From Clostridiales bacterium (GTDB lineage: Bacteria; Bacillota; Desulfotomaculia; Desulfotomaculales; VENG01), in NCBI GenBank assembly GCA_016278505.1, contig JADQBQ010000024.1, positions 1 through 64,000 of the forward strand: a stretch of DNA of 64,000 nt, in the 5' to 3' direction. This document shows positions 1 to 64,000 of this stretch, piece after piece (position 1 is the stretch's first letter; every line of letters starts with the position of its first letter). The position numbers and the translations under genes were made by a program. Below the pieces are notes generated by a model. The model saw only the letters and a program-made list of their open reading frames with translations. It made no database searches and was not told the DNA's origin.

Positions 1-8
1 TGTTTGGC

Positions 9-213
9 GCCGACAAGAATTAATTATACTCGGTTTGTTGCTGTTTGGCAAGTGGTAATTATTTCCCAGCTTGCTTTTTTGTTAATGCCGGTTTTGTGCC
101 GACAAGAATTAATTATATCAACTTTTGCTGCCCGGTTCAAGTGGAAATTGTTTACCACTTGCTTGCTGTTTTTTTCCACCGCTTTCGGCGGCACAAGATA
201 TAGTTTGCCATAA
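9..213. repeat. Degenerate direct repeats with internal hairpins
   Basis: A 20-base sequence beginning GCCGACAAGAATT occurs identically at 9-28 and 98-117, so the period is 89 bases. The bases after each copy are also alike: both have a CAAGTGG arm followed by a CCAGCTTG or CCACTTG arm, which could form a small hairpin. At least two diverged units are visible, and the array may continue left of the window. No convincing gene lies here; an open frame at 4-213 has no ribosome site and follows the repeat. Function unknown. Confidence 0.6.
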
Positions 214-251
214 ATAACGATCTATTGCAAGTGTTTTTTACCCATAGGGAA

Positions 252-286
252 GGGGTGCCACTAACCTTGATAGGTAAATGCACCCC
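252..286 (-). terminator. Hairpin after the M24 peptidase gene
   Basis: GGGGTGC at 252-258 pairs with GCACCCC at 280-286. It lies about 30 bases beyond the stop of the M24 gene and is the likely end of the beta-oxidation transcript. There is no long T run directly after it, so it is a weak intrinsic terminator or a 3'-end stabilising hairpin. Confidence 0.45.
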
Positions 287-318
287 GGCTTTAGTTGAGT
301 CGTTTTTTATAACTTATA

Positions 319-1512
319 TTAAATCTTAATAATCTCATCGGGATAACTACTAAAACGTTTTAAACCGTTGGCTGTAACAGCAAATGTATTTTCTATGCCT
401 ACGGCCCCTTCCCCAGGGAAAACAAACTTTGGCTCAAGGGCAATTACCATTCCTTCTTCCAATGGCATGGTTACTCCTTTAGCTATCACCGGTAATTCGT
501 TTAACTCCAGTCCTACTCCGTGGGCAATAAAGGATACCTGGTCCCCACACCCCATAAAATGCTTCTCAAGTTTGTTATCGCAAGCAATTTGGTAAACCTG
601 CTCATAGATTTCATTACCCGGAACGCCGGGTTTGGCTAAATCTACCACAACTTTCTGCATTTCCAATGCAATACTATGAGCTTGGGATAATTTGCTGTTT
701 AATTCTCCTAATCCATATAGCCTCGTCATATCTACCGCGTAACCATATTTTACTCCTACATAATCAATCAAGACAGTATCATTTTTTTGAATTATACGAT
801 CCCCGGTACCAAAGGGAAAAGAAGCATATATCCCAGGACCGCCCAACGGACCGTCAAAAAAGCTTGACACACCTCCACTTGGTCCCGAAAGCAAGCACCC
901 GTAATGAAAGTCCTGGTTAAATCCACGCACTCGCACTAACCCCTGGTGACCTTCTTTTCTCAACCGGGCTTCTAATTGGCCTGCTAATTCCACCTCAGTA
1001 ATACCCGGGGTTAAAAATTCAGGAACACTTGCAAAGACTTTATCCATCATATCACTGGTTTCTTGAATTAATTCTAATTCAAAGGTTGACTTGATTGCAC
1101 GCTGCCTTTTAATTAATCCCGAACAATCAACAAGTTCCGTTTGATCAAAGATCTTTTGCAAATTGAAATACATGGATGCAGGAATAACGTCCATTTCAAT
1201 TCCTAAATTATGAACTGGTTTATAACCGTTATTCTCTATTACACCTGGTACTTGCCTAATACTTTTGACCGGAACCACTTTAGTTAGAGGTGTGGCCTCA
1301 GTGGTCCTTTTTAAACTACGCCGCACCATCAACAGAGGCTCACCTTCTACAGGTATAAACAGAAAACTGTTTTGAAAAACTCCTGTAAAATAGACAAGAT
1401 CTGCAGACTGCATGATTAAAGCTCCTAAAATACCTTTTCCCGCCATATGCACTTGGAATGCAGCAATTCGGCGATTCAACTCCTCAATCGGAACGACTTT
1501 GAAACGTGACAA
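319..1512 (-). CDS. M24 family metallopeptidase (Xaa-Pro dipeptidase/aminopeptidase-like)
   Basis: Pita-bread-fold metallopeptidase, the family of Xaa-Pro dipeptidases and creatinase-like proteins. The five metal ligands are all present: Asp250, Asp261, His331, Glu360 and Glu374 (blocks LIDYVG, VDMTR, AHGVG, LEPKF and IENTF). The creatinase-type N-terminal domain spans about residues 1-130, giving a usual length of 397 aa. The start is a TTG eight bases after GGAGG. It is the last gene of the acyl-CoA dehydrogenase operon, separated from crotonase by 71 bases that contain a hairpin. A peptidase is an odd partner for beta-oxidation enzymes, and its substrate cannot be told from sequence. No signal peptide, so cytoplasmic. 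Confidence 0.88.
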   Translation of the reverse strand: MSRFKVVPIEELNRRIAAFQVHMAGKGILGALIMQSADLVYFTGVFQNSFLFIPVEGEPLLMVRRSLKRTTEATPLTKVVPVKSIRQVPGVIENNGYKPVHNLGIEMDVIPASMYFNLQKIFDQTELVDCSGLIKRQRAIKSTFELELIQETSDMMDKVFASVPEFLTPGITEVELAGQLEARLRKEGHQGLVRVRGFNQDFHYGCLLSGPSGGVSSFFDGPLGGPGIYASFPFGTGDRIIQKNDTVLIDYVGVKYGYAVDMTRLYGLGELNSKLSQAHSIALEMQKVVVDLAKPGVPGNEIYEQVYQIACDNKLEKHFMGCGDQVSFIAHGVGLELNELPVIAKGVTMPLEEGMVIALEPKFVFPGEGAVGIENTFAVTANGLKRFSSYPDEIIKI

Positions 1513-1535
1513 TGAACATTCCTCCGTTATAATAT

Positions 1536-1561
1536 AAGGGCGACCGTAAAAGGACGCCCTT
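1536..1561 (-). other. Intercistronic hairpin between crotonase and M24 genes
   Basis: AAGGGCG (1536-1542) and CGCCCTT (1555-1561) form a 7-bp stem just before the ribosome site of the M24 gene. There is no T run, so it is more likely an mRNA processing or stability element, or a weak attenuator, than a full terminator. Confidence 0.4.
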
Positions 1562-1583
1562 CTGATTTTAGTTGAAACTTATA

Positions 1584-2366
1584 CTACTGCCCTTTAAATT
1601 CCGGTTTTTTCTTGGCCAAAAAGGCTGCAATACCTTCTTTTTTATCTTCTGTAGCAAACACCAGACCAAAAAGATTAGCCTCGTGAGTCAAAGCTTTCTC
1701 CAGATCCATTTCTAAGCCTTCATTCACTGCTTCTTTACTCAACTGAACGGCAACGGGACCGCGGCTGGCAATTCTCTTAGCCATACTAGTACAAAATCCC
1801 ATCAGATCTTCTTGAGATACTACATGATTAACCAGGCCCATCTTAAAAGCAGCATCTGAATCATACATATCCGCTGTAAACAATATTTCCTTAGCCCTTC
1901 CGGGACCCACCAATCTGGTTAACCGCTGAGTACCTCCAAACCCGGCGATAAGGCCTAAATTGACTTCTGGCTGTCCAAATTTAGCAGTTTTCGCCGCAAT
2001 ACGTATATCACAAGCCATTGCCAATTCACAACCGCCGCCAAGGGCAAATCCATTTATGGCGGCTATAACCGGCTTGGTCGAATTCTCAATTTTACTGAGC
2101 ACTGACTGTCCTAACCGGCCAAATTTTCTGCCCTGTAGCGGAGATAGGCCTTGCATAAAGGCGATATCAGCACCGGCAACAAAAGCCTTGTCTCCTGCTC
2201 CTGTGATGATAATTACACGAATATCTTCGTCCTTTTCGAGCTGATCAATACCTGCACCGATTTCGCTGAGGGTTGCTTCATTCAATGCATTGAGAACTTT
2301 AGGCCGGTTGATAGTCAAAACACCAATACATTCATTCTTATCAACCGTTATATTATTTAACTCCAA
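1584..2366 (-). CDS. crt: Enoyl-CoA hydratase / crotonase
   Basis: Hydrates short-chain 2-enoyl-CoA to 3-hydroxyacyl-CoA in beta-oxidation (cytoplasm). Crotonase-fold landmarks are clear: the oxyanion-hole block VAGADI, the GGGCELAMACD block with catalytic Glu114, and GQPEVNLG with Glu134, numbered from the chosen start. At 260 aa it matches the family. The start is taken as the TTG at 2366, which lies a proper distance after GGGGGAGGTG; the upstream TTG at 2384 would place the ribosome site inside the gene. It follows the dehydrogenase gene by 32 bases in the same transcript. The real chain-length preference is not visible; crotonyl-CoA is the default for this gene set. Confidence 0.94.
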   Translation of the reverse strand: MELNNITVDKNECIGVLTINRPKVLNALNEATLSEIGAGIDQLEKDEDIRVIIITGAGDKAFVAGADIAFMQGLSPLQGRKFGRLGQSVLSKIENSTKPVIAAINGFALGGGCELAMACDIRIAAKTAKFGQPEVNLGLIAGFGGTQRLTRLVGPGRAKEILFTADMYDSDAAFKMGLVNHVVSQEDLMGFCTSMAKRIASRGPVAVQLSKEAVNEGLEMDLEKALTHEANLFGLVFATEDKKEGIAAFLAKKKPEFKGQ

Positions 2367-2398
2367 ATGATACACCTCCCCCAATGGATGTGTTAAGT

Positions 2399-3250
2399 TT
2401 AATCATATTTGTAAAAACCGCGACCTACTTTACGACCCATCCATCCAGCAGCTACATATTTACGAAGCAAAGGACAAGGACGGTACTTACTGTCCCCGAA
2501 TCCTTCGTGAAGTACTTCCATGATATAAAGACAGGTATCCAGGCCGATCAGATCAGCTAACGCCAGAGGGCCCATGGGATGATTCATACCTAGTTTCATA
2601 ACCTGGTCAACGGCCTCCGGTGTAGCTATACCTTCCCAAACACAATATATAGCTTCATTAATCATGGGCAATAGAACCCTGTTACTGACAAATCCCGGAG
2701 CATCATTCACTTCCACGGGCACCTTACCCATTTTTTCACTACTTGCCTTTACCACTTCGAAGGTTTCATCCGAGGTAGCCAATCCCCGAATTACTTCAAC
2801 CAACTTCATTACCGGTACAGGGTTCATGAAATGCATACCGATAACTTTTTCAGGCCTATTGGTTACTGCCGCAACCTCCGTGATGGGCAGTGAAGATGTG
2901 TTAGTAGCCAGGATAGCATGCTTAGGAGCTATTTCATCGAGATCCCTAAAGATTTTACCTTTTATATCCATGTTCTCCACGGCTGCTTCCACTACCAGGT
3001 CAACATCTTTGGCATCTTGCAAGCTAGTAGACGATTTTAAACGTTGAATAGTATTATTTTTCTCTGCTTCTTCCAGTTTTCCCTTACTCACGTTCTTAGT
3101 TAAGTTTTTCTCAATATTCGCCAAACCTTTAGTTACAAATTCTTCCTTGATATCGTTAAGGACAACATCACAACCTGCAGCTGCCGCAACCTGGGCAATA
3201 CCCGAACCCATTTGTCCGGCGCCAATTACCATAATCTTTTTTATGTCCAT
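2399..3250 (-). CDS. hbd: 3-hydroxybutyryl-CoA dehydrogenase
   Basis: NAD(P)-dependent oxidation of 3-hydroxyacyl-CoA to 3-ketoacyl-CoA, third step of beta-oxidation. A Rossmann motif GAGQMG lies at residues 10-15, the catalytic-His block HFMNPVP around residue 140, and the C-terminal helical domain contains [14 protein letters not shown]. At 283 aa it is the standard single-function enzyme, not the large FadB-type fusion. Two ATG codons lie in tandem; the second is seven bases from GGAGG and is chosen. It sits between thiolase and crotonase in the same operon. Confidence 0.95.
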
Positions 3251-3279
3251 CATTATACCTCCAAAACACTATACGATTT

Positions 3280-4464
3280 TTACAAGAGATTTTCAACAAC
3301 CAGAGCCGTTCCCTGACCGCCACCAATGCATAATGTAGCCAGTCCGTATTTACTCTGTCTGCGCTTCATTTCAAATAATAAAGTTGTCAGGATGCGGGCC
3401 CCACTGGCGCCTATTGGGTGCCCTAAAGCTACGGCACCACCGTTTACATTTACCTTATCAACAGGCAGCTCCAAATCCTTCACCACTGCCATCGCCTGTG
3501 CAGCAAAAGCTTCATTGGCCTCAATCAAATCAAGATCCTGAACCCTTAGCCCTGCCTTTTTAAGAGCCTTCCGGCTCGCCGGAATCGGCCCTAAGCCCAT
3601 ATAAGCAGGATCTACACCGGCAGAAGCAGTGGACCTTACGGTAAACATCGGTTTCAAATTAAGTTCTTGTGCCTTTTCTGCCGACATAACCACAAAGGCG
3701 GCAGCACCGTCGTTAATACCCGACGCGTTACCGGCAGTTACCGTTCCGTCCTTTTTAAAGGCCGGCCGTAACTTGGCCAACTTTTCCATGTTAGTTCCCC
3801 GGCGGGGTCCCTCATCAGTATCAAATATTAACGGATCACCTTTTTTTTGTGGAATTTCAATAGGTAAAATCTCATCTTTAAACCTTCCAGCATCAATAGC
3901 CGCTATGGCTTTGTTTTGGCTTTCCATAGCAAAGGCATCTTGATCTTCCCGACTAAACCCGTATTTCGCGGCAATATTTTCGGCAGTAATCCCCATATGT
4001 ACATCATTAAATGCACACCACAGGCCATCTTTTATCATAGCATCTACAAGTTGGGTGTTTCCCATTCTACACCCCCACCTGGCTTTATCAACCAGGTACG
4101 GAGCCAAGCTCATGTTTTCCATCCCGCCGCCAATGATCACGTCTGCTTCTCCGGCCGCTATTAATTGTGAGGCTAGTCCCACTGTTCTTAAACCGGAACC
4201 ACAGACCTTATTCACCGTCATGGCGGGTACTTCTTGGGGAAGACCAGCCTCAACTAAAGATTGCCTGGCCGGGTTTTGCCCCAGACCGGCCTGCAGAACA
4301 TTACCTAAAATAACTTCATCCACTGCTTGACCATCTATACCGGCACGGCGGAGAGCCTCAATTATAACCTGCCTTCCCAGTTCAACTGCGGGAACCGAAG
4401 ACAGGTTACCTCCAAATGTACCTACAGCGGTGCGAACTGCACCGACAATTACTGCTTCACCCAA
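3280..4464 (-). CDS. Acetyl-CoA acetyltransferase (thiolase)
   Basis: Thiolase family II: cleaves 3-ketoacyl-CoA with CoA, or condenses two acetyl-CoA. The catalytic triad is visible: Cys88 in VCGSG, His349 in GHPIGASG, and Cys379 in CIGGGQGT. The length of 394 aa is typical. The start is TTG at 4464, with AGGGAGGG a few bases upstream; a longer frame to 4506 lacks a ribosome site and adds residues not expected in the family. The preceding 179-base gap carries a structured element (4540-4628), so this gene may be partly decoupled from etfA. Likely degradative in this operon, but the thiolase subtype (acetoacetyl- or broader 3-ketoacyl-CoA) cannot be fixed. Confidence 0.93.
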
Positions 4465-4539
4465 ATTATTTCCCTCCCTTTCTAAACATAGGGAACGACC
4501 GCACATTCATCTTTATTAAAACATTTACTAATTAGCTAA

Positions 4540-4628
4540 AAAAATGCTGCCGAAACCTCCCAAATATAAGAGGTAAAAGGAGGTCAGGGTGCGCAAGCCT
4601 TCTTTACCGCGAGAAATCCGGCAGCAAT
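4540..4628 (-). other. Structured intergenic element, possible terminator/attenuator, between etfA and thiolase
   Basis: Read on the minus strand, GCTGCCG and CGGCAGC close an element of about 80 bases that is followed by ATTTTTTT. Inside lie a second stem (ACCTCC with GGAGGT) and a GC-rich segment with GCGG and TTGCGC. The closing stem plus T run looks like an intrinsic terminator, but the enclosed sequence is far longer than an ordinary loop. It may end part of the etf transcript ahead of thiolase. It does not match any riboswitch class I can recall. Confidence 0.55.
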
Positions 4629-4643
4629 ATAATATGTTTTTTA

Positions 4644-5618
4644 TTAGGCAGTAATCTTCTGTAACTCTTCTTTCAGCACGGGTACAACTTCAAACAGGTC
4701 ACCGACAATCCCGTAATCAGCCACTTTGAAGATGTTGGCCTCCGGGTCTTTGTTTATAGCTACAATGCACTTAGAAGACCCCATGCCGGCCAAATGCTGA
4801 ATTGCACCGGAAATCCCGCAGGCAATATAAAGAACCGGAGAAACCGTCTTGCCTGTTTGTCCCACCTGCATGCTGTGAGGAACCCACCCCGCGTCCACAG
4901 CGGCACGGGAAGCACCTACAGCAGCTCCCAGAACATCAGCTGCTTCTTCCAGTATTTTATAATTTTCCGGCCCCTTCATACCGCGCCCACCGCTGATAAT
5001 GATGTCAGCTTCTGTGAGCTCTGGACGCTCGGAAACTTGACGAACTATATCCTTGATCTGCTGGCGTATGTCGCCAATATTAGGGTTAACTTTTACTACT
5101 TCGCCTTCCTTTTTATTTTCCTCAGCTATATATGAATTCGGTCGCAGTGAAGCCATAATGGGGCGGGATTCAGGACAGGTGGCCTTTACAAAAGCCTTAC
5201 CAGCATAGATGGGACGGGTGAAAACCAACTGGCCATCTTCCAATTCCATTTCCACACAATCACTCATCAACCCGGTTTCAACTTTCTGGGCAACTTGAGC
5301 CGCTAAGTCCCTGCCTAGAATGGTATAACCGTATAAAAATGCGTAGGGCTCATTTTCTTTGACTATTTCTGCAATAACATTAGCATACCCATCAGTAGTA
5401 TAGTTTTCCAGGCTATCGTCTTCAGCCACATACACCTTATCCACACCATAATTTCCAAGGGTAGGAGCCAATTCGGCAACGCCTTTACCCAACAATACAG
5501 CACAGACTTCCTCACCTAATTCATCCGCCACCTTCCGTCCGGCGGTTAAAACTTCAAGGCTGACTTTCTTTATTTGACTGTCCAGTTGTTCTACATATAC
5601 CCAGATACCTTTTGCCAT
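4644..5618 (-). CDS. etfA: Electron transfer flavoprotein alpha subunit
   Basis: Alpha subunit of the FAD-containing EtfAB heterodimer that takes electrons from the acyl-CoA dehydrogenase. The C-terminal FAD domain is clear from about residue 200: SGGRGMKGPENY, VGASRAAVDAGWVPHSMQVGQTG and YIACGISGAIQHLAGM. The N-terminal ETF domain covers about residues 1-190. At 324 aa it is the standard form without an added ferredoxin domain. GGAGGG precedes the ATG. It follows etfB by 34 bases. Whether this Etf bifurcates electrons or feeds a membrane EtfAB:quinone oxidoreductase cannot be judged from this gene alone. Confidence 0.96.
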   Translation of the reverse strand: MAKGIWVYVEQLDSQIKKVSLEVLTAGRKVADELGEEVCAVLLGKGVAELAPTLGNYGVDKVYVAEDDSLENYTTDGYANVIAEIVKENEPYAFLYGYTILGRDLAAQVAQKVETGLMSDCVEMELEDGQLVFTRPIYAGKAFVKATCPESRPIMASLRPNSYIAEENKKEGEVVKVNPNIGDIRQQIKDIVRQVSERPELTEADIIISGGRGMKGPENYKILEEAADVLGAAVGASRAAVDAGWVPHSMQVGQTGKTVSPVLYIACGISGAIQHLAGMGSSKCIVAINKDPEANIFKVADYGIVGDLFEVVPVLKEELQKITA

Positions 5619-5652
5619 TAACTTAGACCCTCCTTATGCAATCTGATTTTGC

Positions 5653-6417
5653 TTAGACTATTTTTGCTTCTTCGTGCAACAATCTGGCTAATTCTTTAGC
5701 AGCATCCGGAGCTTCTCCATCAATTACTTTACCTGCCTCGCGCGGCTTAGGCAGTGAAAATGAGAGTGCCTGCACTTTCGCACTTAAAGAATCGAGGCCT
5801 AATTCAGTGGCCGTAGTTTTATCCATAGGCTTCTTTTTTGCTTTCATAATGCCTTTCATGGACGGGTAACGGGGTTCATTTAACCCTTTCTGCGCGGTTA
5901 AAACAGCCGGTAGGGAAACCTCAAGAACTTCGCTACCACCTTCAATTTCCCGCGTCGCAGTGGCTTTACCATCAGCTACTTCCAGCTTGGTTATGGTATT
6001 TACCACTGGTATACCTAGAAGCTCAGCAACCCTGCCGGCCACCTGGGCGGAACCGTCATCAATAGCTCTCCAGCCACCAAGTATAATGTCATACTCCAGA
6101 CCACTTAGGGCCTTGGCTAAAACTGTCGCTGCAGCATATTCGTCCACTTCATCAGTACCAGGGTCAACCAGCATTGCCTTATCTGCACCCATGGCCAGAG
6201 CCTGTCGCAGTGCATCCTGCGCCTTCTGGCCCCCAACACTTACCACGGTAACTTCGCCGCCCTCTTGCTCTTTAATCTTCAATGCCTCTTCAACTGCAAA
6301 TTCATCGTAAGGGTTAATTATTAAGCTTACACCCTTACTATCAATTCTACCTTCATCGGTCAACTTAATTTTTGCTTCAGTGTCAAATGTCTGCTTGAGG
6401 CATACTACAATGTTCAT
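5653..6417 (-). CDS. etfB: Electron transfer flavoprotein beta subunit
   Basis: Beta subunit of EtfAB, 254 aa, binding AMP or a second FAD depending on type. Family blocks include NPYDEFAVEEAL near residue 35, VVSVGGQKAQDALRQALAMGAD, and ILGGWRAIDDGSAQVAGRVAELLG. The start ATG follows GGAGGAAGCAT. It lies between acyl-CoA dehydrogenase (115 bases upstream) and etfA, in the order acd-etfB-etfA usual for butyryl-CoA dehydrogenase clusters of anaerobic Firmicutes. Confidence 0.95.
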   Translation of the reverse strand: MNIVVCLKQTFDTEAKIKLTDEGRIDSKGVSLIINPYDEFAVEEALKIKEQEGGEVTVVSVGGQKAQDALRQALAMGADKAMLVDPGTDEVDEYAAATVLAKALSGLEYDIILGGWRAIDDGSAQVAGRVAELLGIPVVNTITKLEVADGKATATREIEGGSEVLEVSLPAVLTAQKGLNEPRYPSMKGIMKAKKKPMDKTTATELGLDSLSAKVQALSFSLPKPREAGKVIDGEAPDAAKELARLLHEEAKIV

Positions 6418-6532
6418 ATGCTTCCTCCTTTGCTTAGTAAATTGACCTTTTTAAGTCATTCTAAGAAATATATTGTTGTACTGCTTAACTAAAGAAAAAT
6501 TCCATAATACTACTTACCAATTCAAATAATCA

Positions 6533-7672
6533 TTATTTTAATAAGTGTGCACCAATAACAACGCGCATCACTTCACTGGTACCTTCGTAAATCTCTGTGA
6601 TTTTTGCATCACGCATCATACGTTCCACAGGGTATTCTCTGGTATAGCCATAACCACCGAATATCTGCACTGCCTTTGTTGTTACCGACATGGCCGTTTC
6701 GGAAGCAAACAACTTACCCATTGCTGCTTCTTTACCATAGGGCATATCATTATCCTTTAAATAAGCAGCCCTGTAAATCATTAGCCTTGCAGCCTCAATT
6801 TGCGTATGCATATCAGCCAGCATCCACTGTAATCCCTGGAAAGAACTTATAGGCTTACCGAATTGTTCACGGTTTTTTGCATATTCCAATGCTTGGTCAA
6901 ATGCACCTTGAGCAATTCCCAATGCTTGGGAACCAATACCTATGCGCCCACCGTCCAGTGTTTTTAAAGCAATTTTGAAACCATCACCGTCTTGGCCGAG
7001 CTTGTTCTCTTTGGGAATACGGCAATCTTCAAATACCAATTCATAAGTATATGATGCCCGGATCCCTAGCTTATGTTCTTTCTTACCAAAGGTAAATCCC
7101 GGCGTGTCTTTTTCTACGATAAAAGCTGCGGTACCTTTATGCCCCTTACTCCTATCAACGGATGCAATTACCACATAAGTGTCGGCTCTTCCACCATTAG
7201 TGATAAAAATTTTAGTACCGTTAAGAATATATTCGTCACCATCTAGTTTGGCACTTAGTTTTACCGACCCGGCATCCGAACCGGCAGAAGGCTCTGTTAA
7301 ACCAAGGGCACCTACTTTATCTCCATTTGCCAGCGGCTCAAGGTACTTTTTCTTTTGCTCTTCTGTCCCAAAGGCATATATAGGCCAGCAACACAAAGAC
7401 GTATGCGCGGAAATAGTTACACCTGTAGAACCACACACACGGGAAAGTTCCTCCACTGCAATAGCGTAAGAAAGATTATCCATATCAGATCCGCCATATT
7501 CTTCCGGAAAGGGAACCCCCGTAAGGCCCATCTCTGCCATCTTGTCCCACAAACCCCAATCGAACTCTTCTTCCTCATCCATTTGGGCAGCCTTAGGAGC
7601 TACCTCTTCCTCGGCAAAATCGCGCACTGTTTTACGTAATAGTTCTTGTTCTTCTGAAAGCTTAAATTCCAT
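6533..7672 (-). CDS. Short-chain acyl-CoA dehydrogenase (butyryl-CoA dehydrogenase type)
   Basis: FAD enzyme that introduces the 2,3 double bond into acyl-CoA and passes electrons to EtfAB. At 379 aa it has the three acyl-CoA dehydrogenase domains: N-terminal helical, the middle beta domain with [12 protein letters not shown] and FITNGG, and the C-terminal helical domain. The catalytic base is Glu363 in YEGTSE, the position used by short-chain enzymes. The ATG follows GGAGGAATGGATC. It is the first gene of the beta-oxidation operon, and a -24/-12 promoter lies 65 bases upstream. It could act as butyryl-CoA dehydrogenase or on branched short acyl-CoAs; sequence alone does not separate these. 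Confidence 0.94.
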
Positions 7673-7736
7673 GATCCATTCCTCCTCTGGACTATGTTAG
7701 AATAATTATTTGTAGGTTCCTTGTTAATTTTTTAAA

Positions 7737-7752
7737 AGCAAAAAACATACCA
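7737..7752 (-). promoter_or_regulatory. Sigma-54 (-24/-12) promoter of the beta-oxidation operon
   Basis: On the minus strand the sequence TGGTATGTTTTTTGCT has GG and GC separated by exactly ten bases, matching TGGCAC-N5-TTGC at the invariant positions. It lies 65 bases before the acyl-CoA dehydrogenase ATG. A sigma-54 activator gene lies 5 kb away, and two more such sites precede related genes, which strengthens the call. Confidence 0.75.
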
Positions 7753-7873
7753 TACTTTTTCGAAAACTCTGAATATAGGGCATTTTCCCATGGCCGTTAA
7801 GACCTTTGACCGAAATTCTTTGCAGCCTAGAACAAATGTGCGGTTATAAATATAGACAGGTATCTTTTTTGCT

Positions 7874-7901
7874 AGCATGACTTTATCGTTAGTGTCATGC
7901 T
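7874..7901. promoter_or_regulatory. Palindrome upstream of the sigma-54 promoter, possible activator site
   Basis: AGCATGAC (7874-7881) and GTCATGCT (7894-7901) are perfect 8-base inverted repeats with 12 bases between. They lie about 120-150 bases upstream of the -24/-12 site, a usual distance for an activator-binding sequence. It is part of the 538-base gap 7673-8210, which otherwise holds the promoter, AT-rich sequence, some TGCCAAG/CTTGGCA half-repeats at 8060-8130, and a terminator. Confidence 0.4.
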
Positions 7902-8158
7902 TATTGATATTACTTTAAAAAGTGTACACACAAATTAATTAATTGTCTACATCAATACACATAGTCAGCAACTGAATATTCACTCATTTATTAATAATAT
8001 TATAACTTTATAAAATGGTCAAACATAAGAAAACGCATTTAAATCAGTTCCCTTATCCCATGCCAAGCATACCTAACTGGCACTGGCAAGCATGGCGCCT
8101 TTTAATACTTACACCTTAGACCTTGGCATACATATGACAAGGTTTACTTTTCTAAACT

Positions 8159-8189
8159 ACAAAAAGCAGCGGCAAATTTGCCGCTGCTT
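8159..8189 (-). terminator. Intrinsic terminator of the acyl-CoA synthetase gene
   Basis: A perfect palindrome, AAGCAGCGGCAAA with TTTGCCGCTGCTT (8164-8189), is followed on the minus strand by TTTTTG. It lies 22 bases beyond the stop of the synthetase gene at 8211. Confidence 0.85.
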
Positions 8190-8210
8190 CCCGCAATAAT
8201 TTAAATTTTA

Positions 8211-9845
8211 CTATTTATTATCCCATTCTTTTTCTCTAAGTTCAATGCGGCGAATCTTTCCGCTAATGGTCTTAGGCAGTTCCGTAACAAATTCAATCTT
8301 TCTGGGATACTTATACGGTGCAGTTGTTTTCTTTACAAAATCTTGCAACTCTTTAACTAATTCATCGGAACCGGTATAACTTGGGGCTAATATTACAAAA
8401 GCCTTAACAACCTCGCCTCTTACTTCATCAGGACTTGATACCACTGCTGATTCGGCAACTGCCTTGTGTTCGATAAGCGCGCTTTCCACCTCAAAAGGAC
8501 CAATGCGGTAACCGGAAGTGAGAATGACATCATCAGCACGGCCAACAAACCACAGATATCCACTCTCATCCATAATACCACGGTCACCGGTAACGTAAAA
8601 ATCACCCCGGTAAGTGGAAGCCGTTTTTTCAGGGTCCTTCCAATATTCAGTAAACAGTCCCACCGGGCGTTCAGGCTTTAACCTAACGGCAAGGTCCCCC
8701 TCTTGCCCGCGTGGTAACTCATTAGCTTCATCATCAATTATTCGCAAGTCAAACCCGGGGCTGGGCTTCCCCATGGATCCTGCTTTAACTTCCACGGACG
8801 GGAAATTAGCGGCCAAACAAACACTCTCGGTTTGTCCATACCCATCCCTTATTTTTAAGCCGGTATTTTTTTCCCAGTAATCAATAATTTCCGGGTTCAG
8901 AGGCTCACCGGCTGCTACTACTGAGCGAAGAGATTTAAAATTGTATTTACTCAAATCTTCCAGCACAAACATTCTGTATGCGGTAGGCGGTCCACATAAA
9001 GAGGTAACGGAATACTTTTCCAAAAACTCAAGTGTTTTCTTAACATTAAATCCGGTCGTATGATGTGTAAAAATAGTAGCACCGCAATTCCAGGGTCCGT
9101 AAAAACTACTCCAGGCCGCTTTTGCCCAACCGGTATCTGAAAGGTTCCAGTGCAGATCTCCGGGATTTAAATCCAAGAAGTATTTGCCTGTGACAATATG
9201 TCCAATAGGATAGGACGCATGGGTGTGTAAAGTCATCTTGGGATGACCGGTTGTACCTGATGTAAAATATAAAATGGCGTCATCAACGGATTTTGTCTTT
9301 TCGGTCTCAAATTCAGCTGATGCCTTGGGCACCGCTTCATCGTAAAAGACCCATCCGTCGCGCCCCTCTTCAACAGTCATAAAACATTTTAGCTGCGGGC
9401 AATCACTACGAATTTCGTCCACTTTGGGAGCGTTAAGACTGTCAACAATGACGCAAGTGGCTTCCGCCGAGTCAAAACGGTATTTTAGGTCTTTGGGTGT
9501 TAACATGACGGTACCCGGGCTAATCACTGCACCCAAACGCAAGCAAGCAAGGTTGATCACCCACCATTCAAGCTGGCGGGACATAACGACCACAACTACG
9601 TCCCCTTTTTGGACTCCTTGCTCTTTCAAAACATTGGCCAATTTTTTTGATTCTTCTGCTAGTTGGGCAAATGTTCTTTTTTCTTCCTTGCCGTTATCAT
9701 CTACCCAAAACAACGCTAGTTTTTCCGGATCCTTTGCCCAATAGTCAAAAACATCTCTGGCAAAATTAAAATATTCCGGTACTTCCCACTTAAATTCTTT
9801 GTACGTTTTTTCGTAATCTGTCATTTTTTCTACCTTTAAAAACAA
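8211..9845 (-). CDS. Acyl-CoA synthetase (AMP-forming, medium-chain ACSM-like)
   Basis: ANL-superfamily ligase that activates a carboxylic acid to acyl-CoA through an acyl-adenylate (ATP to AMP and PPi). Motifs in order: YFTSGTTGHPK (about residue 195), DGYGQTES, VTGDRG, the hinge region near SGYRIGPFEVES, and the conserved Lys in PKTISGKIRR near the C-terminus. The N-terminus and the block NLSDTGWAKAAWSSFYGPW resemble the ACSM/medium-chain group more than acetyl-CoA synthetase proper. TTG at 9845 is seven bases after AAGGAGGG and is preferred to an internal ATG at residue 8. It is a single-gene unit with its own sigma-54 promoter and terminator. The actual acid (butyrate, branched or longer) is unknown. 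Confidence 0.9.
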   Translation of the reverse strand: MFLKVEKMTDYEKTYKEFKWEVPEYFNFARDVFDYWAKDPEKLALFWVDDNGKEEKRTFAQLAEESKKLANVLKEQGVQKGDVVVVVMSRQLEWWVINLACLRLGAVISPGTVMLTPKDLKYRFDSAEATCVIVDSLNAPKVDEIRSDCPQLKCFMTVEEGRDGWVFYDEAVPKASAEFETEKTKSVDDAILYFTSGTTGHPKMTLHTHASYPIGHIVTGKYFLDLNPGDLHWNLSDTGWAKAAWSSFYGPWNCGATIFTHHTTGFNVKKTLEFLEKYSVTSLCGPPTAYRMFVLEDLSKYNFKSLRSVVAAGEPLNPEIIDYWEKNTGLKIRDGYGQTESVCLAANFPSVEVKAGSMGKPSPGFDLRIIDDEANELPRGQEGDLAVRLKPERPVGLFTEYWKDPEKTASTYRGDFYVTGDRGIMDESGYLWFVGRADDVILTSGYRIGPFEVESALIEHKAVAESAVVSSPDEVRGEVVKAFVILAPSYTGSDELVKELQDFVKKTTAPYKYPRKIEFVTELPKTISGKIRRIELREKEWDNK

Positions 9846-9929
9846 TGATTGTCCCTCCTTGGTATGTGTTTAAAATAATAGTGGACGTTACGCTAATAGA
9901 TCACTTAATTTTACCTGAAAATACACAAT

Positions 9930-9945
9930 TGCAAGAACTGAGCCA
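9930..9945 (-). promoter_or_regulatory. Sigma-54 (-24/-12) promoter of the acyl-CoA synthetase gene
   Basis: The minus-strand sequence TGGCTCAGTTCTTGCA is close to the consensus TGGCAC-N5-TTGCA, with GG and GC ten bases apart. It lies 85 bases before the TTG start of the synthetase. An inverted repeat, TTTGAC with GTCAAA (9958-9975), lies just upstream. Confidence 0.85.
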
Positions 9946-9994
9946 CTTTTCTAAAAATTTGACCTAATTGTCAAAATTCTTTAAAAACAGAGAT

Positions 9995-10010
9995 ATTCAG
10001 GGATTAACAG
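9995..10010. promoter_or_regulatory. Shared 16-base motif, copy 1
   Basis: ATTCAGGGATTAACAG here and ATTTAGGGATTAACTG at 12393-12408 agree at 14 of 16 positions. Both lie upstream of acyl-CoA synthetase transcription units and in the same orientation, so a shared regulator site is plausible. The 369-base gap 9846-10214 otherwise contains the sigma-54 promoter and a CACAAAAA/TTTTTGTG hairpin (10142-10171). Confidence 0.4.
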
Positions 10011-10141
10011 CTCAGACTTAAAATATACACATAAAGCAGGAAACGTAAACTAAACTTTACATCTTTAACTGCCCTAAACCCTTGTCACAAAGTACCGAAA
10101 TAATAATGTGTAAACGTAGGTTAATATGTTAAGGATCATGA

Positions 10142-10171
10142 CACAAAAATTACCTCTGTACGGTTTTTGTG
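10142..10171 (-). terminator. Possible 3' hairpin of the second acyl-CoA synthetase gene
   Basis: CACAAAAA (10142-10149) pairs with TTTTTGTG (10164-10171), about 45 bases beyond the stop at 10215. The stem is AT-rich and no separate T run follows, so termination here is uncertain. Confidence 0.35.
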
Positions 10172-10214
10172 AATTTTGCATATATTTTGAAAGTGATTTA
10201 GCTAAACCGGAGTC

Positions 10215-11888
10215 TTAAGTCATGTCAATGGATACATCTTTGTCTCTGTTTAGTTCTTTCATTGCTAATTCACGCAGCTTAAATTTTTGTATTTTCCCGC
10301 TGGCAGTTGTAGGATACTCATCAACGAAAAAAATACAAGCAGGTATTTTGTAAAAGGAGATCTGGTTCTTACAAAAACCCCTTAACTCATCTTCATTAAC
10401 AACCTCTCTTTCCTTTACCTGGACAAATGCTACTACTTCCTCACCATATTTTTCACTAGCAATCCCCACCACCTGAACATCTTTAACTTTAGGGTGGGTG
10501 TATAAAAATTCTTCTATCTCCCGGGGGTAGATATTTTCCCCACCTCTAATAATCATGTCCTTTAGCCGTCCGGTAATCTTGCAGTACCCATCTACATCCA
10601 TTACAGCCAAATCACCTGTATGCAGCCAGTTGTCCTTATCCATTGTAGAGGCGGTAGCCTCCGGCATATTATAGTACCCCTTCATCACATGATAACCTCG
10701 GGTACACAACTCACCCTGCACCCCGGGCTGAAGATCTTCACCTTTTTCCGGATTTACTATTTTAACTTCCACGTTGGGAAGAGCCCTGCCAACCGTGCTT
10801 ACCCTCAACTCTATGGGATCAGAGGTCCTAGTCATGGTAATGCCGGGAGAAGCTTCGGTCTGGCCATAAGTAATACAAATCTCACTCGCTCCCATTAAAT
10901 TCACCACAGACTTCATCACTTCTGTGGGACACGGTGCCCCGGCCATAATCCCCGTACGCAGTGAGGAAGTATCATAATTTTTATTCTTCATTGCTTCCAG
11001 TTCAGCAATAAACATAGTGGGCACACCGTGCACCGCCGTACACTTTTCAGCCTCAATAATCTCCAAAACTTTCACAGCTTCAAACTTTTCCACGGGAACC
11101 ATAGTGGCGCCGGAAACCACACACAGCAGAGTGCCCATAACACAACCAAAACAATGGAAGAATGGCACCGGGATACATAATCGGTCTGCGGGTGAAAATC
11201 TCATACACTCTGCTTGACTAACAGCATTACCGATAATATTGGTGTGAGTGAGCATTACACCCTTAGGAAATCCCGTTGTCCCTGAAGTATACTGCATATT
11301 AATTACATCGTCCGGCTCTAACACCTGCTCCCGTTGACTCAATTCTTCATCTGTTACTTCGCCGGACATCTCCAGTATATCTATCCAGTTATACATGCCG
11401 GGCGATTTTTCTTCACCAATAAAAATAACATTTTTTAATTTCGGCAGTTTTTTACAATTCAGCTGTCCAGGCTGGCAATGGTTAAGTTCCGGGCACAAAT
11501 CATACATAATTTTTACGTATTCGTCCGACGTTCTAACCCCACCGGTCAATATAATCGTAGTTGAGTCTGATTGTTTAAGTAAGTATTCCAGTTCGAAAGC
11601 ACGGTAATTAGTGTTCACAGTTACTAACACGGCACCCATTTTTGCGGTGCCGAATTGAGCCAACACCCATTCCGAAACGTTGTTAGCCCAAATAGCAACG
11701 TTTTCCCCTTTTTCAACTCCCAGGCTCATAAACCCCTTGGCTACCTGATTACATGTATGACAGAACTCTTTGTAGGTATACCGTAGTCCCCTGTGGTAGT
11801 AAACCAGTGCATCATGGTCTGGGTAGTCGCTTGCCATTTGATCAACAACATTTCCTATAGTAACCTTACCCACATCTACAGCAACCAA
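10215..11888 (-). CDS. Fatty-acid--CoA ligase (AMP-binding, FadD-like)
   Basis: AMP-forming acyl-CoA ligase of 557 aa. Motifs: MQYTSGTTGFPKGVMLTH (P-loop), ITYGQTEASP, WLHTGDLA, GGENIYPREIEEFL and the C-terminal catalytic Lys in TASGKIQKFKLRE. It resembles the FadD/AcsF group acting on short to long fatty acids more than the ACSM-like ligase downstream, so the locus encodes two different acid-activating enzymes. The start is TTG after AAGGAGGAGGAG. It follows the small winged-helix gene by 29 bases, so the two are probably cotranscribed. No -24/-12 site was found before this unit. Cytoplasmic; substrate not determinable. Confidence 0.9.
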   Translation of the reverse strand: MVAVDVGKVTIGNVVDQMASDYPDHDALVYYHRGLRYTYKEFCHTCNQVAKGFMSLGVEKGENVAIWANNVSEWVLAQFGTAKMGAVLVTVNTNYRAFELEYLLKQSDSTTIILTGGVRTSDEYVKIMYDLCPELNHCQPGQLNCKKLPKLKNVIFIGEEKSPGMYNWIDILEMSGEVTDEELSQREQVLEPDDVINMQYTSGTTGFPKGVMLTHTNIIGNAVSQAECMRFSPADRLCIPVPFFHCFGCVMGTLLCVVSGATMVPVEKFEAVKVLEIIEAEKCTAVHGVPTMFIAELEAMKNKNYDTSSLRTGIMAGAPCPTEVMKSVVNLMGASEICITYGQTEASPGITMTRTSDPIELRVSTVGRALPNVEVKIVNPEKGEDLQPGVQGELCTRGYHVMKGYYNMPEATASTMDKDNWLHTGDLAVMDVDGYCKITGRLKDMIIRGGENIYPREIEEFLYTHPKVKDVQVVGIASEKYGEEVVAFVQVKEREVVNEDELRGFCKNQISFYKIPACIFFVDEYPTTASGKIQKFKLRELAMKELNRDKDVSIDMT

Positions 11889-11917
11889 CCACTTCTCCTC
11901 CTCCTTCTTAAAGACTT

Positions 11918-12208
11918 TTAAGCTTCACCATACGGGTCTTTTCCCCACCATTTTCGCAAAGGATTATTCAGCCTGAGCACCCCTCCTTTTCTCTTCTCAC
12001 AAATAATCCGTCCCGAATCAATCAACTCCACAACTAACTGCTCTACCACTGATTTTGTCAAGCCAAAATGTTCTGCAATACCTTCCTCATTATGAGGTCC
12101 TAAAAGAAGTAACTTTATAATAGCCTCCTTTGTATATTGTCTTTGACTACGGTTAAGAGGACCGGTCGAGGAAACATAATTTTTTTCATATCTGCGTGTG
12201 CCACCCAT
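11918..12208 (-). CDS. Small winged-helix protein, putative regulator
   Basis: Protein of 96 aa without a recognised name. Residues about 24-75 form a plausible winged helix: a helix TKEAIIKLLLLG, a helix-turn-helix EEGIAEHFGLTKSVVEQLVVEL, and a basic wing GRIICEKRKGGVLRLNN. This architecture is common in small DNA-binding or DNA-adapter proteins. It directly precedes the FadD-like ligase gene (29 bases), so a link to regulation of acid activation is possible but unproven. The ATG follows a GGGGGGATAG stretch. Confidence 0.65.
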   Translation of the reverse strand: MGGTRRYEKNYVSSTGPLNRSQRQYTKEAIIKLLLLGPHNEEGIAEHFGLTKSVVEQLVVELIDSGRIICEKRKGGVLRLNNPLRKWWGKDPYGEA

Positions 12209-12392
12209 TCCATTCTATCCCCCCAAAACAACCACCCTAAATCCAATCATTAACACCTCAATTACCCCAATGCATAGCTGTGCGGTTAATCTAAGAGGTA
12301 AATTTACCCACTTTAATAAAGTTTAATTAACGATAAATCTATTACTTGCAAAAAGAGAAACAGAACAAAATTTAATCACCTTAACGGTAGAC

Positions 12393-12408
12393 ATTTAGGG
12401 ATTAACTG
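12393..12408. promoter_or_regulatory. Shared 16-base motif, copy 2
   Basis: ATTTAGGGATTAACTG, nearly identical to the motif at 9995-10010. It lies about 185 bases upstream of the winged-helix/FadD-like operon. The 350-base gap 12209-12558 holds this motif, the terminator of the activator gene, and AT-rich sequence in which I saw no clear promoter of either class. Confidence 0.4.
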
Positions 12409-12512
12409 TTCTTATTTAAAAGTAATCGGGTGACACTCTTTGATTACAATTATTAACCGATTTTAATTCCGATAACAAATGTTTACGACAGGTTAAGAAC
12501 TATGTATACTAC

Positions 12513-12547
12513 AAGAACCCCCTCGGACAATTACCAAGGGGGTTCTT
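12513..12547 (-). terminator. Terminator of the sigma-54 activator gene
   Basis: AAGAACCCCCT (12513-12523) pairs with AGGGGGTTCTT (12537-12547), directly after the activator stop. The T tract on the minus strand is short, but the stem is strong. Confidence 0.75.
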
Positions 12548-12558
12548 TGTAGTTAACA

Positions 12559-14004
12559 TCAAATCAGCCCATACTTCATCAGTTTTTTATAAAGGCCAGG
12601 TCTGGATATGCCTAGCGTTTTGGAGGCTTTCGCTTTGTTACCTTTAGTCGCTAATAATGCCTGAAGAATCACTAGTTTTTCCGTATGCTCCATTATCTCT
12701 GACAAACATTGTCCCTTGGAAAGCGCATTTCCTAAATTAAAACTGTTAACCGTGTCATCCGATTCACTGTCATATTGTTTATAACCGCTGCCTATAATAT
12801 TGTGTGGTAAATGAGAGACATTTATAGTGTTGCCCTCAATAATGTTAAAGGCTCTCTCGATAACATTTTCTAACTCCCTTACGTTACCTTGCCAGGAATA
12901 GCGAAGAAATGTTGCCTCAACCTCAGATGAAATACCTTTTACATGTAAACCAAACAGTTTATTAAACTTCTTGATAAAGTAATCGACCAGGTCTAAAATA
13001 TCTTCCCGCCTCTCACGCAAGGGTGGAATATACAGATTAACTACATTGAGTCTGTAATACAGGTCTTCTCTAAACTTTTTATACTTCACCAGATGATCCA
13101 AATCCACATTTGTGGAAGCTATTACCCTGACATCTGAAATAGTGGAATCTCCCCCGCCCAACTTTTGAATTTCCTTTTCCTGTATAAATCTTAACAGCTT
13201 AGCCTGTAAAGAGAAGGGAAGGTCCCCAATTTCATCCAACAAGACAGTGCCTGCATTTGCTATTTCAAACTTACCAGCCTGACCTCCTTTTCGCCCTCCG
13301 GTGAAAGCCCCTTCCTCGTAGCCAAAAAACTCGGATTCCAATAAAGTGTCGGGAATAGCGGCACAATTTACCTTAACAAAAGGCCCTGACCGCCGCAGAC
13401 TTGCAGAATGAATGGCTTGAGCAAACAACTCTTTTCCTGTCCCACTTTCCCCGGTAATTAGAACGTTGGAATTTCGAGGAGCTATTTTTCTAACTGTCTC
13501 CTTCAAGTCAATTAACTGAGCACTGCTTCCTACAATATGGTCAACAGTAAAGTGGGTTCTCTGTTTATGGGCATTATCATTTTTGTCTTGTAATTGGAGT
13601 TCCTTGTTTTTATTACTGCGTTCAGAATTGAAAAAACTTACTTTGGCTAAAGCCCCGTTCACCTCGTTTTCCTTGTAGATAGGCAAATAATCAATTAAGA
13701 CACTCTTCCCGCCAATATTATCAATTTTGCTAAATTCCGGCTTACCGCTCTTGATAGCTTGTATAATTTTTCGCAAACCTCGATGGCGGCAAACCTCTGT
13801 CAAAGGATGTCCGATCATATTTTCTTGTGTTTTTCCCAAAGCTTGGGCCAACGAATTATTCACTTGCGTTACTGTTCCCTGAGCGGAAATAACAATCAAA
13901 CCTTTATATTTATTATCAAAAATTGTGCTTAGCAGATGCTCTGCTGAACAGGGTGTCATTTGTTCTTGCTTGTAAATAAAATTGTTTTCTTCGGGGAAGT
14001 GCAT
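12559..14004 (-). CDS. Sigma-54-dependent transcriptional activator (PAS, AAA+, Fis-type HTH)
   Basis: Bacterial enhancer-binding protein of 481 aa. Residues about 20-130 are a PAS domain (LIVISAQGTVTQVNNSLAQALG), 155-390 the AAA+ domain, and about 440-481 a Fis-type helix-turn-helix ending in GNKAKASKTLGISRPGLYKKL. Walker A GESGTGKE is at 185-192 and Walker B VLLDEIG near 254. The sigma-54-contact loop reads GAFTGG (232-237) instead of the common GAFTGA. There is no receiver domain, so the signal is probably sensed by PAS and not by phosphorylation. It lies between genes with -24/-12 promoters for acyl-CoA metabolism and is their most likely activator. The binding site and ligand are inferred, not known. 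Confidence 0.93.
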   Translation of the reverse strand: MHFPEENNFIYKQEQMTPCSAEHLLSTIFDNKYKGLIVISAQGTVTQVNNSLAQALGKTQENMIGHPLTEVCRHRGLRKIIQAIKSGKPEFSKIDNIGGKSVLIDYLPIYKENEVNGALAKVSFFNSERSNKNKELQLQDKNDNAHKQRTHFTVDHIVGSSAQLIDLKETVRKIAPRNSNVLITGESGTGKELFAQAIHSASLRRSGPFVKVNCAAIPDTLLESEFFGYEEGAFTGGRKGGQAGKFEIANAGTVLLDEIGDLPFSLQAKLLRFIQEKEIQKLGGGDSTISDVRVIASTNVDLDHLVKYKKFREDLYYRLNVVNLYIPPLRERREDILDLVDYFIKKFNKLFGLHVKGISSEVEATFLRYSWQGNVRELENVIERAFNIIEGNTINVSHLPHNIIGSGYKQYDSESDDTVNSFNLGNALSKGQCLSEIMEHTEKLVILQALLATKGNKAKASKTLGISRPGLYKKLMKYGLI

Positions 14005-14164
14005 ACACCATCACCCACTTACTAAATTTTTAGACAACTGAGAATATTTTAACAATAATTATTCACGTTGTACAGACTGGTTACCAAGACATATGTTCAA
14101 ATAACTACGATTTTCCCACTCTTGCTTCCAATGAGGCCCTGCGTTACACTTGGATACATTTTTG

Positions 14165-14190
14165 TGTATACGGTGGGCACATCGTATACA
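14165..14190. promoter_or_regulatory. GTATACG palindrome between the activator and minC genes
   Basis: TGTATACG (14165-14172) and CGTATACA (14183-14190) are perfect 8-base arms around a 10-base spacer, in the 326-base divergent gap 14005-14330. It has the form of an operator for a dimeric regulator. I could not fix promoters in the gap; an AAGAAGGAAATAATGG stretch near 14264 has no open frame behind it. Confidence 0.4.
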
Positions 14191-14330
14191 GTAAGCTCTA
14201 TTTTTTTACAAATTTACCATGTAGTTGCAATAAATGTCTATCCTCTAACTTTTTTAATATTACAAGAAGGAAATAATGGAAAATAATCGAATTACTCTAT
14301 TACTTATCAGTGGTTTAAGAGAGGGGAAAT

Positions 14331-14960
14331 ATGTACAGAGAGGCTGTTTCAATTAAAGGCACAAAAAGTGGGTTGGTTATATTATTAGACTCTAATCATG
14401 AATTTGAGACTATAAAACACCATCTTCAACACAAAATTGAATCTGCAAATGGTTTTTTTTGCGGCGCCAAAGTAGTGTTTCATGCCGGATCACAACAACT
14501 GATTCCTCAACAGCAGCATGAATTAGAATCTATCTGCAAACAATACGGACTTGTACCCAGCACGTCTCCCCTTACTCCCCAAACGGAGACATTGTTTTCC
14601 CCTCCCCGAAAAGAAAAAACTGCCTCCGCTCCAGGAGAACCTGCTTTATTATTAAAGCAAACCCTCCGCTCCGGCCGATCCGTTTCCCGGGCTGGCCACA
14701 TAATAGTTTTAGGCAATGTACACCCCGGGGCAAAATTGGAAGCAGGGGGAAATATAATCATCATGGGCAATTGTTTAGGCACAGTTCATGCGGGTGCCCA
14801 TGGCAACAAAAATGCGATTATTACCGCCCTGCACATGGCCCCGCAAGTTCTAAGCATAGCCGACATTACATACTTAGGCACTTCGGCCCGTAAAAAGGCT
14901 CATGGGCAGGGTAAAGCTATGATCAGGAATGAAAAAATAGTTTTTATCTGGTATAAATAA
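14331..14960 (+). CDS. minC: Septum site-determining protein MinC
   Basis: Inhibitor of FtsZ ring assembly. The N-terminal FtsZ-interacting domain covers about residues 1-80, a Ser/Thr/Pro-rich linker 80-105, and the C-terminal right-handed beta-helix 105-209 with LRSGRSVSRAGHIIVLGNVHPGAKLEAGGNI-type glycine turns and GTVHAGAHG. The length of 209 aa is typical. The ATG follows AGAGAGGGGAAAT. It is alone: no minD, minE or mre gene is adjacent, unlike the usual mreBCD-minCD order. It ends at a terminator shared with the convergent NUDIX gene. If minD lies elsewhere this may be a second MinC; that cannot be decided here. Confidence 0.9.
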   Translation: MYREAVSIKGTKSGLVILLDSNHEFETIKHHLQHKIESANGFFCGAKVVFHAGSQQLIPQQQHELESICKQYGLVPSTSPLTPQTETLFSPPRKEKTASAPGEPALLLKQTLRSGRSVSRAGHIIVLGNVHPGAKLEAGGNIIIMGNCLGTVHAGAHGNKNAIITALHMAPQVLSIADITYLGTSARKKAHGQGKAMIRNEKIVFIWYK

Positions 14961-14962
14961 TT

Positions 14963-14986
14963 AAGCCGGGCCCCCAAGCCCGGCTT
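14963..14986. terminator. Bidirectional terminator between minC and the NUDIX gene
   Basis: AAGCCGGG (14963-14970) pairs with CCCGGCTT (14979-14986), flanked by an A-rich left side and a T-rich right side. It serves minC on the plus strand and nudF on the minus strand. Confidence 0.85.
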
Positions 14987-15525
14987 TACATTTTTAGCTC
15001 TTCCTTTGCTGATAAGATTCCTACAATGGTCTTGGCATCATTTATTCGGCCTTCTTTTATCATTCCCAGTGCTCTTTGTAAAGAAACTTTTTTCATCTCC
15101 ACAAATTCATCTGCATCCAAGTGCTGTTCTTTAAAGATAAGATCTTTTGCCATAAATAAGTACAACTTTTCACTGGAAAAACCGGGCGTGGAGTAAAAGG
15201 CATACAACTCGTTCCAATTACCGGCGACAACCCCCGTTTCCTCCATCAATTCTCTTTGGGCACATTCCAAGGTTTTTTCATTCAGTTCTAATTTCCCGGC
15301 CGGCAATTCCATAAGTTCCTGTTGAGCCGGATAGCGGTATTGCCGTACTAACAACACCTCTTGCTTATCAGTTAGTGCCACAATAACAACTGCTCCGGTA
15401 TGTTCAACGACCTCGCGTTGTCCCTCTTTTCCGTTAGGCAACCGTACCGTATCTACACGAAGGTTAAGTATCTTACCCTTGTATACTAACTTTGATGATA
15501 GTTTTTTCTCTTTAAAATCTTTCAA
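14986..15525 (-). CDS. nudF: NUDIX hydrolase, ADP-ribose pyrophosphatase type
   Basis: Hydrolyses ADP-ribose and similar nucleoside diphosphate derivatives. The Nudix box is complete at residues 77-99 (G-x5-E-x7-REL-x-EE-x-G-V; REL-M-EE-TG visible). Length 179 aa, with the upstream ELPAGK characteristic of the ADP-ribose group. The probable start is a TTG about 11 bases after AAAGGA. It follows the DUF3786 gene by 16 bases on the minus strand and ends at a shared terminator. In many Peptococcaceae it sits beside amino-acid and DNA-repair genes; nothing here narrows the role beyond housekeeping nucleotide clean-up. Confidence 0.9.
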   Translation of the reverse strand: MKDFKEKKLSSKLVYKGKILNLRVDTVRLPNGKEGQREVVEHTGAVVIVALTDKQEVLLVRQYRYPAQQELMELPAGKLELNEKTLECAQRELMEETGVVAGNWNELYAFYSTPGFSSEKLYLFMAKDLIFKEQHLDADEFVEMKKVSLQRALGMIKEGRINDAKTIVGILSAKEELKM

Positions 15526-15541
15526 GCTTTAACACGTCCTT

Positions 15542-16147
15542 TTAAACTTTGGTTTTCATTTCAGATAATGCAAGCCCGGGTAGCCAGGCATAATCTTCCG
15601 TATGCAGGTGCAACGCAGCTGAAGCATCAAAAAGCACATTTCCGGTAGGCGGGAATTCATCATCACCTTCCCAGATTACGAAAGTAACCGGGATTTTAGG
15701 TAAAACCGTCACTGTCACTGCTGCATCCCCCATATCTGTAACCTCCCCACCCAAACTCTTTCCCGCTTGTATTAATTTAGAGGGATCGTGGCCAAAAATG
15801 CCCACCAAAGGCCTAATGACACGATTGGTGAAAGGATTTACGTAGATCATACCACTGGGAAGTTCTTTAAATGATATGTTTTTCCCCTGCACCTGTGCCG
15901 GCGAAGCATGGGTTAGATAGTGAAGAAGCAATATTTGGACAATTTGGGGCACATCATCTTTTTTTGACATTCGCACGGTGCCATCAGGATAATGAACAAA
16001 ATATTCTTTTCCTACAAAGTCAAGAGAGAATACCTCCCGCTCCGGGTCGTATATGGCCATGGAATTGAGGGCCATCTCCTCAGGTTTCTTTTCCGCAAAC
16101 TCTGTCACAGCCACTTCATGCGCGGGGTTTAGATTAATTAGGGCCAC
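15542..16147 (-). CDS. DUF3786 family protein
   Basis: Protein of 201 aa matching the DUF3786 family as I recall it from strict anaerobes with corrinoid metabolism. Landmarks are an N-terminal helix, DPEREVFSLDFVGKEYFVHYPDG, a central block of FGHDPSKLIQAGKSLGGEVTDMGDAAVTV, and VTFVIWEGDDEFPPTGNVLFDASAALHLHTED near the end. No transmembrane segment or metal motif stands out. The start is a GTG six bases after GGAGGT; the in-frame ATG upstream at 16180 has no ribosome site. Function is unknown; relatives are often found near corrinoid or iron-sulfur proteins, which fits this B12-rich region, but that is association only. Confidence 0.8.
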   Translation of the reverse strand: MALINLNPAHEVAVTEFAEKKPEEMALNSMAIYDPEREVFSLDFVGKEYFVHYPDGTVRMSKKDDVPQIVQILLLHYLTHASPAQVQGKNISFKELPSGMIYVNPFTNRVIRPLVGIFGHDPSKLIQAGKSLGGEVTDMGDAAVTVTVLPKIPVTFVIWEGDDEFPPTGNVLFDASAALHLHTEDYAWLPGLALSEMKTKV

Positions 16148-16378
16148 CTTGATACCTCCGTGTTTTTTTAAAGTTCGCAAGTTATCTACTCACATAAATG
16201 TTAGAATCACATTCTTCAAGAATTCAGCCTTTCCTGCAATAATATTTGAAAATTAAGAAACTAATTCGATCCTCATTAAATATCACCTTATGTTGAAATT
16301 TGCAAAAGGATTTTTTTGCGTATCGAAGAATAAATTAGAATATACTATTATATAACTTCTCAAACGGAGGATATGGGT

Positions 16379-17368
16379 ATGGTCAAAATAGGTATACCCA
16401 GTGCTCTTTTTTATTATGTTTATTATCCAAAGTGGGAGTCATTTTTCCAAGCACTGGATATCGAAGTAATTCCATCCGGCAAGACCACCAAACAGTTGTT
16501 GGATAACGGAGTACGAGAAGCTCTTGCCGACGCTTGTTTACCGGTTAAAGTCTTTTTTGGTCACGCAATATCTCTTAGAGATAAAGTAGATTATTTATTC
16601 GTACCCAGAATAGTGTCGACGAATAAAAAAACTGTTTATTGCCCCAAGTTTCTTGGTATGCCGGACATGATTCGACACGGCTTGCCCGATATGCCACCAT
16701 TAATTGACGTTCGTGTGGACGTTCGCACGCAAAAATTTGCTATTTGGAGAGCTTATGAATTTTTGGGTAACTTTTTGGGGGTCAAAAAAGGCAAGGTTAT
16801 CAGCGCCTTCAGATCAGCTAACCAAGTACACCGCCGTTATAAGGAACTAATGGTAGCGGGGCATCATCCTTTAAGTGCTATGGCCGCCCTTAAAGGTAAC
16901 GTAAATTTGAGCAGTCCTCGACATACAGGGCAGCTCACCTTTGCCTTACTGGGCTACCCGTATAATCTATACGATCCCTTTATAAGCATACAATTGATTG
17001 ACAAGCTGCAAAAAATGGGGATAAATGTTTTAACACCAGAAAATGTCTCTGCAAAGACATTACAAGAAAAGCCTCCAGTACTCCAGAAAGGTTTATTCTG
17101 GACTTTCAGCGAGCAGGTGATGCAGGCAGCAAGACACTTTTTTAGTTCCGGGAAAATTGACGGGGCAATCCATTTAACAGCCTTTGGCTGCGGGCCGGAT
17201 TCCCTATTAAACAACTTTATTGAACGCGAGGCAACTAAGTATCCCCACATTCCCTTGATGACACTTACCATGGATGAGCATGGCGGCGAGGCAGGCATTA
17301 CCACCCGCCTGGAGGCATTTATCGACATGGTACAGAGAAAAAAGAGAGGGGTTCGCAATGCCCAATAA
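16379..17368 (+). CDS. DUF2229 protein A, acyl-CoA dehydratase activase-related
   Basis: DUF2229 protein of 329 aa, related to the C-terminal part of large dehydratase-activase fusion proteins and distantly to 2-hydroxyacyl-CoA dehydratase subunits. Three cysteines lie in conserved-looking blocks: DACLPVK, TVYCPKFLG and AFGCGPDS, the pattern expected for a [4Fe-4S] site. The last block is followed by LTMDEHGGEAGITTRLEAFIDM, shared in form with the next gene (FLDEQTGKAGIATRLEAFVDL). The second ATG (16379) is eight bases from GGAGG and is chosen; the first would be too close. It overlaps the next gene by 11 bases. Substrate and partner are not known. Confidence 0.82.
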   Translation: MVKIGIPSALFYYVYYPKWESFFQALDIEVIPSGKTTKQLLDNGVREALADACLPVKVFFGHAISLRDKVDYLFVPRIVSTNKKTVYCPKFLGMPDMIRHGLPDMPPLIDVRVDVRTQKFAIWRAYEFLGNFLGVKKGKVISAFRSANQVHRRYKELMVAGHHPLSAMAALKGNVNLSSPRHTGQLTFALLGYPYNLYDPFISIQLIDKLQKMGINVLTPENVSAKTLQEKPPVLQKGLFWTFSEQVMQAARHFFSSGKIDGAIHLTAFGCGPDSLLNNFIEREATKYPHIPLMTLTMDEHGGEAGITTRLEAFIDMVQRKKRGVRNAQ

Positions 17369-18470
17369 AGTTATCAACAAAGTTACATTCCCCCATATGG
17401 GTGAGTCTTTCAGAGCATTTAAGATGCTGCTTGAAGATCTGGGCAATGAAGTTATTTTGCCACCTCGTCCCAGCAGGAAAACTTTAGACCTAGGGGTGCA
17501 ATACGCGCCGGAATTTGCCTGTCTTCCTCTTAAAATATTACTTGGAACGTACATGGAAACTGCGCAAAAAGGAGCTAACCTTATTGTTACCAGTGGAGGC
17601 GTGGGGCCTTGCCGTGCCGGGCAGTACGCCCAACTACATAAAGCAATCCTGTCTGAACAAGGTTACGATATGGATATGGTGGTGTTCGAGCCTCCCAAAC
17701 TATACCCTTTAGATTTTATACGTAATGTTAGAAAGTTGAACGTCGCCCGACTGTCGTACCGTGCCGTATATCAGTGTATAAAAAGGAGCTGGCGAAAATT
17801 AAAAGCGCTGGATAGCCTGGAGAAATATACGCATGTCATACGGCCGCGAGAACAGCAAACAGGGGTCACCAGCCGTATTTATAAAGATGTTTTAGCCTGG
17901 ATAGACCAGGCTAATTCCATCAAAGAAATTAAAGAAGCCGAAAATGCCGGTCTGAATGAATTACAAAAAATTCCTCAAGATCAGTATCGCATTATCGTCA
18001 AAGTGGGCCTTGTCGGTGAAATTTATGTTTTATTAGAACCGGCCAGTAACCTAGAGATTGAGGAGACACTGGGCAACTTAGGGGTAGAAGTGGAGAGATC
18101 GATGTTTCTCACCGGCTGGACAGTGGATAACACCATTAAAGAAACAACCGAATTACTTAATGCCAAGGACGCAGCTTCTCCTTATTTACCGGAAATGGTA
18201 GGAGGGCACGGCAGAGACAGTGTGGGACACACAATACTCTATTCCCAAAGAGGTTTCGATGGAGTGATTCAACTAGCACCTTTTACCTGTATTCCTGAAA
18301 TTGTGGCCAAAACGGTTTTAAACACTGTAGGTAAAGAATATAACATGCCCATCCTGACCTTTTTCTTAGACGAACAAACAGGAAAGGCCGGTATAGCAAC
18401 ACGTCTGGAAGCCTTTGTGGACTTAATGAAACGCAAACAGAAATTTAGAACTTCAACCGCTAATTCCTAA
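17358..18470 (+). CDS. DUF2229 protein B, acyl-CoA dehydratase activase-related
   Basis: Second DUF2229-type protein, 370 aa, paralogous in layout to the gene before it. Cysteine blocks: PEFACLPLK, GGVGPCRAGQ and APFTCIPE, again three candidate iron-sulfur ligands, then FLDEQTGKAGIATRLEAFVDL near the end. A central insert of about 100 residues is helical and charged. The ATG at 17358 follows GAGAGGGGTTCGCA; the frame is open 28 codons further upstream but without a ribosome site. The 11-base overlap with gene A suggests translational coupling and a heterodimer. Together with the activase downstream it looks like a split version of the single large fusion found in other bacteria. Confidence 0.82.
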   Translation: MPNKVINKVTFPHMGESFRAFKMLLEDLGNEVILPPRPSRKTLDLGVQYAPEFACLPLKILLGTYMETAQKGANLIVTSGGVGPCRAGQYAQLHKAILSEQGYDMDMVVFEPPKLYPLDFIRNVRKLNVARLSYRAVYQCIKRSWRKLKALDSLEKYTHVIRPREQQTGVTSRIYKDVLAWIDQANSIKEIKEAENAGLNELQKIPQDQYRIIVKVGLVGEIYVLLEPASNLEIEETLGNLGVEVERSMFLTGWTVDNTIKETTELLNAKDAASPYLPEMVGGHGRDSVGHTILYSQRGFDGVIQLAPFTCIPEIVAKTVLNTVGKEYNMPILTFFLDEQTGKAGIATRLEAFVDLMKRKQKFRTSTANS

Positions 18471-18492
18471 AACGAAGCAGGAAGTGACAGCT

Positions 18493-19458
18493 ATGAAAGG
18501 GTACCTCGGAATTGACGTCGGTTCTGTAAGTACAAATATTGTAATTATAGACGCCCATAACAGAGTACTTAAAGGTTTATACCTTCGGACACGTGGACGC
18601 CCCTTGGAAACAATAAAGCAAGGATTACAGCAAATATCTGATTCATTACCACCTAATTTGACTGTCTGTGGTACGGGAACAACAGGCAGCGGCCGTCATC
18701 TTGCAGGGGTTATGATTGGTGCCGATGTCATAAAAAATGAGATAACTGCCCACGCGGTGGCCGCCTCTACAGTTGTTCCAGACGTGCAAACAGTGATGGA
18801 AATTGGAGGCCAAGACTCTAAAATAATAATTTTACGGCAAGGTGTCGTAACTGACTTCGCCATGAATACCGTGTGCGCTGCCGGGACAGGCTCATTCTTA
18901 GATCAACAGGCTTCCCGGCTTAATATTGACATAACGGATTTTGGCACGTTGGCACTCCAATCGTCAAATTCCGTTCGTATCGCGGGACGGTGTACGGTGT
19001 TTGCTGAATCAGATATGATCCACAAACAACAAATGGGCCACAACCTTTCTGATATTACAAACGGCCTGTGTGAGGCACTGGTGCGTAACTATCTAAACAA
19101 TGTGGGCAAGGGAAAAGAAATACTGGCTCCAATCATGTTCCAGGGCGGGGTAGCCGCGAACACCGGCATCAGAGCCGCTTTCAACAAAGCACTACACATG
19201 GAAGTAGTGGTCCCGGAACATTATCATATCATGGGTGGCATTGGGGCCGCCCAACTAGCCAAGGAAGAAATTGAGCTAACCAAAAAAACTACCCGGTTTA
19301 AGGGCTTTAATATAACATCCCTTGATTACAAAACCAGTAGCTTTGAATGTGATGGATGCCCAAATGCTTGCGAAATTGCCGAAATTCTTGAAAACGGTAA
19401 GGTCATTGGGCGATGGGGCTCTCGCTGCAACCGTTGGGATATACTTGAGGTGGAATAA
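18493..19458 (+). CDS. CoA-substrate-specific enzyme activase (BadF/BadG/HgdC family ATPase)
   Basis: ASKHA-fold ATPase that, in the known family members, uses ATP hydrolysis to push one electron from a bridging [4Fe-4S] cluster into a 2-hydroxyacyl-CoA dehydratase or benzoyl-CoA reductase. Length 321 aa. Nucleotide-binding motifs: GIDVGSVSTN, GGQDSK and FQGGVAANTG. The two cysteines that hold the dimer-interface cluster are present in NTVCAAGTGSF and AGRCTVFAESD. An extra Cys-rich tail (ECDGCPNACE, SRCNRWD) may bind another cluster. ATG at 18493 is chosen over the GTG at 18484, which is too close to AGGA. It follows DUF2229 protein B by 22 bases. Its true partner is probably the DUF2229 pair, since no classical dehydratase subunits are present. 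Confidence 0.9.
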   Translation: MKGYLGIDVGSVSTNIVIIDAHNRVLKGLYLRTRGRPLETIKQGLQQISDSLPPNLTVCGTGTTGSGRHLAGVMIGADVIKNEITAHAVAASTVVPDVQTVMEIGGQDSKIIILRQGVVTDFAMNTVCAAGTGSFLDQQASRLNIDITDFGTLALQSSNSVRIAGRCTVFAESDMIHKQQMGHNLSDITNGLCEALVRNYLNNVGKGKEILAPIMFQGGVAANTGIRAAFNKALHMEVVVPEHYHIMGGIGAAQLAKEEIELTKKTTRFKGFNITSLDYKTSSFECDGCPNACEIAEILENGKVIGRWGSRCNRWDILEVE

Positions 19459-19665
19459 ATGAATCCGGAAGTTAAATTTATCATTGGAACAGTAACTCAA
19501 ATCTTCTTTCTACTTTTCATGATCGGGTCAGGGATTTGGGTAGCTATTGATGCGCGAAAACATGGAAAGCCTGCTAAGGAATACATAACCTGGGGCGTTT
19601 TTTCAGGTTGGTTTGTATTTCTGGGACTGATAGTTTACCTACTTTGGCGTAAGCGCTTTTTTTAA
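19459..19665 (+). CDS. Small membrane protein with two transmembrane helices
   Basis: Protein of 68 aa with two predicted membrane segments, about residues 8-28 (IIGTVTQIFFLLFMIGSGIWV) and 45-62 (WGVFSGWFVFLGLIVYLL), joined by a basic loop (DARKHGKPAKEY). Its ATG directly follows the activase stop codon (TAA-ATG), so it is translated with that gene, and the operon ends at a terminator just after it. Unknown function; it might hold the activase complex at the membrane or couple it to an electron donor, but nothing in the sequence shows this. Not a frame shadow, because the opposite strand has no gene. Confidence 0.7.
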   Translation: MNPEVKFIIGTVTQIFFLLFMIGSGIWVAIDARKHGKPAKEYITWGVFSGWFVFLGLIVYLLWRKRFF

Positions 19666-19667
19666 CC

Positions 19668-19701
19668 GACATAAAAAAACCCTAACGGGTTTTTTTATGT
19701 C
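19668..19701 (+). terminator. Terminator after the activase operon
   Basis: GACATAAAAAAACCC and GGGTTTTTTTATGTC form a perfect 15-base stem with a short CTAAC-type loop. It starts two bases after the stop of the two-TM gene. The rest of the 321-base gap to the next gene holds two TGTAAACA copies near 19705-19723 and a sigma-54 promoter at 19899. Confidence 0.9.
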
Positions 19702-19898
19702 TACTTGTAAACAAATGTAAACATCCATTATCTATTCCTTTATCCCTGTAATAAGAAACAGCCGGGATTTGGCATTGTTTCATTGTGTATACTATTAAAA
19801 TCAGAAAAAAACGCAAACAGGGGTATACTCTACTTGCTATAAAATGAATTTTATGAAATTTAGCACTTATTTAAATTTCAACACACATTCACAATTTC

Positions 19899-19914
19899 TG
19901 GTACAAAAATTGCG
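19899..19914 (+). promoter_or_regulatory. Sigma-54 (-24/-12) promoter of the methylmalonyl-CoA mutase operon
   Basis: TGGTACAAAAATTGCG has GG and GC exactly ten bases apart and a TTGC -12 box. It lies 73 bases before the GTG start of the adenosyltransferase gene. A TTTATCCCTGTAAT stretch about 145 bases upstream is loosely like the reverse complement of the motif at 9995 and 12393. Confidence 0.8.
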
Positions 19915-19986
19915 TGAGAATTATAAATATGATGACATTTCTTAAAATTTTTATTTCTCAAAATTATCTTCAAGGGAGGTGTCTCC

Positions 19987-20526
19987 GTGTCGCGTCCCCG
20001 TATAAAACAAGGTATGGTTCAGGTCTATACCGGTAATGGTAAAGGAAAAACCACCGCCTCATTGGGTCTGGCTCTGCGGGCAATCGGTCACGGCTATAAA
20101 GTATTCATGCTCCAATTTATGAAAGGGAGCAAGGACTATGGAGAATTACAAACTGCAGAAAAATACTTACCTAATTTTATTATTATGCAAAGCGGCCTGG
20201 GAACATTTGTAAGCAAAGAAAACCCTTCCCAGCATGACCTAGACATGGCTCACCAAGGATTTAAAACAGCTCAAAAAGTAGTTAATGAGGGGCATTATGA
20301 TCTTGTAATTTTGGACGAAATAAATATAGCCATGGATTTTAACCTGATACCCATCCAAGATGTGCTTGAATTAGTAAACACTAAACCGCCACATGTGGAA
20401 TTAATTTTCACCGGACGGTCAGCGCCGGAAGCCATTAGAGAAGCTGCTGATTTGATTAGTGAAATGACATTGGTGAAACACCCCTATTATCTTGGGATCG
20501 AAGCCAGACAAGGAATTGAATTTTAG
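19987..20526 (+). CDS. cobO: Cob(I)alamin adenosyltransferase (CobA/CobO/BtuR type)
   Basis: Transfers adenosyl from ATP to cob(I)alamin to make adenosylcobalamin. Length 179 aa; the modified P-loop GNGKGKTT is at residues 16-23, with VILDEIN as the Walker B-like block and LIFTGRSAPEAIREAADLISEM near the end, all typical of the CobA/BtuR family. The GTG start lies six bases after AGGGAGGT. As first gene of the unit with MeaB and methylmalonyl-CoA mutase, it probably supplies or repairs the mutase cofactor on site. The cob cluster at 34-39 kb has no adenosyltransferase of its own, so this gene may also serve de novo synthesis. Confidence 0.93.
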   Translation: MSRPRIKQGMVQVYTGNGKGKTTASLGLALRAIGHGYKVFMLQFMKGSKDYGELQTAEKYLPNFIIMQSGLGTFVSKENPSQHDLDMAHQGFKTAQKVVNEGHYDLVILDEINIAMDFNLIPIQDVLELVNTKPPHVELIFTGRSAPEAIREAADLISEMTLVKHPYYLGIEARQGIEF

Positions 20527-20564
20527 TAAGGACTTGAGCTTAAATAAAGGAAGTGAAACTCCAG

Positions 20565-21506
20565 ATGATCGACATTGACAAGCTGTTGGCCGGAGATCGA
20601 CGGATGGCAGCGAGGGCAATCAGTATGATTGAGGATGAAGATGAGGACAGACAAAAACTTTTGTCTGAACTTTTTCCACATACCGGTAATGTCCTTACTA
20701 TTGGCATCACTGGATCTCCCGGAGCTGGAAAAAGTTCATTGACTGATGCTCTTACCAGACAGGCAAGACAGCAGGACCTAAAGGTAGGTATAATTGCTGT
20801 AGATCCCACCTCCCCCATTTCAGGCGGGGCACTTTTGGGTGACAGAATAAGAATGCAAGAGCATGCACTTGACCGCGGGGTATTCATACGCAGTATGGGC
20901 ACCAGGGGCTGCCTGGGAGGCTTAGCCAGAGCTACAAAAGATGCCGTTAAAGTACTGGATGCCTTTGGCTGCAATATTATTTTCATTGAGACAGTGGGCG
21001 TGGGTCAGAGTGAATTAGATATAATGCATTATGCTGACACAACTCTGGTAGTACTCACCCCGGGTGCCGGTGACCATGTACAAACTATTAAAGCAGGCAT
21101 CATGGAGATTGCTAATATTTTTGTTATCAATAAAGCTGACCTGGGTAATACCGGCAAAATGATTACCGACATTGAGCAAATGCTTGACATGAGCTCTCAC
21201 CATAACGGTTGGCGCCCTCCCATCATCAAAACAGTGACTACGGAAGAAAAAGGATTACCCGAATTGTGGAATATGATTTTAACCCACAAAGAGTACAATG
21301 AAACATCCGGTGCACAAAAAGAAAATGAGCGTAAAAGAGTTCAACAGGAAGTTCAAGAACTTTTAGAGGAAAAAATTCAAAACCAATTAAAATTAAAGTT
21401 ATCTTCCAACGGAAACATGTGGAAATTGGTGGAAAGTATTGTTGAACGCAATATGGATCCCTATGCTGCAGCAAATAAACTATTAAAAGAATTCTTATCT
21501 ATTTAA
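20565..21506 (+). CDS. meaB: Methylmalonyl-CoA mutase-associated GTPase MeaB
   Basis: G3E-family GTPase that protects methylmalonyl-CoA mutase and gates cofactor loading. Walker [10 protein letters not shown] lies around residues 50-57; later blocks are [19 protein letters not shown], the switch region ETVGVGQSE and the NKAD base-specificity motif. A helical C-terminal dimerisation arm follows ([20 protein letters not shown]). The ATG at 20565 is chosen; the in-frame GTG at 20553 sits only one base from GGA. Length 313 aa. It lies between the adenosyltransferase (38 bases) and the mutase (22 bases), the standard order. Confidence 0.94.
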
Positions 21507-21528
21507 TTTTTCGAAAGGAGTCTTCTCT

Positions 21529-23193
21529 ATGTCCAGTGATAAGTTAAAAGAAATTAAACAAGGGAAAGAGAACTGGCTTGAAAAAAGATCGCAAATGAAA
21601 GACCGTGATTTTAAGTTTGAAACTGTATCCGGCTTACCGGTGAATGATATTTACACGCCGGAAGACATAAAGGACCTGGACTACATGAAAGACTTGGGTT
21701 TTCCCGGCCAATACCCGTACACCCGTGGAGTTCAGTCTAATATGTACCGCGGGCGCCTGTGGACAATGCGCCAGTTTGCCGGTTTCGGTACCGCACGGGA
21801 ATCCAACGAACGTTTCAAATTTCTTCTCAACCGGGGTCAAACGGGTCTCAGTGTAGCCTTTGATATGCCTACAATTATGGGGTACGACAGCGATCACCCC
21901 AGGTCCCTGGGCGAAGTAGGTAGGGTCGGTGTAGCCATAGACAGCCTTGCCGATATGGAGACTTTATTTGACGGTATACCCTTAGAACAAGTCAGTACAT
22001 CCATGACCACCAACGCACCCGCATCAATTTTATGGTGCATGTATATTGCTACCGGAGAAAAACAAGGCGTTGCTTCGGAGAAATTAAGGGGCACTATTCA
22101 AAACGACATCTTAAAAGAATACATTGCCCAAAAATCCTGGATTTTCCCACCTAAACCCTCCATGCGTTTAATTACCGATATTTTTAAGTATGCCAAGCAA
22201 TACGTGCCCAAGTGGAATAGTGTAAGCATCAGTGGCTACCACATCCGTGAAGCCGGTTCTACGGCTGTACAGGAACTGGCCTTTACCCTTGCCGACGGTT
22301 TCGCTTACGTAGAGGCAGGAATGGAAGTGGGACTTGACGTTGACGACTTTGCACCAAGACTTTCATTCTTCTTTAATTCACATAATGATTTCTTTGAGGA
22401 AATCGCTAAGTACAGGGCCGCCAGAAGAATTTGGGCCCGCCGCATGAAGGAAAAATATGGAGCCAAAGATCCTAAATCCTTACTTTGCCGCTTTCACACT
22501 CAGACGGCAGGATGCAGCCTTACGGCCCAACAGCCGGAAAACAATATTGTCCGTACAGCATTCCAGGCTTTAGCAGCGGTCTTAGGTGGCACCCAATCAC
22601 TGCACACTAACTCTATGGATGAAGTACTGGCCCTGCCAACAGAAAAATCAGTACAAATAGCTCTGCGTACACAACAACTGATTGCCTACGAAACAGGCGC
22701 TGCTAACGTGATGGACCCTCTGGCCGGCTCCTACTATATTGAATCTCTTACCGATAAGATGGAAGCAGAGGCGGAAAAATATTTTGAAGAAATTGAAAGG
22801 CGCGGCGGGGTGCTTGCTTCCATAGATCAAAATTACTTCCAGCAAGAAATAGCAGATGCCGCTTACAGATTCCAGAAAGACGTGGATAAGAAAGAGAAAA
22901 TTGTGGTCGGTGTAAATGAGTTTGTTGATGAAGACGAGGAACTGGATATTGAATTACTCAAAATTGATCCGGAACTAGAGCAGGCCCAGGTAGACCACCT
23001 TAAAGAGCTTCGCAGTAAACGTGATAATAATCGTGTTAATGATACTCTTGATGCACTCAAGAAAGCGGCTTCCGGTCCGGATAACCTTATCCCGTATATC
23101 CTTGACTGTGTTCGTGCCTATACTACTCAGGGTGAAATTATAGACACTATGCGGGAAGTATTTGGTGAGTACAAAGAGAAACCGACGTTTTAG
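21529..23193 (+). CDS. Methylmalonyl-CoA mutase, large catalytic chain
   Basis: The substrate-binding TIM barrel of methylmalonyl-CoA mutase, 554 aa, without the B12 domain, which is encoded by the next gene. Family blocks: [28 protein letters not shown] near residue 65, [43 protein letters not shown], and [25 protein letters not shown]. Split two-protein mutases of this size occur in archaea and anaerobic Firmicutes. The ATG follows AAAGGAG. It interconverts methylmalonyl-CoA and succinyl-CoA in propionate, odd-chain or branched-chain metabolism. No epimerase or methylmalonyl-CoA decarboxylase/transcarboxylase gene is in the window. The related isobutyryl- or ethylmalonyl-CoA mutases are less likely but not excluded. 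Confidence 0.93.
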
Positions 23194-23245
23194 TAGTTAG
23201 GTGTTAGTTGGTTAGTTGGTTAGGCGTTAGGGGTTAGTTATAATT
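23193..23245. repeat. Short GTTAG-type repeats between the two mutase genes
   Basis: The 79-base spacer between the mutase chains begins with about 45 bases of G and T-rich repeats built from GTTAG, GTTAGTTG and GGTTAG. It is non-coding and looks like slippage-generated sequence. It may vary in length between strains. Confidence 0.6.
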
Positions 23246-23272
23246 AAATGCATGTAAAGGAGGATAAAATAT

Positions 23273-23665
23273 ATGGCCAGGAAAATTAGAGTTTTAGTGG
23301 CTAAGCCCGGACTGGACGGCCATGACCGTGGCGCACGGGTTATTGCCCGCGGTCTCAGGGACGCCGGTATGGAAGTAGTCTATACGGGACTGCACCAAAC
23401 TCCCGAACAAGTAGTGGAGGCCGCGATTCAGGAAGACGTAGATGTAGTTGGATTAAGTATTTTAAGCGGTGCACACATGACTCTGTTCCCCAAAATATGT
23501 GAATTACTTCGAGAAAATGACTCAGAAGATATAAAGGTAATCGGTGGTGGAACCATGCCCGAAGAAGACGTGAAAGAATTGGTGGAAAAAGGTTGGGCAG
23601 CACAAATATTTACCCCGGGCGCCACTCTAGAACAAATTGCCAAGTGGATATACGATAACGTTTAA
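23273..23665 (+). CDS. Methylmalonyl-CoA mutase, B12-binding subunit
   Basis: Stand-alone cobalamin-binding domain, 130 aa. The signature D-x-H-x-x-G reads DGHDRG (Asp15, His17, Gly20); His17 would replace the lower axial base of the cofactor. The following SILSGAH and GGGTMP blocks complete the nucleotide-loop pocket. Ribosome site AAAGGAGG. It forms the active mutase with the 554-aa chain before it. The operon ends at the strong terminator directly after this gene. Confidence 0.94.
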
Positions 23666-23666
23666 T

Positions 23667-23710
23667 AAAAAAGAGCGCGCTAAATCAATTACCTTAGCGC
23701 GCTCTTTTTT
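23667..23710 (+). terminator. Terminator of the mutase operon
   Basis: A 17-base stem with GAGCGCGCTAA and TTAGCGCGCTC at its core, between an A6 run and a T6 run. Its core and loop are nearly the same as the terminator at 31451-31495. Confidence 0.9.
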
Positions 23711-23724
23711 AAATACTTTAGTAA

Positions 23725-23769
23725 AAAAACTAAAACAACTGCCTTAAAAAAGCAGTTGTTTTAGTTTTT
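23725..23769 (-). terminator. Terminator of the cysteine-desulfurase-like gene
   Basis: An 18-base perfect stem with ACAACTGC and GCAGTTGT at its core, beginning at the stop codon of the minus-strand gene and followed by a T7 run on that strand. Confidence 0.88.
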
Positions 23770-24937
23770 AGCATCCACATCCTTCCGATTTAGGTAAATC
23801 AGACTTTGATATTTCATCCAGCGCGTTTAATGCGCTATCCACTTCTTCCGCAGTGTTAAAATATGACCAACTGAATCTTACTAACTTTTTGTCAAAGGTA
23901 CCTAGTGTTCGGTGAGCATCAGGAGCACAATGCAGTCCCGCCCTGGCAGCAATGCTGTATTGTTTATCCAAAGCCCCTCCCACATCAACAGAATCTTTTC
24001 CCTTTAGGGCAAAAGATACTACCGCCGCTTGTTTGCCGGCATCCCTGGGCCCGTAAATTGTTAACCCTTTAATCTGCCCAGCGCCTTGTAAAAACCTTGT
24101 TGCTAATTCCATCTCGTGTCTTTTTATCTCTGCTAATCCAGTATTTAATAGCCACTTTATACCGGCATTCAAACCGGCAATTCCCACAGTATTCAAAGTA
24201 CCACTTTCATATTTTTCCGGCAACACCTCAGGCTGTCCGGGAGTATCAGAATAGGACCCGGTTCCCCCCTCGCGCAATGTATCAAGCTTGACGTTACTGC
24301 CCAATAAAAGCACTCCGGTACCCGGCGGTCCCATCAATCCTTTGTGTCCCGGCACAGCCAGTAAATCAATATGCATAAGTTCCATATCAATATTAAATAC
24401 GCCGGCCGTTTGCGCGGCATCCACAATCAAGGTGATGCCCCTTTGCTTAGCTATTTTACCGATTTCACTTATTGGCATTAGCGTACCTGCTACATTAGAT
24501 GCGTGTAGTATCACTATCGCCTTTGTATCTTCCTGTAGAGCGCTTTCCAGCTGTTTAAGATCAAAACTGCCATCCATGCCACAGGAAACTTTTGTAACAT
24601 TTACTCCTTGTTGAGATAATACATGTAAGGGGCGGGTAACCGAATTATGTTCCATAGAACTGGTTACCACGTGATTACCGGGCTTTATTAACCCCTTTAT
24701 GGCCATGTTCAAAGCATCAGTCGCATTTAGCGTAAATATTACTCTATCCGGTTTATTTAATTTAAACATTGTGCTCAAGAGCTCCCGGGTTTCTTCCACT
24801 ATTTCATTTGCCGCCATGGACATTTTATGTCCTGACCTACCTGGGTTAGCACCGTTTTCGCGCAAGTATTTCTGCATGGATTCAAGCACCCCTAATGGTT
24901 TAGGCCACGACGTGGCTGCGTTATCAAAATAAATCAC
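23768..24937 (-). CDS. Aminotransferase class V, cysteine desulfurase family protein
   Basis: PLP enzyme of 389 aa related to SufS/selenocysteine lyase. PLP Lys199 lies in VPGHKGLMG, the Asp of IVDAAQTAG binds the pyridine nitrogen, and the SufS-like catalytic Cys is present in ARAGLHCAPDAH. The extreme C-terminus ends in EGCGC, an unusual Cys-rich tail. The start is a GTG seven bases after GGAGGT; an upstream GTG overlaps the ribosome site. It follows the RACo-like gene by 54 bases. Cysteine desulfurase or selenocysteine lyase activity is likely, but without isc/suf scaffold genes nearby the acceptor is unclear. The next-door mnmH at 55 kb shows the cell uses selenium in tRNA. Confidence 0.85.
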   Translation of the reverse strand: MIYFDNAATSWPKPLGVLESMQKYLRENGANPGRSGHKMSMAANEIVEETRELLSTMFKLNKPDRVIFTLNATDALNMAIKGLIKPGNHVVTSSMEHNSVTRPLHVLSQQGVNVTKVSCGMDGSFDLKQLESALQEDTKAIVILHASNVAGTLMPISEIGKIAKQRGITLIVDAAQTAGVFNIDMELMHIDLLAVPGHKGLMGPPGTGVLLLGSNVKLDTLREGGTGSYSDTPGQPEVLPEKYESGTLNTVGIAGLNAGIKWLLNTGLAEIKRHEMELATRFLQGAGQIKGLTIYGPRDAGKQAAVVSFALKGKDSVDVGGALDKQYSIAARAGLHCAPDAHRTLGTFDKKLVRFSWSYFNTAEEVDSALNALDEISKSDLPKSEGCGC

Positions 24938-24991
24938 CGCCAGCACCTCCGTTCAATTACTATTTGGCACTGCGGCAAGGTTTATACAAAA

Positions 24992-26569
24992 TTATTCTGT
25001 TATCAAGCCATGCCTTGCCATATTTGCTTTAACGGTTGGAAAGTAGTTTAGGTTGGTGTGAGGTAAAAACTTACTGCTCACGAATTTATTCATAAATACT
25101 TCGTTGGCGTTCAATTCAATATAGGTTACGCGGCTTTTAATCTGCTCCAGTTCCATACGCTTGGCTTCCGATACCAGTGCCAAGCGGGCCCCTTCTCCCG
25201 CACTGTTACCCAATCTGAACATACGCTCCCGGGGCAGATCGGGATACATCCCTATGGTAATTGCAGATTCAAGATTTAAAAACTGTCCGAATGCCCCTGC
25301 GGCGTAAAAAGAACTCAGATCTTCCAGGGTACAGCCAACACTTTCCAGCAAGAGCTCCAGCGCAGCGCTGACAGCACCTTTTGTCCTCATAAGATTGTTA
25401 ATATCCCTCTGGGTTACAACAATATCCTTGTCCGTCGCGCTTTCTGCGGCTTGAACGACGGTATAATAATCTCCCTTTTTAAATTTACCGGCCCTATCTA
25501 TAATGCCGGCCAAGAACATTTGTGCCAGACAATCAACTAATCCCGACCCACATATTCCTCTGGCCTGCTTGCCACCTATTACTTTATAACTAACAGAACC
25601 CCCAGAATCAATGGTAACCTGCTCCACGGCACCAGGCTCTGCCCTCATTCCTGCCTCAGCCACCCCGCCTTCTAGGGCCGGCCCTGCAGCTCCGGCACAG
25701 GCAACCAACCAATCCTGATTACCCATGATCATTTCCCCGTTAGTACCAATGTCCACTAAAAGCCCTATTCCATCCTTTTTATGCATGCCGCTTACCAATA
25801 CACCCGCAACAGCGTCGCCACCTACGTAGCTGCCTATCCCGGGCAGACAGTAAACCGGTGCGGCTGTATTAATGTTTAAGCCAACTTCTTGAGCAGTCAA
25901 CAATCCAGGATCATTTACTACCGGTGTATACGGGGCCATACATATGTTGGCAGGGTTAAGTCCTAATAAAAGATGGATCATAGTGGTGTTTCCGGCTAAT
26001 GCGGCCGCAGCAATTTTCTGTGCATCAATACCGTTACGTTTGCACAGCTCCCGCTGAAGCCCGTTCAACGTTTGCAGTACGGCGTCCTGCAGCCGGTGCA
26101 AACCGCGCTCTGCACCGGCTATGTATATCCGGGTTAAAATATCCTCTCCCAAAGTAGATTGCAGGTTATAGTCAGCCTCCGCCTCAACTATGTCTCCGGT
26201 GGTTAAGTCCACCAGGTATACTACCGCTGTTGTGGTCCCAACATCCACGGCCAGCCCGTACAAGGGAGTTTCCACATGCCCATCTTCCACATCGATAACA
26301 TCCCAACCGGTATTTTTCTTCCCCACTGTGACTGTCACTTTCCAATGGCCTGACCTGCATTTACTTGATATGATGTTCATTTTAGCAAGGCAAATGTTCA
26401 CCGGGGCATCTAATTCGCGCTCCAGAGTCCTTTTCACTTTGTCCACATCGGCTTGATTATTGATAAGACTGGGCTCTTCCAATGTTAAAAGAATCTTTCT
26501 GCTCATCGGGGATAGATTTGAATTCCTTATAATTCTATCCCGGAGGATAAAGCTTTTATTGCCACTCAA
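24992..26569 (-). CDS. RACo-like ASKHA ATPase (DUF4445), lacking the ferredoxin domain
   Basis: Protein of 525 aa matching the middle and C-terminal domains of reductive activators of corrinoid proteins (RACo). The ASKHA phosphate loop GLAVDVGTTTAVVYLVDL is near residue 105, with further blocks ALAGNTTMIHLLLGL, LLVDIGTNGEM, ACAGAAGPALEGG, ICGSGLVD and FYAAGAFGQFLN. Known RACo proteins start with a plant-type [2Fe-2S] ferredoxin; here the sequence begins in the linker and no CxxxxCxxC set is visible. The region upstream is only 131 bases and carries another gene's terminator, so it is not a simple frameshift. TTG at 26569 is six bases after GAGGTG. It may reactivate a corrinoid enzyme using a separate electron donor. 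Confidence 0.85.
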   Translation of the reverse strand: MSGNKSFILRDRIIRNSNLSPMSRKILLTLEEPSLINNQADVDKVKRTLERELDAPVNICLAKMNIISSKCRSGHWKVTVTVGKKNTGWDVIDVEDGHVETPLYGLAVDVGTTTAVVYLVDLTTGDIVEAEADYNLQSTLGEDILTRIYIAGAERGLHRLQDAVLQTLNGLQRELCKRNGIDAQKIAAAALAGNTTMIHLLLGLNPANICMAPYTPVVNDPGLLTAQEVGLNINTAAPVYCLPGIGSYVGGDAVAGVLVSGMHKKDGIGLLVDIGTNGEMIMGNQDWLVACAGAAGPALEGGVAEAGMRAEPGAVEQVTIDSGGSVSYKVIGGKQARGICGSGLVDCLAQMFLAGIIDRAGKFKKGDYYTVVQAAESATDKDIVVTQRDINNLMRTKGAVSAALELLLESVGCTLEDLSSFYAAGAFGQFLNLESAITIGMYPDLPRERMFRLGNSAGEGARLALVSEAKRMELEQIKSRVTYIELNANEVFMNKFVSSKFLPHTNLNYFPTVKANMARHGLITE

Positions 26570-26667
26570 ATAACACACCTCATTATACCGTTTTGTAAAA
26601 TTCCCACTCCCGTAACCCTTTTTTATTCTCTATCAACTATACCACAATACTACGCCCGACAAAAAAC

Positions 26668-26700
26668 AAAACCGAGATACCTAATCGGTATCCCGGTTTT
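26668..26700 (-). terminator. Terminator of the winged-helix/coiled-coil gene
   Basis: AAAACCGAGATACC pairs with GGTATCCCGGTTTT (one mismatch), followed on the minus strand by GTTTTGTTTTTTG, directly at the end of the coiled-coil gene. Confidence 0.88.
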
Positions 26701-28095
26701 TTAAAGAGTTTGGCTCGCTCTGCGATCAAAAATAGAAATGATCTTGATCAGCAGTCGAACAAAAGGATTCCTCATCCTGATCTCCAATCTCTTATATTCA
26801 TCTTTGGCCCGGTTTAACTCTTGGTGAGCCATGCGAAGGGATTTCCGCAAGTCCTCATTCCCTTCCAGTGCTCCTTTTAAATCATTACCTAAAAGGTTCA
26901 CTTCTTCCCTTAGTTTCTTTTCACCATTTCCGTTTAGCTCCTTCACACGTTCTAACTTTTGCTTTAATTCTACTATTTCGGTCTGTAATTCTGCCACCCG
27001 GGTTGCATGTGCATCTTTTAATTCCACTATCTTAGCTTTATTTTCTCTGTCTTTTTCTTTATACTGCTGCAGTTTGGAAAACATGGATTCCAGATTAGCC
27101 TGTGTTTTTGATAAATTGTTTTGGAGTCTTGCTGTTTCTTCTTCCTGTTCCCGGGCCCGGCCGACCCACAGCCTGCACTGATGAAGAATGCTTTCGGCCT
27201 TAGCCTCTGTCTTGTCCAAATGCTCTTTATACCTGTATATTTCTTTCTTCCTTAAAGAAAGAAGTAAATCTTTTTCTGCCAACTGAGTCAATAGCTGGTC
27301 ATTATATCCCACATCTTCTACTCTCGCGGCCAATGCAGCAGCCGCTTCCCTGTGCGCTATACTTACCTCCTGTAACTGTCTTTGCATAGCGCTTACTTGA
27401 TTTTGCCACCTCTGCCTGTCCCTGTGCCATCGTTTTCGCTGCCGCTCCATAGCAGACAAAAACCTCTTCAAAATGTTTTCATAAGCCAAATGAGACTGGG
27501 GATCATAACACCATACCCCATCTCCTATCCGTTCAAAATACGGAAACTTTAATAAAATTTGCTTCACATCATTTTCATTGACTGTACCCCAGCATTTTAC
27601 TACTTCATAAAGTTGGTGGGAAGATAAACCGGTAGGGTGCATTTTCAATCCCTTAATCATTAACTGTTTTAGCGAATAGTTACTGTTTTCCACTTCCCAT
27701 TCAGTTAATCCCCAATGACCATTGTTAAGCTGGATAAATCTACCGTCGGATATTAGGGAGGCCTCTTCTGCTACAGCCTTCTTCTTTTTCTTTTTTCCGC
27801 TAACCTTTTGCATCTCTTTAAGACTTATTGGCTGTTGTTTAGAAAGCAGCATATTATAGAACTGATCATTTTCCCTGTTTCCTTCCAGGTTTAATAACCA
27901 CCGTGCCTGTTCATCACTAAAGAAACAAGGGTGCTGCTGCAAACATAAAGACACTTTTTCAGTTACCTGTTCCAGATCATAGTCCCTTAACATATATCTG
28001 TGTACATACGGGGAAATTTCCTCCACAGTCATAGCATCAAAGAAAAATAATGTCTTTTTCAATACATCCGTGAGAGAATGCACCTCTCCTCCCAT
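26701..28095 (-). CDS. Winged-helix (HARE/RpoE-delta-like) and coiled-coil protein
   Basis: Unnamed protein of 464 aa. Residues about 8-200 look like two or three winged-helix modules similar to HARE-HTH and to the RNA-polymerase delta subunit: the segment DGRFIQLNNGHWGLTEWE (117-134) and FPYFERIGDGVWCYD (185-198) are delta-like wing ends. A run of six lysines lies at 101-106. Residues about 205-440 are a long, highly charged coiled coil, and the last 20 residues (NPFVRLLIKIISIF) form a hydrophobic or amphipathic tail. The ATG follows GGAAGGTG. It stands alone with its own terminator. A role in linking nucleic acid or RNA polymerase to a membrane or filament is conceivable but not shown. Confidence 0.75.
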   Translation of the reverse strand: MGGEVHSLTDVLKKTLFFFDAMTVEEISPYVHRYMLRDYDLEQVTEKVSLCLQQHPCFFSDEQARWLLNLEGNRENDQFYNMLLSKQQPISLKEMQKVSGKKKKKKAVAEEASLISDGRFIQLNNGHWGLTEWEVENSNYSLKQLMIKGLKMHPTGLSSHQLYEVVKCWGTVNENDVKQILLKFPYFERIGDGVWCYDPQSHLAYENILKRFLSAMERQRKRWHRDRQRWQNQVSAMQRQLQEVSIAHREAAAALAARVEDVGYNDQLLTQLAEKDLLLSLRKKEIYRYKEHLDKTEAKAESILHQCRLWVGRAREQEEETARLQNNLSKTQANLESMFSKLQQYKEKDRENKAKIVELKDAHATRVAELQTEIVELKQKLERVKELNGNGEKKLREEVNLLGNDLKGALEGNEDLRKSLRMAHQELNRAKDEYKRLEIRMRNPFVRLLIKIISIFDRRASQTL

Positions 28096-28222
28096 TATGT
28101 GTCACCTTCCTTAATTGGCATTTAATTACATATCATTTTAGTAGTTCTCTGGAAAAATATGTTTTCCTTCTAAAAAGCAAAATTTGTTAAATTAAAAAGG
28201 GAAATTTTTCTGAAATTTGAAC

Positions 28223-28252
28223 TTGTATAGTAAAACGTTTATGCCATATAAT
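28223..28252 (+). promoter_or_regulatory. Possible sigma-A promoter of acuA
   Basis: TTGTAT (28223-28228) and TATAAT (28247-28252) are separated by 18 bases, and the -10 lies 57 bases before the chosen GTG start. An AAACGTTT palindrome lies in the spacer. Confidence 0.5.
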
Positions 28253-28308
28253 TAAGGTAATGGTGAATTTATGCATCGTTGACCCATATTATTGACGGGA
28301 GGGATAGG

Positions 28309-28926
28309 GTGATTGGCAAAGAATTGAACGAAAATATTCAGGCTGGCACCGCCCACATAGAAGGACCAGTATCAGGCCGTTACGTAACAACATTAACTTT
28401 GGATGATGAATTAAATAATTTCCGGACACCCGATAAGCAGTTAGATGCTTTGGCCGGTATTGCTGATTCTGTTGACGGTCTCTTGTATATACTACGCAGT
28501 GGGCAGACAGTTGTCGGTTATGTTAGCTTCCACGCCCCTGACCCGTATAGCCGGTGGAGCCAACACCCCAAGGTTTTAGAACTGGGCGCGATAGAACTAA
28601 GCCCTAAATTTCGAGGTAAAAAATTAGGTATAAAGCTGCTTCAATATGCTTTTTCTAATCCTATCATGGAGGAAAGGGTCGCCATAACCACTGAATACTG
28701 CTGGCATTGGGATTTAGACAATACCGGGCTGGACATTTGGTCGTACCAAAAAATGCTAACCAGACTATTTGGTTCTGTAGGCCTCAAATATACCTCTACA
28801 GATGATCCGGACATTTGTGAACACGTTGCCAACGTGTTAATGGTCCGGTACGGAAAAAATTTATCCAGTGACGATGTTAATCTATTTGAGAGCTTATTAA
28901 TCTCCGGAACGCGACAATATTACTAA
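28309..28926 (+). CDS. acuA: GNAT protein acetyltransferase AcuA
   Basis: GNAT acetyltransferase, 205 aa, resembling Bacillus AcuA, which acetylates the catalytic lysine of AMP-forming acetyl-CoA synthetase and switches it off. The match to AcuA as I remember it covers the length: VEGPVSG-like IEGPVSGRY near the start, GYVSFHAPDPYSRWS, the acetyl-CoA loop GAIELSPKFRGKKLGIKLL, and TTEYCWHWDLDNTGLDIWSYQKML followed by DDPDICEHVANVLMVRYGK. The GTG at 28309 is five bases after GGGAGGG. The acuB and acuC (deacetylase) genes are not next to it. The two acyl-CoA synthetases at 8-12 kb are natural targets, though this is inferred. Confidence 0.88.
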   Translation: MIGKELNENIQAGTAHIEGPVSGRYVTTLTLDDELNNFRTPDKQLDALAGIADSVDGLLYILRSGQTVVGYVSFHAPDPYSRWSQHPKVLELGAIELSPKFRGKKLGIKLLQYAFSNPIMEERVAITTEYCWHWDLDNTGLDIWSYQKMLTRLFGSVGLKYTSTDDPDICEHVANVLMVRYGKNLSSDDVNLFESLLISGTRQYY

Positions 28927-28950
28927 TTAATTGTTCGTGTAGGGAAACAG

Positions 28951-28985
28951 AAAGACTGCCTGATATCTCCAATCAGGCAGTCTTT
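28951..28985. terminator. Bidirectional terminator between acuA and guaB
   Basis: AAAGACTGCCTGAT and ATCAGGCAGTCTTT form a perfect 14-base stem with a 7-base loop between the convergent genes. Confidence 0.9.
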
Positions 28986-29000
28986 AATATCTTTTAACAC

Positions 29001-30473
<1,473 letters not shown>

Positions 30474-30574
30474 TCATGAGAACTATATTTAAACAACGAT
30501 AACTAAATAAATATATTTAAGTATTATAGCATACGTTAAGCAAGCTGTACCATAAAATATTTACCAGCCTATAC

Positions 30575-30970
30575 TCACTTAAAGTGAAATTGCCATTTAC
30601 CCGCTTTCAGCTGGTTAGCCAGCCAAACCTTTAAAACCTGCCGAAAATAATGTCTGGCAGACGGAAACATGAATATTAGCCCAATACCGGCCGTTAACAC
30701 ACCTGGCGTTATTAATAGTAACCCCCCGACTAAGACCAGTGCTCCGTCCAACAAAGTATCAGCCGGCAATCTACCAGCGGCCAGTTCACTTTGCACCTTA
30801 TGAAAAACATACAACCCTTGCTTTTTAACCAAAAAAAATCCCAGTGCCCCGAGCCCAATCACAAGTGTCAGGGTTGCCCATACTCCTAACTCCTGACCAA
30901 TTTTGATTAACAAAAACATCTCTACTAAAGGAATTAATATAAAAACGGCGAGTAATTTTTTTGCCAGCAA
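30575..30970 (-). CDS. FxsA family membrane protein
   Basis: Integral membrane protein of 131 aa with the FxsA pattern: a first hydrophobic helix (LLAVFILIPLVEMFLLIKIG), a glycine-rich second segment (TLTLVIGLGALGFFLVKKQG), then VLVGGLLLITPGVLTAGIGLIFMFP, and a charged C-terminal tail. E. coli FxsA relieves phage T7 exclusion by F plasmids; the normal cell role is not known. The start is TTG nine bases after GGGGAGG; a longer frame to 31030 adds a spurious hydrophobic leader without a ribosome site. Confidence 0.85.
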   Translation of the reverse strand: MLAKKLLAVFILIPLVEMFLLIKIGQELGVWATLTLVIGLGALGFFLVKKQGLYVFHKVQSELAAGRLPADTLLDGALVLVGGLLLITPGVLTAGIGLIFMFPSARHYFRQVLKVWLANQLKAGKWQFHFK

Positions 30971-31120
30971 TTTCTTGGGCCTCCCCGGAATGTACATTAA
31001 AATAATTTCAAATAATATTACAAAAAACAAAGTATGTCAAGAGAAACCTGACATATATGCCGTAATTAACATCACATACGCTTATACATAAGGGGCAAAA
31101 TATATAGCGGAGGTGTTAAC

Positions 31121-31435
31121 ATGGCTGATGATATACTGATACAGTCAGCAACACCCGGTTTAAATAACTTGAAGTATGAAGTGGCGAGTGAACTTGGCTA
31201 TGGTAGCATAGTGGGACAACCCAGGGTAACTCCTCAAAACTTCGGCCCCATCACTCACAATATGAAATATGAACTGGCCGGTGAACTGGGAATTGAAGAT
31301 GAAATTAAAAACGGTTACTGGGGAAACGTATCATCCCGTGCATGCGGGGCAGTAGGCGGACGTATTGGAGGAAAAATAGGCGGCAATATGGTACGCCAAA
31401 TGATCCAATACGCCGAACAAAACATGTCTCAATAA
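31121..31435 (+). CDS. Alpha/beta-type small acid-soluble spore protein with a duplicated protease-site motif
   Basis: DNA-binding spore protein, 104 aa. The C-terminal half has the family signature: NMKYELAGELGIED (49-60), then GYWGNVSSRACGAVGGRIGGKIGGNMVRQMIQYAEQ. Residues 18-26 (KYEVASELG) repeat the KYE-x-A-x-ELG segment where the germination protease GPR cuts, and the spacer between copies is rich in Pro, Gly and Asn. Common SASPs are 60-75 aa with one such site. The ATG follows GCGGAGGTGTTAAC. Expected to be made in the forespore under sigma-G; I could not place a -35/-10 at correct spacing. Ends at a strong terminator. Confidence 0.9.
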   Translation: MADDILIQSATPGLNNLKYEVASELGYGSIVGQPRVTPQNFGPITHNMKYELAGELGIEDEIKNGYWGNVSSRACGAVGGRIGGKIGGNMVRQMIQYAEQNMSQ

Positions 31436-31450
31436 CCCTAGCCTGGCCTG

Positions 31451-31495
31451 AAAAAAAGCGCGCTAAAATCACTTCCCTTAGCGCGCACTTTTTTT
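31451..31495 (+). terminator. Terminator of the SASP gene
   Basis: AGCGCGCTAA and TTAGCGCGC form the stem, preceded by A7 and followed by AC and T7. It is closely similar in stem and loop to the terminator at 23667-23710. Confidence 0.88.
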
Positions 31496-31525
31496 ACACT
31501 TTACACCTTAGCAAATCGGTCTTTT

Positions 31526-31756
31526 CTAATCCTGTCCCATTATAGAACCTAACCCTTTACGCATAAAATGATCCTTTAGATGCGCTATTACATTAGAGGA
31601 TACTCCAAACTCCTGAGCCATTTCATAATTTGTTCTATCCTTTTCGACGGCTTTAATAAAGGCATCAAAATCTACTCCCACTTCACCAGTCTTCACTTTT
31701 AAACTTGGCTCCGTACTCCAAGGTACACGAGATCTAATAAATTCTTCCACGGGCAT
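31526..31756 (-). CDS. Small helix-turn-helix-like protein
   Basis: Unrecognised protein of 76 aa from the ATG at 31756, which is four to five bases after AAAAGGA; the frame is open to a TTG at 31789. The second half (NYEMAQEFGVSSNVIAHLKDHFMRKG) is a plausible helix-turn-helix, the first half holds RSRVPWSTEPSLKVKTG. It lies between the SASP terminator and the ytrHI genes, on the minus strand. A short sporulation-related or housekeeping regulator is possible; no family can be named. Confidence 0.55.
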   Translation of the reverse strand: MPVEEFIRSRVPWSTEPSLKVKTGEVGVDFDAFIKAVEKDRTNYEMAQEFGVSSNVIAHLKDHFMRKGLGSIMGQD

Positions 31757-31860
31757 CACATCCTTTTGCTTTTCACTTATTGTATCCAACCTTCTATTCT
31801 TTATTAGCAGTAAATCATTTTACTGTTCGCCCTTTTATGGAAGTAAATATTGCGTCATTC

Positions 31861-32331
31861 TCATTCCTCATTTGCTGAAATGGGTTCAGCCTCCAAATAT
31901 ACAATCACCGTTTTAGTTAAAACTACCAATTTAACATTAAGGTTGAACTTGCGCCCATCAACCTGTATTGCTCTTCCATCAATGATTTCCGGGATAAGCA
32001 TATAATCCACATCGTTTATTTCTTGCCCTTTAATTACCTTTAACCAGTCTTCTACACTTTCCTCTGCTGTTAATATTGCTGAACTTTCTTCATAGCCGGT
32101 TAATTCTTCCCCCACAAATCCTACTTCAACTTCTATTCCTGTTATTATTTGTCTTTCATTTTTTTCCAGACTCTCTTTCAGTGATTGTAGTTCCCTTTCA
32201 CTTACCGAAAGTTGCTGTCGCAGTGCCTGGTTGCTTATATGGAGGTTATCAATTTGTTTACCGATCATTATATTGGTGACCGAAGCGCCGACCAGAACCC
32301 CAATAATCAATATCATTAAATAACGGCCCAT
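31861..32331 (-). CDS. ytrI: Membrane protein in YtrI position (probable sporulation protein YtrI)
   Basis: Protein of 156 aa with one N-terminal membrane helix (residues about 3-22, YLMILIIGVLVGASVTNIMI), a coiled coil (about 28-65, DNLHISNQALRQQLSVSERELQ) and a C-terminal beta-rich domain. It starts four bases after the stop of the ytrH gene, and YtrH/YtrI are adjacent sporulation membrane proteins in Bacillus. The topology fits YtrI but sequence similarity is too low for me to be certain, so the name rests mainly on position. ATG follows AAAGGG with seven bases spacing; a longer frame to 32409 would run into ytrH. Confidence 0.65.
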   Translation of the reverse strand: MGRYLMILIIGVLVGASVTNIMIGKQIDNLHISNQALRQQLSVSERELQSLKESLEKNERQIITGIEVEVGFVGEELTGYEESSAILTAEESVEDWLKVIKGQEINDVDYMLIPEIIDGRAIQVDGRKFNLNVKLVVLTKTVIVYLEAEPISANEE

Positions 32332-32335
32332 TTGA

Positions 32336-32662
32336 TTACCCTTTATCACCAACCAGTACGAGCAGAAAATAATAACCCACTTGCGTTCCGGCAATGGCGC
32401 TAACGACAAAGCATAATTGCTTAATCATAGCTCTTACCTCACCTTCAAAAAGCCCGGACTCTAACACCTCTAAAAATGAAAAAGTACCGCCCAGAGAAGC
32501 TGCCACAGCCCATATTTTAATTTCCCTGGCTAATTTAAGCATCGTAGTTACCGGTGGCTCCTTAGCCAGGAGAGCAGCTAAAGAACCAATTAAACTAGCT
32601 CCCAACATCATCCCCAGAGCCGTACAAAACACTAAAATTACTTTATGTTGAAAAGCTTCCAA
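32336..32662 (-). CDS. ytrH: Sporulation membrane protein YtrH
   Basis: Small membrane protein of 108 aa that matches the YtrH family well: a first helix LVFCTALGMMLGASLIGSLAALLA, the block EPPVTTMLKLAREIKIWAVAASLGGTF, ESGLFEGEVRAMIKQ, and a last helix CFVVSAIAGTQVGYYFLLVLV. In Bacillus ytrH is made in the mother cell under sigma-E and is needed for efficient spore formation. Start TTG at 32662, eight bases after GGCGGG; the open frame reaches 32737 without a ribosome site. A sigma-E-like promoter lies 32 bases upstream. Confidence 0.88.
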   Translation of the reverse strand: MEAFQHKVILVFCTALGMMLGASLIGSLAALLAKEPPVTTMLKLAREIKIWAVAASLGGTFSFLEVLESGLFEGEVRAMIKQLCFVVSAIAGTQVGYYFLLVLVGDKG

Positions 32663-32693
32663 TACATATACCCGCCTTTTTTTATTATTGTTG

Positions 32694-32723
32694 ATTACTA
32701 TGAGCAAGCAAACCATAAAATGC
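32694..32723 (-). promoter_or_regulatory. Sigma-E-like promoter of ytrH-ytrI
   Basis: On the minus strand GCATTTT, 14 bases, then CATAGTAAT. This fits the sigma-E pattern (-35 near GAATATT, -10 near CATACAAT, spacing 14-15) and lies 32 bases before the ytrH start. The remaining gap to mscS (up to 32967) is AT-rich with no other gene seen. Confidence 0.5.
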
Positions 32724-32967
32724 CAGGCATCGGGCAAAAACCTAAAATACTAAAAACATTTACTTTCACTTTACGGGGTAGATTAAATTTGTCTAAATAG
32801 AATAAAATGATGCAAATAGCAATATGAAGAAAAAACCAGTCTAATAGAGCTGCAACCCTTGTATTTAACCGCAATCTCTCATTTTTGCTCTATACGTCTC
32901 TGGCACGCAATAAATTTTCCAAGTATATTCTAGATGGAAATATTTTAGCAGCAGGAGTGGATCGATA

Positions 32968-33900
32968 ATGGAAAATATCAAGCAAATATTAACAGAACAG
33001 TTCCCACGTATGGCAGAAATCTTTTCTGCAGTTGACCTGCTTCAAATTGCCCAAAGTACCCTATTTATAATTTTGATAATTTTTGGTACATACCTTTTAT
33101 TGAAAATACGCTACAACATCATTATCCGGGCTTTCCGCTTTGCTCGGCTGGATGAAAACAAGAAAGAAACTCTGGTTTCCCTACTTATGTCTTCCACCAG
33201 GTATGTTTTATATATTATCTCATCATTGCTAGTAATTACTGTATTTGTGCCCATGAAACAAATTACACCCATCCTGGCCGGAGCCGGGGTAGTAGGCTTA
33301 GCTATCGGCTTTGGGGCTCAAAGTCTGGTAAAAGATATTATTACTGGTTTTTTTATTATGTTCGAAGATCAATTCCATGTAGGAGATTTTGTGGAAGTAA
33401 ATAATTCTGTAACGGGCACGGTGGAAGAAATGGGATTGCGCATGACAACTATACGTGAGTGGTCGGGAAAGAAATTCTATATAGCTAATTCCAACATTGA
33501 TACCATACGCAACTATAATAGGGAGGAACTCAGAGCAATTGTCGCCGCTACTTTTCCTTACGAGGAAAATCCTGCACACATAAGAATGATATTGGAGGAG
33601 GTCTGCCAGGAACTGCAAACAGATTACGCTGACCACTTACTTAAAAATCCAAACGGGCAATTCGTTGAGGAGCCACAAGTTTACGGGGTATCCGACATCA
33701 ATAATAATGACCGGGGAGGCACATTTATTCTCACGGCTAAAACGTTACCTGCATCTTTATGGACCATTGAAAAAGTGACCAAAGAAATTATCTGGCGTAA
33801 ATGTAATGAAAACAATGTACAACTGGCCTACCCCCGCAGGGTCTTGGAAAATGCACACATTTCCGAGGAAAAGGAAATATCTACTGAGAAGACAAATTAA
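32968..33900 (+). CDS. MscS family mechanosensitive channel
   Basis: Small-conductance mechanosensitive channel of 310 aa. Three membrane helices: about residues 26-46, 68-90, and the pore helix TM3 near 95-125 (PILAGAGVVGLAIGFGAQSLVKDIITGFFIMFEDQ), followed by the beta domain GDFVEVNNSVTGTVEEMGLRMTTIREWSGKKFYIANSNI and the C-terminal alpha/beta domain. The Gly/Ala packing pattern of the pore helix is intact. It acts as a pressure valve under osmotic downshock. It ends 13 bases from the convergent cobC gene, leaving no room for an obvious terminator. Confidence 0.94.
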   Translation: MENIKQILTEQFPRMAEIFSAVDLLQIAQSTLFIILIIFGTYLLLKIRYNIIIRAFRFARLDENKKETLVSLLMSSTRYVLYIISSLLVITVFVPMKQITPILAGAGVVGLAIGFGAQSLVKDIITGFFIMFEDQFHVGDFVEVNNSVTGTVEEMGLRMTTIREWSGKKFYIANSNIDTIRNYNREELRAIVAATFPYEENPAHIRMILEEVCQELQTDYADHLLKNPNGQFVEEPQVYGVSDINNNDRGGTFILTAKTLPASLWTIEKVTKEIIWRKCNENNVQLAYPRRVLENAHISEEKEISTEKTN

Positions 33901-33913
33901 AGATTTCTTCACC

Positions 33914-34525
33914 TTACCCAAGGTGGCTGCAATCATTAAATAACTCTAAAATACCCTTTTCCCACTGAGGGAAGTACACTATGTTAAGCGCCAGGTTATC
34001 TTGCTTAAGCCGCCAGTATTGGTTTAAATCCATCCCTAATACACTGCTGATTATGGATTTGACAACACCACCATGCGTCACAATTAATACAGTTTGGTCT
34101 GCATGTATTTTGCAAGTTTTTAAAAGTGTCGCCATGCTTCTATCGACTACATCCCCCAGCGACTCACCGCCCGGAACCCGTGTTGCAAGAGGGTCTTGCC
34201 ACCAACGAGCAGCAGAGCGGGAATATTTTTGCTGGATTTCCTTATAGGTAAGTCCTTCCCAGGCACCAAAATTTATTTCCCCAAACCCGCGCTCCTGTTC
34301 AACTTTAAGGTTATGATGGGCGGCAATAATGCTTGCCGTTTCATAGGCACGGTTAAGATTACTGGAATAAATCCCACCAAATTCTACTTTTTGCAGCCTT
34401 TCAGCCAGAGCACAGGCCTGTTTCTTTCCTTGTTTTGATAATTCTACATCAGTTTGGCCTTGAAACCTCATCGTGGCGTTCCATTCTGTCTCTCCATGCC
34501 TTACCAAATAGACACGGCAATTCAT
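33914..34525 (-). CDS. cobC: Alpha-ribazole phosphatase (histidine phosphatase family)
   Basis: Histidine phosphatase of 203 aa: VRHGETEWN near residue 8 with the phospho-accepting His, a second Arg/His pair, and VTHGGVVKSI near residue 150. Alone the fold could be a phosphoglycerate mutase-like enzyme, but it overlaps the cobD start by four bases and ends the cob operon, so removal of the phosphate from alpha-ribazole-5'-P or adenosylcobalamin-5'-P is the likely job. The ATG follows GGAGCGAAGAT. Confidence 0.88.
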   Translation of the reverse strand: MNCRVYLVRHGETEWNATMRFQGQTDVELSKQGKKQACALAERLQKVEFGGIYSSNLNRAYETASIIAAHHNLKVEQERGFGEINFGAWEGLTYKEIQQKYSRSAARWWQDPLATRVPGGESLGDVVDRSMATLLKTCKIHADQTVLIVTHGGVVKSIISSVLGMDLNQYWRLKQDNLALNIVYFPQWEKGILELFNDCSHLG

Positions 34526-35619
34526 ATCTTCGCTCCTTCCAAGACCGTAGCAAATTCTGCGGTGAGCCGCCTGTTTTCTTCTCGTGTTTTTACTGCCAAC
34601 CTTATATGTTCATTACCAAGACCGTCAAAACTGCTGCAATCTCGCACCAATACTCCTCTTTGCTTCATCAGCTGTGTTAGTTTTGCGCAAGTCAAGCCGG
34701 TATTCTCAATATCCACTAACAAAAAATTAGCTTCCCCCGGATATGGTTTAAAACCCGGCAAACCAGCTAAATTATTATATAGGTATTCTCTTTCTACGGT
34801 TACTAATTCCCTGGTTTTTTGCATGTGATTAACGTCCTTTAGGGCAGCCACGCCCCCCACCTGGGCAAATAAATTGACGTTCCATGGGTCTTTTGCTGCT
34901 GTCATTTCATCAATCAATGCAGAGGGACCGAGCATAGCCCCTAATCTCAATCCAGGCATACCGAAGAATTTAGTTAGGGAATAAAACACAATCAGCCCGG
35001 AACTTGTACCCACATGGGGAATGACACTATATCCTTTTACATCTGGCACAAAATCTATGAACGCTTCGTCAACTACCAAATATGCCCCTTTTGATTCACA
35101 TTCTTTTAAAAGATATAAAATTTCATCTCGTGAATATAAATTCCCCGTAGGGTTGTTGGGATTACAAATAAATACTAAGTCTGCGGGTGATATTGCGGAA
35201 ACTATTTCATCTACTTCTAGGCTAAAATTTTTCTCGGCTGCTAAGGGTACCTCCTTTATTGTCCCCCCGGCCGTAACCACGGCAAGTCCGTATTCGGTAA
35301 AAGTAGGAACAGGTATCACCGCCCGCTTGCAATTCAAAACCCTTACCAGCAGATAAATTAATTCTGATACACCATTACCGAATATAACATTTTTACCCTT
35401 AACATGTAAGTAATTGCACAGAGATTTACTAAGATCACGGCAGTGTGGATCGGGATAATTTACTATCATCTCCATATATTTTTGAATAGCATCAAAAACA
35501 GCCGGCGGCGGACCCAGAGGGTTTATGTTAGCACTGTAATCCAATATCCGTGCACAATCAAGGCCCAAGTTAGCGGCCTCACCAAAAATATCTCCGCCGT
35601 GAATATGCTGTACAGTCAT
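34522..35619 (-). CDS. cobD: L-threonine-O-3-phosphate decarboxylase CobD
   Basis: PLP enzyme of the aminotransferase I/II fold, 365 aa, making (R)-1-amino-2-propanol phosphate for the nucleotide loop of B12. N-terminal HGGDIFGEAANLG and DYSANINPLGPP are CobD hallmarks; further blocks are NPNNPTGNLYSRDEI, VDEAFIDFVPD and the PLP-Lys block YSLTKFFGMPGLRLGAM. Histidinol-phosphate aminotransferase is the nearest alternative, but the N-terminus and the cob neighbours favour CobD. It overlaps cobC by four bases and follows cbiB by four. Confidence 0.93.
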   Translation of the reverse strand: MTVQHIHGGDIFGEAANLGLDCARILDYSANINPLGPPPAVFDAIQKYMEMIVNYPDPHCRDLSKSLCNYLHVKGKNVIFGNGVSELIYLLVRVLNCKRAVIPVPTFTEYGLAVVTAGGTIKEVPLAAEKNFSLEVDEIVSAISPADLVFICNPNNPTGNLYSRDEILYLLKECESKGAYLVVDEAFIDFVPDVKGYSVIPHVGTSSGLIVFYSLTKFFGMPGLRLGAMLGPSALIDEMTAAKDPWNVNLFAQVGGVAALKDVNHMQKTRELVTVEREYLYNNLAGLPGFKPYPGEANFLLVDIENTGLTCAKLTQLMKQRGVLVRDCSSFDGLGNEHIRLAVKTREENRRLTAEFATVLEGAKI

Positions 35620-35623
35620 TTGT

Positions 35624-36574
35624 TCACATCCTCAATAACAAGTATATTGACAATCCAGATAAAACAGCCAAAAACGAAGTTAAAAACATCATGTCCACAG
35701 TTGACCTAATGTGATGGGGCAGGACATTCGATGAACTCGACCCCATGTAAGCACGAAAGGACGGCTGCCCACGGTAATAGTTTAATCCCCCAAGCCTAAC
35801 CTCCAGAGACCCGGCAACCACCGATTCTGGAATCCCGGCGTTGGGACTGGGGTGCTTGCCGGAATCAGCGAGCCATGCCTTCACTGCGCCTTTTATGTCC
35901 CGCCCGGTCAGCCATGCCGCACAAAGCATTAACAGCCCCGTTAAACGTGCGGGTATAAAGTTGATTAGATCATCAAACTTGGCCGACGCCCATCCCAAGT
36001 CACCATACCGGTCATCCTTGTAACCCAGCATAGAATCCAAAGTGTTTACCGCCCGATATGCCACTGCCCCCGGTGGGCCGGCGATAAAAGCATAAAATAA
36101 AGGCGCCACTACAGCGTCCACAGTATTTTCAGCCACAGTTTCCACCGCTGCCCTGGCCATATCTGCACTACTCATGCACGCACTGTCCCTCCCCACCACC
36201 ATTCCCACCTGCCGCCTGGCCATCCCTAAGTTACCGCGTGCCAGCAGTATGCGGAGCTCGTGGGCAACCTGGGCCAGACCTCGTGCAGCCAGGGAAGTTG
36301 AAATCAGCCAAATCCCTGTAATGTATGCCCAAAGGGGATGGATACTTGATAAAAGCTTTAATAACAGCAGGGTTAAAATGTAACTACTTCCTACAACGAT
36401 GACCACCACCAAAGTCCCTGCAACTCGCAGGCCTCGGGGTGAATAAATAGACTTTCTGACCACAGTTTCCAGCCACGATATAAAGTTACCGATTAATACA
36501 ACAGGGTGAGGCACAAAACGTGGGTCTCCCACAAGTAAGTCAACAGTGTAGGCTACTAACACTTGAAGGCCCAT
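35624..36574 (-). CDS. cbiB: Adenosylcobinamide-phosphate synthase CbiB
   Basis: Integral membrane enzyme joining aminopropanol (phosphate) to adenosylcobyric acid. Length 316 aa with several membrane helices. Family blocks: DLLVGDPRFVPHPVVLIG at the start, GRDSACMSSADMARAAVETVAENTVDAVVAPLFYAFIAGPPGAVAYRAVNTLDSMLGY, and PSPNAGIPESVVAGSLEVRLGG. It follows cbiP by two bases and precedes cobD by four, so translation is probably coupled. In the common CobD/CbiB naming confusion this is the membrane enzyme. Confidence 0.95.
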   Translation of the reverse strand: MGLQVLVAYTVDLLVGDPRFVPHPVVLIGNFISWLETVVRKSIYSPRGLRVAGTLVVVIVVGSSYILTLLLLKLLSSIHPLWAYITGIWLISTSLAARGLAQVAHELRILLARGNLGMARRQVGMVVGRDSACMSSADMARAAVETVAENTVDAVVAPLFYAFIAGPPGAVAYRAVNTLDSMLGYKDDRYGDLGWASAKFDDLINFIPARLTGLLMLCAAWLTGRDIKGAVKAWLADSGKHPSPNAGIPESVVAGSLEVRLGGLNYYRGQPSFRAYMGSSSSNVLPHHIRSTVDMMFLTSFLAVLSGLSIYLLLRM

Positions 36575-36576
36575 AC

Positions 36577-38118
36577 TTAAACTTCCCGATTGACAATTTT
36601 GTACAAAAGTTCACTGTTAATATTACCGCGGACTAATTCTGCCAGCCTGTCAAAATCCCTCTGCCTTTGAGCCCATGTCGAAATCTGGCTTGCTGAATCC
36701 AATGGCTCCCAGCCTTTTAGGCGGCGTAAATTATTAATTAAGCCTCTTCTAAAGGCATCATTGTCAAAAATACCGTGAATATAAGTACCCATTACCCGTC
36801 CATCGGTACTTATTGCTCCATCAGGGTCAGCCACAGTTTGTCCCGAACGCTGCCAGATGGTGAAGGCCGGTTTAACACCTTGACCTAATTCAGTACGTCC
36901 CATATGTATTTCATACCCCGTAAGGTATCTCTCATCCAAGCCCCGGGTAAGTAACCCCGAGTTCGCCATTCTGGCCTCCACCTGGTTTGTAACTTTTTCC
37001 GCATTAAAAACAGTTTTCATGTCCAGTAGACCCAATCCCTCGGTTACCGGTATTAACGATTCAACACGGTCTGGATCTTTTAGGTCCTTGCCCAAAATTT
37101 GGAACCCCCCACAAATACCGATTACCGGTGTACCCTGTTCCGTACAGGACATTATTTGCTTGGTTAGGCCTGATTGGTTTAAATAGATTATATCTTCTAT
37201 GGTGTTTTTACTACCCGGCAAAATAACCAGGTCCGGATTTCCAAGCACGCCTCCCTTACCCACGTAACGCAGGTAGACATCCGGTTCTTCACCCAGGGGA
37301 TCAAAGTCAGTAAAATTAGATATGTGCTGTAGATGAATCACCGCCACTTCCACTTGATCATTCTTTTTGTTGGTAGCAAAATTAGCCCTATCATTCGGAA
37401 CGGTATCTTCTTCTTGTATACGCAGTTGTTTGAAATATGGGATAACACCCAGTACAGGCTTACCCGTTTTCTTTTCCAAAAACTCTACAGCCGGTTGGAA
37501 AAGAGAAATATCCCCTCTAAACTTGTTCACAATGATGCCGGCAACCCGTTCCCTATCTTCCGGAGACAGTAGTTCCAGAGTCCCTACCACTGAAGCTAGA
37601 GCCCCTCCTTTATCGATGTCCGCCACCAGTAAAACGGGCGCATCAGCCAACCTTGCTACTTTCATATTAACAATCTCGTGTTCTTGCAGGTTCACTTCAG
37701 CAGGACTGCCGGCACCTTCAATAACGATCATTTCATACTCTTTTTTTAGGCGGTCCAAAGCCCCACAGATAGCTCCCCATGCTTCTTTAACGTATTCCCT
37801 GTGATATAAATAAGCAGACTTATTGCCTACAGGTTTACCCATTAAAATTACTTGTGAAGATGCGTGACCGGTCGGCTTAAGGAGTACCGGATTCATATCT
37901 ACCGTGGGCTCAATTCCAGACGCCTCAGCTTGTACCACTGTTGCCCGCCCCATTTCTCCGCCGTCACGGGTAACAAAGGAATTAAGGGCCATATTCTGAG
38001 ATTTAAAGGGAGCAACTTTATAGCCATCCCTATAGAAAATTCTACAAAGCGCTGCCACCAGTACACTTTTACCCACATGAGAAGCCGTACCCTGGACCAT
38101 TATTGTTTTACAACTCAT
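36577..38118 (-). CDS. cbiP: Cobyric acid synthase (amidase) CbiP/CobQ
   Basis: Amidates four side-chain carboxyls of adenosylcobyrinic acid a,c-diamide using glutamine and ATP. Length 513 aa. The N-terminal DTBS-like ATPase begins MVQGTASHVGKS, with FKSQNMALNS and EGAGSPAEVNL. The C-terminal glutamine amidotransferase carries the catalytic Cys in GICGGFQILG (about residue 340) and the His in GTYIHGIFDN. The ATG follows GGGAG. Upstream is the 359-base gap with the palindromic element; downstream it is two bases from cbiB. Confidence 0.95.
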   Translation of the reverse strand: MSCKTIMVQGTASHVGKSVLVAALCRIFYRDGYKVAPFKSQNMALNSFVTRDGGEMGRATVVQAEASGIEPTVDMNPVLLKPTGHASSQVILMGKPVGNKSAYLYHREYVKEAWGAICGALDRLKKEYEMIVIEGAGSPAEVNLQEHEIVNMKVARLADAPVLLVADIDKGGALASVVGTLELLSPEDRERVAGIIVNKFRGDISLFQPAVEFLEKKTGKPVLGVIPYFKQLRIQEEDTVPNDRANFATNKKNDQVEVAVIHLQHISNFTDFDPLGEEPDVYLRYVGKGGVLGNPDLVILPGSKNTIEDIIYLNQSGLTKQIMSCTEQGTPVIGICGGFQILGKDLKDPDRVESLIPVTEGLGLLDMKTVFNAEKVTNQVEARMANSGLLTRGLDERYLTGYEIHMGRTELGQGVKPAFTIWQRSGQTVADPDGAISTDGRVMGTYIHGIFDNDAFRRGLINNLRRLKGWEPLDSASQISTWAQRQRDFDRLAELVRGNINSELLYKIVNREV

Positions 38119-38180
38119 ACTTTTTTCTCCCTTTTTTTATTAACATTCATTAACTGAACGCGAAAAGCGGTTTTTTATCC

Positions 38181-38204
38181 GGCCGGCCTTTTGGGGCCGG
38201 CCAG
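38181..38204. other. GC-rich hairpin upstream of cbiP
   Basis: GGCCGGCC and GGCCGGCC face each other across a TTTTGG loop, with a T6 run on its left and TTTT on its right (plus strand). It lies 60 bases before cbiP and adjoins the palindromic element at 38211. It could be a terminator read on the plus strand, or part of the same mobile structure. Confidence 0.45.
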
Positions 38205-38210
38205 GTTTTA

Positions 38211-38426
38211 GTGCGCAACCTGCCTTTGCGCCCGCTCATTGCAATTCATCTCGCGCGCCAGGCTAAGGCTCATCCGGACGCTGCAACGGGGTTCCCGCCC
38301 CAATCGCCATCCTTGGCTCAAGGGGCGGCCTCGCACGTCCTGTGCTCGGCCCCGCTTCCGCTTACCGGCCTCGCCAAGCCTGGCTGCGCTCGATTCAATG
38401 CATTCGCTATGCGCAAAAGGCAGGTT
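38211..38426. repeat. GC-rich palindromic element (about 215 bp) inside the cob cluster
   Basis: AACCTGCCTTTGCGC at 38217-38231 is the inverted copy of GCGCAAAAGGCAGGTT at 38411-38426 with one base inserted. Further inside, GCCAGGCTAAGG and CCAAGCCTGGC and their neighbours also pair, so the whole segment folds as one long imperfect hairpin. GC content is clearly above that of the surroundings. Open frames across it are artefacts of the palindrome. It fills most of the 433-base gap 38119-38477 minus the hairpin at 38181. It resembles a non-autonomous palindromic repeat (MITE- or REP-like); copy number is unknown. Confidence 0.6.
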
Positions 38427-38477
38427 ATCTTTAGCTGTTGAGAGCTAAGTGCTAAAGACGGGTTTTGTCGGTAGCTC

Positions 38478-39044
38478 CTATTTTACCAAACTTTTTATTT
38501 CCACGGGCAGCCCGGCAACCGTCAAAAATACCTTGGATGCACGGGTGGCACACAGGCGATTAACCCGGCCGGCTATGTCCCTATATGCTCTGGCCAGCGA
38601 GTTATCCGGCACAATTCCCCACCCCACTTCATTGGAAACCAAAACTGCACCTATATTACTTTTGTGTAGGAACTCTAACCAGGAATTAACTTTATTAATT
38701 ATATACTCTTCTTTATCTTCAAACCCGGCCTGGGGATAAGGCAAATCCCGGTGTAACAGCAGGTTGGAAACCCAAAGCGTAAGGCAGTCCATCAACACTA
38801 TCTCCGACGGTCCTAAAATATCCTTCAGTTTTTCTTCCGGATGCAGAGGTTCTTCCACAGTACGCCAGTGCTGGGGTCTCTGCTCTCGGTGCTTCTTAAC
38901 CCTTAAGGCCATTTCTTCGTCTTTAACTTCTGAGGTAGCCACATACACCACTCCCCGTTCCGAATTCTTGGCCAGAGTTTCAGCAAAGGAACTTTTACCG
39001 CTACGAGCACCGCCGAGCACTAAAATCATTTCTGCGTTCTTCAT
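38478..39044 (-). CDS. cobU: Adenosylcobinamide kinase / GTP:adenosylcobinamide-phosphate guanylyltransferase CobU
   Basis: Two-function enzyme of 188 aa that phosphorylates adenosylcobinamide and attaches GMP. P-loop LGGARSGKSSFAE near residue 8, the conserved HREQRPQHWRTVEEP with the guanylylated His, DCLTLWVSNLL (Walker B region) and SNEVGWGIVPDNSLARAYRDIAGRVNR. The ATG at 39044 is six bases after GAGGTG; other start codons lie one and three codons upstream. It is the first gene after the cobalamin riboswitch and is separated from cbiP by the palindromic element. CobS and CobT needed for the next steps are not in this window. Confidence 0.94.
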   Translation of the reverse strand: MKNAEMILVLGGARSGKSSFAETLAKNSERGVVYVATSEVKDEEMALRVKKHREQRPQHWRTVEEPLHPEEKLKDILGPSEIVLMDCLTLWVSNLLLHRDLPYPQAGFEDKEEYIINKVNSWLEFLHKSNIGAVLVSNEVGWGIVPDNSLARAYRDIAGRVNRLCATRASKVFLTVAGLPVEIKSLVK

Positions 39045-39064
39045 CATTGTCACCTCACATATTG

Positions 39065-39090
39065 AAAAACCCCGGCCTTCACGGCCGAGG
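39065..39090 (-). terminator. Expression-platform terminator of the cobalamin riboswitch
   Basis: On the minus strand CCTCGGCC-GTGAA-GGCCGGGG is followed by TTTTT, 20 bases before the cobU start. It lies between the B12 box and cobU, so ligand-dependent premature termination is the likely mechanism. Confidence 0.85.
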
Positions 39091-39136
39091 TAACGATAAC
39101 CAAGTATAAGCCATAATCCTTTCTCGCGAAGGTTTA

Positions 39137-39300
39137 CTGGCTCATCCCCATGGCAGGTATCCTGGCTCCCGGGTCATTGCTTTTCCTTCGCCTTCCCAAC
39201 AAGGTGGCATTTGAAGGATGCTAACCGGTTACAGTGGCGGAGACCGCTCAGGTTTTGCACCTGATTCCCTATCCCCAAAAGGGGCACCCGGAGACATGAG
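39137..39300 (-). ncRNA. Cobalamin riboswitch
   Basis: Minus-strand leader of cobU with all main landmarks of the AdoCbl riboswitch: GGGTGCCCC with GGGGATAGGGAATC, CAGGTGCAAAACCTG, GCGGTCTCCGCCACTGTAA, and the B12 box AGCCAGGATACCTGCC (39151-39167). B12 binding would favour the terminator before cobU and repress the cob cluster. The 340-base gap 39045-39388 is fully explained by this leader and its promoter region. Confidence 0.95.
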
Positions 39301-39388
39301 CACTTTATTTCATTTATAAGATTCCCACTTCTATAAGTGATCACCGAAATCCTGCTTTTACGTAAATTTTACATTAACTCGGGATTTT

Positions 39389-39796
39389 TCATAATGACTT
39401 TTTTACCTTGTCCACTAACTCTTCAATAAGATGGGGCAGGGGTTCAGGTTTTACCCCGACAATTTCTACTTCAGCTCGCGTTAAGGGGAGCAATATCTTT
39501 CGGGCAGAACTGGAAGCAATCGCTTCGGCCATCCTCGGAGAAAGTTCCCCCATCATGGCATTGGCGTACATAATGCTAACCGGGCCGACAATAATATCGA
39601 CCCTATGCACATTATATACAATAGCATTCTCACCGCTGGCACCTTCATTAGCCCCGGCCTTCAACATCATAGAAGTGGCTAAGGCATTAGTACCCAAGGC
39701 AAGTAAATCTAAGCCCTCCAGGCTCAGCTTACGTAACCTTTCTGTAATATGTTTCCCAATTCCCCCGCCCTGACCGTCAATTACCGCTATACGCAT
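39389..39796 (-). CDS. DUF3842 family protein
   Basis: Protein of 135 aa starting MRIAVIDGQGGGIGK, a Rossmann-like N-terminus with a glycine-rich loop, followed by LDLLALGTNALATSMMLKAGANEGASGENAIVYN and VGPVSIMYANAMMGELSP. I place it in DUF3842 from memory of this conserved N-terminus in anaerobic Firmicutes. No catalytic residues are known. ATG at 39796 is six bases after GGGAG; the frame is open to 39964 but overlaps the upstream gene. It lies 22 bases after the coiled-coil gene. Confidence 0.78.
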   Translation of the reverse strand: MRIAVIDGQGGGIGKHITERLRKLSLEGLDLLALGTNALATSMMLKAGANEGASGENAIVYNVHRVDIIVGPVSIMYANAMMGELSPRMAEAIASSSARKILLPLTRAEVEIVGVKPEPLPHLIEELVDKVKKSL

Positions 39797-39818
39797 ATCC
39801 ATCTCCCACTTAATATGA

Positions 39819-40103
39819 TCACCGGCTGGCTGAGCTTTGTGCAGAATCTTTGTCCAGTTGGGCTTCCAACTCCACAATTCGTCTGTTTTTATACAAGAGC
39901 CGTCTTGCGTATCTGTAATTTTCCTGGTGCAACTTTTGATTTTCTTTCTGTATGCGGGCACCAAATTGTGACTTCTCTTTCTCTATGCGCTCTAAAAGGT
40001 TCATTAATACCCTTCTGCTCAGCCGCAGCTGCACAACTTTCTCCTCCAGTTCTTTTACGCGCCGCAAGAGATAATCCGTATCCTGGTATCCTTCCACCAG
40101 CAT
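39819..40103 (-). CDS. Small coiled-coil protein
   Basis: Unrecognised protein of 94 aa, nearly all a charged helix with heptad-like spacing (YLLRRVKELEEKVVQLRLSRRVLMNLLERIEKEK, then KENQKLHQENYRYARRLLYKNRRIVELEAQL). Start taken as the ATG at 40103 close after AAGGTG; GTG codons just before and after are possible. It is cotranscribed with the DUF3842 gene. The shape suggests a structural or adapter role; related short coiled-coil proteins in Peptococcaceae are annotated only as hypothetical. Confidence 0.65.
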   Translation of the reverse strand: MLVEGYQDTDYLLRRVKELEEKVVQLRLSRRVLMNLLERIEKEKSQFGARIQKENQKLHQENYRYARRLLYKNRRIVELEAQLDKDSAQSSASR

Positions 40104-40196
40104 CACCACCTTAGCAGAATGCTAATTTTTAGTATATGCCGGTGGTAGAGCAAATAGACATAAAGAGATTGTACAAATCTTTAAATGCGCTCTTAA

Positions 40197-41360
40197 TTAA
40201 AATTTATATTGCTTTTCTATACGTTCCACTGCCTCTTGCAAGTACTCTGATTCCTGAACCAGGCCAATTCGTACATATCCCTCACCGTTAAGACCAAAGG
40301 CCACGCCGGGGATTACCAGGATGCCCGTTCTTTCCAACAACTCAAAAGCAAACTCTCTGGAAGACGTTCTGCCTCCCGGTAAAGGTGCCCAAATAAACAT
40401 AGATGCTTGCGGCTTAGGCATAGACCAACCTATCCTCTCCAGCCCGTCAACTAATATATCTCTCCTTTTTTGATAGGCCAGTGCATTTTGCGCTACACAT
40501 TCCTGAGGACCTTCTAAGGCTGCGATACCTGCTTCCTGAATAACCTTAAAAACTCCGTAATCTATATTAGACTTTATCCTACCCAAAGCATCAAGTATTT
40601 GAGGGTTCCCCACTGCGAATCCAATCCGGCAGCCGGCCATGTTATAAGTCTTGGAGAGCGAATAAAACTCTACGCCCACTTCCTTTGCACCCGGAATCTC
40701 CAAGAAACTCATAGGCTTAAAGCCGTCATAAGCGAGTTCACAATAAGCAGCGTCATGACACACGATAATATCATACTTCCTGGCAAAGTCCACCACTTGT
40801 TTGTAAAATGATCTGTCGGCAGATACAGCAACCGGGTTATTAGGATAATTAAGCCACATCAGCTTTGCTTTTTGAGCAATATGGGGTGGTATAGCGTCCA
40901 GGTCAGGCAGGAATTTATTTTCAGGCAACAGGGGTAAATTATATATTTGCCCTTCCGCCAAATGAATACTACAGGCGTAAATAGGATAGCCAGGATCGGG
41001 AACCAAAGCCACGTCACCCGGGTTTACATAGGCTAAAGCCAGGTGGGCCAAACCATCTTGTGATCCCATTAAAGCCAGCACTTCGGCATCAGGATCGACG
41101 TAAACATTAAACCTCTTTTTGTACCAGTCGGCAACCGCCTGGTACAAACGCGGCAGCCCTTCCAGTGGATACTTATAATTATTCGGTTTATCCAAAGCTT
41201 TGTGCATAGCTTCAACGATATGGAGAGCAGGGGGAAGATCCGGGCTTCCCACACCCAAATTGATCACCGTGGCTCCCTTTGCTTCTACCTTCTTTTTCAC
41301 CTCTTCCATTTCATTAAATATTGCTGATGTAAGATTTTGAATCCTGCGCGCTACTTCCAT
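40197..41360 (-). CDS. Class I/II aminotransferase, LL-diaminopimelate aminotransferase-like
   Basis: PLP aminotransferase of 387 aa. Blocks: INLGVGSPDLPP, LEGLPRLYQAVADWY, GSQDGLAHLALAYVNPGD, WLNYPNNPVAV, and the PLP-Lys block FYSLSKTYNMAGCRIGFAVG. The pattern GSQDGLAHL and YSLSKTYNMAGWR-type sequence is that of DapL, which makes LL-diaminopimelate directly from tetrahydrodipicolinate. With dapA, lysC and asd at the right end of the window a DapL route is reasonable, but alanine or aspartate aminotransferases of this group look alike. The ATG at 41360 is nine bases after GGAGG. Confidence 0.85.
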   Translation of the reverse strand: MEVARRIQNLTSAIFNEMEEVKKKVEAKGATVINLGVGSPDLPPALHIVEAMHKALDKPNNYKYPLEGLPRLYQAVADWYKKRFNVYVDPDAEVLALMGSQDGLAHLALAYVNPGDVALVPDPGYPIYACSIHLAEGQIYNLPLLPENKFLPDLDAIPPHIAQKAKLMWLNYPNNPVAVSADRSFYKQVVDFARKYDIIVCHDAAYCELAYDGFKPMSFLEIPGAKEVGVEFYSLSKTYNMAGCRIGFAVGNPQILDALGRIKSNIDYGVFKVIQEAGIAALEGPQECVAQNALAYQKRRDILVDGLERIGWSMPKPQASMFIWAPLPGGRTSSREFAFELLERTGILVIPGVAFGLNGEGYVRIGLVQESEYLQEAVERIEKQYKF

Positions 41361-41464
41361 AAAAAAAGTCCTCCAAGCCAAAATAATTTATGTATTTTTA
41401 AATTTTTGTGAGAGTAATCATCTTACTGAGTAACTAAATGTGATCATCAGAATTAATACAAGTG

Positions 41465-42283
41465 TCAGCTGCCTGCTAAGTTGTAAATTTCTTTTACAAC
41501 ATGATAAGAAATAGTGGCTGTACCTAAAGTCTCATGGCCTCTTGCATCCGGCCCGTGGTAATCGGAACCGCCGGTCACTAATAATTCATACTGCTTGGCC
41601 ATATACAGGTAATGGTCAATATCCACCTGACTATGTTGTGGATGATATACTTCTATACCTTGCAGTCCTTCTTCCACCAACCTGGGAATGTAATTATCCA
41701 GCTTGGCTAACCCGGGGTGAGCGATAACCGCTACCCCACCGGCATTTCGTATTAACCTTACAGCCTTGGCCGGCGTATACTTAACACGGGGTACGAAGGC
41801 CATGCCATCCTGTCCTATGTACTTATCAAAAGCCTCCCCGACGGATCCAACCACCCCTTTGTTAATTAAAACCCTGGCAATATGGGGACGCCCTATTATT
41901 CCGTATTTTGCTTGGGAGAACACCTCGTCCTTGCATATCGGAAGGTTTAGTTGCTGCAGTTTTTGCACAATTTTATGGACACGCTCCACTCTCGACTTTT
42001 TAAAAAAGCTAAGGTGGTAAGCTAAGTCTTTGTCCATGATATCCATTAAATAACCGAGTATATGAACTTCTTTTCCTTTATACTCGGCACTCAATTCTAT
42101 GCCGGTTACAACCTCCATGTTGACAGTTTCAGTAGCCTGCAATGCCTCCTGCAGACCGCCAAAGGTGTCATGGTCGGTGATCGCAACAGCTTTAAGATTT
42201 AACTTTTTAGCCTTACACACAACATCTCTCGGGTTATCCAGACCATCAGACGCCGTGGTGTGAACATGCAAATCGACCAACAT
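41465..42283 (-). CDS. PHP domain phosphoesterase
   Basis: Polymerase-and-histidinol-phosphatase domain protein of 272 aa. Metal-binding motifs DLHVHTTASDG (residues 4-14), AITDHDT, GIELSAEY, VAVIAHPG and GGSDYHG are all present. This size class includes the E. coli RNase AM/TrpH 5'-3' exonuclease and nucleoside 3',5'-bisphosphate phosphatases. ATG after GGGTGAATTCTG. It lies 38 bases after the M19 dipeptidase gene. The exact substrate is open. Confidence 0.9.
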   Translation of the reverse strand: MLVDLHVHTTASDGLDNPRDVVCKAKKLNLKAVAITDHDTFGGLQEALQATETVNMEVVTGIELSAEYKGKEVHILGYLMDIMDKDLAYHLSFFKKSRVERVHKIVQKLQQLNLPICKDEVFSQAKYGIIGRPHIARVLINKGVVGSVGEAFDKYIGQDGMAFVPRVKYTPAKAVRLIRNAGGVAVIAHPGLAKLDNYIPRLVEEGLQGIEVYHPQHSQVDIDHYLYMAKQYELLVTGGSDYHGPDARGHETLGTATISYHVVKEIYNLAGS

Positions 42284-42321
42284 CAGAATTCACCCGTTTC
42301 ATTTTCTGCGTAAATTAACTT

Positions 42322-43278
42322 TTAGTACCAAACATTTTTTATAACTCTTAAAAAGTTTTGCCCTAAAATTTTTTCCACATCAGTCTCACAATATCCTCTA
42401 TTTTTTAACCCCTGGTACAAAGAAGTGAATCTACTCACATCTTCCATCCCCTCTATGGTTTTATCAACACCGTCAAAATCTGAACCGAAACCAAGGCAAT
42501 CAGCACCGGCTAAATTAACTATATGATCCATGTGATCCAAATACCGTGACAAGCATGGATGGTTAGGGTCAACAAATTGAGGGACAAAAGACAACCCCAT
42601 CACGCCGCCTTTTGCTGCCAATGCTTCTATCTGCTTATCGTTAAGGTTTCTTGGGTGATTACAAATTGCCTGTGCGTTGGAATGAGAGGCAATTACAGGT
42701 TTTGTACTAATCTTCAGCACATCCCAAAAGCCCTTTTCTGATAAATGGGATACATCAATTAACATCCCTAAATCATTCATTTCCTTGACAACCAGTCTGC
42801 CAAAGTCCGTTAAGCCCCCGTTGCTGCTTATTTCTCCCACCCCATCTGCCAAATCGTTGCGATAGTTCCAGGTTAGTGTCAAACAGCGCACTCCAAGCCG
42901 GTAAAGCATACGTAGCACCGCAATGCTTCCACAAAGCACATCTCCTCCTTCCACACTTAGGACTGCTGCCTGATGCCCTCTTGTGATACAGTCTTTAAGC
43001 TCACGTACACACCGCACAGGCTTTATATCAGGGTCACTTTCCAACTCCCTGTAGAATTTGTCGATTTGTTCCAGAGCCATGGCCAATTCCCTGCCTCTGT
43101 AGACAGGTGCTACGAAAACAGCAAAAAACTGCACGGTAATGCCAGCCATTTGCATGCGCTCAATATCCACATGTCCCATATTTTTTCTGAGTCTTTGATC
43201 TCCCAGTACCGATAATGTGTCACAGTGAGCATCAACTACTACCTTACTTGCTATGATTTGGCATCTTTCTTCTGTCAC
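42322..43278 (-). CDS. Membrane dipeptidase (peptidase M19)
   Basis: Zinc dipeptidase of the renal dipeptidase family, 318 aa. Zinc ligands lie in VDAHCDTLSVL near residue 17, VEGGDVL, DVSHLSEKGFWD and ASHSNAQAICNHPRNL; GFGSDFDGVD is near the C-terminus. It cleaves dipeptides including D-containing ones. No signal peptide, so the 'membrane' name is historical. GTG at 43278 is six bases after GGAGG; the frame extends five codons upstream into the ribosome site. It follows the spoVS terminator on the same strand. Confidence 0.92.
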   Translation of the reverse strand: MTEERCQIIASKVVVDAHCDTLSVLGDQRLRKNMGHVDIERMQMAGITVQFFAVFVAPVYRGRELAMALEQIDKFYRELESDPDIKPVRCVRELKDCITRGHQAAVLSVEGGDVLCGSIAVLRMLYRLGVRCLTLTWNYRNDLADGVGEISSNGGLTDFGRLVVKEMNDLGMLIDVSHLSEKGFWDVLKISTKPVIASHSNAQAICNHPRNLNDKQIEALAAKGGVMGLSFVPQFVDPNHPCLSRYLDHMDHIVNLAGADCLGFGSDFDGVDKTIEGMEDVSRFTSLYQGLKNRGYCETDVEKILGQNFLRVIKNVWY

Positions 43279-43320
43279 GACACCCCTCCTCATTAATACA
43301 ATATTAGTCTATAAATTAAA

Positions 43321-43351
43321 AAACCTGTTTATTCATAACGAATAAACAGGT
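43321..43351 (-). terminator. Terminator of spoVS
   Basis: AACCTGTTTATTC and GAATAAACAGGTT form a perfect 13-base stem with a 5-base loop and a T6 run on the minus strand, 29 bases after the spoVS stop. Confidence 0.9.
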
Positions 43352-43379
43352 TAGTAAATCAATTAATATATATTATAAT

Positions 43380-43640
43380 TTAACGAGGTTCTACAATTAA
43401 CTTAATAGCCGTCCGTTCTTCACCGTCAATCATAATGTCAGTAAATGCCGGAATACAAATTAAATCAACTCCACTAGGCGCTACAAACCCTCTCGCAATA
43501 GCCACTGCTTTAACCGCTTGATTAAGAGCTCCTGCTCCAATGGCCTGCATTTCGGCACCTCCCCTTTCACGAAGTACCCCTGCCAAGGCCCCTGCTACGG
43601 AATTTGGGTTGGATTTTGCCGAAACCTTTAAAACCTCCAT
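43380..43640 (-). CDS. spoVS: Stage V sporulation protein S
   Basis: SpoVS/Alba-like protein of 86 aa: MEVLKVSAKSNPNSVAGALAGVLRERG at the start, GAGALNQAVKAVAIARGFVAPSG in the middle, and IDGEERTAIKLIVEPR at the end, a near-full match to the family. It affects septation and spore coat/core development in Bacillus, where it is expressed early (sigma-H). The ATG follows AGGAGG. The order rny-ymdB-spoVS is the usual one in Firmicutes. Confidence 0.96.
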   Translation of the reverse strand: MEVLKVSAKSNPNSVAGALAGVLRERGGAEMQAIGAGALNQAVKAVAIARGFVAPSGVDLICIPAFTDIMIDGEERTAIKLIVEPR

Positions 43641-43783
43641 TTTTTGAACCTCCTTATTAAGCTGGAAAGAACTATTACTTTATTGTTTACGTATATACAT
43701 TGTATTCGCCAAGGGTCAGAAAATTCCTTTTTTGTATGCGAAAGAAAATTTTAATTTTTTTATTAATATCTTTATTTTGTTTC

Positions 43784-44563
43784 CTATTGGTAATTTTGAA
43801 TACGCTTTATATCAACGGCATCACCGGTATCGTCATCAAAATCTATAATCACGGCATTTAACTGGTATAAGCCTCCTGCAACCTCAAATTTTCTTGGCAT
43901 TTGAGTAGTAAATCTTTCAAGAATAGGGTCTACCTTAAAACCTATAATGGATTCTTTTGCACCTGTCATACCAATGTCTGTTATGTATGCAGTCCCTCCG
44001 GACATAATGTATTCGTCTGCTGTTTGTACATGAGTGTGGGTCCCACAAACAGCAGAAACACGTCCATTAAGGTACCATCCCAAGGCAATTTTCTCTGAAG
44101 TGGCCTCAGCGTGAAAATCGAATATAATAATCCTTGCCTGACTCGATATCTCCTGCAGTAATTGATCAGCAACCTGAAAAGGACAGTCCAGACTGTCCAT
44201 AAATACCCGCCCGGAGAGGTTTGCAATGGCAACATTGATACCTTTTTTCACCGGAACAACTTTATATCCCCGCCCGGGAACACCTGTAGGGTAATTGGCA
44301 GGTCTGATAATTCTTTCTTCCCGCTCAATATAGTGAGCAGTCTCTTTCTTGTTCCACACATGGTTACCCATGGTAATAAAATCAATACCGTAAGAAAAAA
44401 TTTCTTCAGCTACATTCCTGGTTATACCCATGCCACCGGCTGCGTTCTCACCGTTAGCCATAACTAAATCCAGACCGAATTCTCTTTTCAGACCGGACAC
44501 ATTGTCTTTTAATGCTTTGCGCCCTGGGCTGCCAACCACGTCTCCAATCATCAAAACTCGCAA
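43784..44563 (-). CDS. ymdB: Metallophosphoesterase YmdB
   Basis: Calcineurin-like phosphodiesterase of 259 aa acting on 2',3'- and 3',5'-cyclic nucleotides in Bacillus, where it controls biofilm and motility choice. Metal-site motifs: GDVVGSPGRKAL near residue 7, NGENAAGGMGITRN, TMGNHVWNKKE, DFHAEATSEK and GTHTHVQTADE. TTG start eight bases after GGAGG. It follows rny through a terminator-containing gap of 112 bases. Confidence 0.95.
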   Translation of the reverse strand: MRVLMIGDVVGSPGRKALKDNVSGLKREFGLDLVMANGENAAGGMGITRNVAEEIFSYGIDFITMGNHVWNKKETAHYIEREERIIRPANYPTGVPGRGYKVVPVKKGINVAIANLSGRVFMDSLDCPFQVADQLLQEISSQARIIIFDFHAEATSEKIALGWYLNGRVSAVCGTHTHVQTADEYIMSGGTAYITDIGMTGAKESIIGFKVDPILERFTTQMPRKFEVAGGLYQLNAVIIDFDDDTGDAVDIKRIQNYQ

Positions 44564-44638
44564 GACATAATCCTCCTGTCAAACTAAATAACCTTACTTA
44601 TCCTTCATGATATTCATTTTGCCCTGTCACCAATATAT

Positions 44639-44663
44639 AAAAGCGGCCAATTAGGCCGCTTTT
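44639..44663 (-). terminator. Terminator of rny
   Basis: AAAAGCGGCC and GGCCGCTTTT with a 5-base AATTA loop, 13 bases beyond the rny stop on the minus strand. Confidence 0.88.
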
Positions 44664-44675
44664 ATATATCAACTT

Positions 44676-46214
44676 TTATTTGGCATAATCAACCACCCTG
44701 GTTTCACGAATGATCATTACCTTTATCTGACCAGGATAGTCGAGCTCATTTTCAATCTCTTTGGAAATTTCTCGTACCAATTTAACAGATGTTAAATCAT
44801 CCACTTTATCGGGCTTAACCATTATGCGTACTTCTCTTCCTGCTTGAATGGCGTAAGATTTATCCACACCTTCAAATGAACACGCTATTTCTTCCAGCTT
44901 CTGCAGCCTCTTGATATATGCCTCTATGGTTTCTCTGCGGGCCCCCGGCCTCGCAGCGGAAATAGCATCAGCTGCTTGCACAAGGATGGCAGCAATTGTG
45001 TTCGGTTCCTCATCCCCATGGTGAGCAGCAATGGCATGCAGCACTGCTCCATTTTCACGGTATTTCCTGGCCAGTTCTACACCAATGGCAACGTGAGGTC
45101 CTTCCACTTCATGGTCAACAGCCTTCCCAATATCATGCAATAAACCTGCCCGCTTGGCCAAATGCACATCGACACCCAACTCAGCAGCCATCAAACCGGC
45201 CAGATAAGATACCTCCATGGAATGTTTTAAAACATTTTGACCATAACTTGTACGAAACTTTAGCCTGCCAAGCAATCTCATAAGTTCTGCATGCACTCCG
45301 TGCACACCTGTTTCAAATATAGCTTGTTCACCGGCATCCCGGATTTGTTGTTCCACTTCCTTCTGTGCCTTCTCCACCATTTCTTCGATCCTTGCCGGGT
45401 GTATCCGGCCATCCACTATAAGTCTTTCCAGAGCTATTTTAGCGACCTCTCTACGAATAGGATCAAAACCTGACAACACTACCGCTTCCGGTGTATCATC
45501 GATGATAAGGTCGATTCCGGTCAGTGTTTCGAAGGCCCGTATATTACGTCCCTCACGCCCTATAATTCTTCCCTTCATTTCGTCATTAGGCAGAGGGATA
45601 ACAGCCACTGTTGTCTCAGCAACATGATCCGCAGCACATCTTTGGATAGCAGTGGATATAATCTCCCGAGCTTTACTTTCTCCTTCTTCTTTCGCTTTGT
45701 TTTCCATCTCTTTAATCATTAATGCGCTTTCGTGCTCCATCTCTCTTTCTAACTCGGAGAATAGAATCTGCTTAGCCTCTTCCGATGTGAGCCCGGATAT
45801 CCGTTCAAGCTCTGCAACCCGCTTTTCATACAGCGTTTGCAATCTATTCTTAGTTTCTTCAATATCTGATTCTTTCCTGGACAATGCTTCTTCCTTTTTT
45901 TCCACTGATTCAACTTTTCTGTCCAGAGACTCTTCCTTTTGCAGCAATCTTCTTTCCAAGCGCTGCAACTCAGATTTGCGTTCCTTATTCTCTTTTTCCA
46001 TTTCATTGCGGAATTTTATAGATTCTTCTTTGGCTTCTAACATTACTTCGCGCTTTTTTGATTCTGCTTCTTTTTCGGCATCATCAACGATTTTCTTAGC
46101 CTGAACTTCAGCTGAATTTATTTTAGCTTCCGCAAGCGACCTGCGCACAAAATAACCGACTCCAAAACCAATAAAAGTCACTATTATTGCCATAATAACT
46201 GTATTTACTTCCAT
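44676..46214 (-). CDS. rny: Ribonuclease Y
   Basis: Membrane-anchored endoribonuclease that starts mRNA decay in Firmicutes. Length 512 aa. An N-terminal membrane helix (residues about 5-25) is followed by a long coiled coil (about 30-190), a KH domain containing [15 protein letters not shown], and the HD domain with [22 protein letters not shown] and the HHGDEEP block. The ATG follows AAAGGGGTG. A very long 5' region (512 bases) separates it from recX and contains hairpins and a terminator-like structure. Confidence 0.97.
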
Positions 46215-46286
46215 CTTCGTATTTCACCCCTTTCTTTATCGATTACGAATTTAATATTTGTTTTAAATGTTATTGCCCCGGTTAAC

Positions 46287-46312
46287 AAAAAAAAGACCGA
46301 GGAATACTCGGT
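46287..46312 (-). terminator. Terminator-like hairpin upstream of rny
   Basis: ACCGAG and CTCGGT with a GAATA loop are followed on the minus strand by C and T8. It lies 73 bases before the rny start. It may end a transcript starting at 46702 or act as an attenuator for rny. Confidence 0.75.
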
Positions 46313-46531
46313 AGAAATAGAATATTGGATACTACTTTGTACGGTAACGTATATCACGTCAAAATTACCCCCTGCGCGGAGACTCCATTTTTATGACGTA
46401 AAACACAAACGGTTTTGACTCTCATTACTTATCGATGCCCACAATAAAATAATTCTAACGTTTATCAGTAGACATAAATATTGATCTGTTAAATCTTTAT
46501 ATGCAACACTATCAACCTGCTATTAAACAAA

Positions 46532-46633
46532 CCCTTTAACTTGCTGTATTAGATCAAATAATGTCAAATTAAAGGGCACTAATTTTCCAATTACAGCACC
46601 CAATCTGATAGCATTACCTATGGTGATTGGGTG
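46532..46633 (-). other. Two tandem hairpins between recX and rny, possible structured RNA
   Basis: CACCCAATC/GATTGGGTG (46597-46633, with an inner ATAG/CTAT pair) and CCCTTTAA/TTAAAGGG (46532-46576) are perfect 9- and 8-base inverted repeats lying side by side. No open frame with a ribosome site covers them. They sit about 70-170 bases downstream of a good promoter. The rest of the 512-base gap holds an ACGTCA/TGACGT pair near 46355-46400 and the hairpin at 46287. A small RNA or a regulatory leader of rny are both possible. Confidence 0.5.
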
Positions 46634-46701
46634 ACCTTTTACAAAAAATGAGAATCTGCCCGTCCCGAGTAGCTACCAATTCTATTTTCTCCCAGTTATT
46701 T

Positions 46702-46730
46702 ATTTTATAGATTTTTTGTCAAAATGTCAA
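46702..46730 (-). promoter_or_regulatory. Sigma-A promoter after recX
   Basis: On the minus strand TTGACA (46730-46725), 17 bases, TAAAAT (46707-46702). The -35 overlaps the recX stop codon. It should drive rny and/or the structured region in between. Confidence 0.65.
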
Positions 46731-47194
46731 GGTTCTTCGTCCATGGTAGTTTTAGTTATTAAATCCTTATAAACCCTGTACACTATATCATTCGGGAACC
46801 CTTGCCTTACCAGGTGACGTGCAATAGACGACCAGGCATTTCCTCTTTCCGTTCTTTTCTTAGCTTGTTCAAAGGCTATATTATACTCTTCATCCTCAGT
46901 TATAGATTCTAAAACTTCCGAAGCTATTAAGTCATCTATTCCTTTATTTCTAAGCTCCGCATATAAAAGCCGCTTGCTTTTCTTTTTCTTTTCCAGTCTA
47001 TACTTCACCCATTGCTCGGCAAAAGAACGGTCATCCACATACTTAAAATCTTTCAGATACTCTGTTATTTGGTTAACAACGTCTTGGGGAAAACCTTTCT
47101 GTTTCAAACGTGTGCAAATTTCCGCTTCTGTACGGGGATGGTAAGATACCCATCGTAAAGCCATTTTTTTAGCTTGATCAAGTTCTTTGGCCAT
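46727..47194 (-). CDS. recX: Regulatory protein RecX
   Basis: Modulator of RecA filaments, 155 aa, built of three-helix repeats: LRWVSYHPRTEAEICTRLKQKGF, VDDRSFAEQWVKYRLEKKKKSKRLLYAELRNKGI and IARHLVRQGFPNDIVYRVYKDL. The start ATG lies 15 bases after the recA stop and has only a weak ribosome site, so translation is probably coupled to recA. The usual partner position downstream of recA. Confidence 0.92.
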   Translation of the reverse strand: MAKELDQAKKMALRWVSYHPRTEAEICTRLKQKGFPQDVVNQITEYLKDFKYVDDRSFAEQWVKYRLEKKKKSKRLLYAELRNKGIDDLIASEVLESITEDEEYNIAFEQAKKRTERGNAWSSIARHLVRQGFPNDIVYRVYKDLITKTTMDEEP

Positions 47195-47209
47195 TACAAA
47201 AACCCAGGC

Positions 47210-48289
47210 TTAGCCTTTTCCATCTTTTTTAGGACTTGTCTTTTGCTCTTGATCTTGTTTTTCCGTTCCCGCCTGAGCAACATTCATTATGTTTACGCCA
47301 CCCATATTTAAAGCCTGTCTTGCTTTTTGCTCAATTTCAGCTGCCAATTCCAGGTGTCCCCGTAAAAATTCTTTTACATTTTCCCGTCCTTGCCCCAACC
47401 GTTGCTCACCATAAGAAAACCATGCACCGCTTTTTTTAATAATGTTTAACTGTACGGCAACGTCCAGAATACTGCCTTCCTTAGAAATACCGGTACCATA
47501 CATAATGTCAAACTCTGCCTGTTTAAAGGGAGGCGCTACCTTATTTTTGACTACCTTAACCCTTGTCCTGTTTCCAATAATATCTGAGCCCTGCTTTATA
47601 GACTCAATCCTTCTAACATCTAACCTTATTGAGGAATAAAATTTTAATGCTCTGCCACCAGTTGTAGTTTCAGGGTTGCCGAACATTATTCCTACTTTTT
47701 CACGCAACTGGTTAATAAAAATTGCTGTACAATGCGACTTGCTGATAATACCCGTAAGTTTGCGCAGTGCCTGAGACATCAGGCGGGCATGTAACCCCAC
47801 ATGCGAATCACCCATTTCCCCTTCAATTTCAGCCCTGGGCACTAAAGCAGCCACGCTGTCCACTACAACCAGGTCCAATGCAGCACTGCGCACCAAGGCC
47901 TCGGTTATTTCCAGTGCCTGTTCTCCGGTATCCGGTTGGGAAACCAACAGGTTTTCAATGTCTACACCAATTTTAGCAGCATAAGTGGCATCAAGAGCAT
48001 GCTCAGCATCAATAAAAGCAGCCATGCCTCCCATCGCCTGGGCTTCTGCAATCATATGCAGGGCAACTGTAGTTTTACCGGAAGACTCAGGACCAAAAAT
48101 TTCAACAGCTCTTCCCCTGGGAACTCCCCCTACACCCAAAGCTACATCCAAAGCTAGCGAACCAGAAGGGAATACTTCCACATTCCTTCCAAACGCACCT
48201 TCACCAAGTTTCATTACGGAACCCTTACCAAACTGTTTTTCAATTTGACCCAGGGCAGCATCAAGTGCCTGTTGTTTTTCTTTATCCAA
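47210..48289 (-). CDS. recA: Recombinase RecA
   Basis: DNA strand-exchange ATPase, 359 aa. Walker [10 protein letters not shown] near residue 70, [33 protein letters not shown], and the L2 region [21 protein letters not shown]. The tail is charged with Gln/Lys ([17 protein letters not shown]). TTG at 48289 is seven bases after GGAGGT and fits the family N-terminus; the frame continues to 48346 without support. The usual LexA-type operator (CGAACATATGTTCG-like) was not obvious in the 109-base gap before it. Part of the cinA-recA-recX group. Confidence 0.96.
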
Positions 48290-48398
48290 CCTTAATACCT
48301 CCAAACCCATAAAACACTTGTTCGAATTAATTTTAATGTTTACCAACTAACATGTCAATAAGATTGTTGCCAAATGTTTCAGGTCAAAATGTTATGGG

Positions 48399-49637
48399 TC
48401 ACTGGGCAAGTAAATATAACCTGATCATATTCAGCCCGGCATTGGCGGCACCCCATCGGATTCCCCAACTTTGACCAGGAAATTGAAATTCGCGGCAACA
48501 AGTACCGTCCGGAGCTGCCAGTGCAATATAAGTCAAACCTACCGGCTTTTCCGGGTATCCCCCGGATGGCCCCGCATTACCTGTCACCGCCAGCCCCAGT
48601 TGTGCCCCAGTGACCCGGCATATTCCTTCCGCCATCAGTATAGCACATTCTTTACTGACGGCTCCGTACAGATCCAAAGATTCAGGCAGCATCCCCAGGA
48701 GCTTTTGCTTCGTGGCATCATCATAAGCAACAATACCACCTTTAAGATAGCGGGAACTTCCCTCAACATTTGTTAGCCGCTGAGTTATTAATCCACCGGT
48801 GCAAGATTCAGCTACGCCAATAGTAACCTCTTTTTCTATTAAAAGATCGCCTACTGTTTCTTCCAACACCTCATCATTAATACCGAATATGTAACCCGCC
48901 AGACGGTTTCTTACCCTCTCCGCCAATTCATTAACCAATGCCCTCGCTTGGTAAACTTCCGGTGCTTTGGCGCTGATACGGACATGAACCTCCCCCGGCT
49001 TAGCAATATACGCCACCCCTGGATTTCCCTGTCCCCCTACCTCAGCTAGCCGTTCTTGAACGGCAGACTCAGAAATGCCGGTTAGTTTAAAAATCTTTGC
49101 ATATGCCACCTGCCCCTTATTTTCCCTTTGAGCCAGATAGGGCCGCACTGAGCCTTCAAATATTGCATGCAGCTCATTTGGCGGACCCGGCAACATAACA
49201 ACTATAACACCTTGATGTTCCAGCATAATACCCGGAGCAGATCCTTCAGGGTTTGGCAACACTGTCGCACCCTTAGGCACATAGGCCTGCTTGATAACAA
49301 TTTCCGGCATATTGACTCCCCGGCGCTTAAAGAACTCCTGTAGCGAGTTCAAAGCTTCCTCATTGAGCTTTAATTCTTTGCCCAATAAATTGCATACAGT
49401 TTCTTTAGTTAGATCATCAGTTGTCGGACCTAATCCGCCGGTAGTAATGATCATGTTTGATCTTTTAAGTGCCCGGCTGAAAACCTCTTGGAGATTGTTC
49501 GAATTATCACCAACTACAGTACGCATAATTACCTCAATGCCCAACGCCGATAATTCGCGGCCTAAATATTGGCCATGAGAATTATCGACCTGACCCAACA
49601 ACAACTCCGTCCCAGTAATAATAAGTTCAGCGCGCAC
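48399..49637 (-). CDS. cinA: CinA (competence/damage-inducible protein, NMN amidohydrolase)
   Basis: Two-domain protein of 412 aa: N-terminal MoaB/MogA-like (COG1058) domain starting RAELIITGTELLLGQVDNSHG with TTGGLGPTTDDLT, and C-terminal nicotinamide-nucleotide amidase domain with VAESCTGGLI and LGLAVTGNAGPSGG. Links pyridine nucleotide salvage with DNA uptake genes in many bacteria. Two GTG codons in tandem follow GGAGGGGTA; the second is chosen by spacing. It lies upstream of recA in the common cinA-recA order. Confidence 0.93.
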   Translation of the reverse strand: MRAELIITGTELLLGQVDNSHGQYLGRELSALGIEVIMRTVVGDNSNNLQEVFSRALKRSNMIITTGGLGPTTDDLTKETVCNLLGKELKLNEEALNSLQEFFKRRGVNMPEIVIKQAYVPKGATVLPNPEGSAPGIMLEHQGVIVVMLPGPPNELHAIFEGSVRPYLAQRENKGQVAYAKIFKLTGISESAVQERLAEVGGQGNPGVAYIAKPGEVHVRISAKAPEVYQARALVNELAERVRNRLAGYIFGINDEVLEETVGDLLIEKEVTIGVAESCTGGLITQRLTNVEGSSRYLKGGIVAYDDATKQKLLGMLPESLDLYGAVSKECAILMAEGICRVTGAQLGLAVTGNAGPSGGYPEKPVGLTYIALAAPDGTCCREFQFPGQSWGIRWGAANAGLNMIRLYLLAQ

Positions 49638-49747
49638 CACTACCCCTCCGTTTCCAGTCCAGACTACATTAGAAATGATTGTTTCTTAAAGTGGTTAAGG
49701 CCAGCATTAGAAGTTTTATCCAATGCTGACCAATAAGTCCAATAACG

Positions 49748-51226
49748 TTATGCCACTTGCTGTCTCATAATAGAACGAAAATGCTCACCTGATATTCTTT
49801 CTTTATCTATTAATATTTCCATAACTTTATCAAATACCTCTTTATTCTTCTCTAAATACTCCCGGACAAACTCTTCCTGCTTGCGAATAATCTTATTGGT
49901 CACCTGGAAGCGGGTATCTGACGGAACGGAGTCCCATGATACCACTCCTAACTCAGACATACCTGACTTAATAATCTGCTCTACAACGTTCACAGTTTGT
50001 TCAAAGTCATTAGATGCACCGGTACTTCTGTTGCCCAGTATTAATTCCTCGGCCAGTGCACCGGCCAGCATTACCGCAATCTGACTCTCCAAATTTTCGC
50101 AGGTGTGAAGATAGTTATCATTATCCGGAGTTTGTCGCATATAGCCCAACGCTTTACCACGTGGAGTAATAGTTACAGCAGAAACCGAACCGGGACGAAT
50201 ACACTCACTTAACAAAGCATGTCCACTTTCGTGAATGGCAACACGGCGTATTTCTTCATGCGAAGGTTTCCGATCAAGTTTTTCACCCATCATCACTTTG
50301 TCAACAGCTTCGTGAAAATGCCTGTAACTTATTTCTTTACATTCTTCACGCATAGCTAAAATAGCTGCTTCATTAGCTACACTCTCCAAATGGGCACCGC
50401 TAAAACCAAAGGTCTCCTTCGCTACACTGTCTAAACTCACATCCACCCCTAAAGGTTTATTAGCAGTATGCAAATTCAATATTTCTTTTCTACCGTCCCG
50501 ATCTGGGAGATCAACAGTCACCTGTCTATCAAAACGGCCCGGGCGGAGTAATGCAGGATCAAGCATATCAGACCTGTTAGTAGCTGCCATGACCAAAACA
50601 CGCACCCTATCATCTATCTTTAATCCGTCCATTTCCACCAGTAATTGGTTAAGAGTTTGATCATATTCATGATGACTGCTGTTTTGTCCACGTTTTCCAC
50701 CTAAAATATCAATTTCGTCAATAAAAATTACTGCATTAGATTTTTTCTGTTTTAACGCCGTATCTCTTGCTGACTTAAACAATTGCCGCACCCTTTGGGC
50801 CCCGACCCCGGCATACATTTCTATAAACTCCGAACCGCTGCAGGAAGCAAAAACTGCATCAGTAAAATTGGCGGCGGCTCTGGCCATCAACGTTTTTCCA
50901 GTTCCAGGGGGACCGGTAAGCAGCACTCCCTTAAGTGGCCTAATACCCAACTTTTTTATTTTCTCGTAGCTACGAATAAACTCTAATGCTTCCCGTAGCT
51001 CATTAATGGCAGACGCTTGTCCGCCAATATCAGAAAAAGATCCCGCGGGAGTTGAATTCGAAGTCACATTACCAATGTTCTTGCCGACCATTCCCCGGGA
51101 ACGGGCTAAGAAAAATAATGCCCCACCGGCTGCTGCAAAAAAGACAAGGGGCGTTACGTCATATCCTATTATACCTAAAAAGATAACTGCCGCTAATCCC
51201 AAGCCTAAACTAATTTCCTTAATCAT
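49748..51226 (-). CDS. FtsH-like AAA+ membrane metalloprotease, short form
   Basis: Protein of 492 aa related to FtsH. Two adjacent membrane helices at the N-terminus (about residues 5-20 and 27-42) replace the usual TM-extracytoplasmic domain-TM layout, so there is almost no outside domain. AAA+ motifs: [11 protein letters not shown] (about 104-114), [31 protein letters not shown] (second region of homology). The zinc site HESGH is near residue 330, with the M41 C-terminal helices after it. It starts by overlapping the partner gene by eight bases. A specialised protease rather than the main FtsH is likely, but the cell's other copies are not in the window. Confidence 0.88.
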
Positions 51227-51782
51227 AATAGTTACCGCCTCCTCCGGTCACCGGTAAAGAAATCCCCGGAACATCCTCGCGAGAGATAACTCTATACAAA
51301 TAGTGATCTCCATGAGTCATTTGCAAATAAATTTTTTGGGAGCCAATATAGATTTTGGCACTTCCCCCTGCCTCTATTGCTGACTCGTGAACAACTGAAG
51401 CCATCTGTCTGAAATTACCCTTGATAATTGCTTCATGAATAGCAAACTGACTGTTGTAGTAAGCATTTAGGAGTATATCATTGGGGTCATCTACAAGCTC
51501 AATGCGGAAAGCACGTTTATTCACAATCTTGCGGATTAATTTATCAATCTCTTGATAGTCCTCCATAAGATTAGTAGTTTTATCTAACTTTAGTTTAACC
51601 ACCAGTACTTCACCGTCATCATTTACAGAAAAGTCACTTACCACGGTCTGTTCTCCTAATACCTGTTCCAGAGGGTCTTGAAAGCTATACTTGTTATAGG
51701 CCCATTGGCCTCCCAAAAGGACTGTCAGCCCAATTAGCAAGGCCAGAAGAACGATAGGTATCTTAAAACCATTCCACTGCAT
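51219..51782 (-). CDS. Membrane-anchored protein paired with the FtsH-like protease
   Basis: Unrecognised protein of 187 aa with one N-terminal membrane helix (residues about 8-27, PIVLLALLIGLTVLLGGQWAYN) and a domain of mixed alpha/beta character beyond it, outside the cell if oriented N-in. The C-terminus is glycine-rich ([11 protein letters not shown]). ATG after AAGGATGG. Overlap of eight bases with the protease gene implies coupled translation. A plausible view is that it supplies the extracytoplasmic part missing from the short FtsH-like protein, or presents substrates to it. This is inferred from position only. Confidence 0.72.
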   Translation of the reverse strand: MQWNGFKIPIVLLALLIGLTVLLGGQWAYNKYSFQDPLEQVLGEQTVVSDFSVNDDGEVLVVKLKLDKTTNLMEDYQEIDKLIRKIVNKRAFRIELVDDPNDILLNAYYNSQFAIHEAIIKGNFRQMASVVHESAIEAGGSAKIYIGSQKIYLQMTHGDHYLYRVISREDVPGISLPVTGGGGNYYD

Positions 51783-51944
51783 ATTACCATCCTTCCCATG
51801 TATCACTTAAGGTGACGGTACAATCAAAATAATTGACTGAAGTAATTGACGAAATAACCAACGTACATTTCACTATTATAACATAAAAGTTTTCTTATAC
51901 TTTAGGTAACTGTTGGCATATCAAGTCAATTACTTTCAACTCAA

Positions 51945-52487
51945 CTACTTTTCCTTGTTCAACAGCGGCCAGGTTTTTTGAAAATAATCTAATCCGGACC
52001 ATACGGTAAATATAACGGCAACTCCCATGGCAATATTACCAAAAGGTATATTTATCAAATTAAAGGGAAAGTCACGCAGGAACATAGCTACAATAGCAAC
52101 AATCTGTGTAATGGTTTTTATCTTCCCCAGCGGGCTGGCCGCAATTACAACATTGTCCGATGATGCCACCGATCGAAGGCCGGTCACTGCAAACTCCCTG
52201 CCTATAATGAGAATCGCAATCCATCCGGAAAGACGTCCCAGCTCAACCAGCACAACAAGAGCGGCTGAAATGAGTAGTTTGTCAGCCAGGGGATCCAATA
52301 ACTTACCTAACCTCGTTACCATTTTTTGTTTGCGGGCAATATAACCATCTAGCCCGTCAGTGCAGGCAGCCACGATAAAAACTCCTGCAGCGATAAAATC
52401 ACCATATGGAAATTTCAAAGATACAACAACTAAAAAAACCGGTACTAGGAAAATCCTGGCCAGGGAAAGCCTATTGGGCAAATTCAT
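51945..52487 (-). CDS. pgsA: CDP-diacylglycerol--glycerol-3-phosphate 3-phosphatidyltransferase
   Basis: Membrane enzyme for phosphatidylglycerol-phosphate synthesis. Length 180 aa with four to five membrane helices. The CDP-alcohol phosphotransferase motif D-G-x2-A-R-x8-G-x3-D-x3-D is seen as TDGLDGYIARKQKMVTRLG-KLLDPLADK. NLPNRLSLARI at the start is typical. It overlaps rimO by four bases (ATGA), a pairing common in Clostridia. Confidence 0.95.
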   Translation of the reverse strand: MNLPNRLSLARIFLVPVFLVVVSLKFPYGDFIAAGVFIVAACTDGLDGYIARKQKMVTRLGKLLDPLADKLLISAALVVLVELGRLSGWIAILIIGREFAVTGLRSVASSDNVVIAASPLGKIKTITQIVAIVAMFLRDFPFNLINIPFGNIAMGVAVIFTVWSGLDYFQKTWPLLNKEK

Positions 52488-53815
52488 AAAACCAACTCTC
52501 CTGTAAGATCATATTCATCGGCTTGATTAATTCGCACAGGAACAAGTTCCCCGGGTGCAACAACCCGGTTAGCACTAAAAAAGACCTGTCCGTCTATCTC
52601 AGGAGCATCAGCCGCAGTTCTACCATAATATCTACCCTGTATTTCATCAAAACCTTCAACCAGTACTTCCACTTCTTGCCCAATTTTCAACCTGTTATTG
52701 GCATCTGATATTTCCTGCTGTAATAACATTGCTTCCTTTTCTCTGGCCTGTTTAATATCTTCAGGGACCTGATCAGGCATCGATGCAGCAGGAGTTCCCT
52801 CTTCAGCAGAATATGCAAAAACTCCGGCTCTTTCAAATTTAACTCTTCCCATAAATTCCAGCAGTTCTTGAAAGTCGGCCTCAGTTTCTCCGGGAAAGCC
52901 CACAATAAAAGTGGTGCGTAAAGTCAAATTGGGAATGGAGGCTCGAAGCTTATCAATCAAGTGCAAAATATCTTCTTTGCTCCCCCTGCGATTCATTCTG
53001 CTTAATATTGCATTGCTGGCATGCTGCAAAGGCAAATCAATGTAATTGCATATTTTACTATCCTCTGCAATTACCTTAATTAAATCTTCCGTAACACTGG
53101 TAGGGTAGCTGTATAAAAAACGGAGCCATTTAAGTCCATCCACCGCAGCCGAGCGGCGCAACAATTCCGTCAGCTTATACTCGTCGTAAAGATCCAATCC
53201 ATATCGGGTTGTTTCTTGGGCCACCATTATAATTTCCTTTACCCCTGTCCGGACCAGTCCTTCCACTTCACTTATAATAGGATCCACAGGCCTACTCCTG
53301 AAGGGACCTCTAATATCAGGAATGGCACAATATGAACAGCAATTCACACAACCTTCCGCAACTTTAACATATGCCGTGGGCGAATAATGCAGACGGTCTC
53401 TTACACGGTGATCTTGGTGGAACGAATTCTCCGCTCCTACGGCTAAAACTCTTTCCCCGCTCAATACCCTGTCTACCACCTGTGCCACACTAGCCACTTC
53501 ATTAGTACCCATCACACCATCTATCTCGTCCATCTCCTGCAACAATTCACGCCCGTATCTTTGCGACAGACACCCGGCCACTAAGATATACGGAGGAGCA
53601 TTTCTTTTCCTTAATCGTGCCAAATTGAGAATGGTATCAATTGATTCCTGTTTGGCAGCATTGATAAAACCACAAGTATTTACAATAATCACATCGGCAT
53701 TTGCAGCTACGTCTACAATGCTATATCCACTTTGTTTTAAAAAACCCGCTAGCAATTCAGCATCTACTTCGTTTTTCGGACAACCTAAACTTACGATCCC
53801 AACTTTAATAACCAT
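52484..53815 (-). CDS. rimO: Ribosomal protein S12 methylthiotransferase RimO
   Basis: Radical-SAM methylthiotransferase that modifies Asp88 of ribosomal protein S12. Length 443 aa. N-terminal UPF0004 domain with the three cluster cysteines (SLGCPKNEVD, VNTCGFI, VAGCLSQRY), the radical-SAM CxxxCxxC in GCVNCCSYCAIPDIRGPFRSRP (CVNCCSYC), and a TRAM domain near the C-terminus (EVEVLVEGFDEIQGRYYGRT). MiaB is the nearest relative, but RGPFRSRP and the pgsA neighbour favour RimO. ATG after GAAGGTGAGTT. Confidence 0.94.
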   Translation of the reverse strand: MVIKVGIVSLGCPKNEVDAELLAGFLKQSGYSIVDVAANADVIIVNTCGFINAAKQESIDTILNLARLRKRNAPPYILVAGCLSQRYGRELLQEMDEIDGVMGTNEVASVAQVVDRVLSGERVLAVGAENSFHQDHRVRDRLHYSPTAYVKVAEGCVNCCSYCAIPDIRGPFRSRPVDPIISEVEGLVRTGVKEIIMVAQETTRYGLDLYDEYKLTELLRRSAAVDGLKWLRFLYSYPTSVTEDLIKVIAEDSKICNYIDLPLQHASNAILSRMNRRGSKEDILHLIDKLRASIPNLTLRTTFIVGFPGETEADFQELLEFMGRVKFERAGVFAYSAEEGTPAASMPDQVPEDIKQAREKEAMLLQQEISDANNRLKIGQEVEVLVEGFDEIQGRYYGRTAADAPEIDGQVFFSANRVVAPGELVPVRINQADEYDLTGELVL

Positions 53816-53933
53816 AACTCACCTTCATGCTATAATTTTCACAAAATTAGTATACCCCAACATAATCACCATGTCAAAAGAATTGCATAATCAAAATTTT
53901 ACTGCCGGGGACAACCCCGGCAGTAAACAACGG

Positions 53934-54713
53934 TCAACTATCACCTTCATTATCAGCCCTAAATGTCTTTTTTAAAGGTTGTCCCTTGGCTCCTAAAACA
54001 CCCTTGGCAACACCATTAACATTAGCCTTTACCACTCCGGCATCTCCCACATGGATTGAGATACTTGACTCGCCTGCAAATACCTTTTTATCGCCGGCAT
54101 TAGCAAATCCCTCAAAAACTACCTCTTGGTCTACATTTATTTGCATCCAACACCTACCATTAAAACTTAGCACCAATTTTATTCCCTCGAATTGGGCCGA
54201 ACCTTTGCCAGCTTTATTCTTATTTTCCGGTGCAGAAGGTTTTTGATCAGGTTTATGTTCATTATCATAAGTTTTATTCAATTCTGATTTATCCTTTACG
54301 CCCTGAGAGATATCCTTTTCAGGCTCATTGGCATTGCCTATTATCCCCGAAAAAAAAGCGACCAGACCCGCCACCACAATCACACCCAATAATGCTACCC
54401 AAGCATACCGCCGCCGGCCAAACACTTTTTGAGACACGGCCGTCTGGGACGCCAAATCCTCAAGATCTTCACTCTCTTGAGGCAATCCTGCATGCTCACT
54501 GTATTGATCAACTAAATCCTCACCGTTTATTCCCAGGAAACGGGCATAATTTCGTAGAAAACCGCGTACATAAACCTTTCCCGGCATAATGTCAAAGTTT
54601 TCTTCTTCCAATGCAATCAGGTATTTTTTGCGAATTTTAGTTTGTTGTTCCGCAACTTCCAACGATATCCCTTGACTCTCCCGGGCATTTCGCAGAGTCG
54701 TTCCAATTTCCAT
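53934..54713 (-). CDS. RodZ-like cytoskeletal protein
   Basis: Helix-turn-helix membrane protein of 259 aa: N-terminal HTH_25 domain (IGTTLRNARESQGISLEVAEQQTKIRKKYLIALEEENFD), VYVRGFLRNYARFLGI, one membrane helix around residues 106-130, an acidic/lysine-rich linker, and a C-terminal DUF4115 domain with CWMQINVDQEVVFEG. RodZ links MreB to the membrane in rod-shaped cells. The ATG at 54713 is six bases after GGGAGGTG. It starts inside the 3' end of mnmH (77-base overlap in another frame). Confidence 0.9.
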   Translation of the reverse strand: MEIGTTLRNARESQGISLEVAEQQTKIRKKYLIALEEENFDIMPGKVYVRGFLRNYARFLGINGEDLVDQYSEHAGLPQESEDLEDLASQTAVSQKVFGRRRYAWVALLGVIVVAGLVAFFSGIIGNANEPEKDISQGVKDKSELNKTYDNEHKPDQKPSAPENKNKAGKGSAQFEGIKLVLSFNGRCWMQINVDQEVVFEGFANAGDKKVFAGESSISIHVGDAGVVKANVNGVAKGVLGAKGQPLKKTFRADNEGDS

Positions 54714-55785
54714 CCGGTACACCTCCCCGGCAAGATGACTTACTTAATTCAGGTAACCGGTAAACAAAATTAATAATGTTTTCAACGGTCTCGGGGATGT
54801 TTTTGGTGTTCAGTGACATATCATATTCATTGCTGGGTTTATCGGGATACCCGTACAAAGGGTCATAGTAATTAATAAGTAAGTATTCTATTACGTCTTC
54901 TAAATGTCCCGTTTGTATTCCTTTCTTTAATTCTACAACCTTTTTTGAACCAATGTATTTTGTCAAGCGCTCCACAGAATTTTGCAACTTGATTACACCG
55001 TTTCTGCCTTGTGTAACATATATTTCCTTTATCCTTGCCACCCTTTTTTTAATAGGAGCGTAAAGAAGGACACTGTATCCTTCTTTCATGCAGCTCATCA
55101 CCGATTGTGGGACCATAAGGTTACCAAGACGCCTACTTTCACATTCAACCAAAAATACGCCGAATCCTCTAGCTTTTTTAAATTCTTCAACAATCAAAGC
55201 CTCAAACATTTTTTGGCTCGGAGATGGTGGCATGCCTATTTTTCCAAAAACTGAACCCCGGTGTGAAGAAAGTCCTTCCAGATCCAAAACAGGCATATTG
55301 TTTTCTGCAAGGACCTCAAGGATTTCTGTTTTACCCACTCCCGTCAGTCCGTGTAATACTATTGCCTTTAACGACAACGACTCCCGTTCAAGATACTCCC
55401 TTACATGACTGCGGTGAGCTTTAAACCCTCCAACTACTCTATACACCTGCAGCCCCATAAAACTTAAAATATTCGCCATAAATAAACTCCTGTCGCCACC
55501 TCGCCAACAAAATAACACAATGGGTTTTCCCTGGGATAATTGTCGCACAGAATCTACTATGTAGGGCAACTTGGGGGATACTATGGTCATGGCTAGGTTT
55601 TTGGCTTCCTGCACACCCTTTTGCTTATAAGTTTTACCTACCAGTGACCTTTCCACATTATCCAACAACGGTATATTTATTGCCCTCGGAACAGTAGCTG
55701 TAGCGTATTCCCCCGGGGAACGCACATCCAAAATAATTCTGTCCTTTATATTTATCGCCTCTTCAAAGCTAATGTCCTTGAACAT
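54637..55785 (-). CDS. mnmH: tRNA 2-selenouridine synthase MnmH (SelU/YbbB)
   Basis: Converts wobble 2-thiouridine in some tRNAs to 2-selenouridine with selenophosphate. Length 382 aa. Rhodanese domain with LDVRSPGEY and the active Cys93 in LFCWRGGDRS; then the P-loop GLTGVGKTE at 146-153, and DLEGLSSHRGSVFGKIG. The C-terminal ~110 residues run beyond the canonical end and overlap rodZ by 77 bases, which is odd for both genes. It requires SelD (selenophosphate synthetase), not found in this window, so the cell likely has a selenium pathway elsewhere. Confidence 0.92.
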   Translation of the reverse strand: MFKDISFEEAINIKDRIILDVRSPGEYATATVPRAINIPLLDNVERSLVGKTYKQKGVQEAKNLAMTIVSPKLPYIVDSVRQLSQGKPIVLFCWRGGDRSLFMANILSFMGLQVYRVVGGFKAHRSHVREYLERESLSLKAIVLHGLTGVGKTEILEVLAENNMPVLDLEGLSSHRGSVFGKIGMPPSPSQKMFEALIVEEFKKARGFGVFLVECESRRLGNLMVPQSVMSCMKEGYSVLLYAPIKKRVARIKEIYVTQGRNGVIKLQNSVERLTKYIGSKKVVELKKGIQTGHLEDVIEYLLINYYDPLYGYPDKPSNEYDMSLNTKNIPETVENIINFVYRLPELSKSSCRGGVPDGNWNDSAKCPGESRDIVGSCGTTN

Positions 55786-55921
55786 TAAGTACTACCTCCA
55801 TAAGTTTGACCGGTGCTTATATTTTTAGTTTTCCCTAACTCCGGTCAAAACCACACACTTAGAAAAGGCCTTCGACAATTTACCAGTTTTTCCTCCTTTG
55901 AATCGCGGAATAAAACCTAAT

Positions 55922-58141
55922 TTAATTTTGGGTAAACCCTTTAATCTTTTGATCGTATTGCTCCTTGGTAATCAGAACTGTTCTGGGCTTACTTCCTTCG
56001 TATCCTCCGATAATCCCTTTTCGTTCCATTATGTCTATTAAACGGGCCGCACGGGCATACCCCACATGAAGGCGGCGCTGCAGCATGGATATAGATGCGT
56101 GTCCTGTCTCTGTTATGACCCCTACTGCTTGGGGGAAAAGTTCATCCTCCACCTCTTCTTCCGGCATATTATCGGAAGCCAAAAACTTTTCCACATATTC
56201 AGGCACTCCTTGTTTTTTCAGGTAGCCTACCAGGTTGTCCACATCTGTATCAAAAAGAAAAGCCCCTTGTACTCTAACGGGCTTTACAACACCCACCGGG
56301 TAAAATAACATATCCCCTTTTCCTAATAGTTTCTCTGCTCCCCCCATATCTAATATAGTGCGCGAATCAATTTGTGACGAAACCGCAAAAGATATCCGAG
56401 AGGGAATATTGGCTTTGATCAGCCCGGTTATTACATCAACTGAGGGGCGCTGCGTGGCAATTACCAGATGCATTCCTGCCGCCCTGGACATTTGTGCCAG
56501 CCTTGACACAGCATCTTCCACATCTGCCGGGGCGACCATCATCAAATCAGCTAATTCATCAATAATGATTACTATTAGAGGTAAAGGGGGTTCTCCATTA
56601 ATCTTTTCCCTTTTCAGCCTGTTATAACGGTAAATATCCCTAACTCCGGCCTCGGCAAAAAGCTCATACCGATTTTCCATTTCTTTTACCGCCCAGCGGA
56701 GGGAAATAGCCGCCTTTTTGGGATCGGTTACTACGGGTGATACAAGATGTGCAATCCCATTGTAAGTTGTTAACTCCACCATCTTAGGGTCTATAATTAA
56801 AAACTTTACTTCATGGGGAGCGGCTTTATAAAGAATACTGGCAATAATAGTGTTTAAACAGACACTTTTTCCCGCGCCGGTGGCACCGGCTATTAACAGA
56901 TGAGGCATTTTTGCCAGATCGGCAACTACAGGCATACCGGCTACGTCCTTCCCCAGCGCTAAACTAAGTTTGGACAATGCGCCGGAAAAATCCATGGATT
57001 CTATTAGTTCCCGCAAATATACCCTGGCGATTTTCTTATTGGGAACCTCAATTCCCACTGCGGATTTGCCCGGAATGGGAGCTTCGATTCTAACATCAGG
57101 GGCTGCCATGCTTAAAGCAATATCATCCGCCAACCCTACAATCCTACTTACTTTAACCCCTGGCGGGGGATGGATTTCATAGCGGGTTATCCCCGGCCCC
57201 CTTACCACCTTACTTACCTTGCTTTTGATCCCAAAACTGCCTAACGTGTCTTCAAGTTTCCGCACATTACCGCTGATATTCTTTTCCCCTTTGCCGTGTC
57301 TAGCCTGGGGTTGCTTGCTCAATAAACTTAGAGGAGGCAATAAATAATCTTTGGAGGTTTTCACATCATAGTCCTCTAAGTCACCGGACAAACGATTATC
57401 TCCCTGATTTATTAGTGGAGCAAATTTCCTGAATACCAATACCTGATCACTACGTACTTGATCACTTTCCTCCCCATCATCAGAGTCTAAGGCTGCTGCC
57501 TGTTCACCATAGCAATCAACTGGTTCGTTATCATCACAACCCAAAATTACAGGCTCATCTTTCTTTTTAGATATATGGCTGACTTCTTTCTCTTGGTATA
57601 GGAACTGTGATATCTTAGCACCTGAACTGGATAACCATTTGATCATACTTTTACTACCGCCCGTTACAATGCTGACCAGAGAACGATTGGTGACCATCAA
57701 TGTTCCCATAACCCCTAAAGTTAATAGGATTATATAAGTTCCTAATTGCCCGAAGGACTTTTGCAATACGTAACTGGCAACACCTCCGATTAATCCTCCG
57801 CCGTCTCCTCCAATCCCAGCCTTTAAAGCATAATCCAGGGGAATGGGTAAGTGCATAATAATTAATCCCGCTAACAGTAATACTAAAAAACCGTATACCT
57901 TAAAAGAATATGTTGCCTGCTTTTTGGTTCGAAGCAAGCTATAGCCTGCTATTCCAAGTGTCAAGGGGAACAAATACCGGCCCTCACCGGTTAAAAATAT
58001 TAGAACTTGGCGCGTAAAACTTCCTACTATGCCCAGAGAAGGATACATTAAGCACAGCAATAATAATACCGAAGCGGCTATCAGCGATATACCCCTAATT
58101 TCAACCTTTAATTTTTTTTGCGGCTGATTGGAACTCTTCAT
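55922..58141 (-). CDS. ftsK: DNA translocase FtsK/SpoIIIE
   Basis: Septal DNA pump of 739 aa. Four to five N-terminal membrane helices (about residues 20-165), a linker rich in charge, then the translocase with the alpha/beta domains and Walker A LLIAGATGAGKSVCLN near residue 410, VIIIDELADLMM (Walker B) and IATQRPSVDVITGLIKANIPSRISF. The C-terminal gamma winged helix (ETGHASISMLQRRLHVGYARAARLIDIMERKGI) reads KOPS/SRS sequences. In spore formers this protein moves chromosome into the forespore. The ATG at 58141 is used; a TTG at 58159 is also possible. Upstream is the ylzJ terminator. Confidence 0.95.
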   Translation of the reverse strand: MKSSNQPQKKLKVEIRGISLIAASVLLLLCLMYPSLGIVGSFTRQVLIFLTGEGRYLFPLTLGIAGYSLLRTKKQATYSFKVYGFLVLLLAGLIIMHLPIPLDYALKAGIGGDGGGLIGGVASYVLQKSFGQLGTYIILLTLGVMGTLMVTNRSLVSIVTGGSKSMIKWLSSSGAKISQFLYQEKEVSHISKKKDEPVILGCDDNEPVDCYGEQAAALDSDDGEESDQVRSDQVLVFRKFAPLINQGDNRLSGDLEDYDVKTSKDYLLPPLSLLSKQPQARHGKGEKNISGNVRKLEDTLGSFGIKSKVSKVVRGPGITRYEIHPPPGVKVSRIVGLADDIALSMAAPDVRIEAPIPGKSAVGIEVPNKKIARVYLRELIESMDFSGALSKLSLALGKDVAGMPVVADLAKMPHLLIAGATGAGKSVCLNTIIASILYKAAPHEVKFLIIDPKMVELTTYNGIAHLVSPVVTDPKKAAISLRWAVKEMENRYELFAEAGVRDIYRYNRLKREKINGEPPLPLIVIIIDELADLMMVAPADVEDAVSRLAQMSRAAGMHLVIATQRPSVDVITGLIKANIPSRISFAVSSQIDSRTILDMGGAEKLLGKGDMLFYPVGVVKPVRVQGAFLFDTDVDNLVGYLKKQGVPEYVEKFLASDNMPEEEVEDELFPQAVGVITETGHASISMLQRRLHVGYARAARLIDIMERKGIIGGYEGSKPRTVLITKEQYDQKIKGFTQN

Positions 58142-58208
58142 ATTCTTTAACCACTCCAATCACCTATATTATACTATATAATACCACTTATTCCCTTTTG
58201 GAAGTAAA

Positions 58209-58237
58209 TAAAAAAACCGCAATACCTGCGGTTTTTC
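58209..58237 (-). terminator. Terminator of ylzJ/tepA unit
   Basis: AAAAACCGCA and TGCGGTTTTT form a 10-base stem with a 5-base loop, about 40 bases after ylzJ on the minus strand, ending in T7. Confidence 0.85.
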
Positions 58238-58272
58238 TACCATGTATCCGCGTCACAGATCTCCTGATCTTT

Positions 58273-58500
58273 CTATTTGGTGGTCCCTAGAAAATTTACC
58301 GAAACGCCGGGAATCATATTGGGATCCATGTAATCGTTCGGATCTGTGCTTAAAAGCTTTACCAGTTTACCCTGTCCAAAACCTTTATCCTCCACTACAG
58401 CGGGAATTCCGTTCAGCTCCACCTCTCTTACCACAGGGTGTTTCATATCTTCTATTCCTTCAAGTACAAGTTCTAATTGCATAGGCGTGTACAAAATCAT
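58273..58500 (-). CDS. ylzJ: YlzJ-like protein
   Basis: Small protein of 75 aa: [15 protein letters not shown] at the start, then [42 protein letters not shown], which I recognise as the YlzJ family found after tepA/ymfB in sporulating Firmicutes. It overlaps the tepA stop by four bases. Function unknown; probably soluble. Confidence 0.88.
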
Positions 58501-59318
58501 TGTACTTGCCCCCCACCGGACTGATGCGACTCAATCCGTCCTTTAATAATATTTACAGCCTGGCTCAGGCCGCCCACCCCATCTATAAGGCCGGTATCTA
58601 CTGCTTCTTGTCCAATTAGGACTGTACCAATGTCCCGGGCCAACTCACCCGTGCGAAACATTAATTCTCGGAACTTATCCTCGGTAATTTTGGAGTGCTG
58701 CGTGACAAACCGTACCACTCTGTCCTGCATTTTATCCAGGTATTCATATGTCTGCGGAACACCTATAACTAAACCGTTTAAGCGAATGGGGTGTATAGTC
58801 ATGGAAGCAGTAGGAGCAATCAGGGAAACGTTGGTAGCAGTGGCAATGGGAACACCGATGGAATGTCCTCCTCCCAGTACCACTGAAACTGTATGCTTGG
58901 ACATACTGGATAACATTTCGGCAATGGCCAGGCCCGCTTCCACATCCCCCCCCACGGTATTGAGTATTACCACTACACCTTCTACTTCCCGTGCCTGCTC
59001 TAAAGCCACCAGTTGTGGGATCAGGTGTTCATATTTTGTTGTTTTATTTTGGGGCGGAAGCACCAAGTGGCCCTCAATTTGTCCTACAATGCTAAGACAG
59101 TGAATATTGCTGCGAACTTCAGGAACATTGTTGGCACCAAATTCCTTAACAGACTCCATGGTTGCCTTTGATTTACCGGATACCCGCTGTCGGTTCGGAT
59201 CGTTAGGTTTTTCCGTACGCTCCGGATCTTCGGGTGGTTTATTGGGATCTTGATCTGGATTAGGATGATTGGGTTCAAAGGGGAACAAACCTGGCTCCCA
59301 CATATACTCATGCGACAT
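58497..59318 (-). CDS. tepA: Translocation-enhancing protein TepA (ClpP-like, SDH family)
   Basis: ClpP-fold protease of 273 aa. Residues about 1-65 are an acidic, Pro/Asn-rich leader ([22 protein letters not shown]); then the protease core with [26 protein letters not shown], the catalytic Ser in [11 protein letters not shown], and THP-type [13 protein letters not shown] with the His. Bacillus TepA (YmfB) aids secretion and degrades germination-relevant proteins. ATG after GAGAGGATACA. It is the gene upstream of ylzJ and ftsK, the common order in spore formers. Confidence 0.92.
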
Positions 59319-59390
59319 TGTATCCTCTCCTCAATACATATCAATATTTTTCTCTCTTTATTATGCTTAAAATTAAAAAAAATAAACAAA

Positions 59391-59445
59391 AAAAAAGGGA
59401 CAGGCTACTTTTTTGTTTTACAAAAAAGTAGCCTGTCCCTTTTTT
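59391..59445 (-). terminator. Very strong terminator of rnjA
   Basis: A perfect stem of 25 base pairs (59391-59415 with 59421-59445, core GGGACAGGCTAC) around a TTTTA loop, with A and T runs at both ends. It is eight bases from the rnjA stop and in front of tepA. The sequence between them shows nothing else. Confidence 0.92.
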
Positions 59446-59452
59446 AAATCTA

Positions 59453-61117
59453 TTATACTTCCATAATTATAGGTAAGATCATTGGCCTTCTCCTGGTTTT
59501 TTCATAAAGAAACTTCCCTAATGCATCCCGAACTTGAGATTTTATAGCTGACCATTCAGACATTTTTTTGCTTTGGCATTTTTCCAGGGCATCTTGGACC
59601 CGATCCTTAGCATTCTCCATTAGTGTCTCGGATTCTCGCACATAAACAAACCCTCTAGAAACAATATCCGGGCCTGCCAGTATTTCACCGCTTTTACGGC
59701 TGATGGTAACCACCACAATTAAAATCCCATCCTGGGATAATTGTTTTCTGTCGCGCAGTACGATGTTACCGACATCCCCCACGCCGAGGCCGTCAACCAA
59801 TACTCTCCCGGCATTCACTCTGCCGGCAATTCTGCCGGAACGTTTAGTGAATTCCAGTACATGACCGTTTTCAGCCACAAAAATATTGTCAGCGGGAATT
59901 CCTGTTTCCTGTGCTAACTGGGCATGTTTGATAAGCATCCGATATTCCCCGTGTACAGGCATAAAAAATTTGGGCTTAACCAGGTTTAACATTAGCTTAA
60001 GCTCCTCTTGGCTAGGATGCCCGCTAACATGAATACCGGATACCGATTCATAAATAACCTGCCCACCGTGTTTAAAAAGCTGATCAATAACCCGTGCAAC
60101 AACCTTCTCATTACCCGGTATAGGCGTGGCAGAAATAATGATAGTATCTCCCGGCATAATTTCGACTTGCCTGTGATCACCTGAGGCCATTCTCGTTAAG
60201 GCACTCATAGGCTCTCCCTGGCTACCGGTACTTAAAATAACTATTTTATTTTTAGGTAAACGTTTTATTTCGTCCAAGTCAACCAGCACACCTTTGGGGA
60301 TATGCAGGTAGCCTAATTCATGCGCAATACTTACCACGTTCGCCATACTCCTACCTACCACCGCAACCTTACGGTCATAGCTATAAGCGGTTGTGATAGC
60401 CTGTTGGATACGGTGCACGTTAGAAGCAAAAGTAGCAACCAGAATCCTTTCCTGTGCTTGTCTGAAGGTATTATCGAATGTATACCCTACCGCCCGCTCG
60501 GACATTGTATACCCCGGGCGCTCAACATTGGTACTGTCACTCAATAGTGCCAGTACGCCTCTCTCACCAAGCTGTGCCAACCTGGTGAAATCCGTTACCT
60601 CACCATCCACCGGGGTTTGATCCATTTTAAAATCCCCAGTATGGACAATGATCCCTACAGGTGTATGAATAGCCAGCGCCACAGCGTCAGGAATACTGTG
60701 AGACACCCGAATAAACTCAACTTTGAAAGGGCCTACTTGCACCGTATCTCTCGGCTTTACAACATTTAAGCGAACATCTGCCTGAAGATTTCGCTCTCTC
60801 AACTTGGCCCGTAATATACCCAAGGTGAGCTTTGTACCGTATACAGGAACATTTATTTCTTTTAACACATATGGTAAGGCCCCAATATGATCTTCATGGC
60901 CGTGGGTTAAAACAATACCTTTAATCTTATCCTTATTTTCTAAAAGATAAGAAATATCAGGAATAACCACGTCAATGCCAAGCAAATCTTCTTCCGGGAA
61001 CATTAAACCGCAGTCAATCAACACAATATTTTCCCCGAATCTCACCGCCATCATATTCTTACCAATCTCCCCCAATCCCCCTAAAGGAATCAAGGACAAT
61101 TTAGAATCACGTGCCAA
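59453..61117 (-). CDS. rnjA: Ribonuclease J
   Basis: Metallo-beta-lactamase/beta-CASP ribonuclease (5'-3' exo- and endonuclease), 554 aa. Motifs: LIDCGLMFPEEDLLGIDVVIPD, the zinc site LTHGHEDHIGALPY, SHSIPDAVA, VHTGDFKMD, and the beta-CASP region with SDSTNVERPG and HVSGHPSQEEL. TTG at 61117 is seven bases from GGAGG; the longer frame to 61156 lacks support. It follows dapA by a 383-base gap that contains the dapA terminator, an AT-rich stretch and a weak TATAAT-like box near 61330 (minus). Confidence 0.95.
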   Translation of the reverse strand: MARDSKLSLIPLGGLGEIGKNMMAVRFGENIVLIDCGLMFPEEDLLGIDVVIPDISYLLENKDKIKGIVLTHGHEDHIGALPYVLKEINVPVYGTKLTLGILRAKLRERNLQADVRLNVVKPRDTVQVGPFKVEFIRVSHSIPDAVALAIHTPVGIIVHTGDFKMDQTPVDGEVTDFTRLAQLGERGVLALLSDSTNVERPGYTMSERAVGYTFDNTFRQAQERILVATFASNVHRIQQAITTAYSYDRKVAVVGRSMANVVSIAHELGYLHIPKGVLVDLDEIKRLPKNKIVILSTGSQGEPMSALTRMASGDHRQVEIMPGDTIIISATPIPGNEKVVARVIDQLFKHGGQVIYESVSGIHVSGHPSQEELKLMLNLVKPKFFMPVHGEYRMLIKHAQLAQETGIPADNIFVAENGHVLEFTKRSGRIAGRVNAGRVLVDGLGVGDVGNIVLRDRKQLSQDGILIVVVTISRKSGEILAGPDIVSRGFVYVRESETLMENAKDRVQDALEKCQSKKMSEWSAIKSQVRDALGKFLYEKTRRRPMILPIIMEV

Positions 61118-61408
61118 TTCCACACCTCCAATACCCTTATATAAGATAGAATACAAACTACGCGTGTTTAAAAAGGTGAGAGACAGGAGAAGGCAGGAAA
61201 ATATTTATTTGGAATGCGGTAGGAAGCCGCTCATAAACTCTAAAGGTTATTATACTTGATACTGGTTTAGATAACAACCCGTGCACAACCATTTATAACT
61301 AGCATATCCGAATTATGGTGCAATAATACCATTATATAAATTCCAGCTAATAGTACTGGTTTTTATCTTGCAGGCCAGGCTAACATTCAGAAACCAAACC
61401 AGACAGAA

Positions 61409-61450
61409 AAAGCCGCTCCCGATTGGATTCTTTCTTCTGGGAGCAGCTTT
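61409..61450 (-). terminator. Terminator of dapA
   Basis: AAAGCCGCTCCC and GGGAGCAGCTTT form a stem (two mismatches) around an 18-base loop, followed by TTTTTC on the minus strand, about 50 bases after the dapA stop. Confidence 0.75.
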
Positions 61451-61500
61451 CTCACTCTACACTCTAACATGAGCGTTAGAAAGATCTTTTGAACAACCAC

Positions 61501-62385
61501 TTATAACAGACCTTGTTCAGCTAAAATCTTTTTAATGGTCTCCTTTTCTTCAGCATTGGTTTCTACCAGCGGCAATCTTGGTGAGCCTACCCGCCACCCT
61601 GTCATGTTCAAAGCAAATTTAACGGCAACAGGGTTTGTGGCCACAAACATGGCCTTAAACACCGGAAACAATTCAAGGTGCATTTTAGTAGCCATTGTAG
61701 TATTGCCGGAAGTGAAAGCATTTATCATATCTTTCATTTTAGGACCGACTATATGAGCCGCTACACTGACAACTCCCTTTCCTCCCAGGGCCATTAAAGG
61801 CAGAGTCATGGAGTCATCACCACTATAAATGGCAAAGTTATCGGGTAAATTGCGGCGAAGCTCACTAACCTGATCCAGACTTCCCGAAGCTTCCTTGATG
61901 GCTACTATATTTTCCACTCCGGCTAATCTGCTTACTGTTTCAGGTAATATATTTACCGCTGTGCGACCGGGAATATTATACAGCATCACCGGTAGATCAG
62001 TGCTCTCAGCAACTGCTTTAAAGTGCTGATATAAACCTTCCTGTGAGGGTTTATTGTAAAATGGGCCGACCAACATAACCCCATCCACCCCGGCCTTTTC
62101 CGCCGCTAGGGTTAAAACTATGCTTTCCGCAGTATTGTTGCCGCCGGTACCGGCAATTACCACCGCTTCTCCGCCTACTTCCTCCACAACTACCTTAAAA
62201 AGTTCTACCTTTTCGTCCTTAGTTAAAGTTGGTGATTCGCCTGTTGTACCGGCCACCACAACCCCTTCAGAACCTGTTTCCACCAAATACCGAGCGAGTT
62301 TCCTGGCTTGTTCATAATCTACGGAAAGGTCCTTGTCTAACGGGGTCACCATGGCCGTTAAAAGTCGACCGAAATCAATGGTCAA
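61501..62385 (-). CDS. dapA: 4-hydroxy-tetrahydrodipicolinate synthase
   Basis: Condenses pyruvate and aspartate semialdehyde, first step of lysine/DAP synthesis. Length 294 aa TIM barrel. [10 protein letters not shown] with the Thr pair, [11 protein letters not shown] with the tyrosine, and the Schiff-base Lys in [15 protein letters not shown] at 62385 is six bases after AGGTG and gives the family N-terminus [14 protein letters not shown]; a GTG at 62394 is close to the ribosome site. It follows lysC by 40 bases, and lysC follows asd, so the three form one operon. Confidence 0.95.
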
Positions 62386-62425
62386 TTCTTTCACCTTCCT
62401 TCCCCAAACTACAGCATTACCGGGA

Positions 62426-63643
62426 TCATAAAAACTGCCTGTGCAATGCCCTTACGGCCTTTTCCATATCTTCCCGTTTGACCAACACCCACACTGTGGT
62501 ATGGGAGTCATTACATTGTAATATTTGAATATCCTCTTTGGCAAGGGCTTCAACAATATCTGCAATCACACCGGGCACTCCGGTCATTGCCGCACCTACA
62601 CAAGAAACCTTGGCACACCCATGCATTATTTTAGGTTTGAAGTCAATATTTTCTAATACCTTAACCGTTGTATTCACTGCTTCATCTTTAACTGTGAATA
62701 ATAACTTTTCCGGTAAGACATTTACGAAATCCACACTTATGCCCGCTAGGGCAACTCCCCTAAATAGCCGTGCTTGCCCCTTAAGCCCATCCGCCCCGCT
62801 TGCCATCGCCACATTAAACTGTGAGATACCGGATATTTGTGTGATCCCGGTGATAATACGGTCCCTGGTAATATCTATGGCTCCCCGGTATACCTCACTA
62901 CTACTGGTCACCAGAGTACCGGGGCCATTAGAGAACGTTGAGCGCACCCTTAAAGGAATATTTTTTTGGGATGCTATTTCCACAGCACGGGGGTGCACCA
63001 CTTTAGCCCCTTCATGGGCTAAATGGCAAATTTCATCGTAGGTAATTGAATCCAGTGGTCTGGCTTCTTCTACTATCCTGGGATCAGCCGTCATAATCCC
63101 CTCAACATCGGTATAAATATCTACATAAACAGCATCCAGGGCGACACCCAACGCTGCCGCGGAAGTATCACTGCCCCCGCGTCCAAGAGTGGTTACCTCT
63201 CCGTCCTCGGTCATGCCCTGGAAACCGGCCACCACCACTATCTTGCCTTCCTGTGCATGCTTAATTGTCGTCTGTGGCTTAACTTTCAATATTCGTGCCT
63301 CACCGTAACTGGCGTCGGTAACAATCCCGGCTTGAGCTCCGGTAAGAAACACGCATTGGTGTCCCTTGGCCTGCAATATTGCGGCAAGAATTACACCGGA
63401 AATAATTTCTCCGCAGGACATTAAAAGGTCCAGTTCTCTCTGCGGAACATTTCTAAAAGCCTGCCGGGCTAGACCCAGCAAACTATCGGTGGCGTATGGT
63501 TCTCCCTCTCTGCCGATGGCAGAAACTACGACCACTGGCATATAGCCTTCTTCTTTTGATGCAATAATCCTGTCGGCAACCTTTTCTCTTAATTCTTGTG
63601 AAATCAACGAGGTACCACCGAATTTTTGCACCAGAAATTTCAT
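62426..63643 (-). CDS. lysC: Aspartate kinase
   Basis: Phosphorylates aspartate at the head of the Lys/Thr/Met pathway. Length 405 aa. N-terminal kinase domain with [18 protein letters not shown] and [15 protein letters not shown]-terminal ACT pair ([17 protein letters not shown] and [31 protein letters not shown]), so it is likely feedback-regulated by lysine and/or threonine. ATG good. Placed between asd (3 bases upstream) and dapA. No lysine riboswitch lies inside the window; one could sit upstream of asd beyond the edge. Confidence 0.95.
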
Positions 63644-63646
63644 AGG

Positions 63647-64000
63647 CTATCTCTCCCGTGCACAACCGTATTCGGCTACCAATTCCGCTATCTGTACGGC
63701 ATTTGTAGCAGCACCTTTACGAATCTGGTCTGCGGCGACCCAAATATTCAGCCCTTTTTCTATGGTATTATCCTCCCTGATTCTACCAACAAAAACCTCA
63801 TCCTTATTTGAAGTATCAACAGGCATAGGGTATTTATTAGTAGCCGGGTCATCTTCTACAATGATGTTAGGAAAAGCTGCTAAAACTTTTTTCGCTTCCC
63901 CAGCAGTCAATTTTTGGCATGTTTCTATATTCATGGATTCTGAATGACTCCGGAAGACCGGCACCCTTACTGTGGTAGCGGTAATGGCCATACTTTCATC
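63647..64000 (-). CDS. asd: Aspartate-semialdehyde dehydrogenase, C-terminal part (cut by window edge)
   Basis: Only the last ~118 codons are in the window; the reading frame is open through 64000. The visible part, ESMAITATTVRVPVFRSHSESMNIETC, EDDPATNKYPMPVDTSNKDEVFVGRIRED and LNIWVAADQIRKGAATNAVQIAELV, matches Asd, which reduces aspartyl phosphate to the semialdehyde. The catalytic Cys and NADPH domain are outside the window. It precedes lysC by 3 bases in the asd-lysC-dapA operon. Confidence 0.93.
   Translation of the reverse strand, partial: DESMAITATTVRVPVFRSHSESMNIETCQKLTAGEAKKVLAAFPNIIVEDDPATNKYPMPVDTSNKDEVFVGRIREDNTIEKGLNIWVAADQIRKGAATNAVQIAELVAEYGCARER

Follow-up and report, generated by a model that had tools for sequence, protein, structure and literature searches.

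A candidate sigma-54 regulon for butyrate and isobutyrate oxidation in Desulfotomaculum-group bacteria

The window analysed here is a stretch of 64,000 nucleotides, positions 1-64,000 of the forward strand of contig JADQBQ010000024.1 (Clostridiales bacterium, GCA_016278505.1). It carries genes for beta-oxidation, two acyl-CoA synthetases, an activator gene termed EBP1, and a unit comprising an adenosyltransferase and an acyl-CoA mutase (Table 1). The genes acd-etfB-etfA-thl-hbd-crt probably form one operon, and the order acd-etfB-etfA-thl recurs at the loci L020, L021 and L024 as far as these extend. For acs1, the closest NCBIfam model is MbcS, with a score under the cut-off, and the closest solved structure is 3etc_A.

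Table 1. Genes, promoter sites and candidate upstream elements in the window.
Feature	Position	Strand	Remark
crt, crotonase	1584-2384	-	NCBIfam
hbd, 3-hydroxybutyryl-CoA dehydrogenase	2399-3253	-	NCBIfam
thl, thiolase	3280-4506	-	NCBIfam
etfA	4644-5618	-	NCBIfam
etfB	5653-6417	-	NCBIfam
acd, short-chain acyl-CoA dehydrogenase	6533-7672	-	first gene of unit
sigma-54 -24/-12 site of acd, TGGTATGTTTTTTGCT	7737-7752	-	direct reading and matrix score
candidate UAS for acd, TGTGTATTGATGTAGACA	7944-7961	-	begins 209 b upstream of -24 box
acs1, acyl-CoA synthetase	8211-9845	-	
sigma-54 -24/-12 site of acs1, TGGCTCAGTTCTTGCA	9930-9945	-	direct reading and matrix score
candidate UAS for acs1, TATTAACCTACGTTTACA	10109-10126	-	7/8 motif bases
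acs2, fatty-acid CoA ligase	10215-11888	-	
EBP1, probable PAS - sigma-54 AAA+ - Fis HTH activator	12559-14004	-	recognition helix ISRPGLYKKL
candidate UAS for cobO, TGTAAACAAATGTAAACA	19706-19723	+	begins 193 b upstream of -24 box
sigma-54 -24/-12 site of cobO, TGGTACAAAAATTGCG	19899-19914	+	direct reading and matrix score
cobO, ATP:corrinoid adenosyltransferase	19987-20526	+	
meaB-type GTPase chaperone	20553-21506	+	
acyl-CoA mutase large subunit, icmA-like	21529-23193	+	Phe/Gln active-site pair
cobalamin-binding small subunit, icmB-like	23273-23665	+	

Direct reading of the sequence places GG-N10-GC within TGGCACG-N4-TTGCW-like boxes in all three sites, which end 64 b (acd, 7672), 84 b (acs1, 9845) and 72 b (cobO, 19987) before the ORF starts. 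The sites were scored with an approximate -24/-12 weight matrix, whose shape follows the literature and involved no fitting to this genome. Among all 16-mers of the window on both strands, the acd, acs1 and cobO sites rank 2, 1 and 6, respectively, while ranks 3-5 fall inside ORFs. Of the 53 regions of 150 b upstream of genes, 3 contain a site scoring at least 12.6; 100 dinucleotide shuffles of the same upstreams gave a mean of 0.13 sites and a maximum of 1, never three. The whole window holds 6 such sites, compared with 2.8 on average in 30 shuffles, which makes their placement in front of genes the telling feature. No sigma-54 site scoring at least 10 lies in the 450 b upstream of acs2 in the window, or upstream of ebp, minC, meaB and bcrAD, for which the scanned relatives were included as well; EBP1 itself thus has no sigma-54 site of its own within that distance.

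The sites are also retained in relatives. Among 120 genomes, the acd and acs1 loci examined were the best 30 of 45 and the best 30 of 42 matching genomes, and the cobO loci were 26 matches from 33 mutase stretches, or 27 with the window. Counting the window in each case, the site is present at 28/30 acd loci, 15/30 acs1 loci (13 of the 15 in genomes with EBP1) and 12/27 cobO loci; the cobO and acs1 sites have been lost independently of each other in some genomes. In G014 and G097, acd has no site, yet EBPs are present (9 and 15 PF00158 matches); none of the EBPs examined there, which for G097 (completeness 86%) were part of the total, has a [PA]GLYKK helix. It is hardly credible that chance matches or vegetative promoters have been taken for sigma-54 sites: the cobO site has an imperfect -12 box (TTGCG) and three similar-scoring sites are intragenic, but this reading is largely refuted by the shuffle test and by conservation across many genera; with the matrix ranks, these are also the grounds for rejecting chance or intragenic matches. 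A genome-wide sigma-54 pattern finds the acd and acs1 sites and misses that of cobO because its -12 box ends in G. The original prediction had placed sites of this kind in front of the same three genes and had made its case depend on rpoN; the source genome does have this gene, as a single 482-codon frame matching PF04552 (E 5.7e-63). Sigma-54 dependence is thereby supported, and on these sequence criteria the three promoters are of genuine sigma-54 type and are retained across related anaerobic bacteria.

The metabolic meaning of the cobO unit depends on its mutase. Alignments to 1req_A and 2xij_A place Phe and Gln at the positions of Tyr89 and Arg207 of methylmalonyl-CoA mutase (P. shermanii numbering), two active-site residues of that enzyme; Phe/Gln at the same positions is presumably the signature of isobutyryl-CoA mutase. 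The Phe/Gln pair occurs in 6/6 mutases of relatives with a readable motif, and the source genome has its own Tyr/Arg paralog elsewhere, clustered with an epimerase. The IcmF NCBIfam score is 371 bits against a cut-off of 1500, but that model describes a fused form and the window mutase consists of two subunits. Judged by these residues, the window mutase is of the isobutyryl-CoA mutase type and not a methylmalonyl-CoA mutase. The adenosyltransferase/mutase operon described earlier therefore stands in its order (cobO, meaB, large and small mutase subunits) and loses the methylmalonyl-CoA mutase name. The proposed acid-to-succinyl-CoA route is rejected on the Phe/Gln active site and on the presence of a Tyr/Arg mutase in a cluster of its own. 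In Syntrophothermus lipocalidus, a set of these four genes is reported as the isobutyryl-CoA mutase cluster (part of PMC5017805).

Upstream of all three window sites lies a palindrome with the common frame TGTNNA-N6-TNNACA, a candidate activator-binding element by its sequence, which was derived from 23 regions in 9 genomes. The palindromes of the three promoters differ somewhat from each other; the acs1 form, TATNAAC-N4-GTTTACA, is common to the window, G011, G036, G054, G072, G086 and G099. In the conservation counts, a palindrome is called full when it has every one of the 8 motif bases and lies no more than 260 b upstream of a site. By this definition it is found at 20/28 acd sites (200 dinucleotide shuffles: mean 0.18, maximum 2), 7/15 acs1 sites (mean 0.14, maximum 1 in as many shuffles) and 7/12 cobO sites (mean 0.06, maximum 2, likewise from 200). 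Of the acd loci that have a site but lie in genomes outside the motif derivation, 13/20 carry it, 6 of the 13 being from one genus. A genome-wide search returned at least 68 places against at least 70 for the reversed control; taken alone the palindrome is therefore unspecific across the genome, and all the information lies in its placement ahead of the sites. The 28 other sigma-54-pattern matches in the genome include none with a full palindrome within 300 b upstream, while 8 of them have a 7/8 copy within that distance.

These observations bear on the reading that the three promoters, though truly of sigma-54 type, each respond to an activator and signal of their own and are neighbours on the chromosome for historical reasons. 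The 14 strong activator genes of the genome, the differences among the palindromes and the independent losses of the cobO and acs1 sites are in its favour, but the frame shared by all three promoters far above shuffles, and missing in full form at the other 28 matches, makes it distinctly improbable. The shared regulon of the original prediction gains support from the common palindrome and from a gene order that Desulfotomaculum-group genomes have kept.

EBP1, the PAS-AAA+-Fis gene noticed earlier, is real and lies on the minus strand between the acs1 and cobO sites. Its product has a Sigma54_activat AAA+ domain with Walker A and B and a Fis-type HTH (PF02954, 45.6 bits). At the N-terminus, the Pfam scores for PAS (22.0 against a cut-off of 22.6) and PAS_9 (23.6 against 27) are both slightly under; residues 31-120 of an AlphaFold model (block pLDDT 69-85, overall mean 60), used solely for element order in this part, show a PAS-like order of strands and helices. 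In four relatives, all members of a single genus, EBP1 has no PAS domain. NCBIfam scores lie under the cut-offs for PrpR (303/499 bits), AtoC (338/714) and PrdR (425/795). The loop of EBP1 reads GAFTGG instead of the canonical GAFTGA, and its sixth position is G, S, C or T in 20/20 EBP1 proteins (17 of the tree clade plus L164, L166 and L167); GAFTGA occurs in two PAS-less G116 proteins, 54-55% identical, outside the tree. A dead activator is not accepted as an explanation, because GAFTGS works in E. coli PrpR and the same source counts T, G and C as last residue among the probably functional changes (part of PMC3162934), and GAFTGG, the loop of DVU0569, is counted among the variants that would keep activity (part of PMC4641369).

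Co-occurrence links EBP1 to two of the promoters, that of acs1 and, more weakly, that of cobO. The acs1 site is present in 13/18 cases with EBP1 and 2/12 without (Fisher p 0.008, shared ancestry ignored), and the cobO site in 10/13 with full-length EBP1 and 2/9 without (p 0.027, shared ancestry again ignored; G116, at 45% identity, was excluded, which makes the latter denominator 9 instead of 10). Genomes with PAS-less EBP1 have the cobO site in 0/4 cases, and pooling them raises p to 0.11, so that significance is gone. Within genus g10, four genomes combine EBP1 with a full acs1 palindrome and acs1 site scores of 13.2, 12.1, 13.6 and 13.6, whereas two genomes without EBP1 have neither acs1 site nor palindrome; acd keeps both in 6/6. 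In G095, EBP1 alone has a [PA]GLYKK helix among all 22 EBPs of E <1e-40, and acd, acs1 and cobO each have a site. There are exceptions in both directions. Four genomes without EBP1 nevertheless have sites: all three in G086, a weak one for cobO (12.8) in G060, a strong one for acs1 in G114 and, in G083, a weak one for acs1 (10.1) together with a full acs1 palindrome. With EBP1, the acs1 site is absent from G030, G057, G063 and G074; the acd sites of G030, G057 and G074 also have no full palindrome within 280 b, and the recognition-helix survey of G063 included one EBP cut at a contig end and one without a recognisable helix.

The acd promoter behaves differently, as its site is kept at 10/12 loci in genomes without EBP1. 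EBP1 as sole activator is therefore rejected for acd, where site and palindrome persist, and it is probably not the only regulator of the set. A second activator with a near-identical helix probably shares the acd palindrome. Among the 14 strong activators of the source genome, which include EBP1, two have a near-identical recognition helix; the other candidate is an unlinked two-PAS EBP (G000:C51:130523-132271, GAFTGA, helix ISRAGLYKKL). The earlier idea that a single signal, sensed by PAS, turns on the entire route is thus upheld in part: the acs1 site goes with EBP1 and the cobO site with full-length EBP1, but acd retains both site and palindrome in its absence, several activators are available, and four genomes have the PAS-less form.

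It could be argued that the regulon is real and that the two-PAS EBP or its kin is the main activator, driving acd and perhaps all three units, while EBP1, with its changed L1 loop, tunes or antagonises it through the shared palindrome. Of the 10 genomes with an acd site and without EBP1, 8 show an AGLYKK activator among those examined. In each of G005, G020, G036, G099 and G115, such an activator is a neighbour of acd or of an operon that includes acd, and GAFTGA is never seen in the EBP1 tree clade. Sigma-54 sites with full palindrome copies upstream are found in two of these five neighbour cases (G020 and G115), but the other three have no full palindrome. Additionally, the acs1 sites track EBP1, the three sites of G095 persist without any AGLYKK activator among the EBPs examined, and the loop variants of EBP1 are of the tolerated kind. 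This alternative is considered rather unlikely.

The preferred reading, which appears fairly likely, is a sigma-54 regulon for butyrate and isobutyrate oxidation, comprising three units and palindrome-binding activators, namely EBP1 and a second EBP. The sites and their conservation, the palindrome, the mutase residues, the gene order and the co-occurrences are observed; the activator-palindrome pairing, the signal, the pathway's substrate and its direction are inferences. Sigma-54 RNA polymerase would sit at the -24/-12 sites of the three units, and activators would bind TGTNNA-N6-TNNACA, in most cases 100-210 b upstream, and use ATP hydrolysis to open the promoters. For acs1 and cobO, EBP1 is the likeliest activator; for acd there are at least two candidates, EBP1 and, probably, the two-PAS EBP. 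Acs1 may activate a short, perhaps branched, acid; cobO-meaB-icmA-icmB would supply adenosylcobalamin and isomerise isobutyryl-CoA and butyryl-CoA; and acd-etfBA-thl-hbd-crt would convert butyryl-CoA into two acetyl-CoA, giving a route from (iso)butyrate to acetyl-CoA. A more detailed version is possible, and is offered tentatively: an (iso)butyrate-oxidation sigma-54 regulon of the Desulfotomaculum group, undescribed in the literature searched, which included part of PMC6615313, with two paralogous activator families sharing one palindrome. Short EBPs, with a fixed, non-canonical GAFTG[GSCT] loop and a PAS domain that can be lost, would govern acid activation and isomerisation, and both they and the two-PAS GAFTGA family would reach beta-oxidation.

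The oxidation steps of short- and branched-chain acids limit anaerobic fat and protein breakdown. Their control in Gram-positive sulfate reducers and syntrophs is little described in the literature searched. The regulators of Pelotomaculum are reportedly treated by Kosaka et al. (2006). If the proposal is true, a B12-dependent isobutyryl-CoA mutase is under sigma-54 control. The outcome is a set of exact promoters, one candidate activator site and two candidate activators, which can be tested in cultured relatives, for example Desulfotruncus and Desulfoscipio. Furthermore, where one genome has two "methylmalonyl-CoA mutase" annotations, one may be an isobutyryl-CoA mutase, which changes the predicted pathway.

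Several known systems resemble this one in part. The enterobacterial propionate activator PrpR is, like EBP1, a sigma-54 EBP of short-chain acid use with a changed last GAFTGA residue (A6 to S in E. coli; part of PMC3162934). EBP1 differs in having a probable PAS instead of PrpR_N and in falling short of the PrpR cut-off. AtoC of E. coli is a response regulator. EBP1, in contrast, has no Pfam receiver domain and scores under the AtoC cut-off, the likeness being that of an EBP of short-chain acid degradation (part of PMC3162934, Table 1). PAS/sigma-54 regulators such as Swol_0456 are described for Syntrophomonas wolfei (part of PMC4324140). Slip_0757-0760 of S. lipocalidus encode mutase N and C proteins, an adenosyltransferase and a MeaB-like protein as in the window; Narihiro et al. 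(2016) placed this mutase near a sulfate-reducer group, and the main text of the article gives no promoter type and does not contain the word "sigma" (part of PMC5017805). CrbR and other butyrate-type sigma-54 regulons are known from Clostridiales, where they concern butyrate and butanol synthesis in Clostridium (Nie et al. 2019, part of PMC6615313); Desulfotomaculum appears in the main text of that source twice, both times in Table 1 (DioR and XhpR). The regulon proposed here differs from these in being an oxidation set of the Desulfotomaculum group that includes an acyl-CoA synthetase and an isobutyryl-CoA mutase.

The three sigma-54-like sites predicted before the acyl-CoA dehydrogenase gene (acd), the acyl-CoA synthetase gene (acs1) and the adenosyltransferase/mutase operon (cobO-meaB-mutase large-mutase small) are all present, lying 64, 84 and 72 bases before the respective open reading frame (ORF) starts. 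When both strands of the window are scanned with an approximate -24/-12 matrix, these sites rank second, first and sixth, with ranks 3-5 falling within ORFs. Three of 53 gene upstream regions contain a site of that strength, compared with a mean of 0.13 and a maximum of 1 in 100 dinucleotide shuffles. The genome carries one rpoN gene, and the pattern with correct spacing has 30 genome-wide matches against 9 for the reversed control; it recovers the acd and acs1 sites and misses the cobO site.

The arrangement is conserved among relatives. Eleven loci with large flanks surrounding relatives of the window activator (L018-L028) come from Desulfallas, Desulfotruncus, Desulfoscipio, Desulfotomaculum copahuensis, Desulfocucumis and several MAGs. 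Within the stretch that each locus covers, most share the order activator, second acd, acs2 (fatty-acid CoA ligase), acs1, acd, etfB, etfA and thiolase on one side, and minC, nudix, hgd-like genes, cobO, meaB and mutase on the other. The second acd, found in 8/11 loci, is absent from the window, where a 96-aa ORF occupies its position. The site precedes acd in 7/7 and cobO in 6/6 relatives in which the gene was found, and acs1 in 7/10; the acs1 site is absent in L022, L025 and L028, which have different gene surroundings. Upstream of the activator, minC, meaB and bcrAD, no match scoring at least 10 occurs in the window and the relatives scanned; acs2 has a single remote match (score 10.9, in L028), and other control genes have isolated matches scoring 10-13. 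In a wider survey of the best 30 acd, 30 acs1 and 27 cobO loci out of 120 genomes searched, window included, the site is conserved in 28/30, 15/30 and 12/27, respectively.

The regions upstream of these sites share an 18-bp palindrome, TGTNNA-N6-TNNACA, which was first spotted by eye in alignments and tested afterwards. Taking the best copies that match at least 7 of the 8 motif bases, the start falls 100-210 bases before the -24 box in 46 of 51. All 8 bases occur within 260 bases upstream of 20/28 acd, 7/15 acs1 and 7/12 cobO sites (shuffle means 0.18, 0.14 and 0.06), and the full palindrome is found in 13/20 acd loci of genomes unused for motif discovery, six of these 13 belonging to one genus. 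The consensus varies somewhat by gene (acd TGTCTATnnaTGTAGACA, acs1 TgTnAAcnAnTGTTTACA, cobO TGTCaACgATCaTatACA). In the window the palindrome is full at acd and cobO and 7/8 at acs1. Elsewhere in the genome the pattern has 28 sites; none of them has a full palindrome within 300 bases and eight have a 7/8 copy, so that a 7/8 copy alone is a weak indication. Separately, one strong sigma-54 site on C52, with a 7/8 copy 137 bases upstream, is followed by about 600 bases without a clear ORF that include, by eye, a hairpin unit of roughly 60 nt in two copies. These units are perhaps sigma-54-driven small RNAs; their 21-nt core, allowing one mismatch, occurs in 0/59 relatives searched, and the region matches no Rfam family at gathering score.

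The original prediction had the window's PAS-AAA+-Fis activator (EBP1), encoded between the acs1 and cobO sites, drive a single regulon. EBP1 is probably a reader of the palindrome, and probably not the sole one, because the acs1 and cobO sites track EBP1, the acd site persists without it, and exceptions exist. The acs1 site is present in 13/18 genomes with EBP1 versus 2/12 without (p 0.008), and the cobO site in 10/13 with full-length EBP1 versus 2/9 without (p 0.027), both uncorrected for kinship; including PAS-less EBP1 removes significance for cobO (p 0.11). Genus g10 offers a natural experiment on a small scale: EBP1 and a full acs1 palindrome occur together in four members (site scores 13.2, 12.1, 13.6 and 13.6), two members without EBP1 have neither acs1 palindrome nor acs1 site, and all six keep the acd site and palindrome. 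Across genomes lacking EBP1, the acd site is kept in 10/12 loci; the site-less two (G014, G097) belong to genomes with other enhancer-binding proteins (EBPs) and no EBP match to EBP1 at E 1e-100. Four genomes lacking EBP1 are exceptions: G086 has all three sites, G114 a strong acs1 site, G060 a weak cobO site, and G083 an acs1 palindrome with a weak site.

Candidates for a further reader have a closely similar recognition helix. Among 14 strong activator genes in the genome, one without a GAFTGA-like loop, two have near-identical helices: EBP1 (ISRPGLYKKL) and an unlinked activator on C51 (ISRAGLYKKL). An AGLYKK activator occurs, among the EBPs read, in 8 of the 10 EBP1-less genomes with an acd site, and in neither G069 nor G103. 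Such an activator adjoins acd in five loci, with the full palindrome at the site in two and not in three. G095 has 22 EBPs at E < 1e-40, of which only EBP1 carries a [PA]GLYKK helix; acd, acs1 and cobO each have a site there, and the palindrome is full at acd and at acs1.

EBP1 has intact Walker motifs, a Fis HTH and a GAFTGG loop. At the sixth loop position, 20/20 EBP1 proteins read have G, S, C or T, while most other EBPs of this comparison have GAFTGA, as do two PAS-less G116 proteins, 54-55% identical and not placed in the tree. A legend in PMC3162934 gives A6 changed to S as working in E. coli PrpR, and T, G and C at that position as probably working; PMC4641369 counts DVU0569, also GAFTGG, among variants expected to keep activity. 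Four g10 genomes have a PAS-less EBP1 of about 340 aa with a GAFTGC loop, so that the module does not require PAS input everywhere.

The predicted route to succinyl-CoA does not fit the window mutase, whose active site is not that of a methylmalonyl-CoA mutase. Aligned with solved methylmalonyl-CoA mutases, it has Phe for Tyr89 and Gln for Arg207, the isobutyryl-CoA mutase pair; 2-hydroxyisobutyryl-CoA mutase has Ile and Gln at these positions. Phe/Gln recurs in 6/6 relatives with a readable motif. The genome's second mutase, on C23, has Tyr/Arg; its neighbours are an epimerase that passes its NCBIfam cut-off and an mmdA-like carboxyltransferase that does not reach its own. That cluster contains no sigma-54 site scoring at least 13. 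The window's four-gene set corresponds to the isobutyryl-CoA mutase cluster reported in Syntrophothermus lipocalidus (PMC5017805), and acs1 is closest to MbcS (below its cut-off) and structure 3etc. From the mutase residues, the four-gene set and the acs1 affinities we infer substrate and direction: the regulon would activate short acids, isomerise isobutyryl-CoA to butyryl-CoA and carry beta-oxidation to acetyl-CoA.

Coordinates of sites, activators and other elements (window positions unless a genome or contig is named)
Feature	Position	Strand	Remarks
Site before acd	7737-7752	minus	
Site before acs1	9930-9945	minus	
Site before cobO	19899-19914	plus	
Inverted repeat upstream of acd	7874-7901		perfect, 8 bp, AGCATGAC-N12-GTCATGCT, seen by eye
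96-aa ORF	11918-12208	minus	winged-helix-like by eye; no Pfam match
EBP1	12559-14004	minus	
Cobalamin riboswitch	39135-39307	minus	Rfam RF00174, 96.3 bits
AGLYKK activator	C51:130523-132271		582 aa, two PAS, among secDF and tgt genes
PAS-less EBP1 ortholog	G009:C36:11798		
PAS-less EBP1 ortholog	G023:C37:11028		
PAS-less EBP1 ortholog	G051:C1:1238874		
PAS-less EBP1 ortholog	G077:C73:12184		
Short PAS-less EBPs (343 and 348 aa)	G116:C2:100000-100956; G116:C2:119193-120185		GAFTGA loop; helices SRPGLYKK or SRPCLYKK; contig also carries acd and mutase
Tyr/Arg mutase cluster (L401)	C23:112000-131900		epimerase, carboxyltransferase, own PAS activator
Second fatty-acid oxidation cluster (L402)	C11:14000-33000		three strong sigma-54 sites; activator with PrpR_N domain
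Sites with adjoining activator gene (L403)	C52:17400-19000		strong sigma-54 sites; genes after them resemble aldehyde ferredoxin oxidoreductase and alcohol dehydrogenase (by eye, N-terminal residues only)
Hairpin-unit region	C52:332500-333111 (L404 about 6500-7112)	minus	sigma-54 site TGGTACGCTTCTTGCT

No published report of this regulon was found in the literature searched. PrpR and AtoC are known examples of short-chain acid use controlled through sigma-54; by NCBIfam cut-offs, EBP1 is not an equivalog of either, nor of PrdR. For crt-hbd-thl-bcd-etf operons in Clostridium, PMC6615313 describes predicted sigma-54 control (CrbR) and in vitro verification of sigma-54 binding for members of those regulons. 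Two features are unusual beside these systems: the loop is non-canonical and fixed, and the palindrome probably has a second reader.
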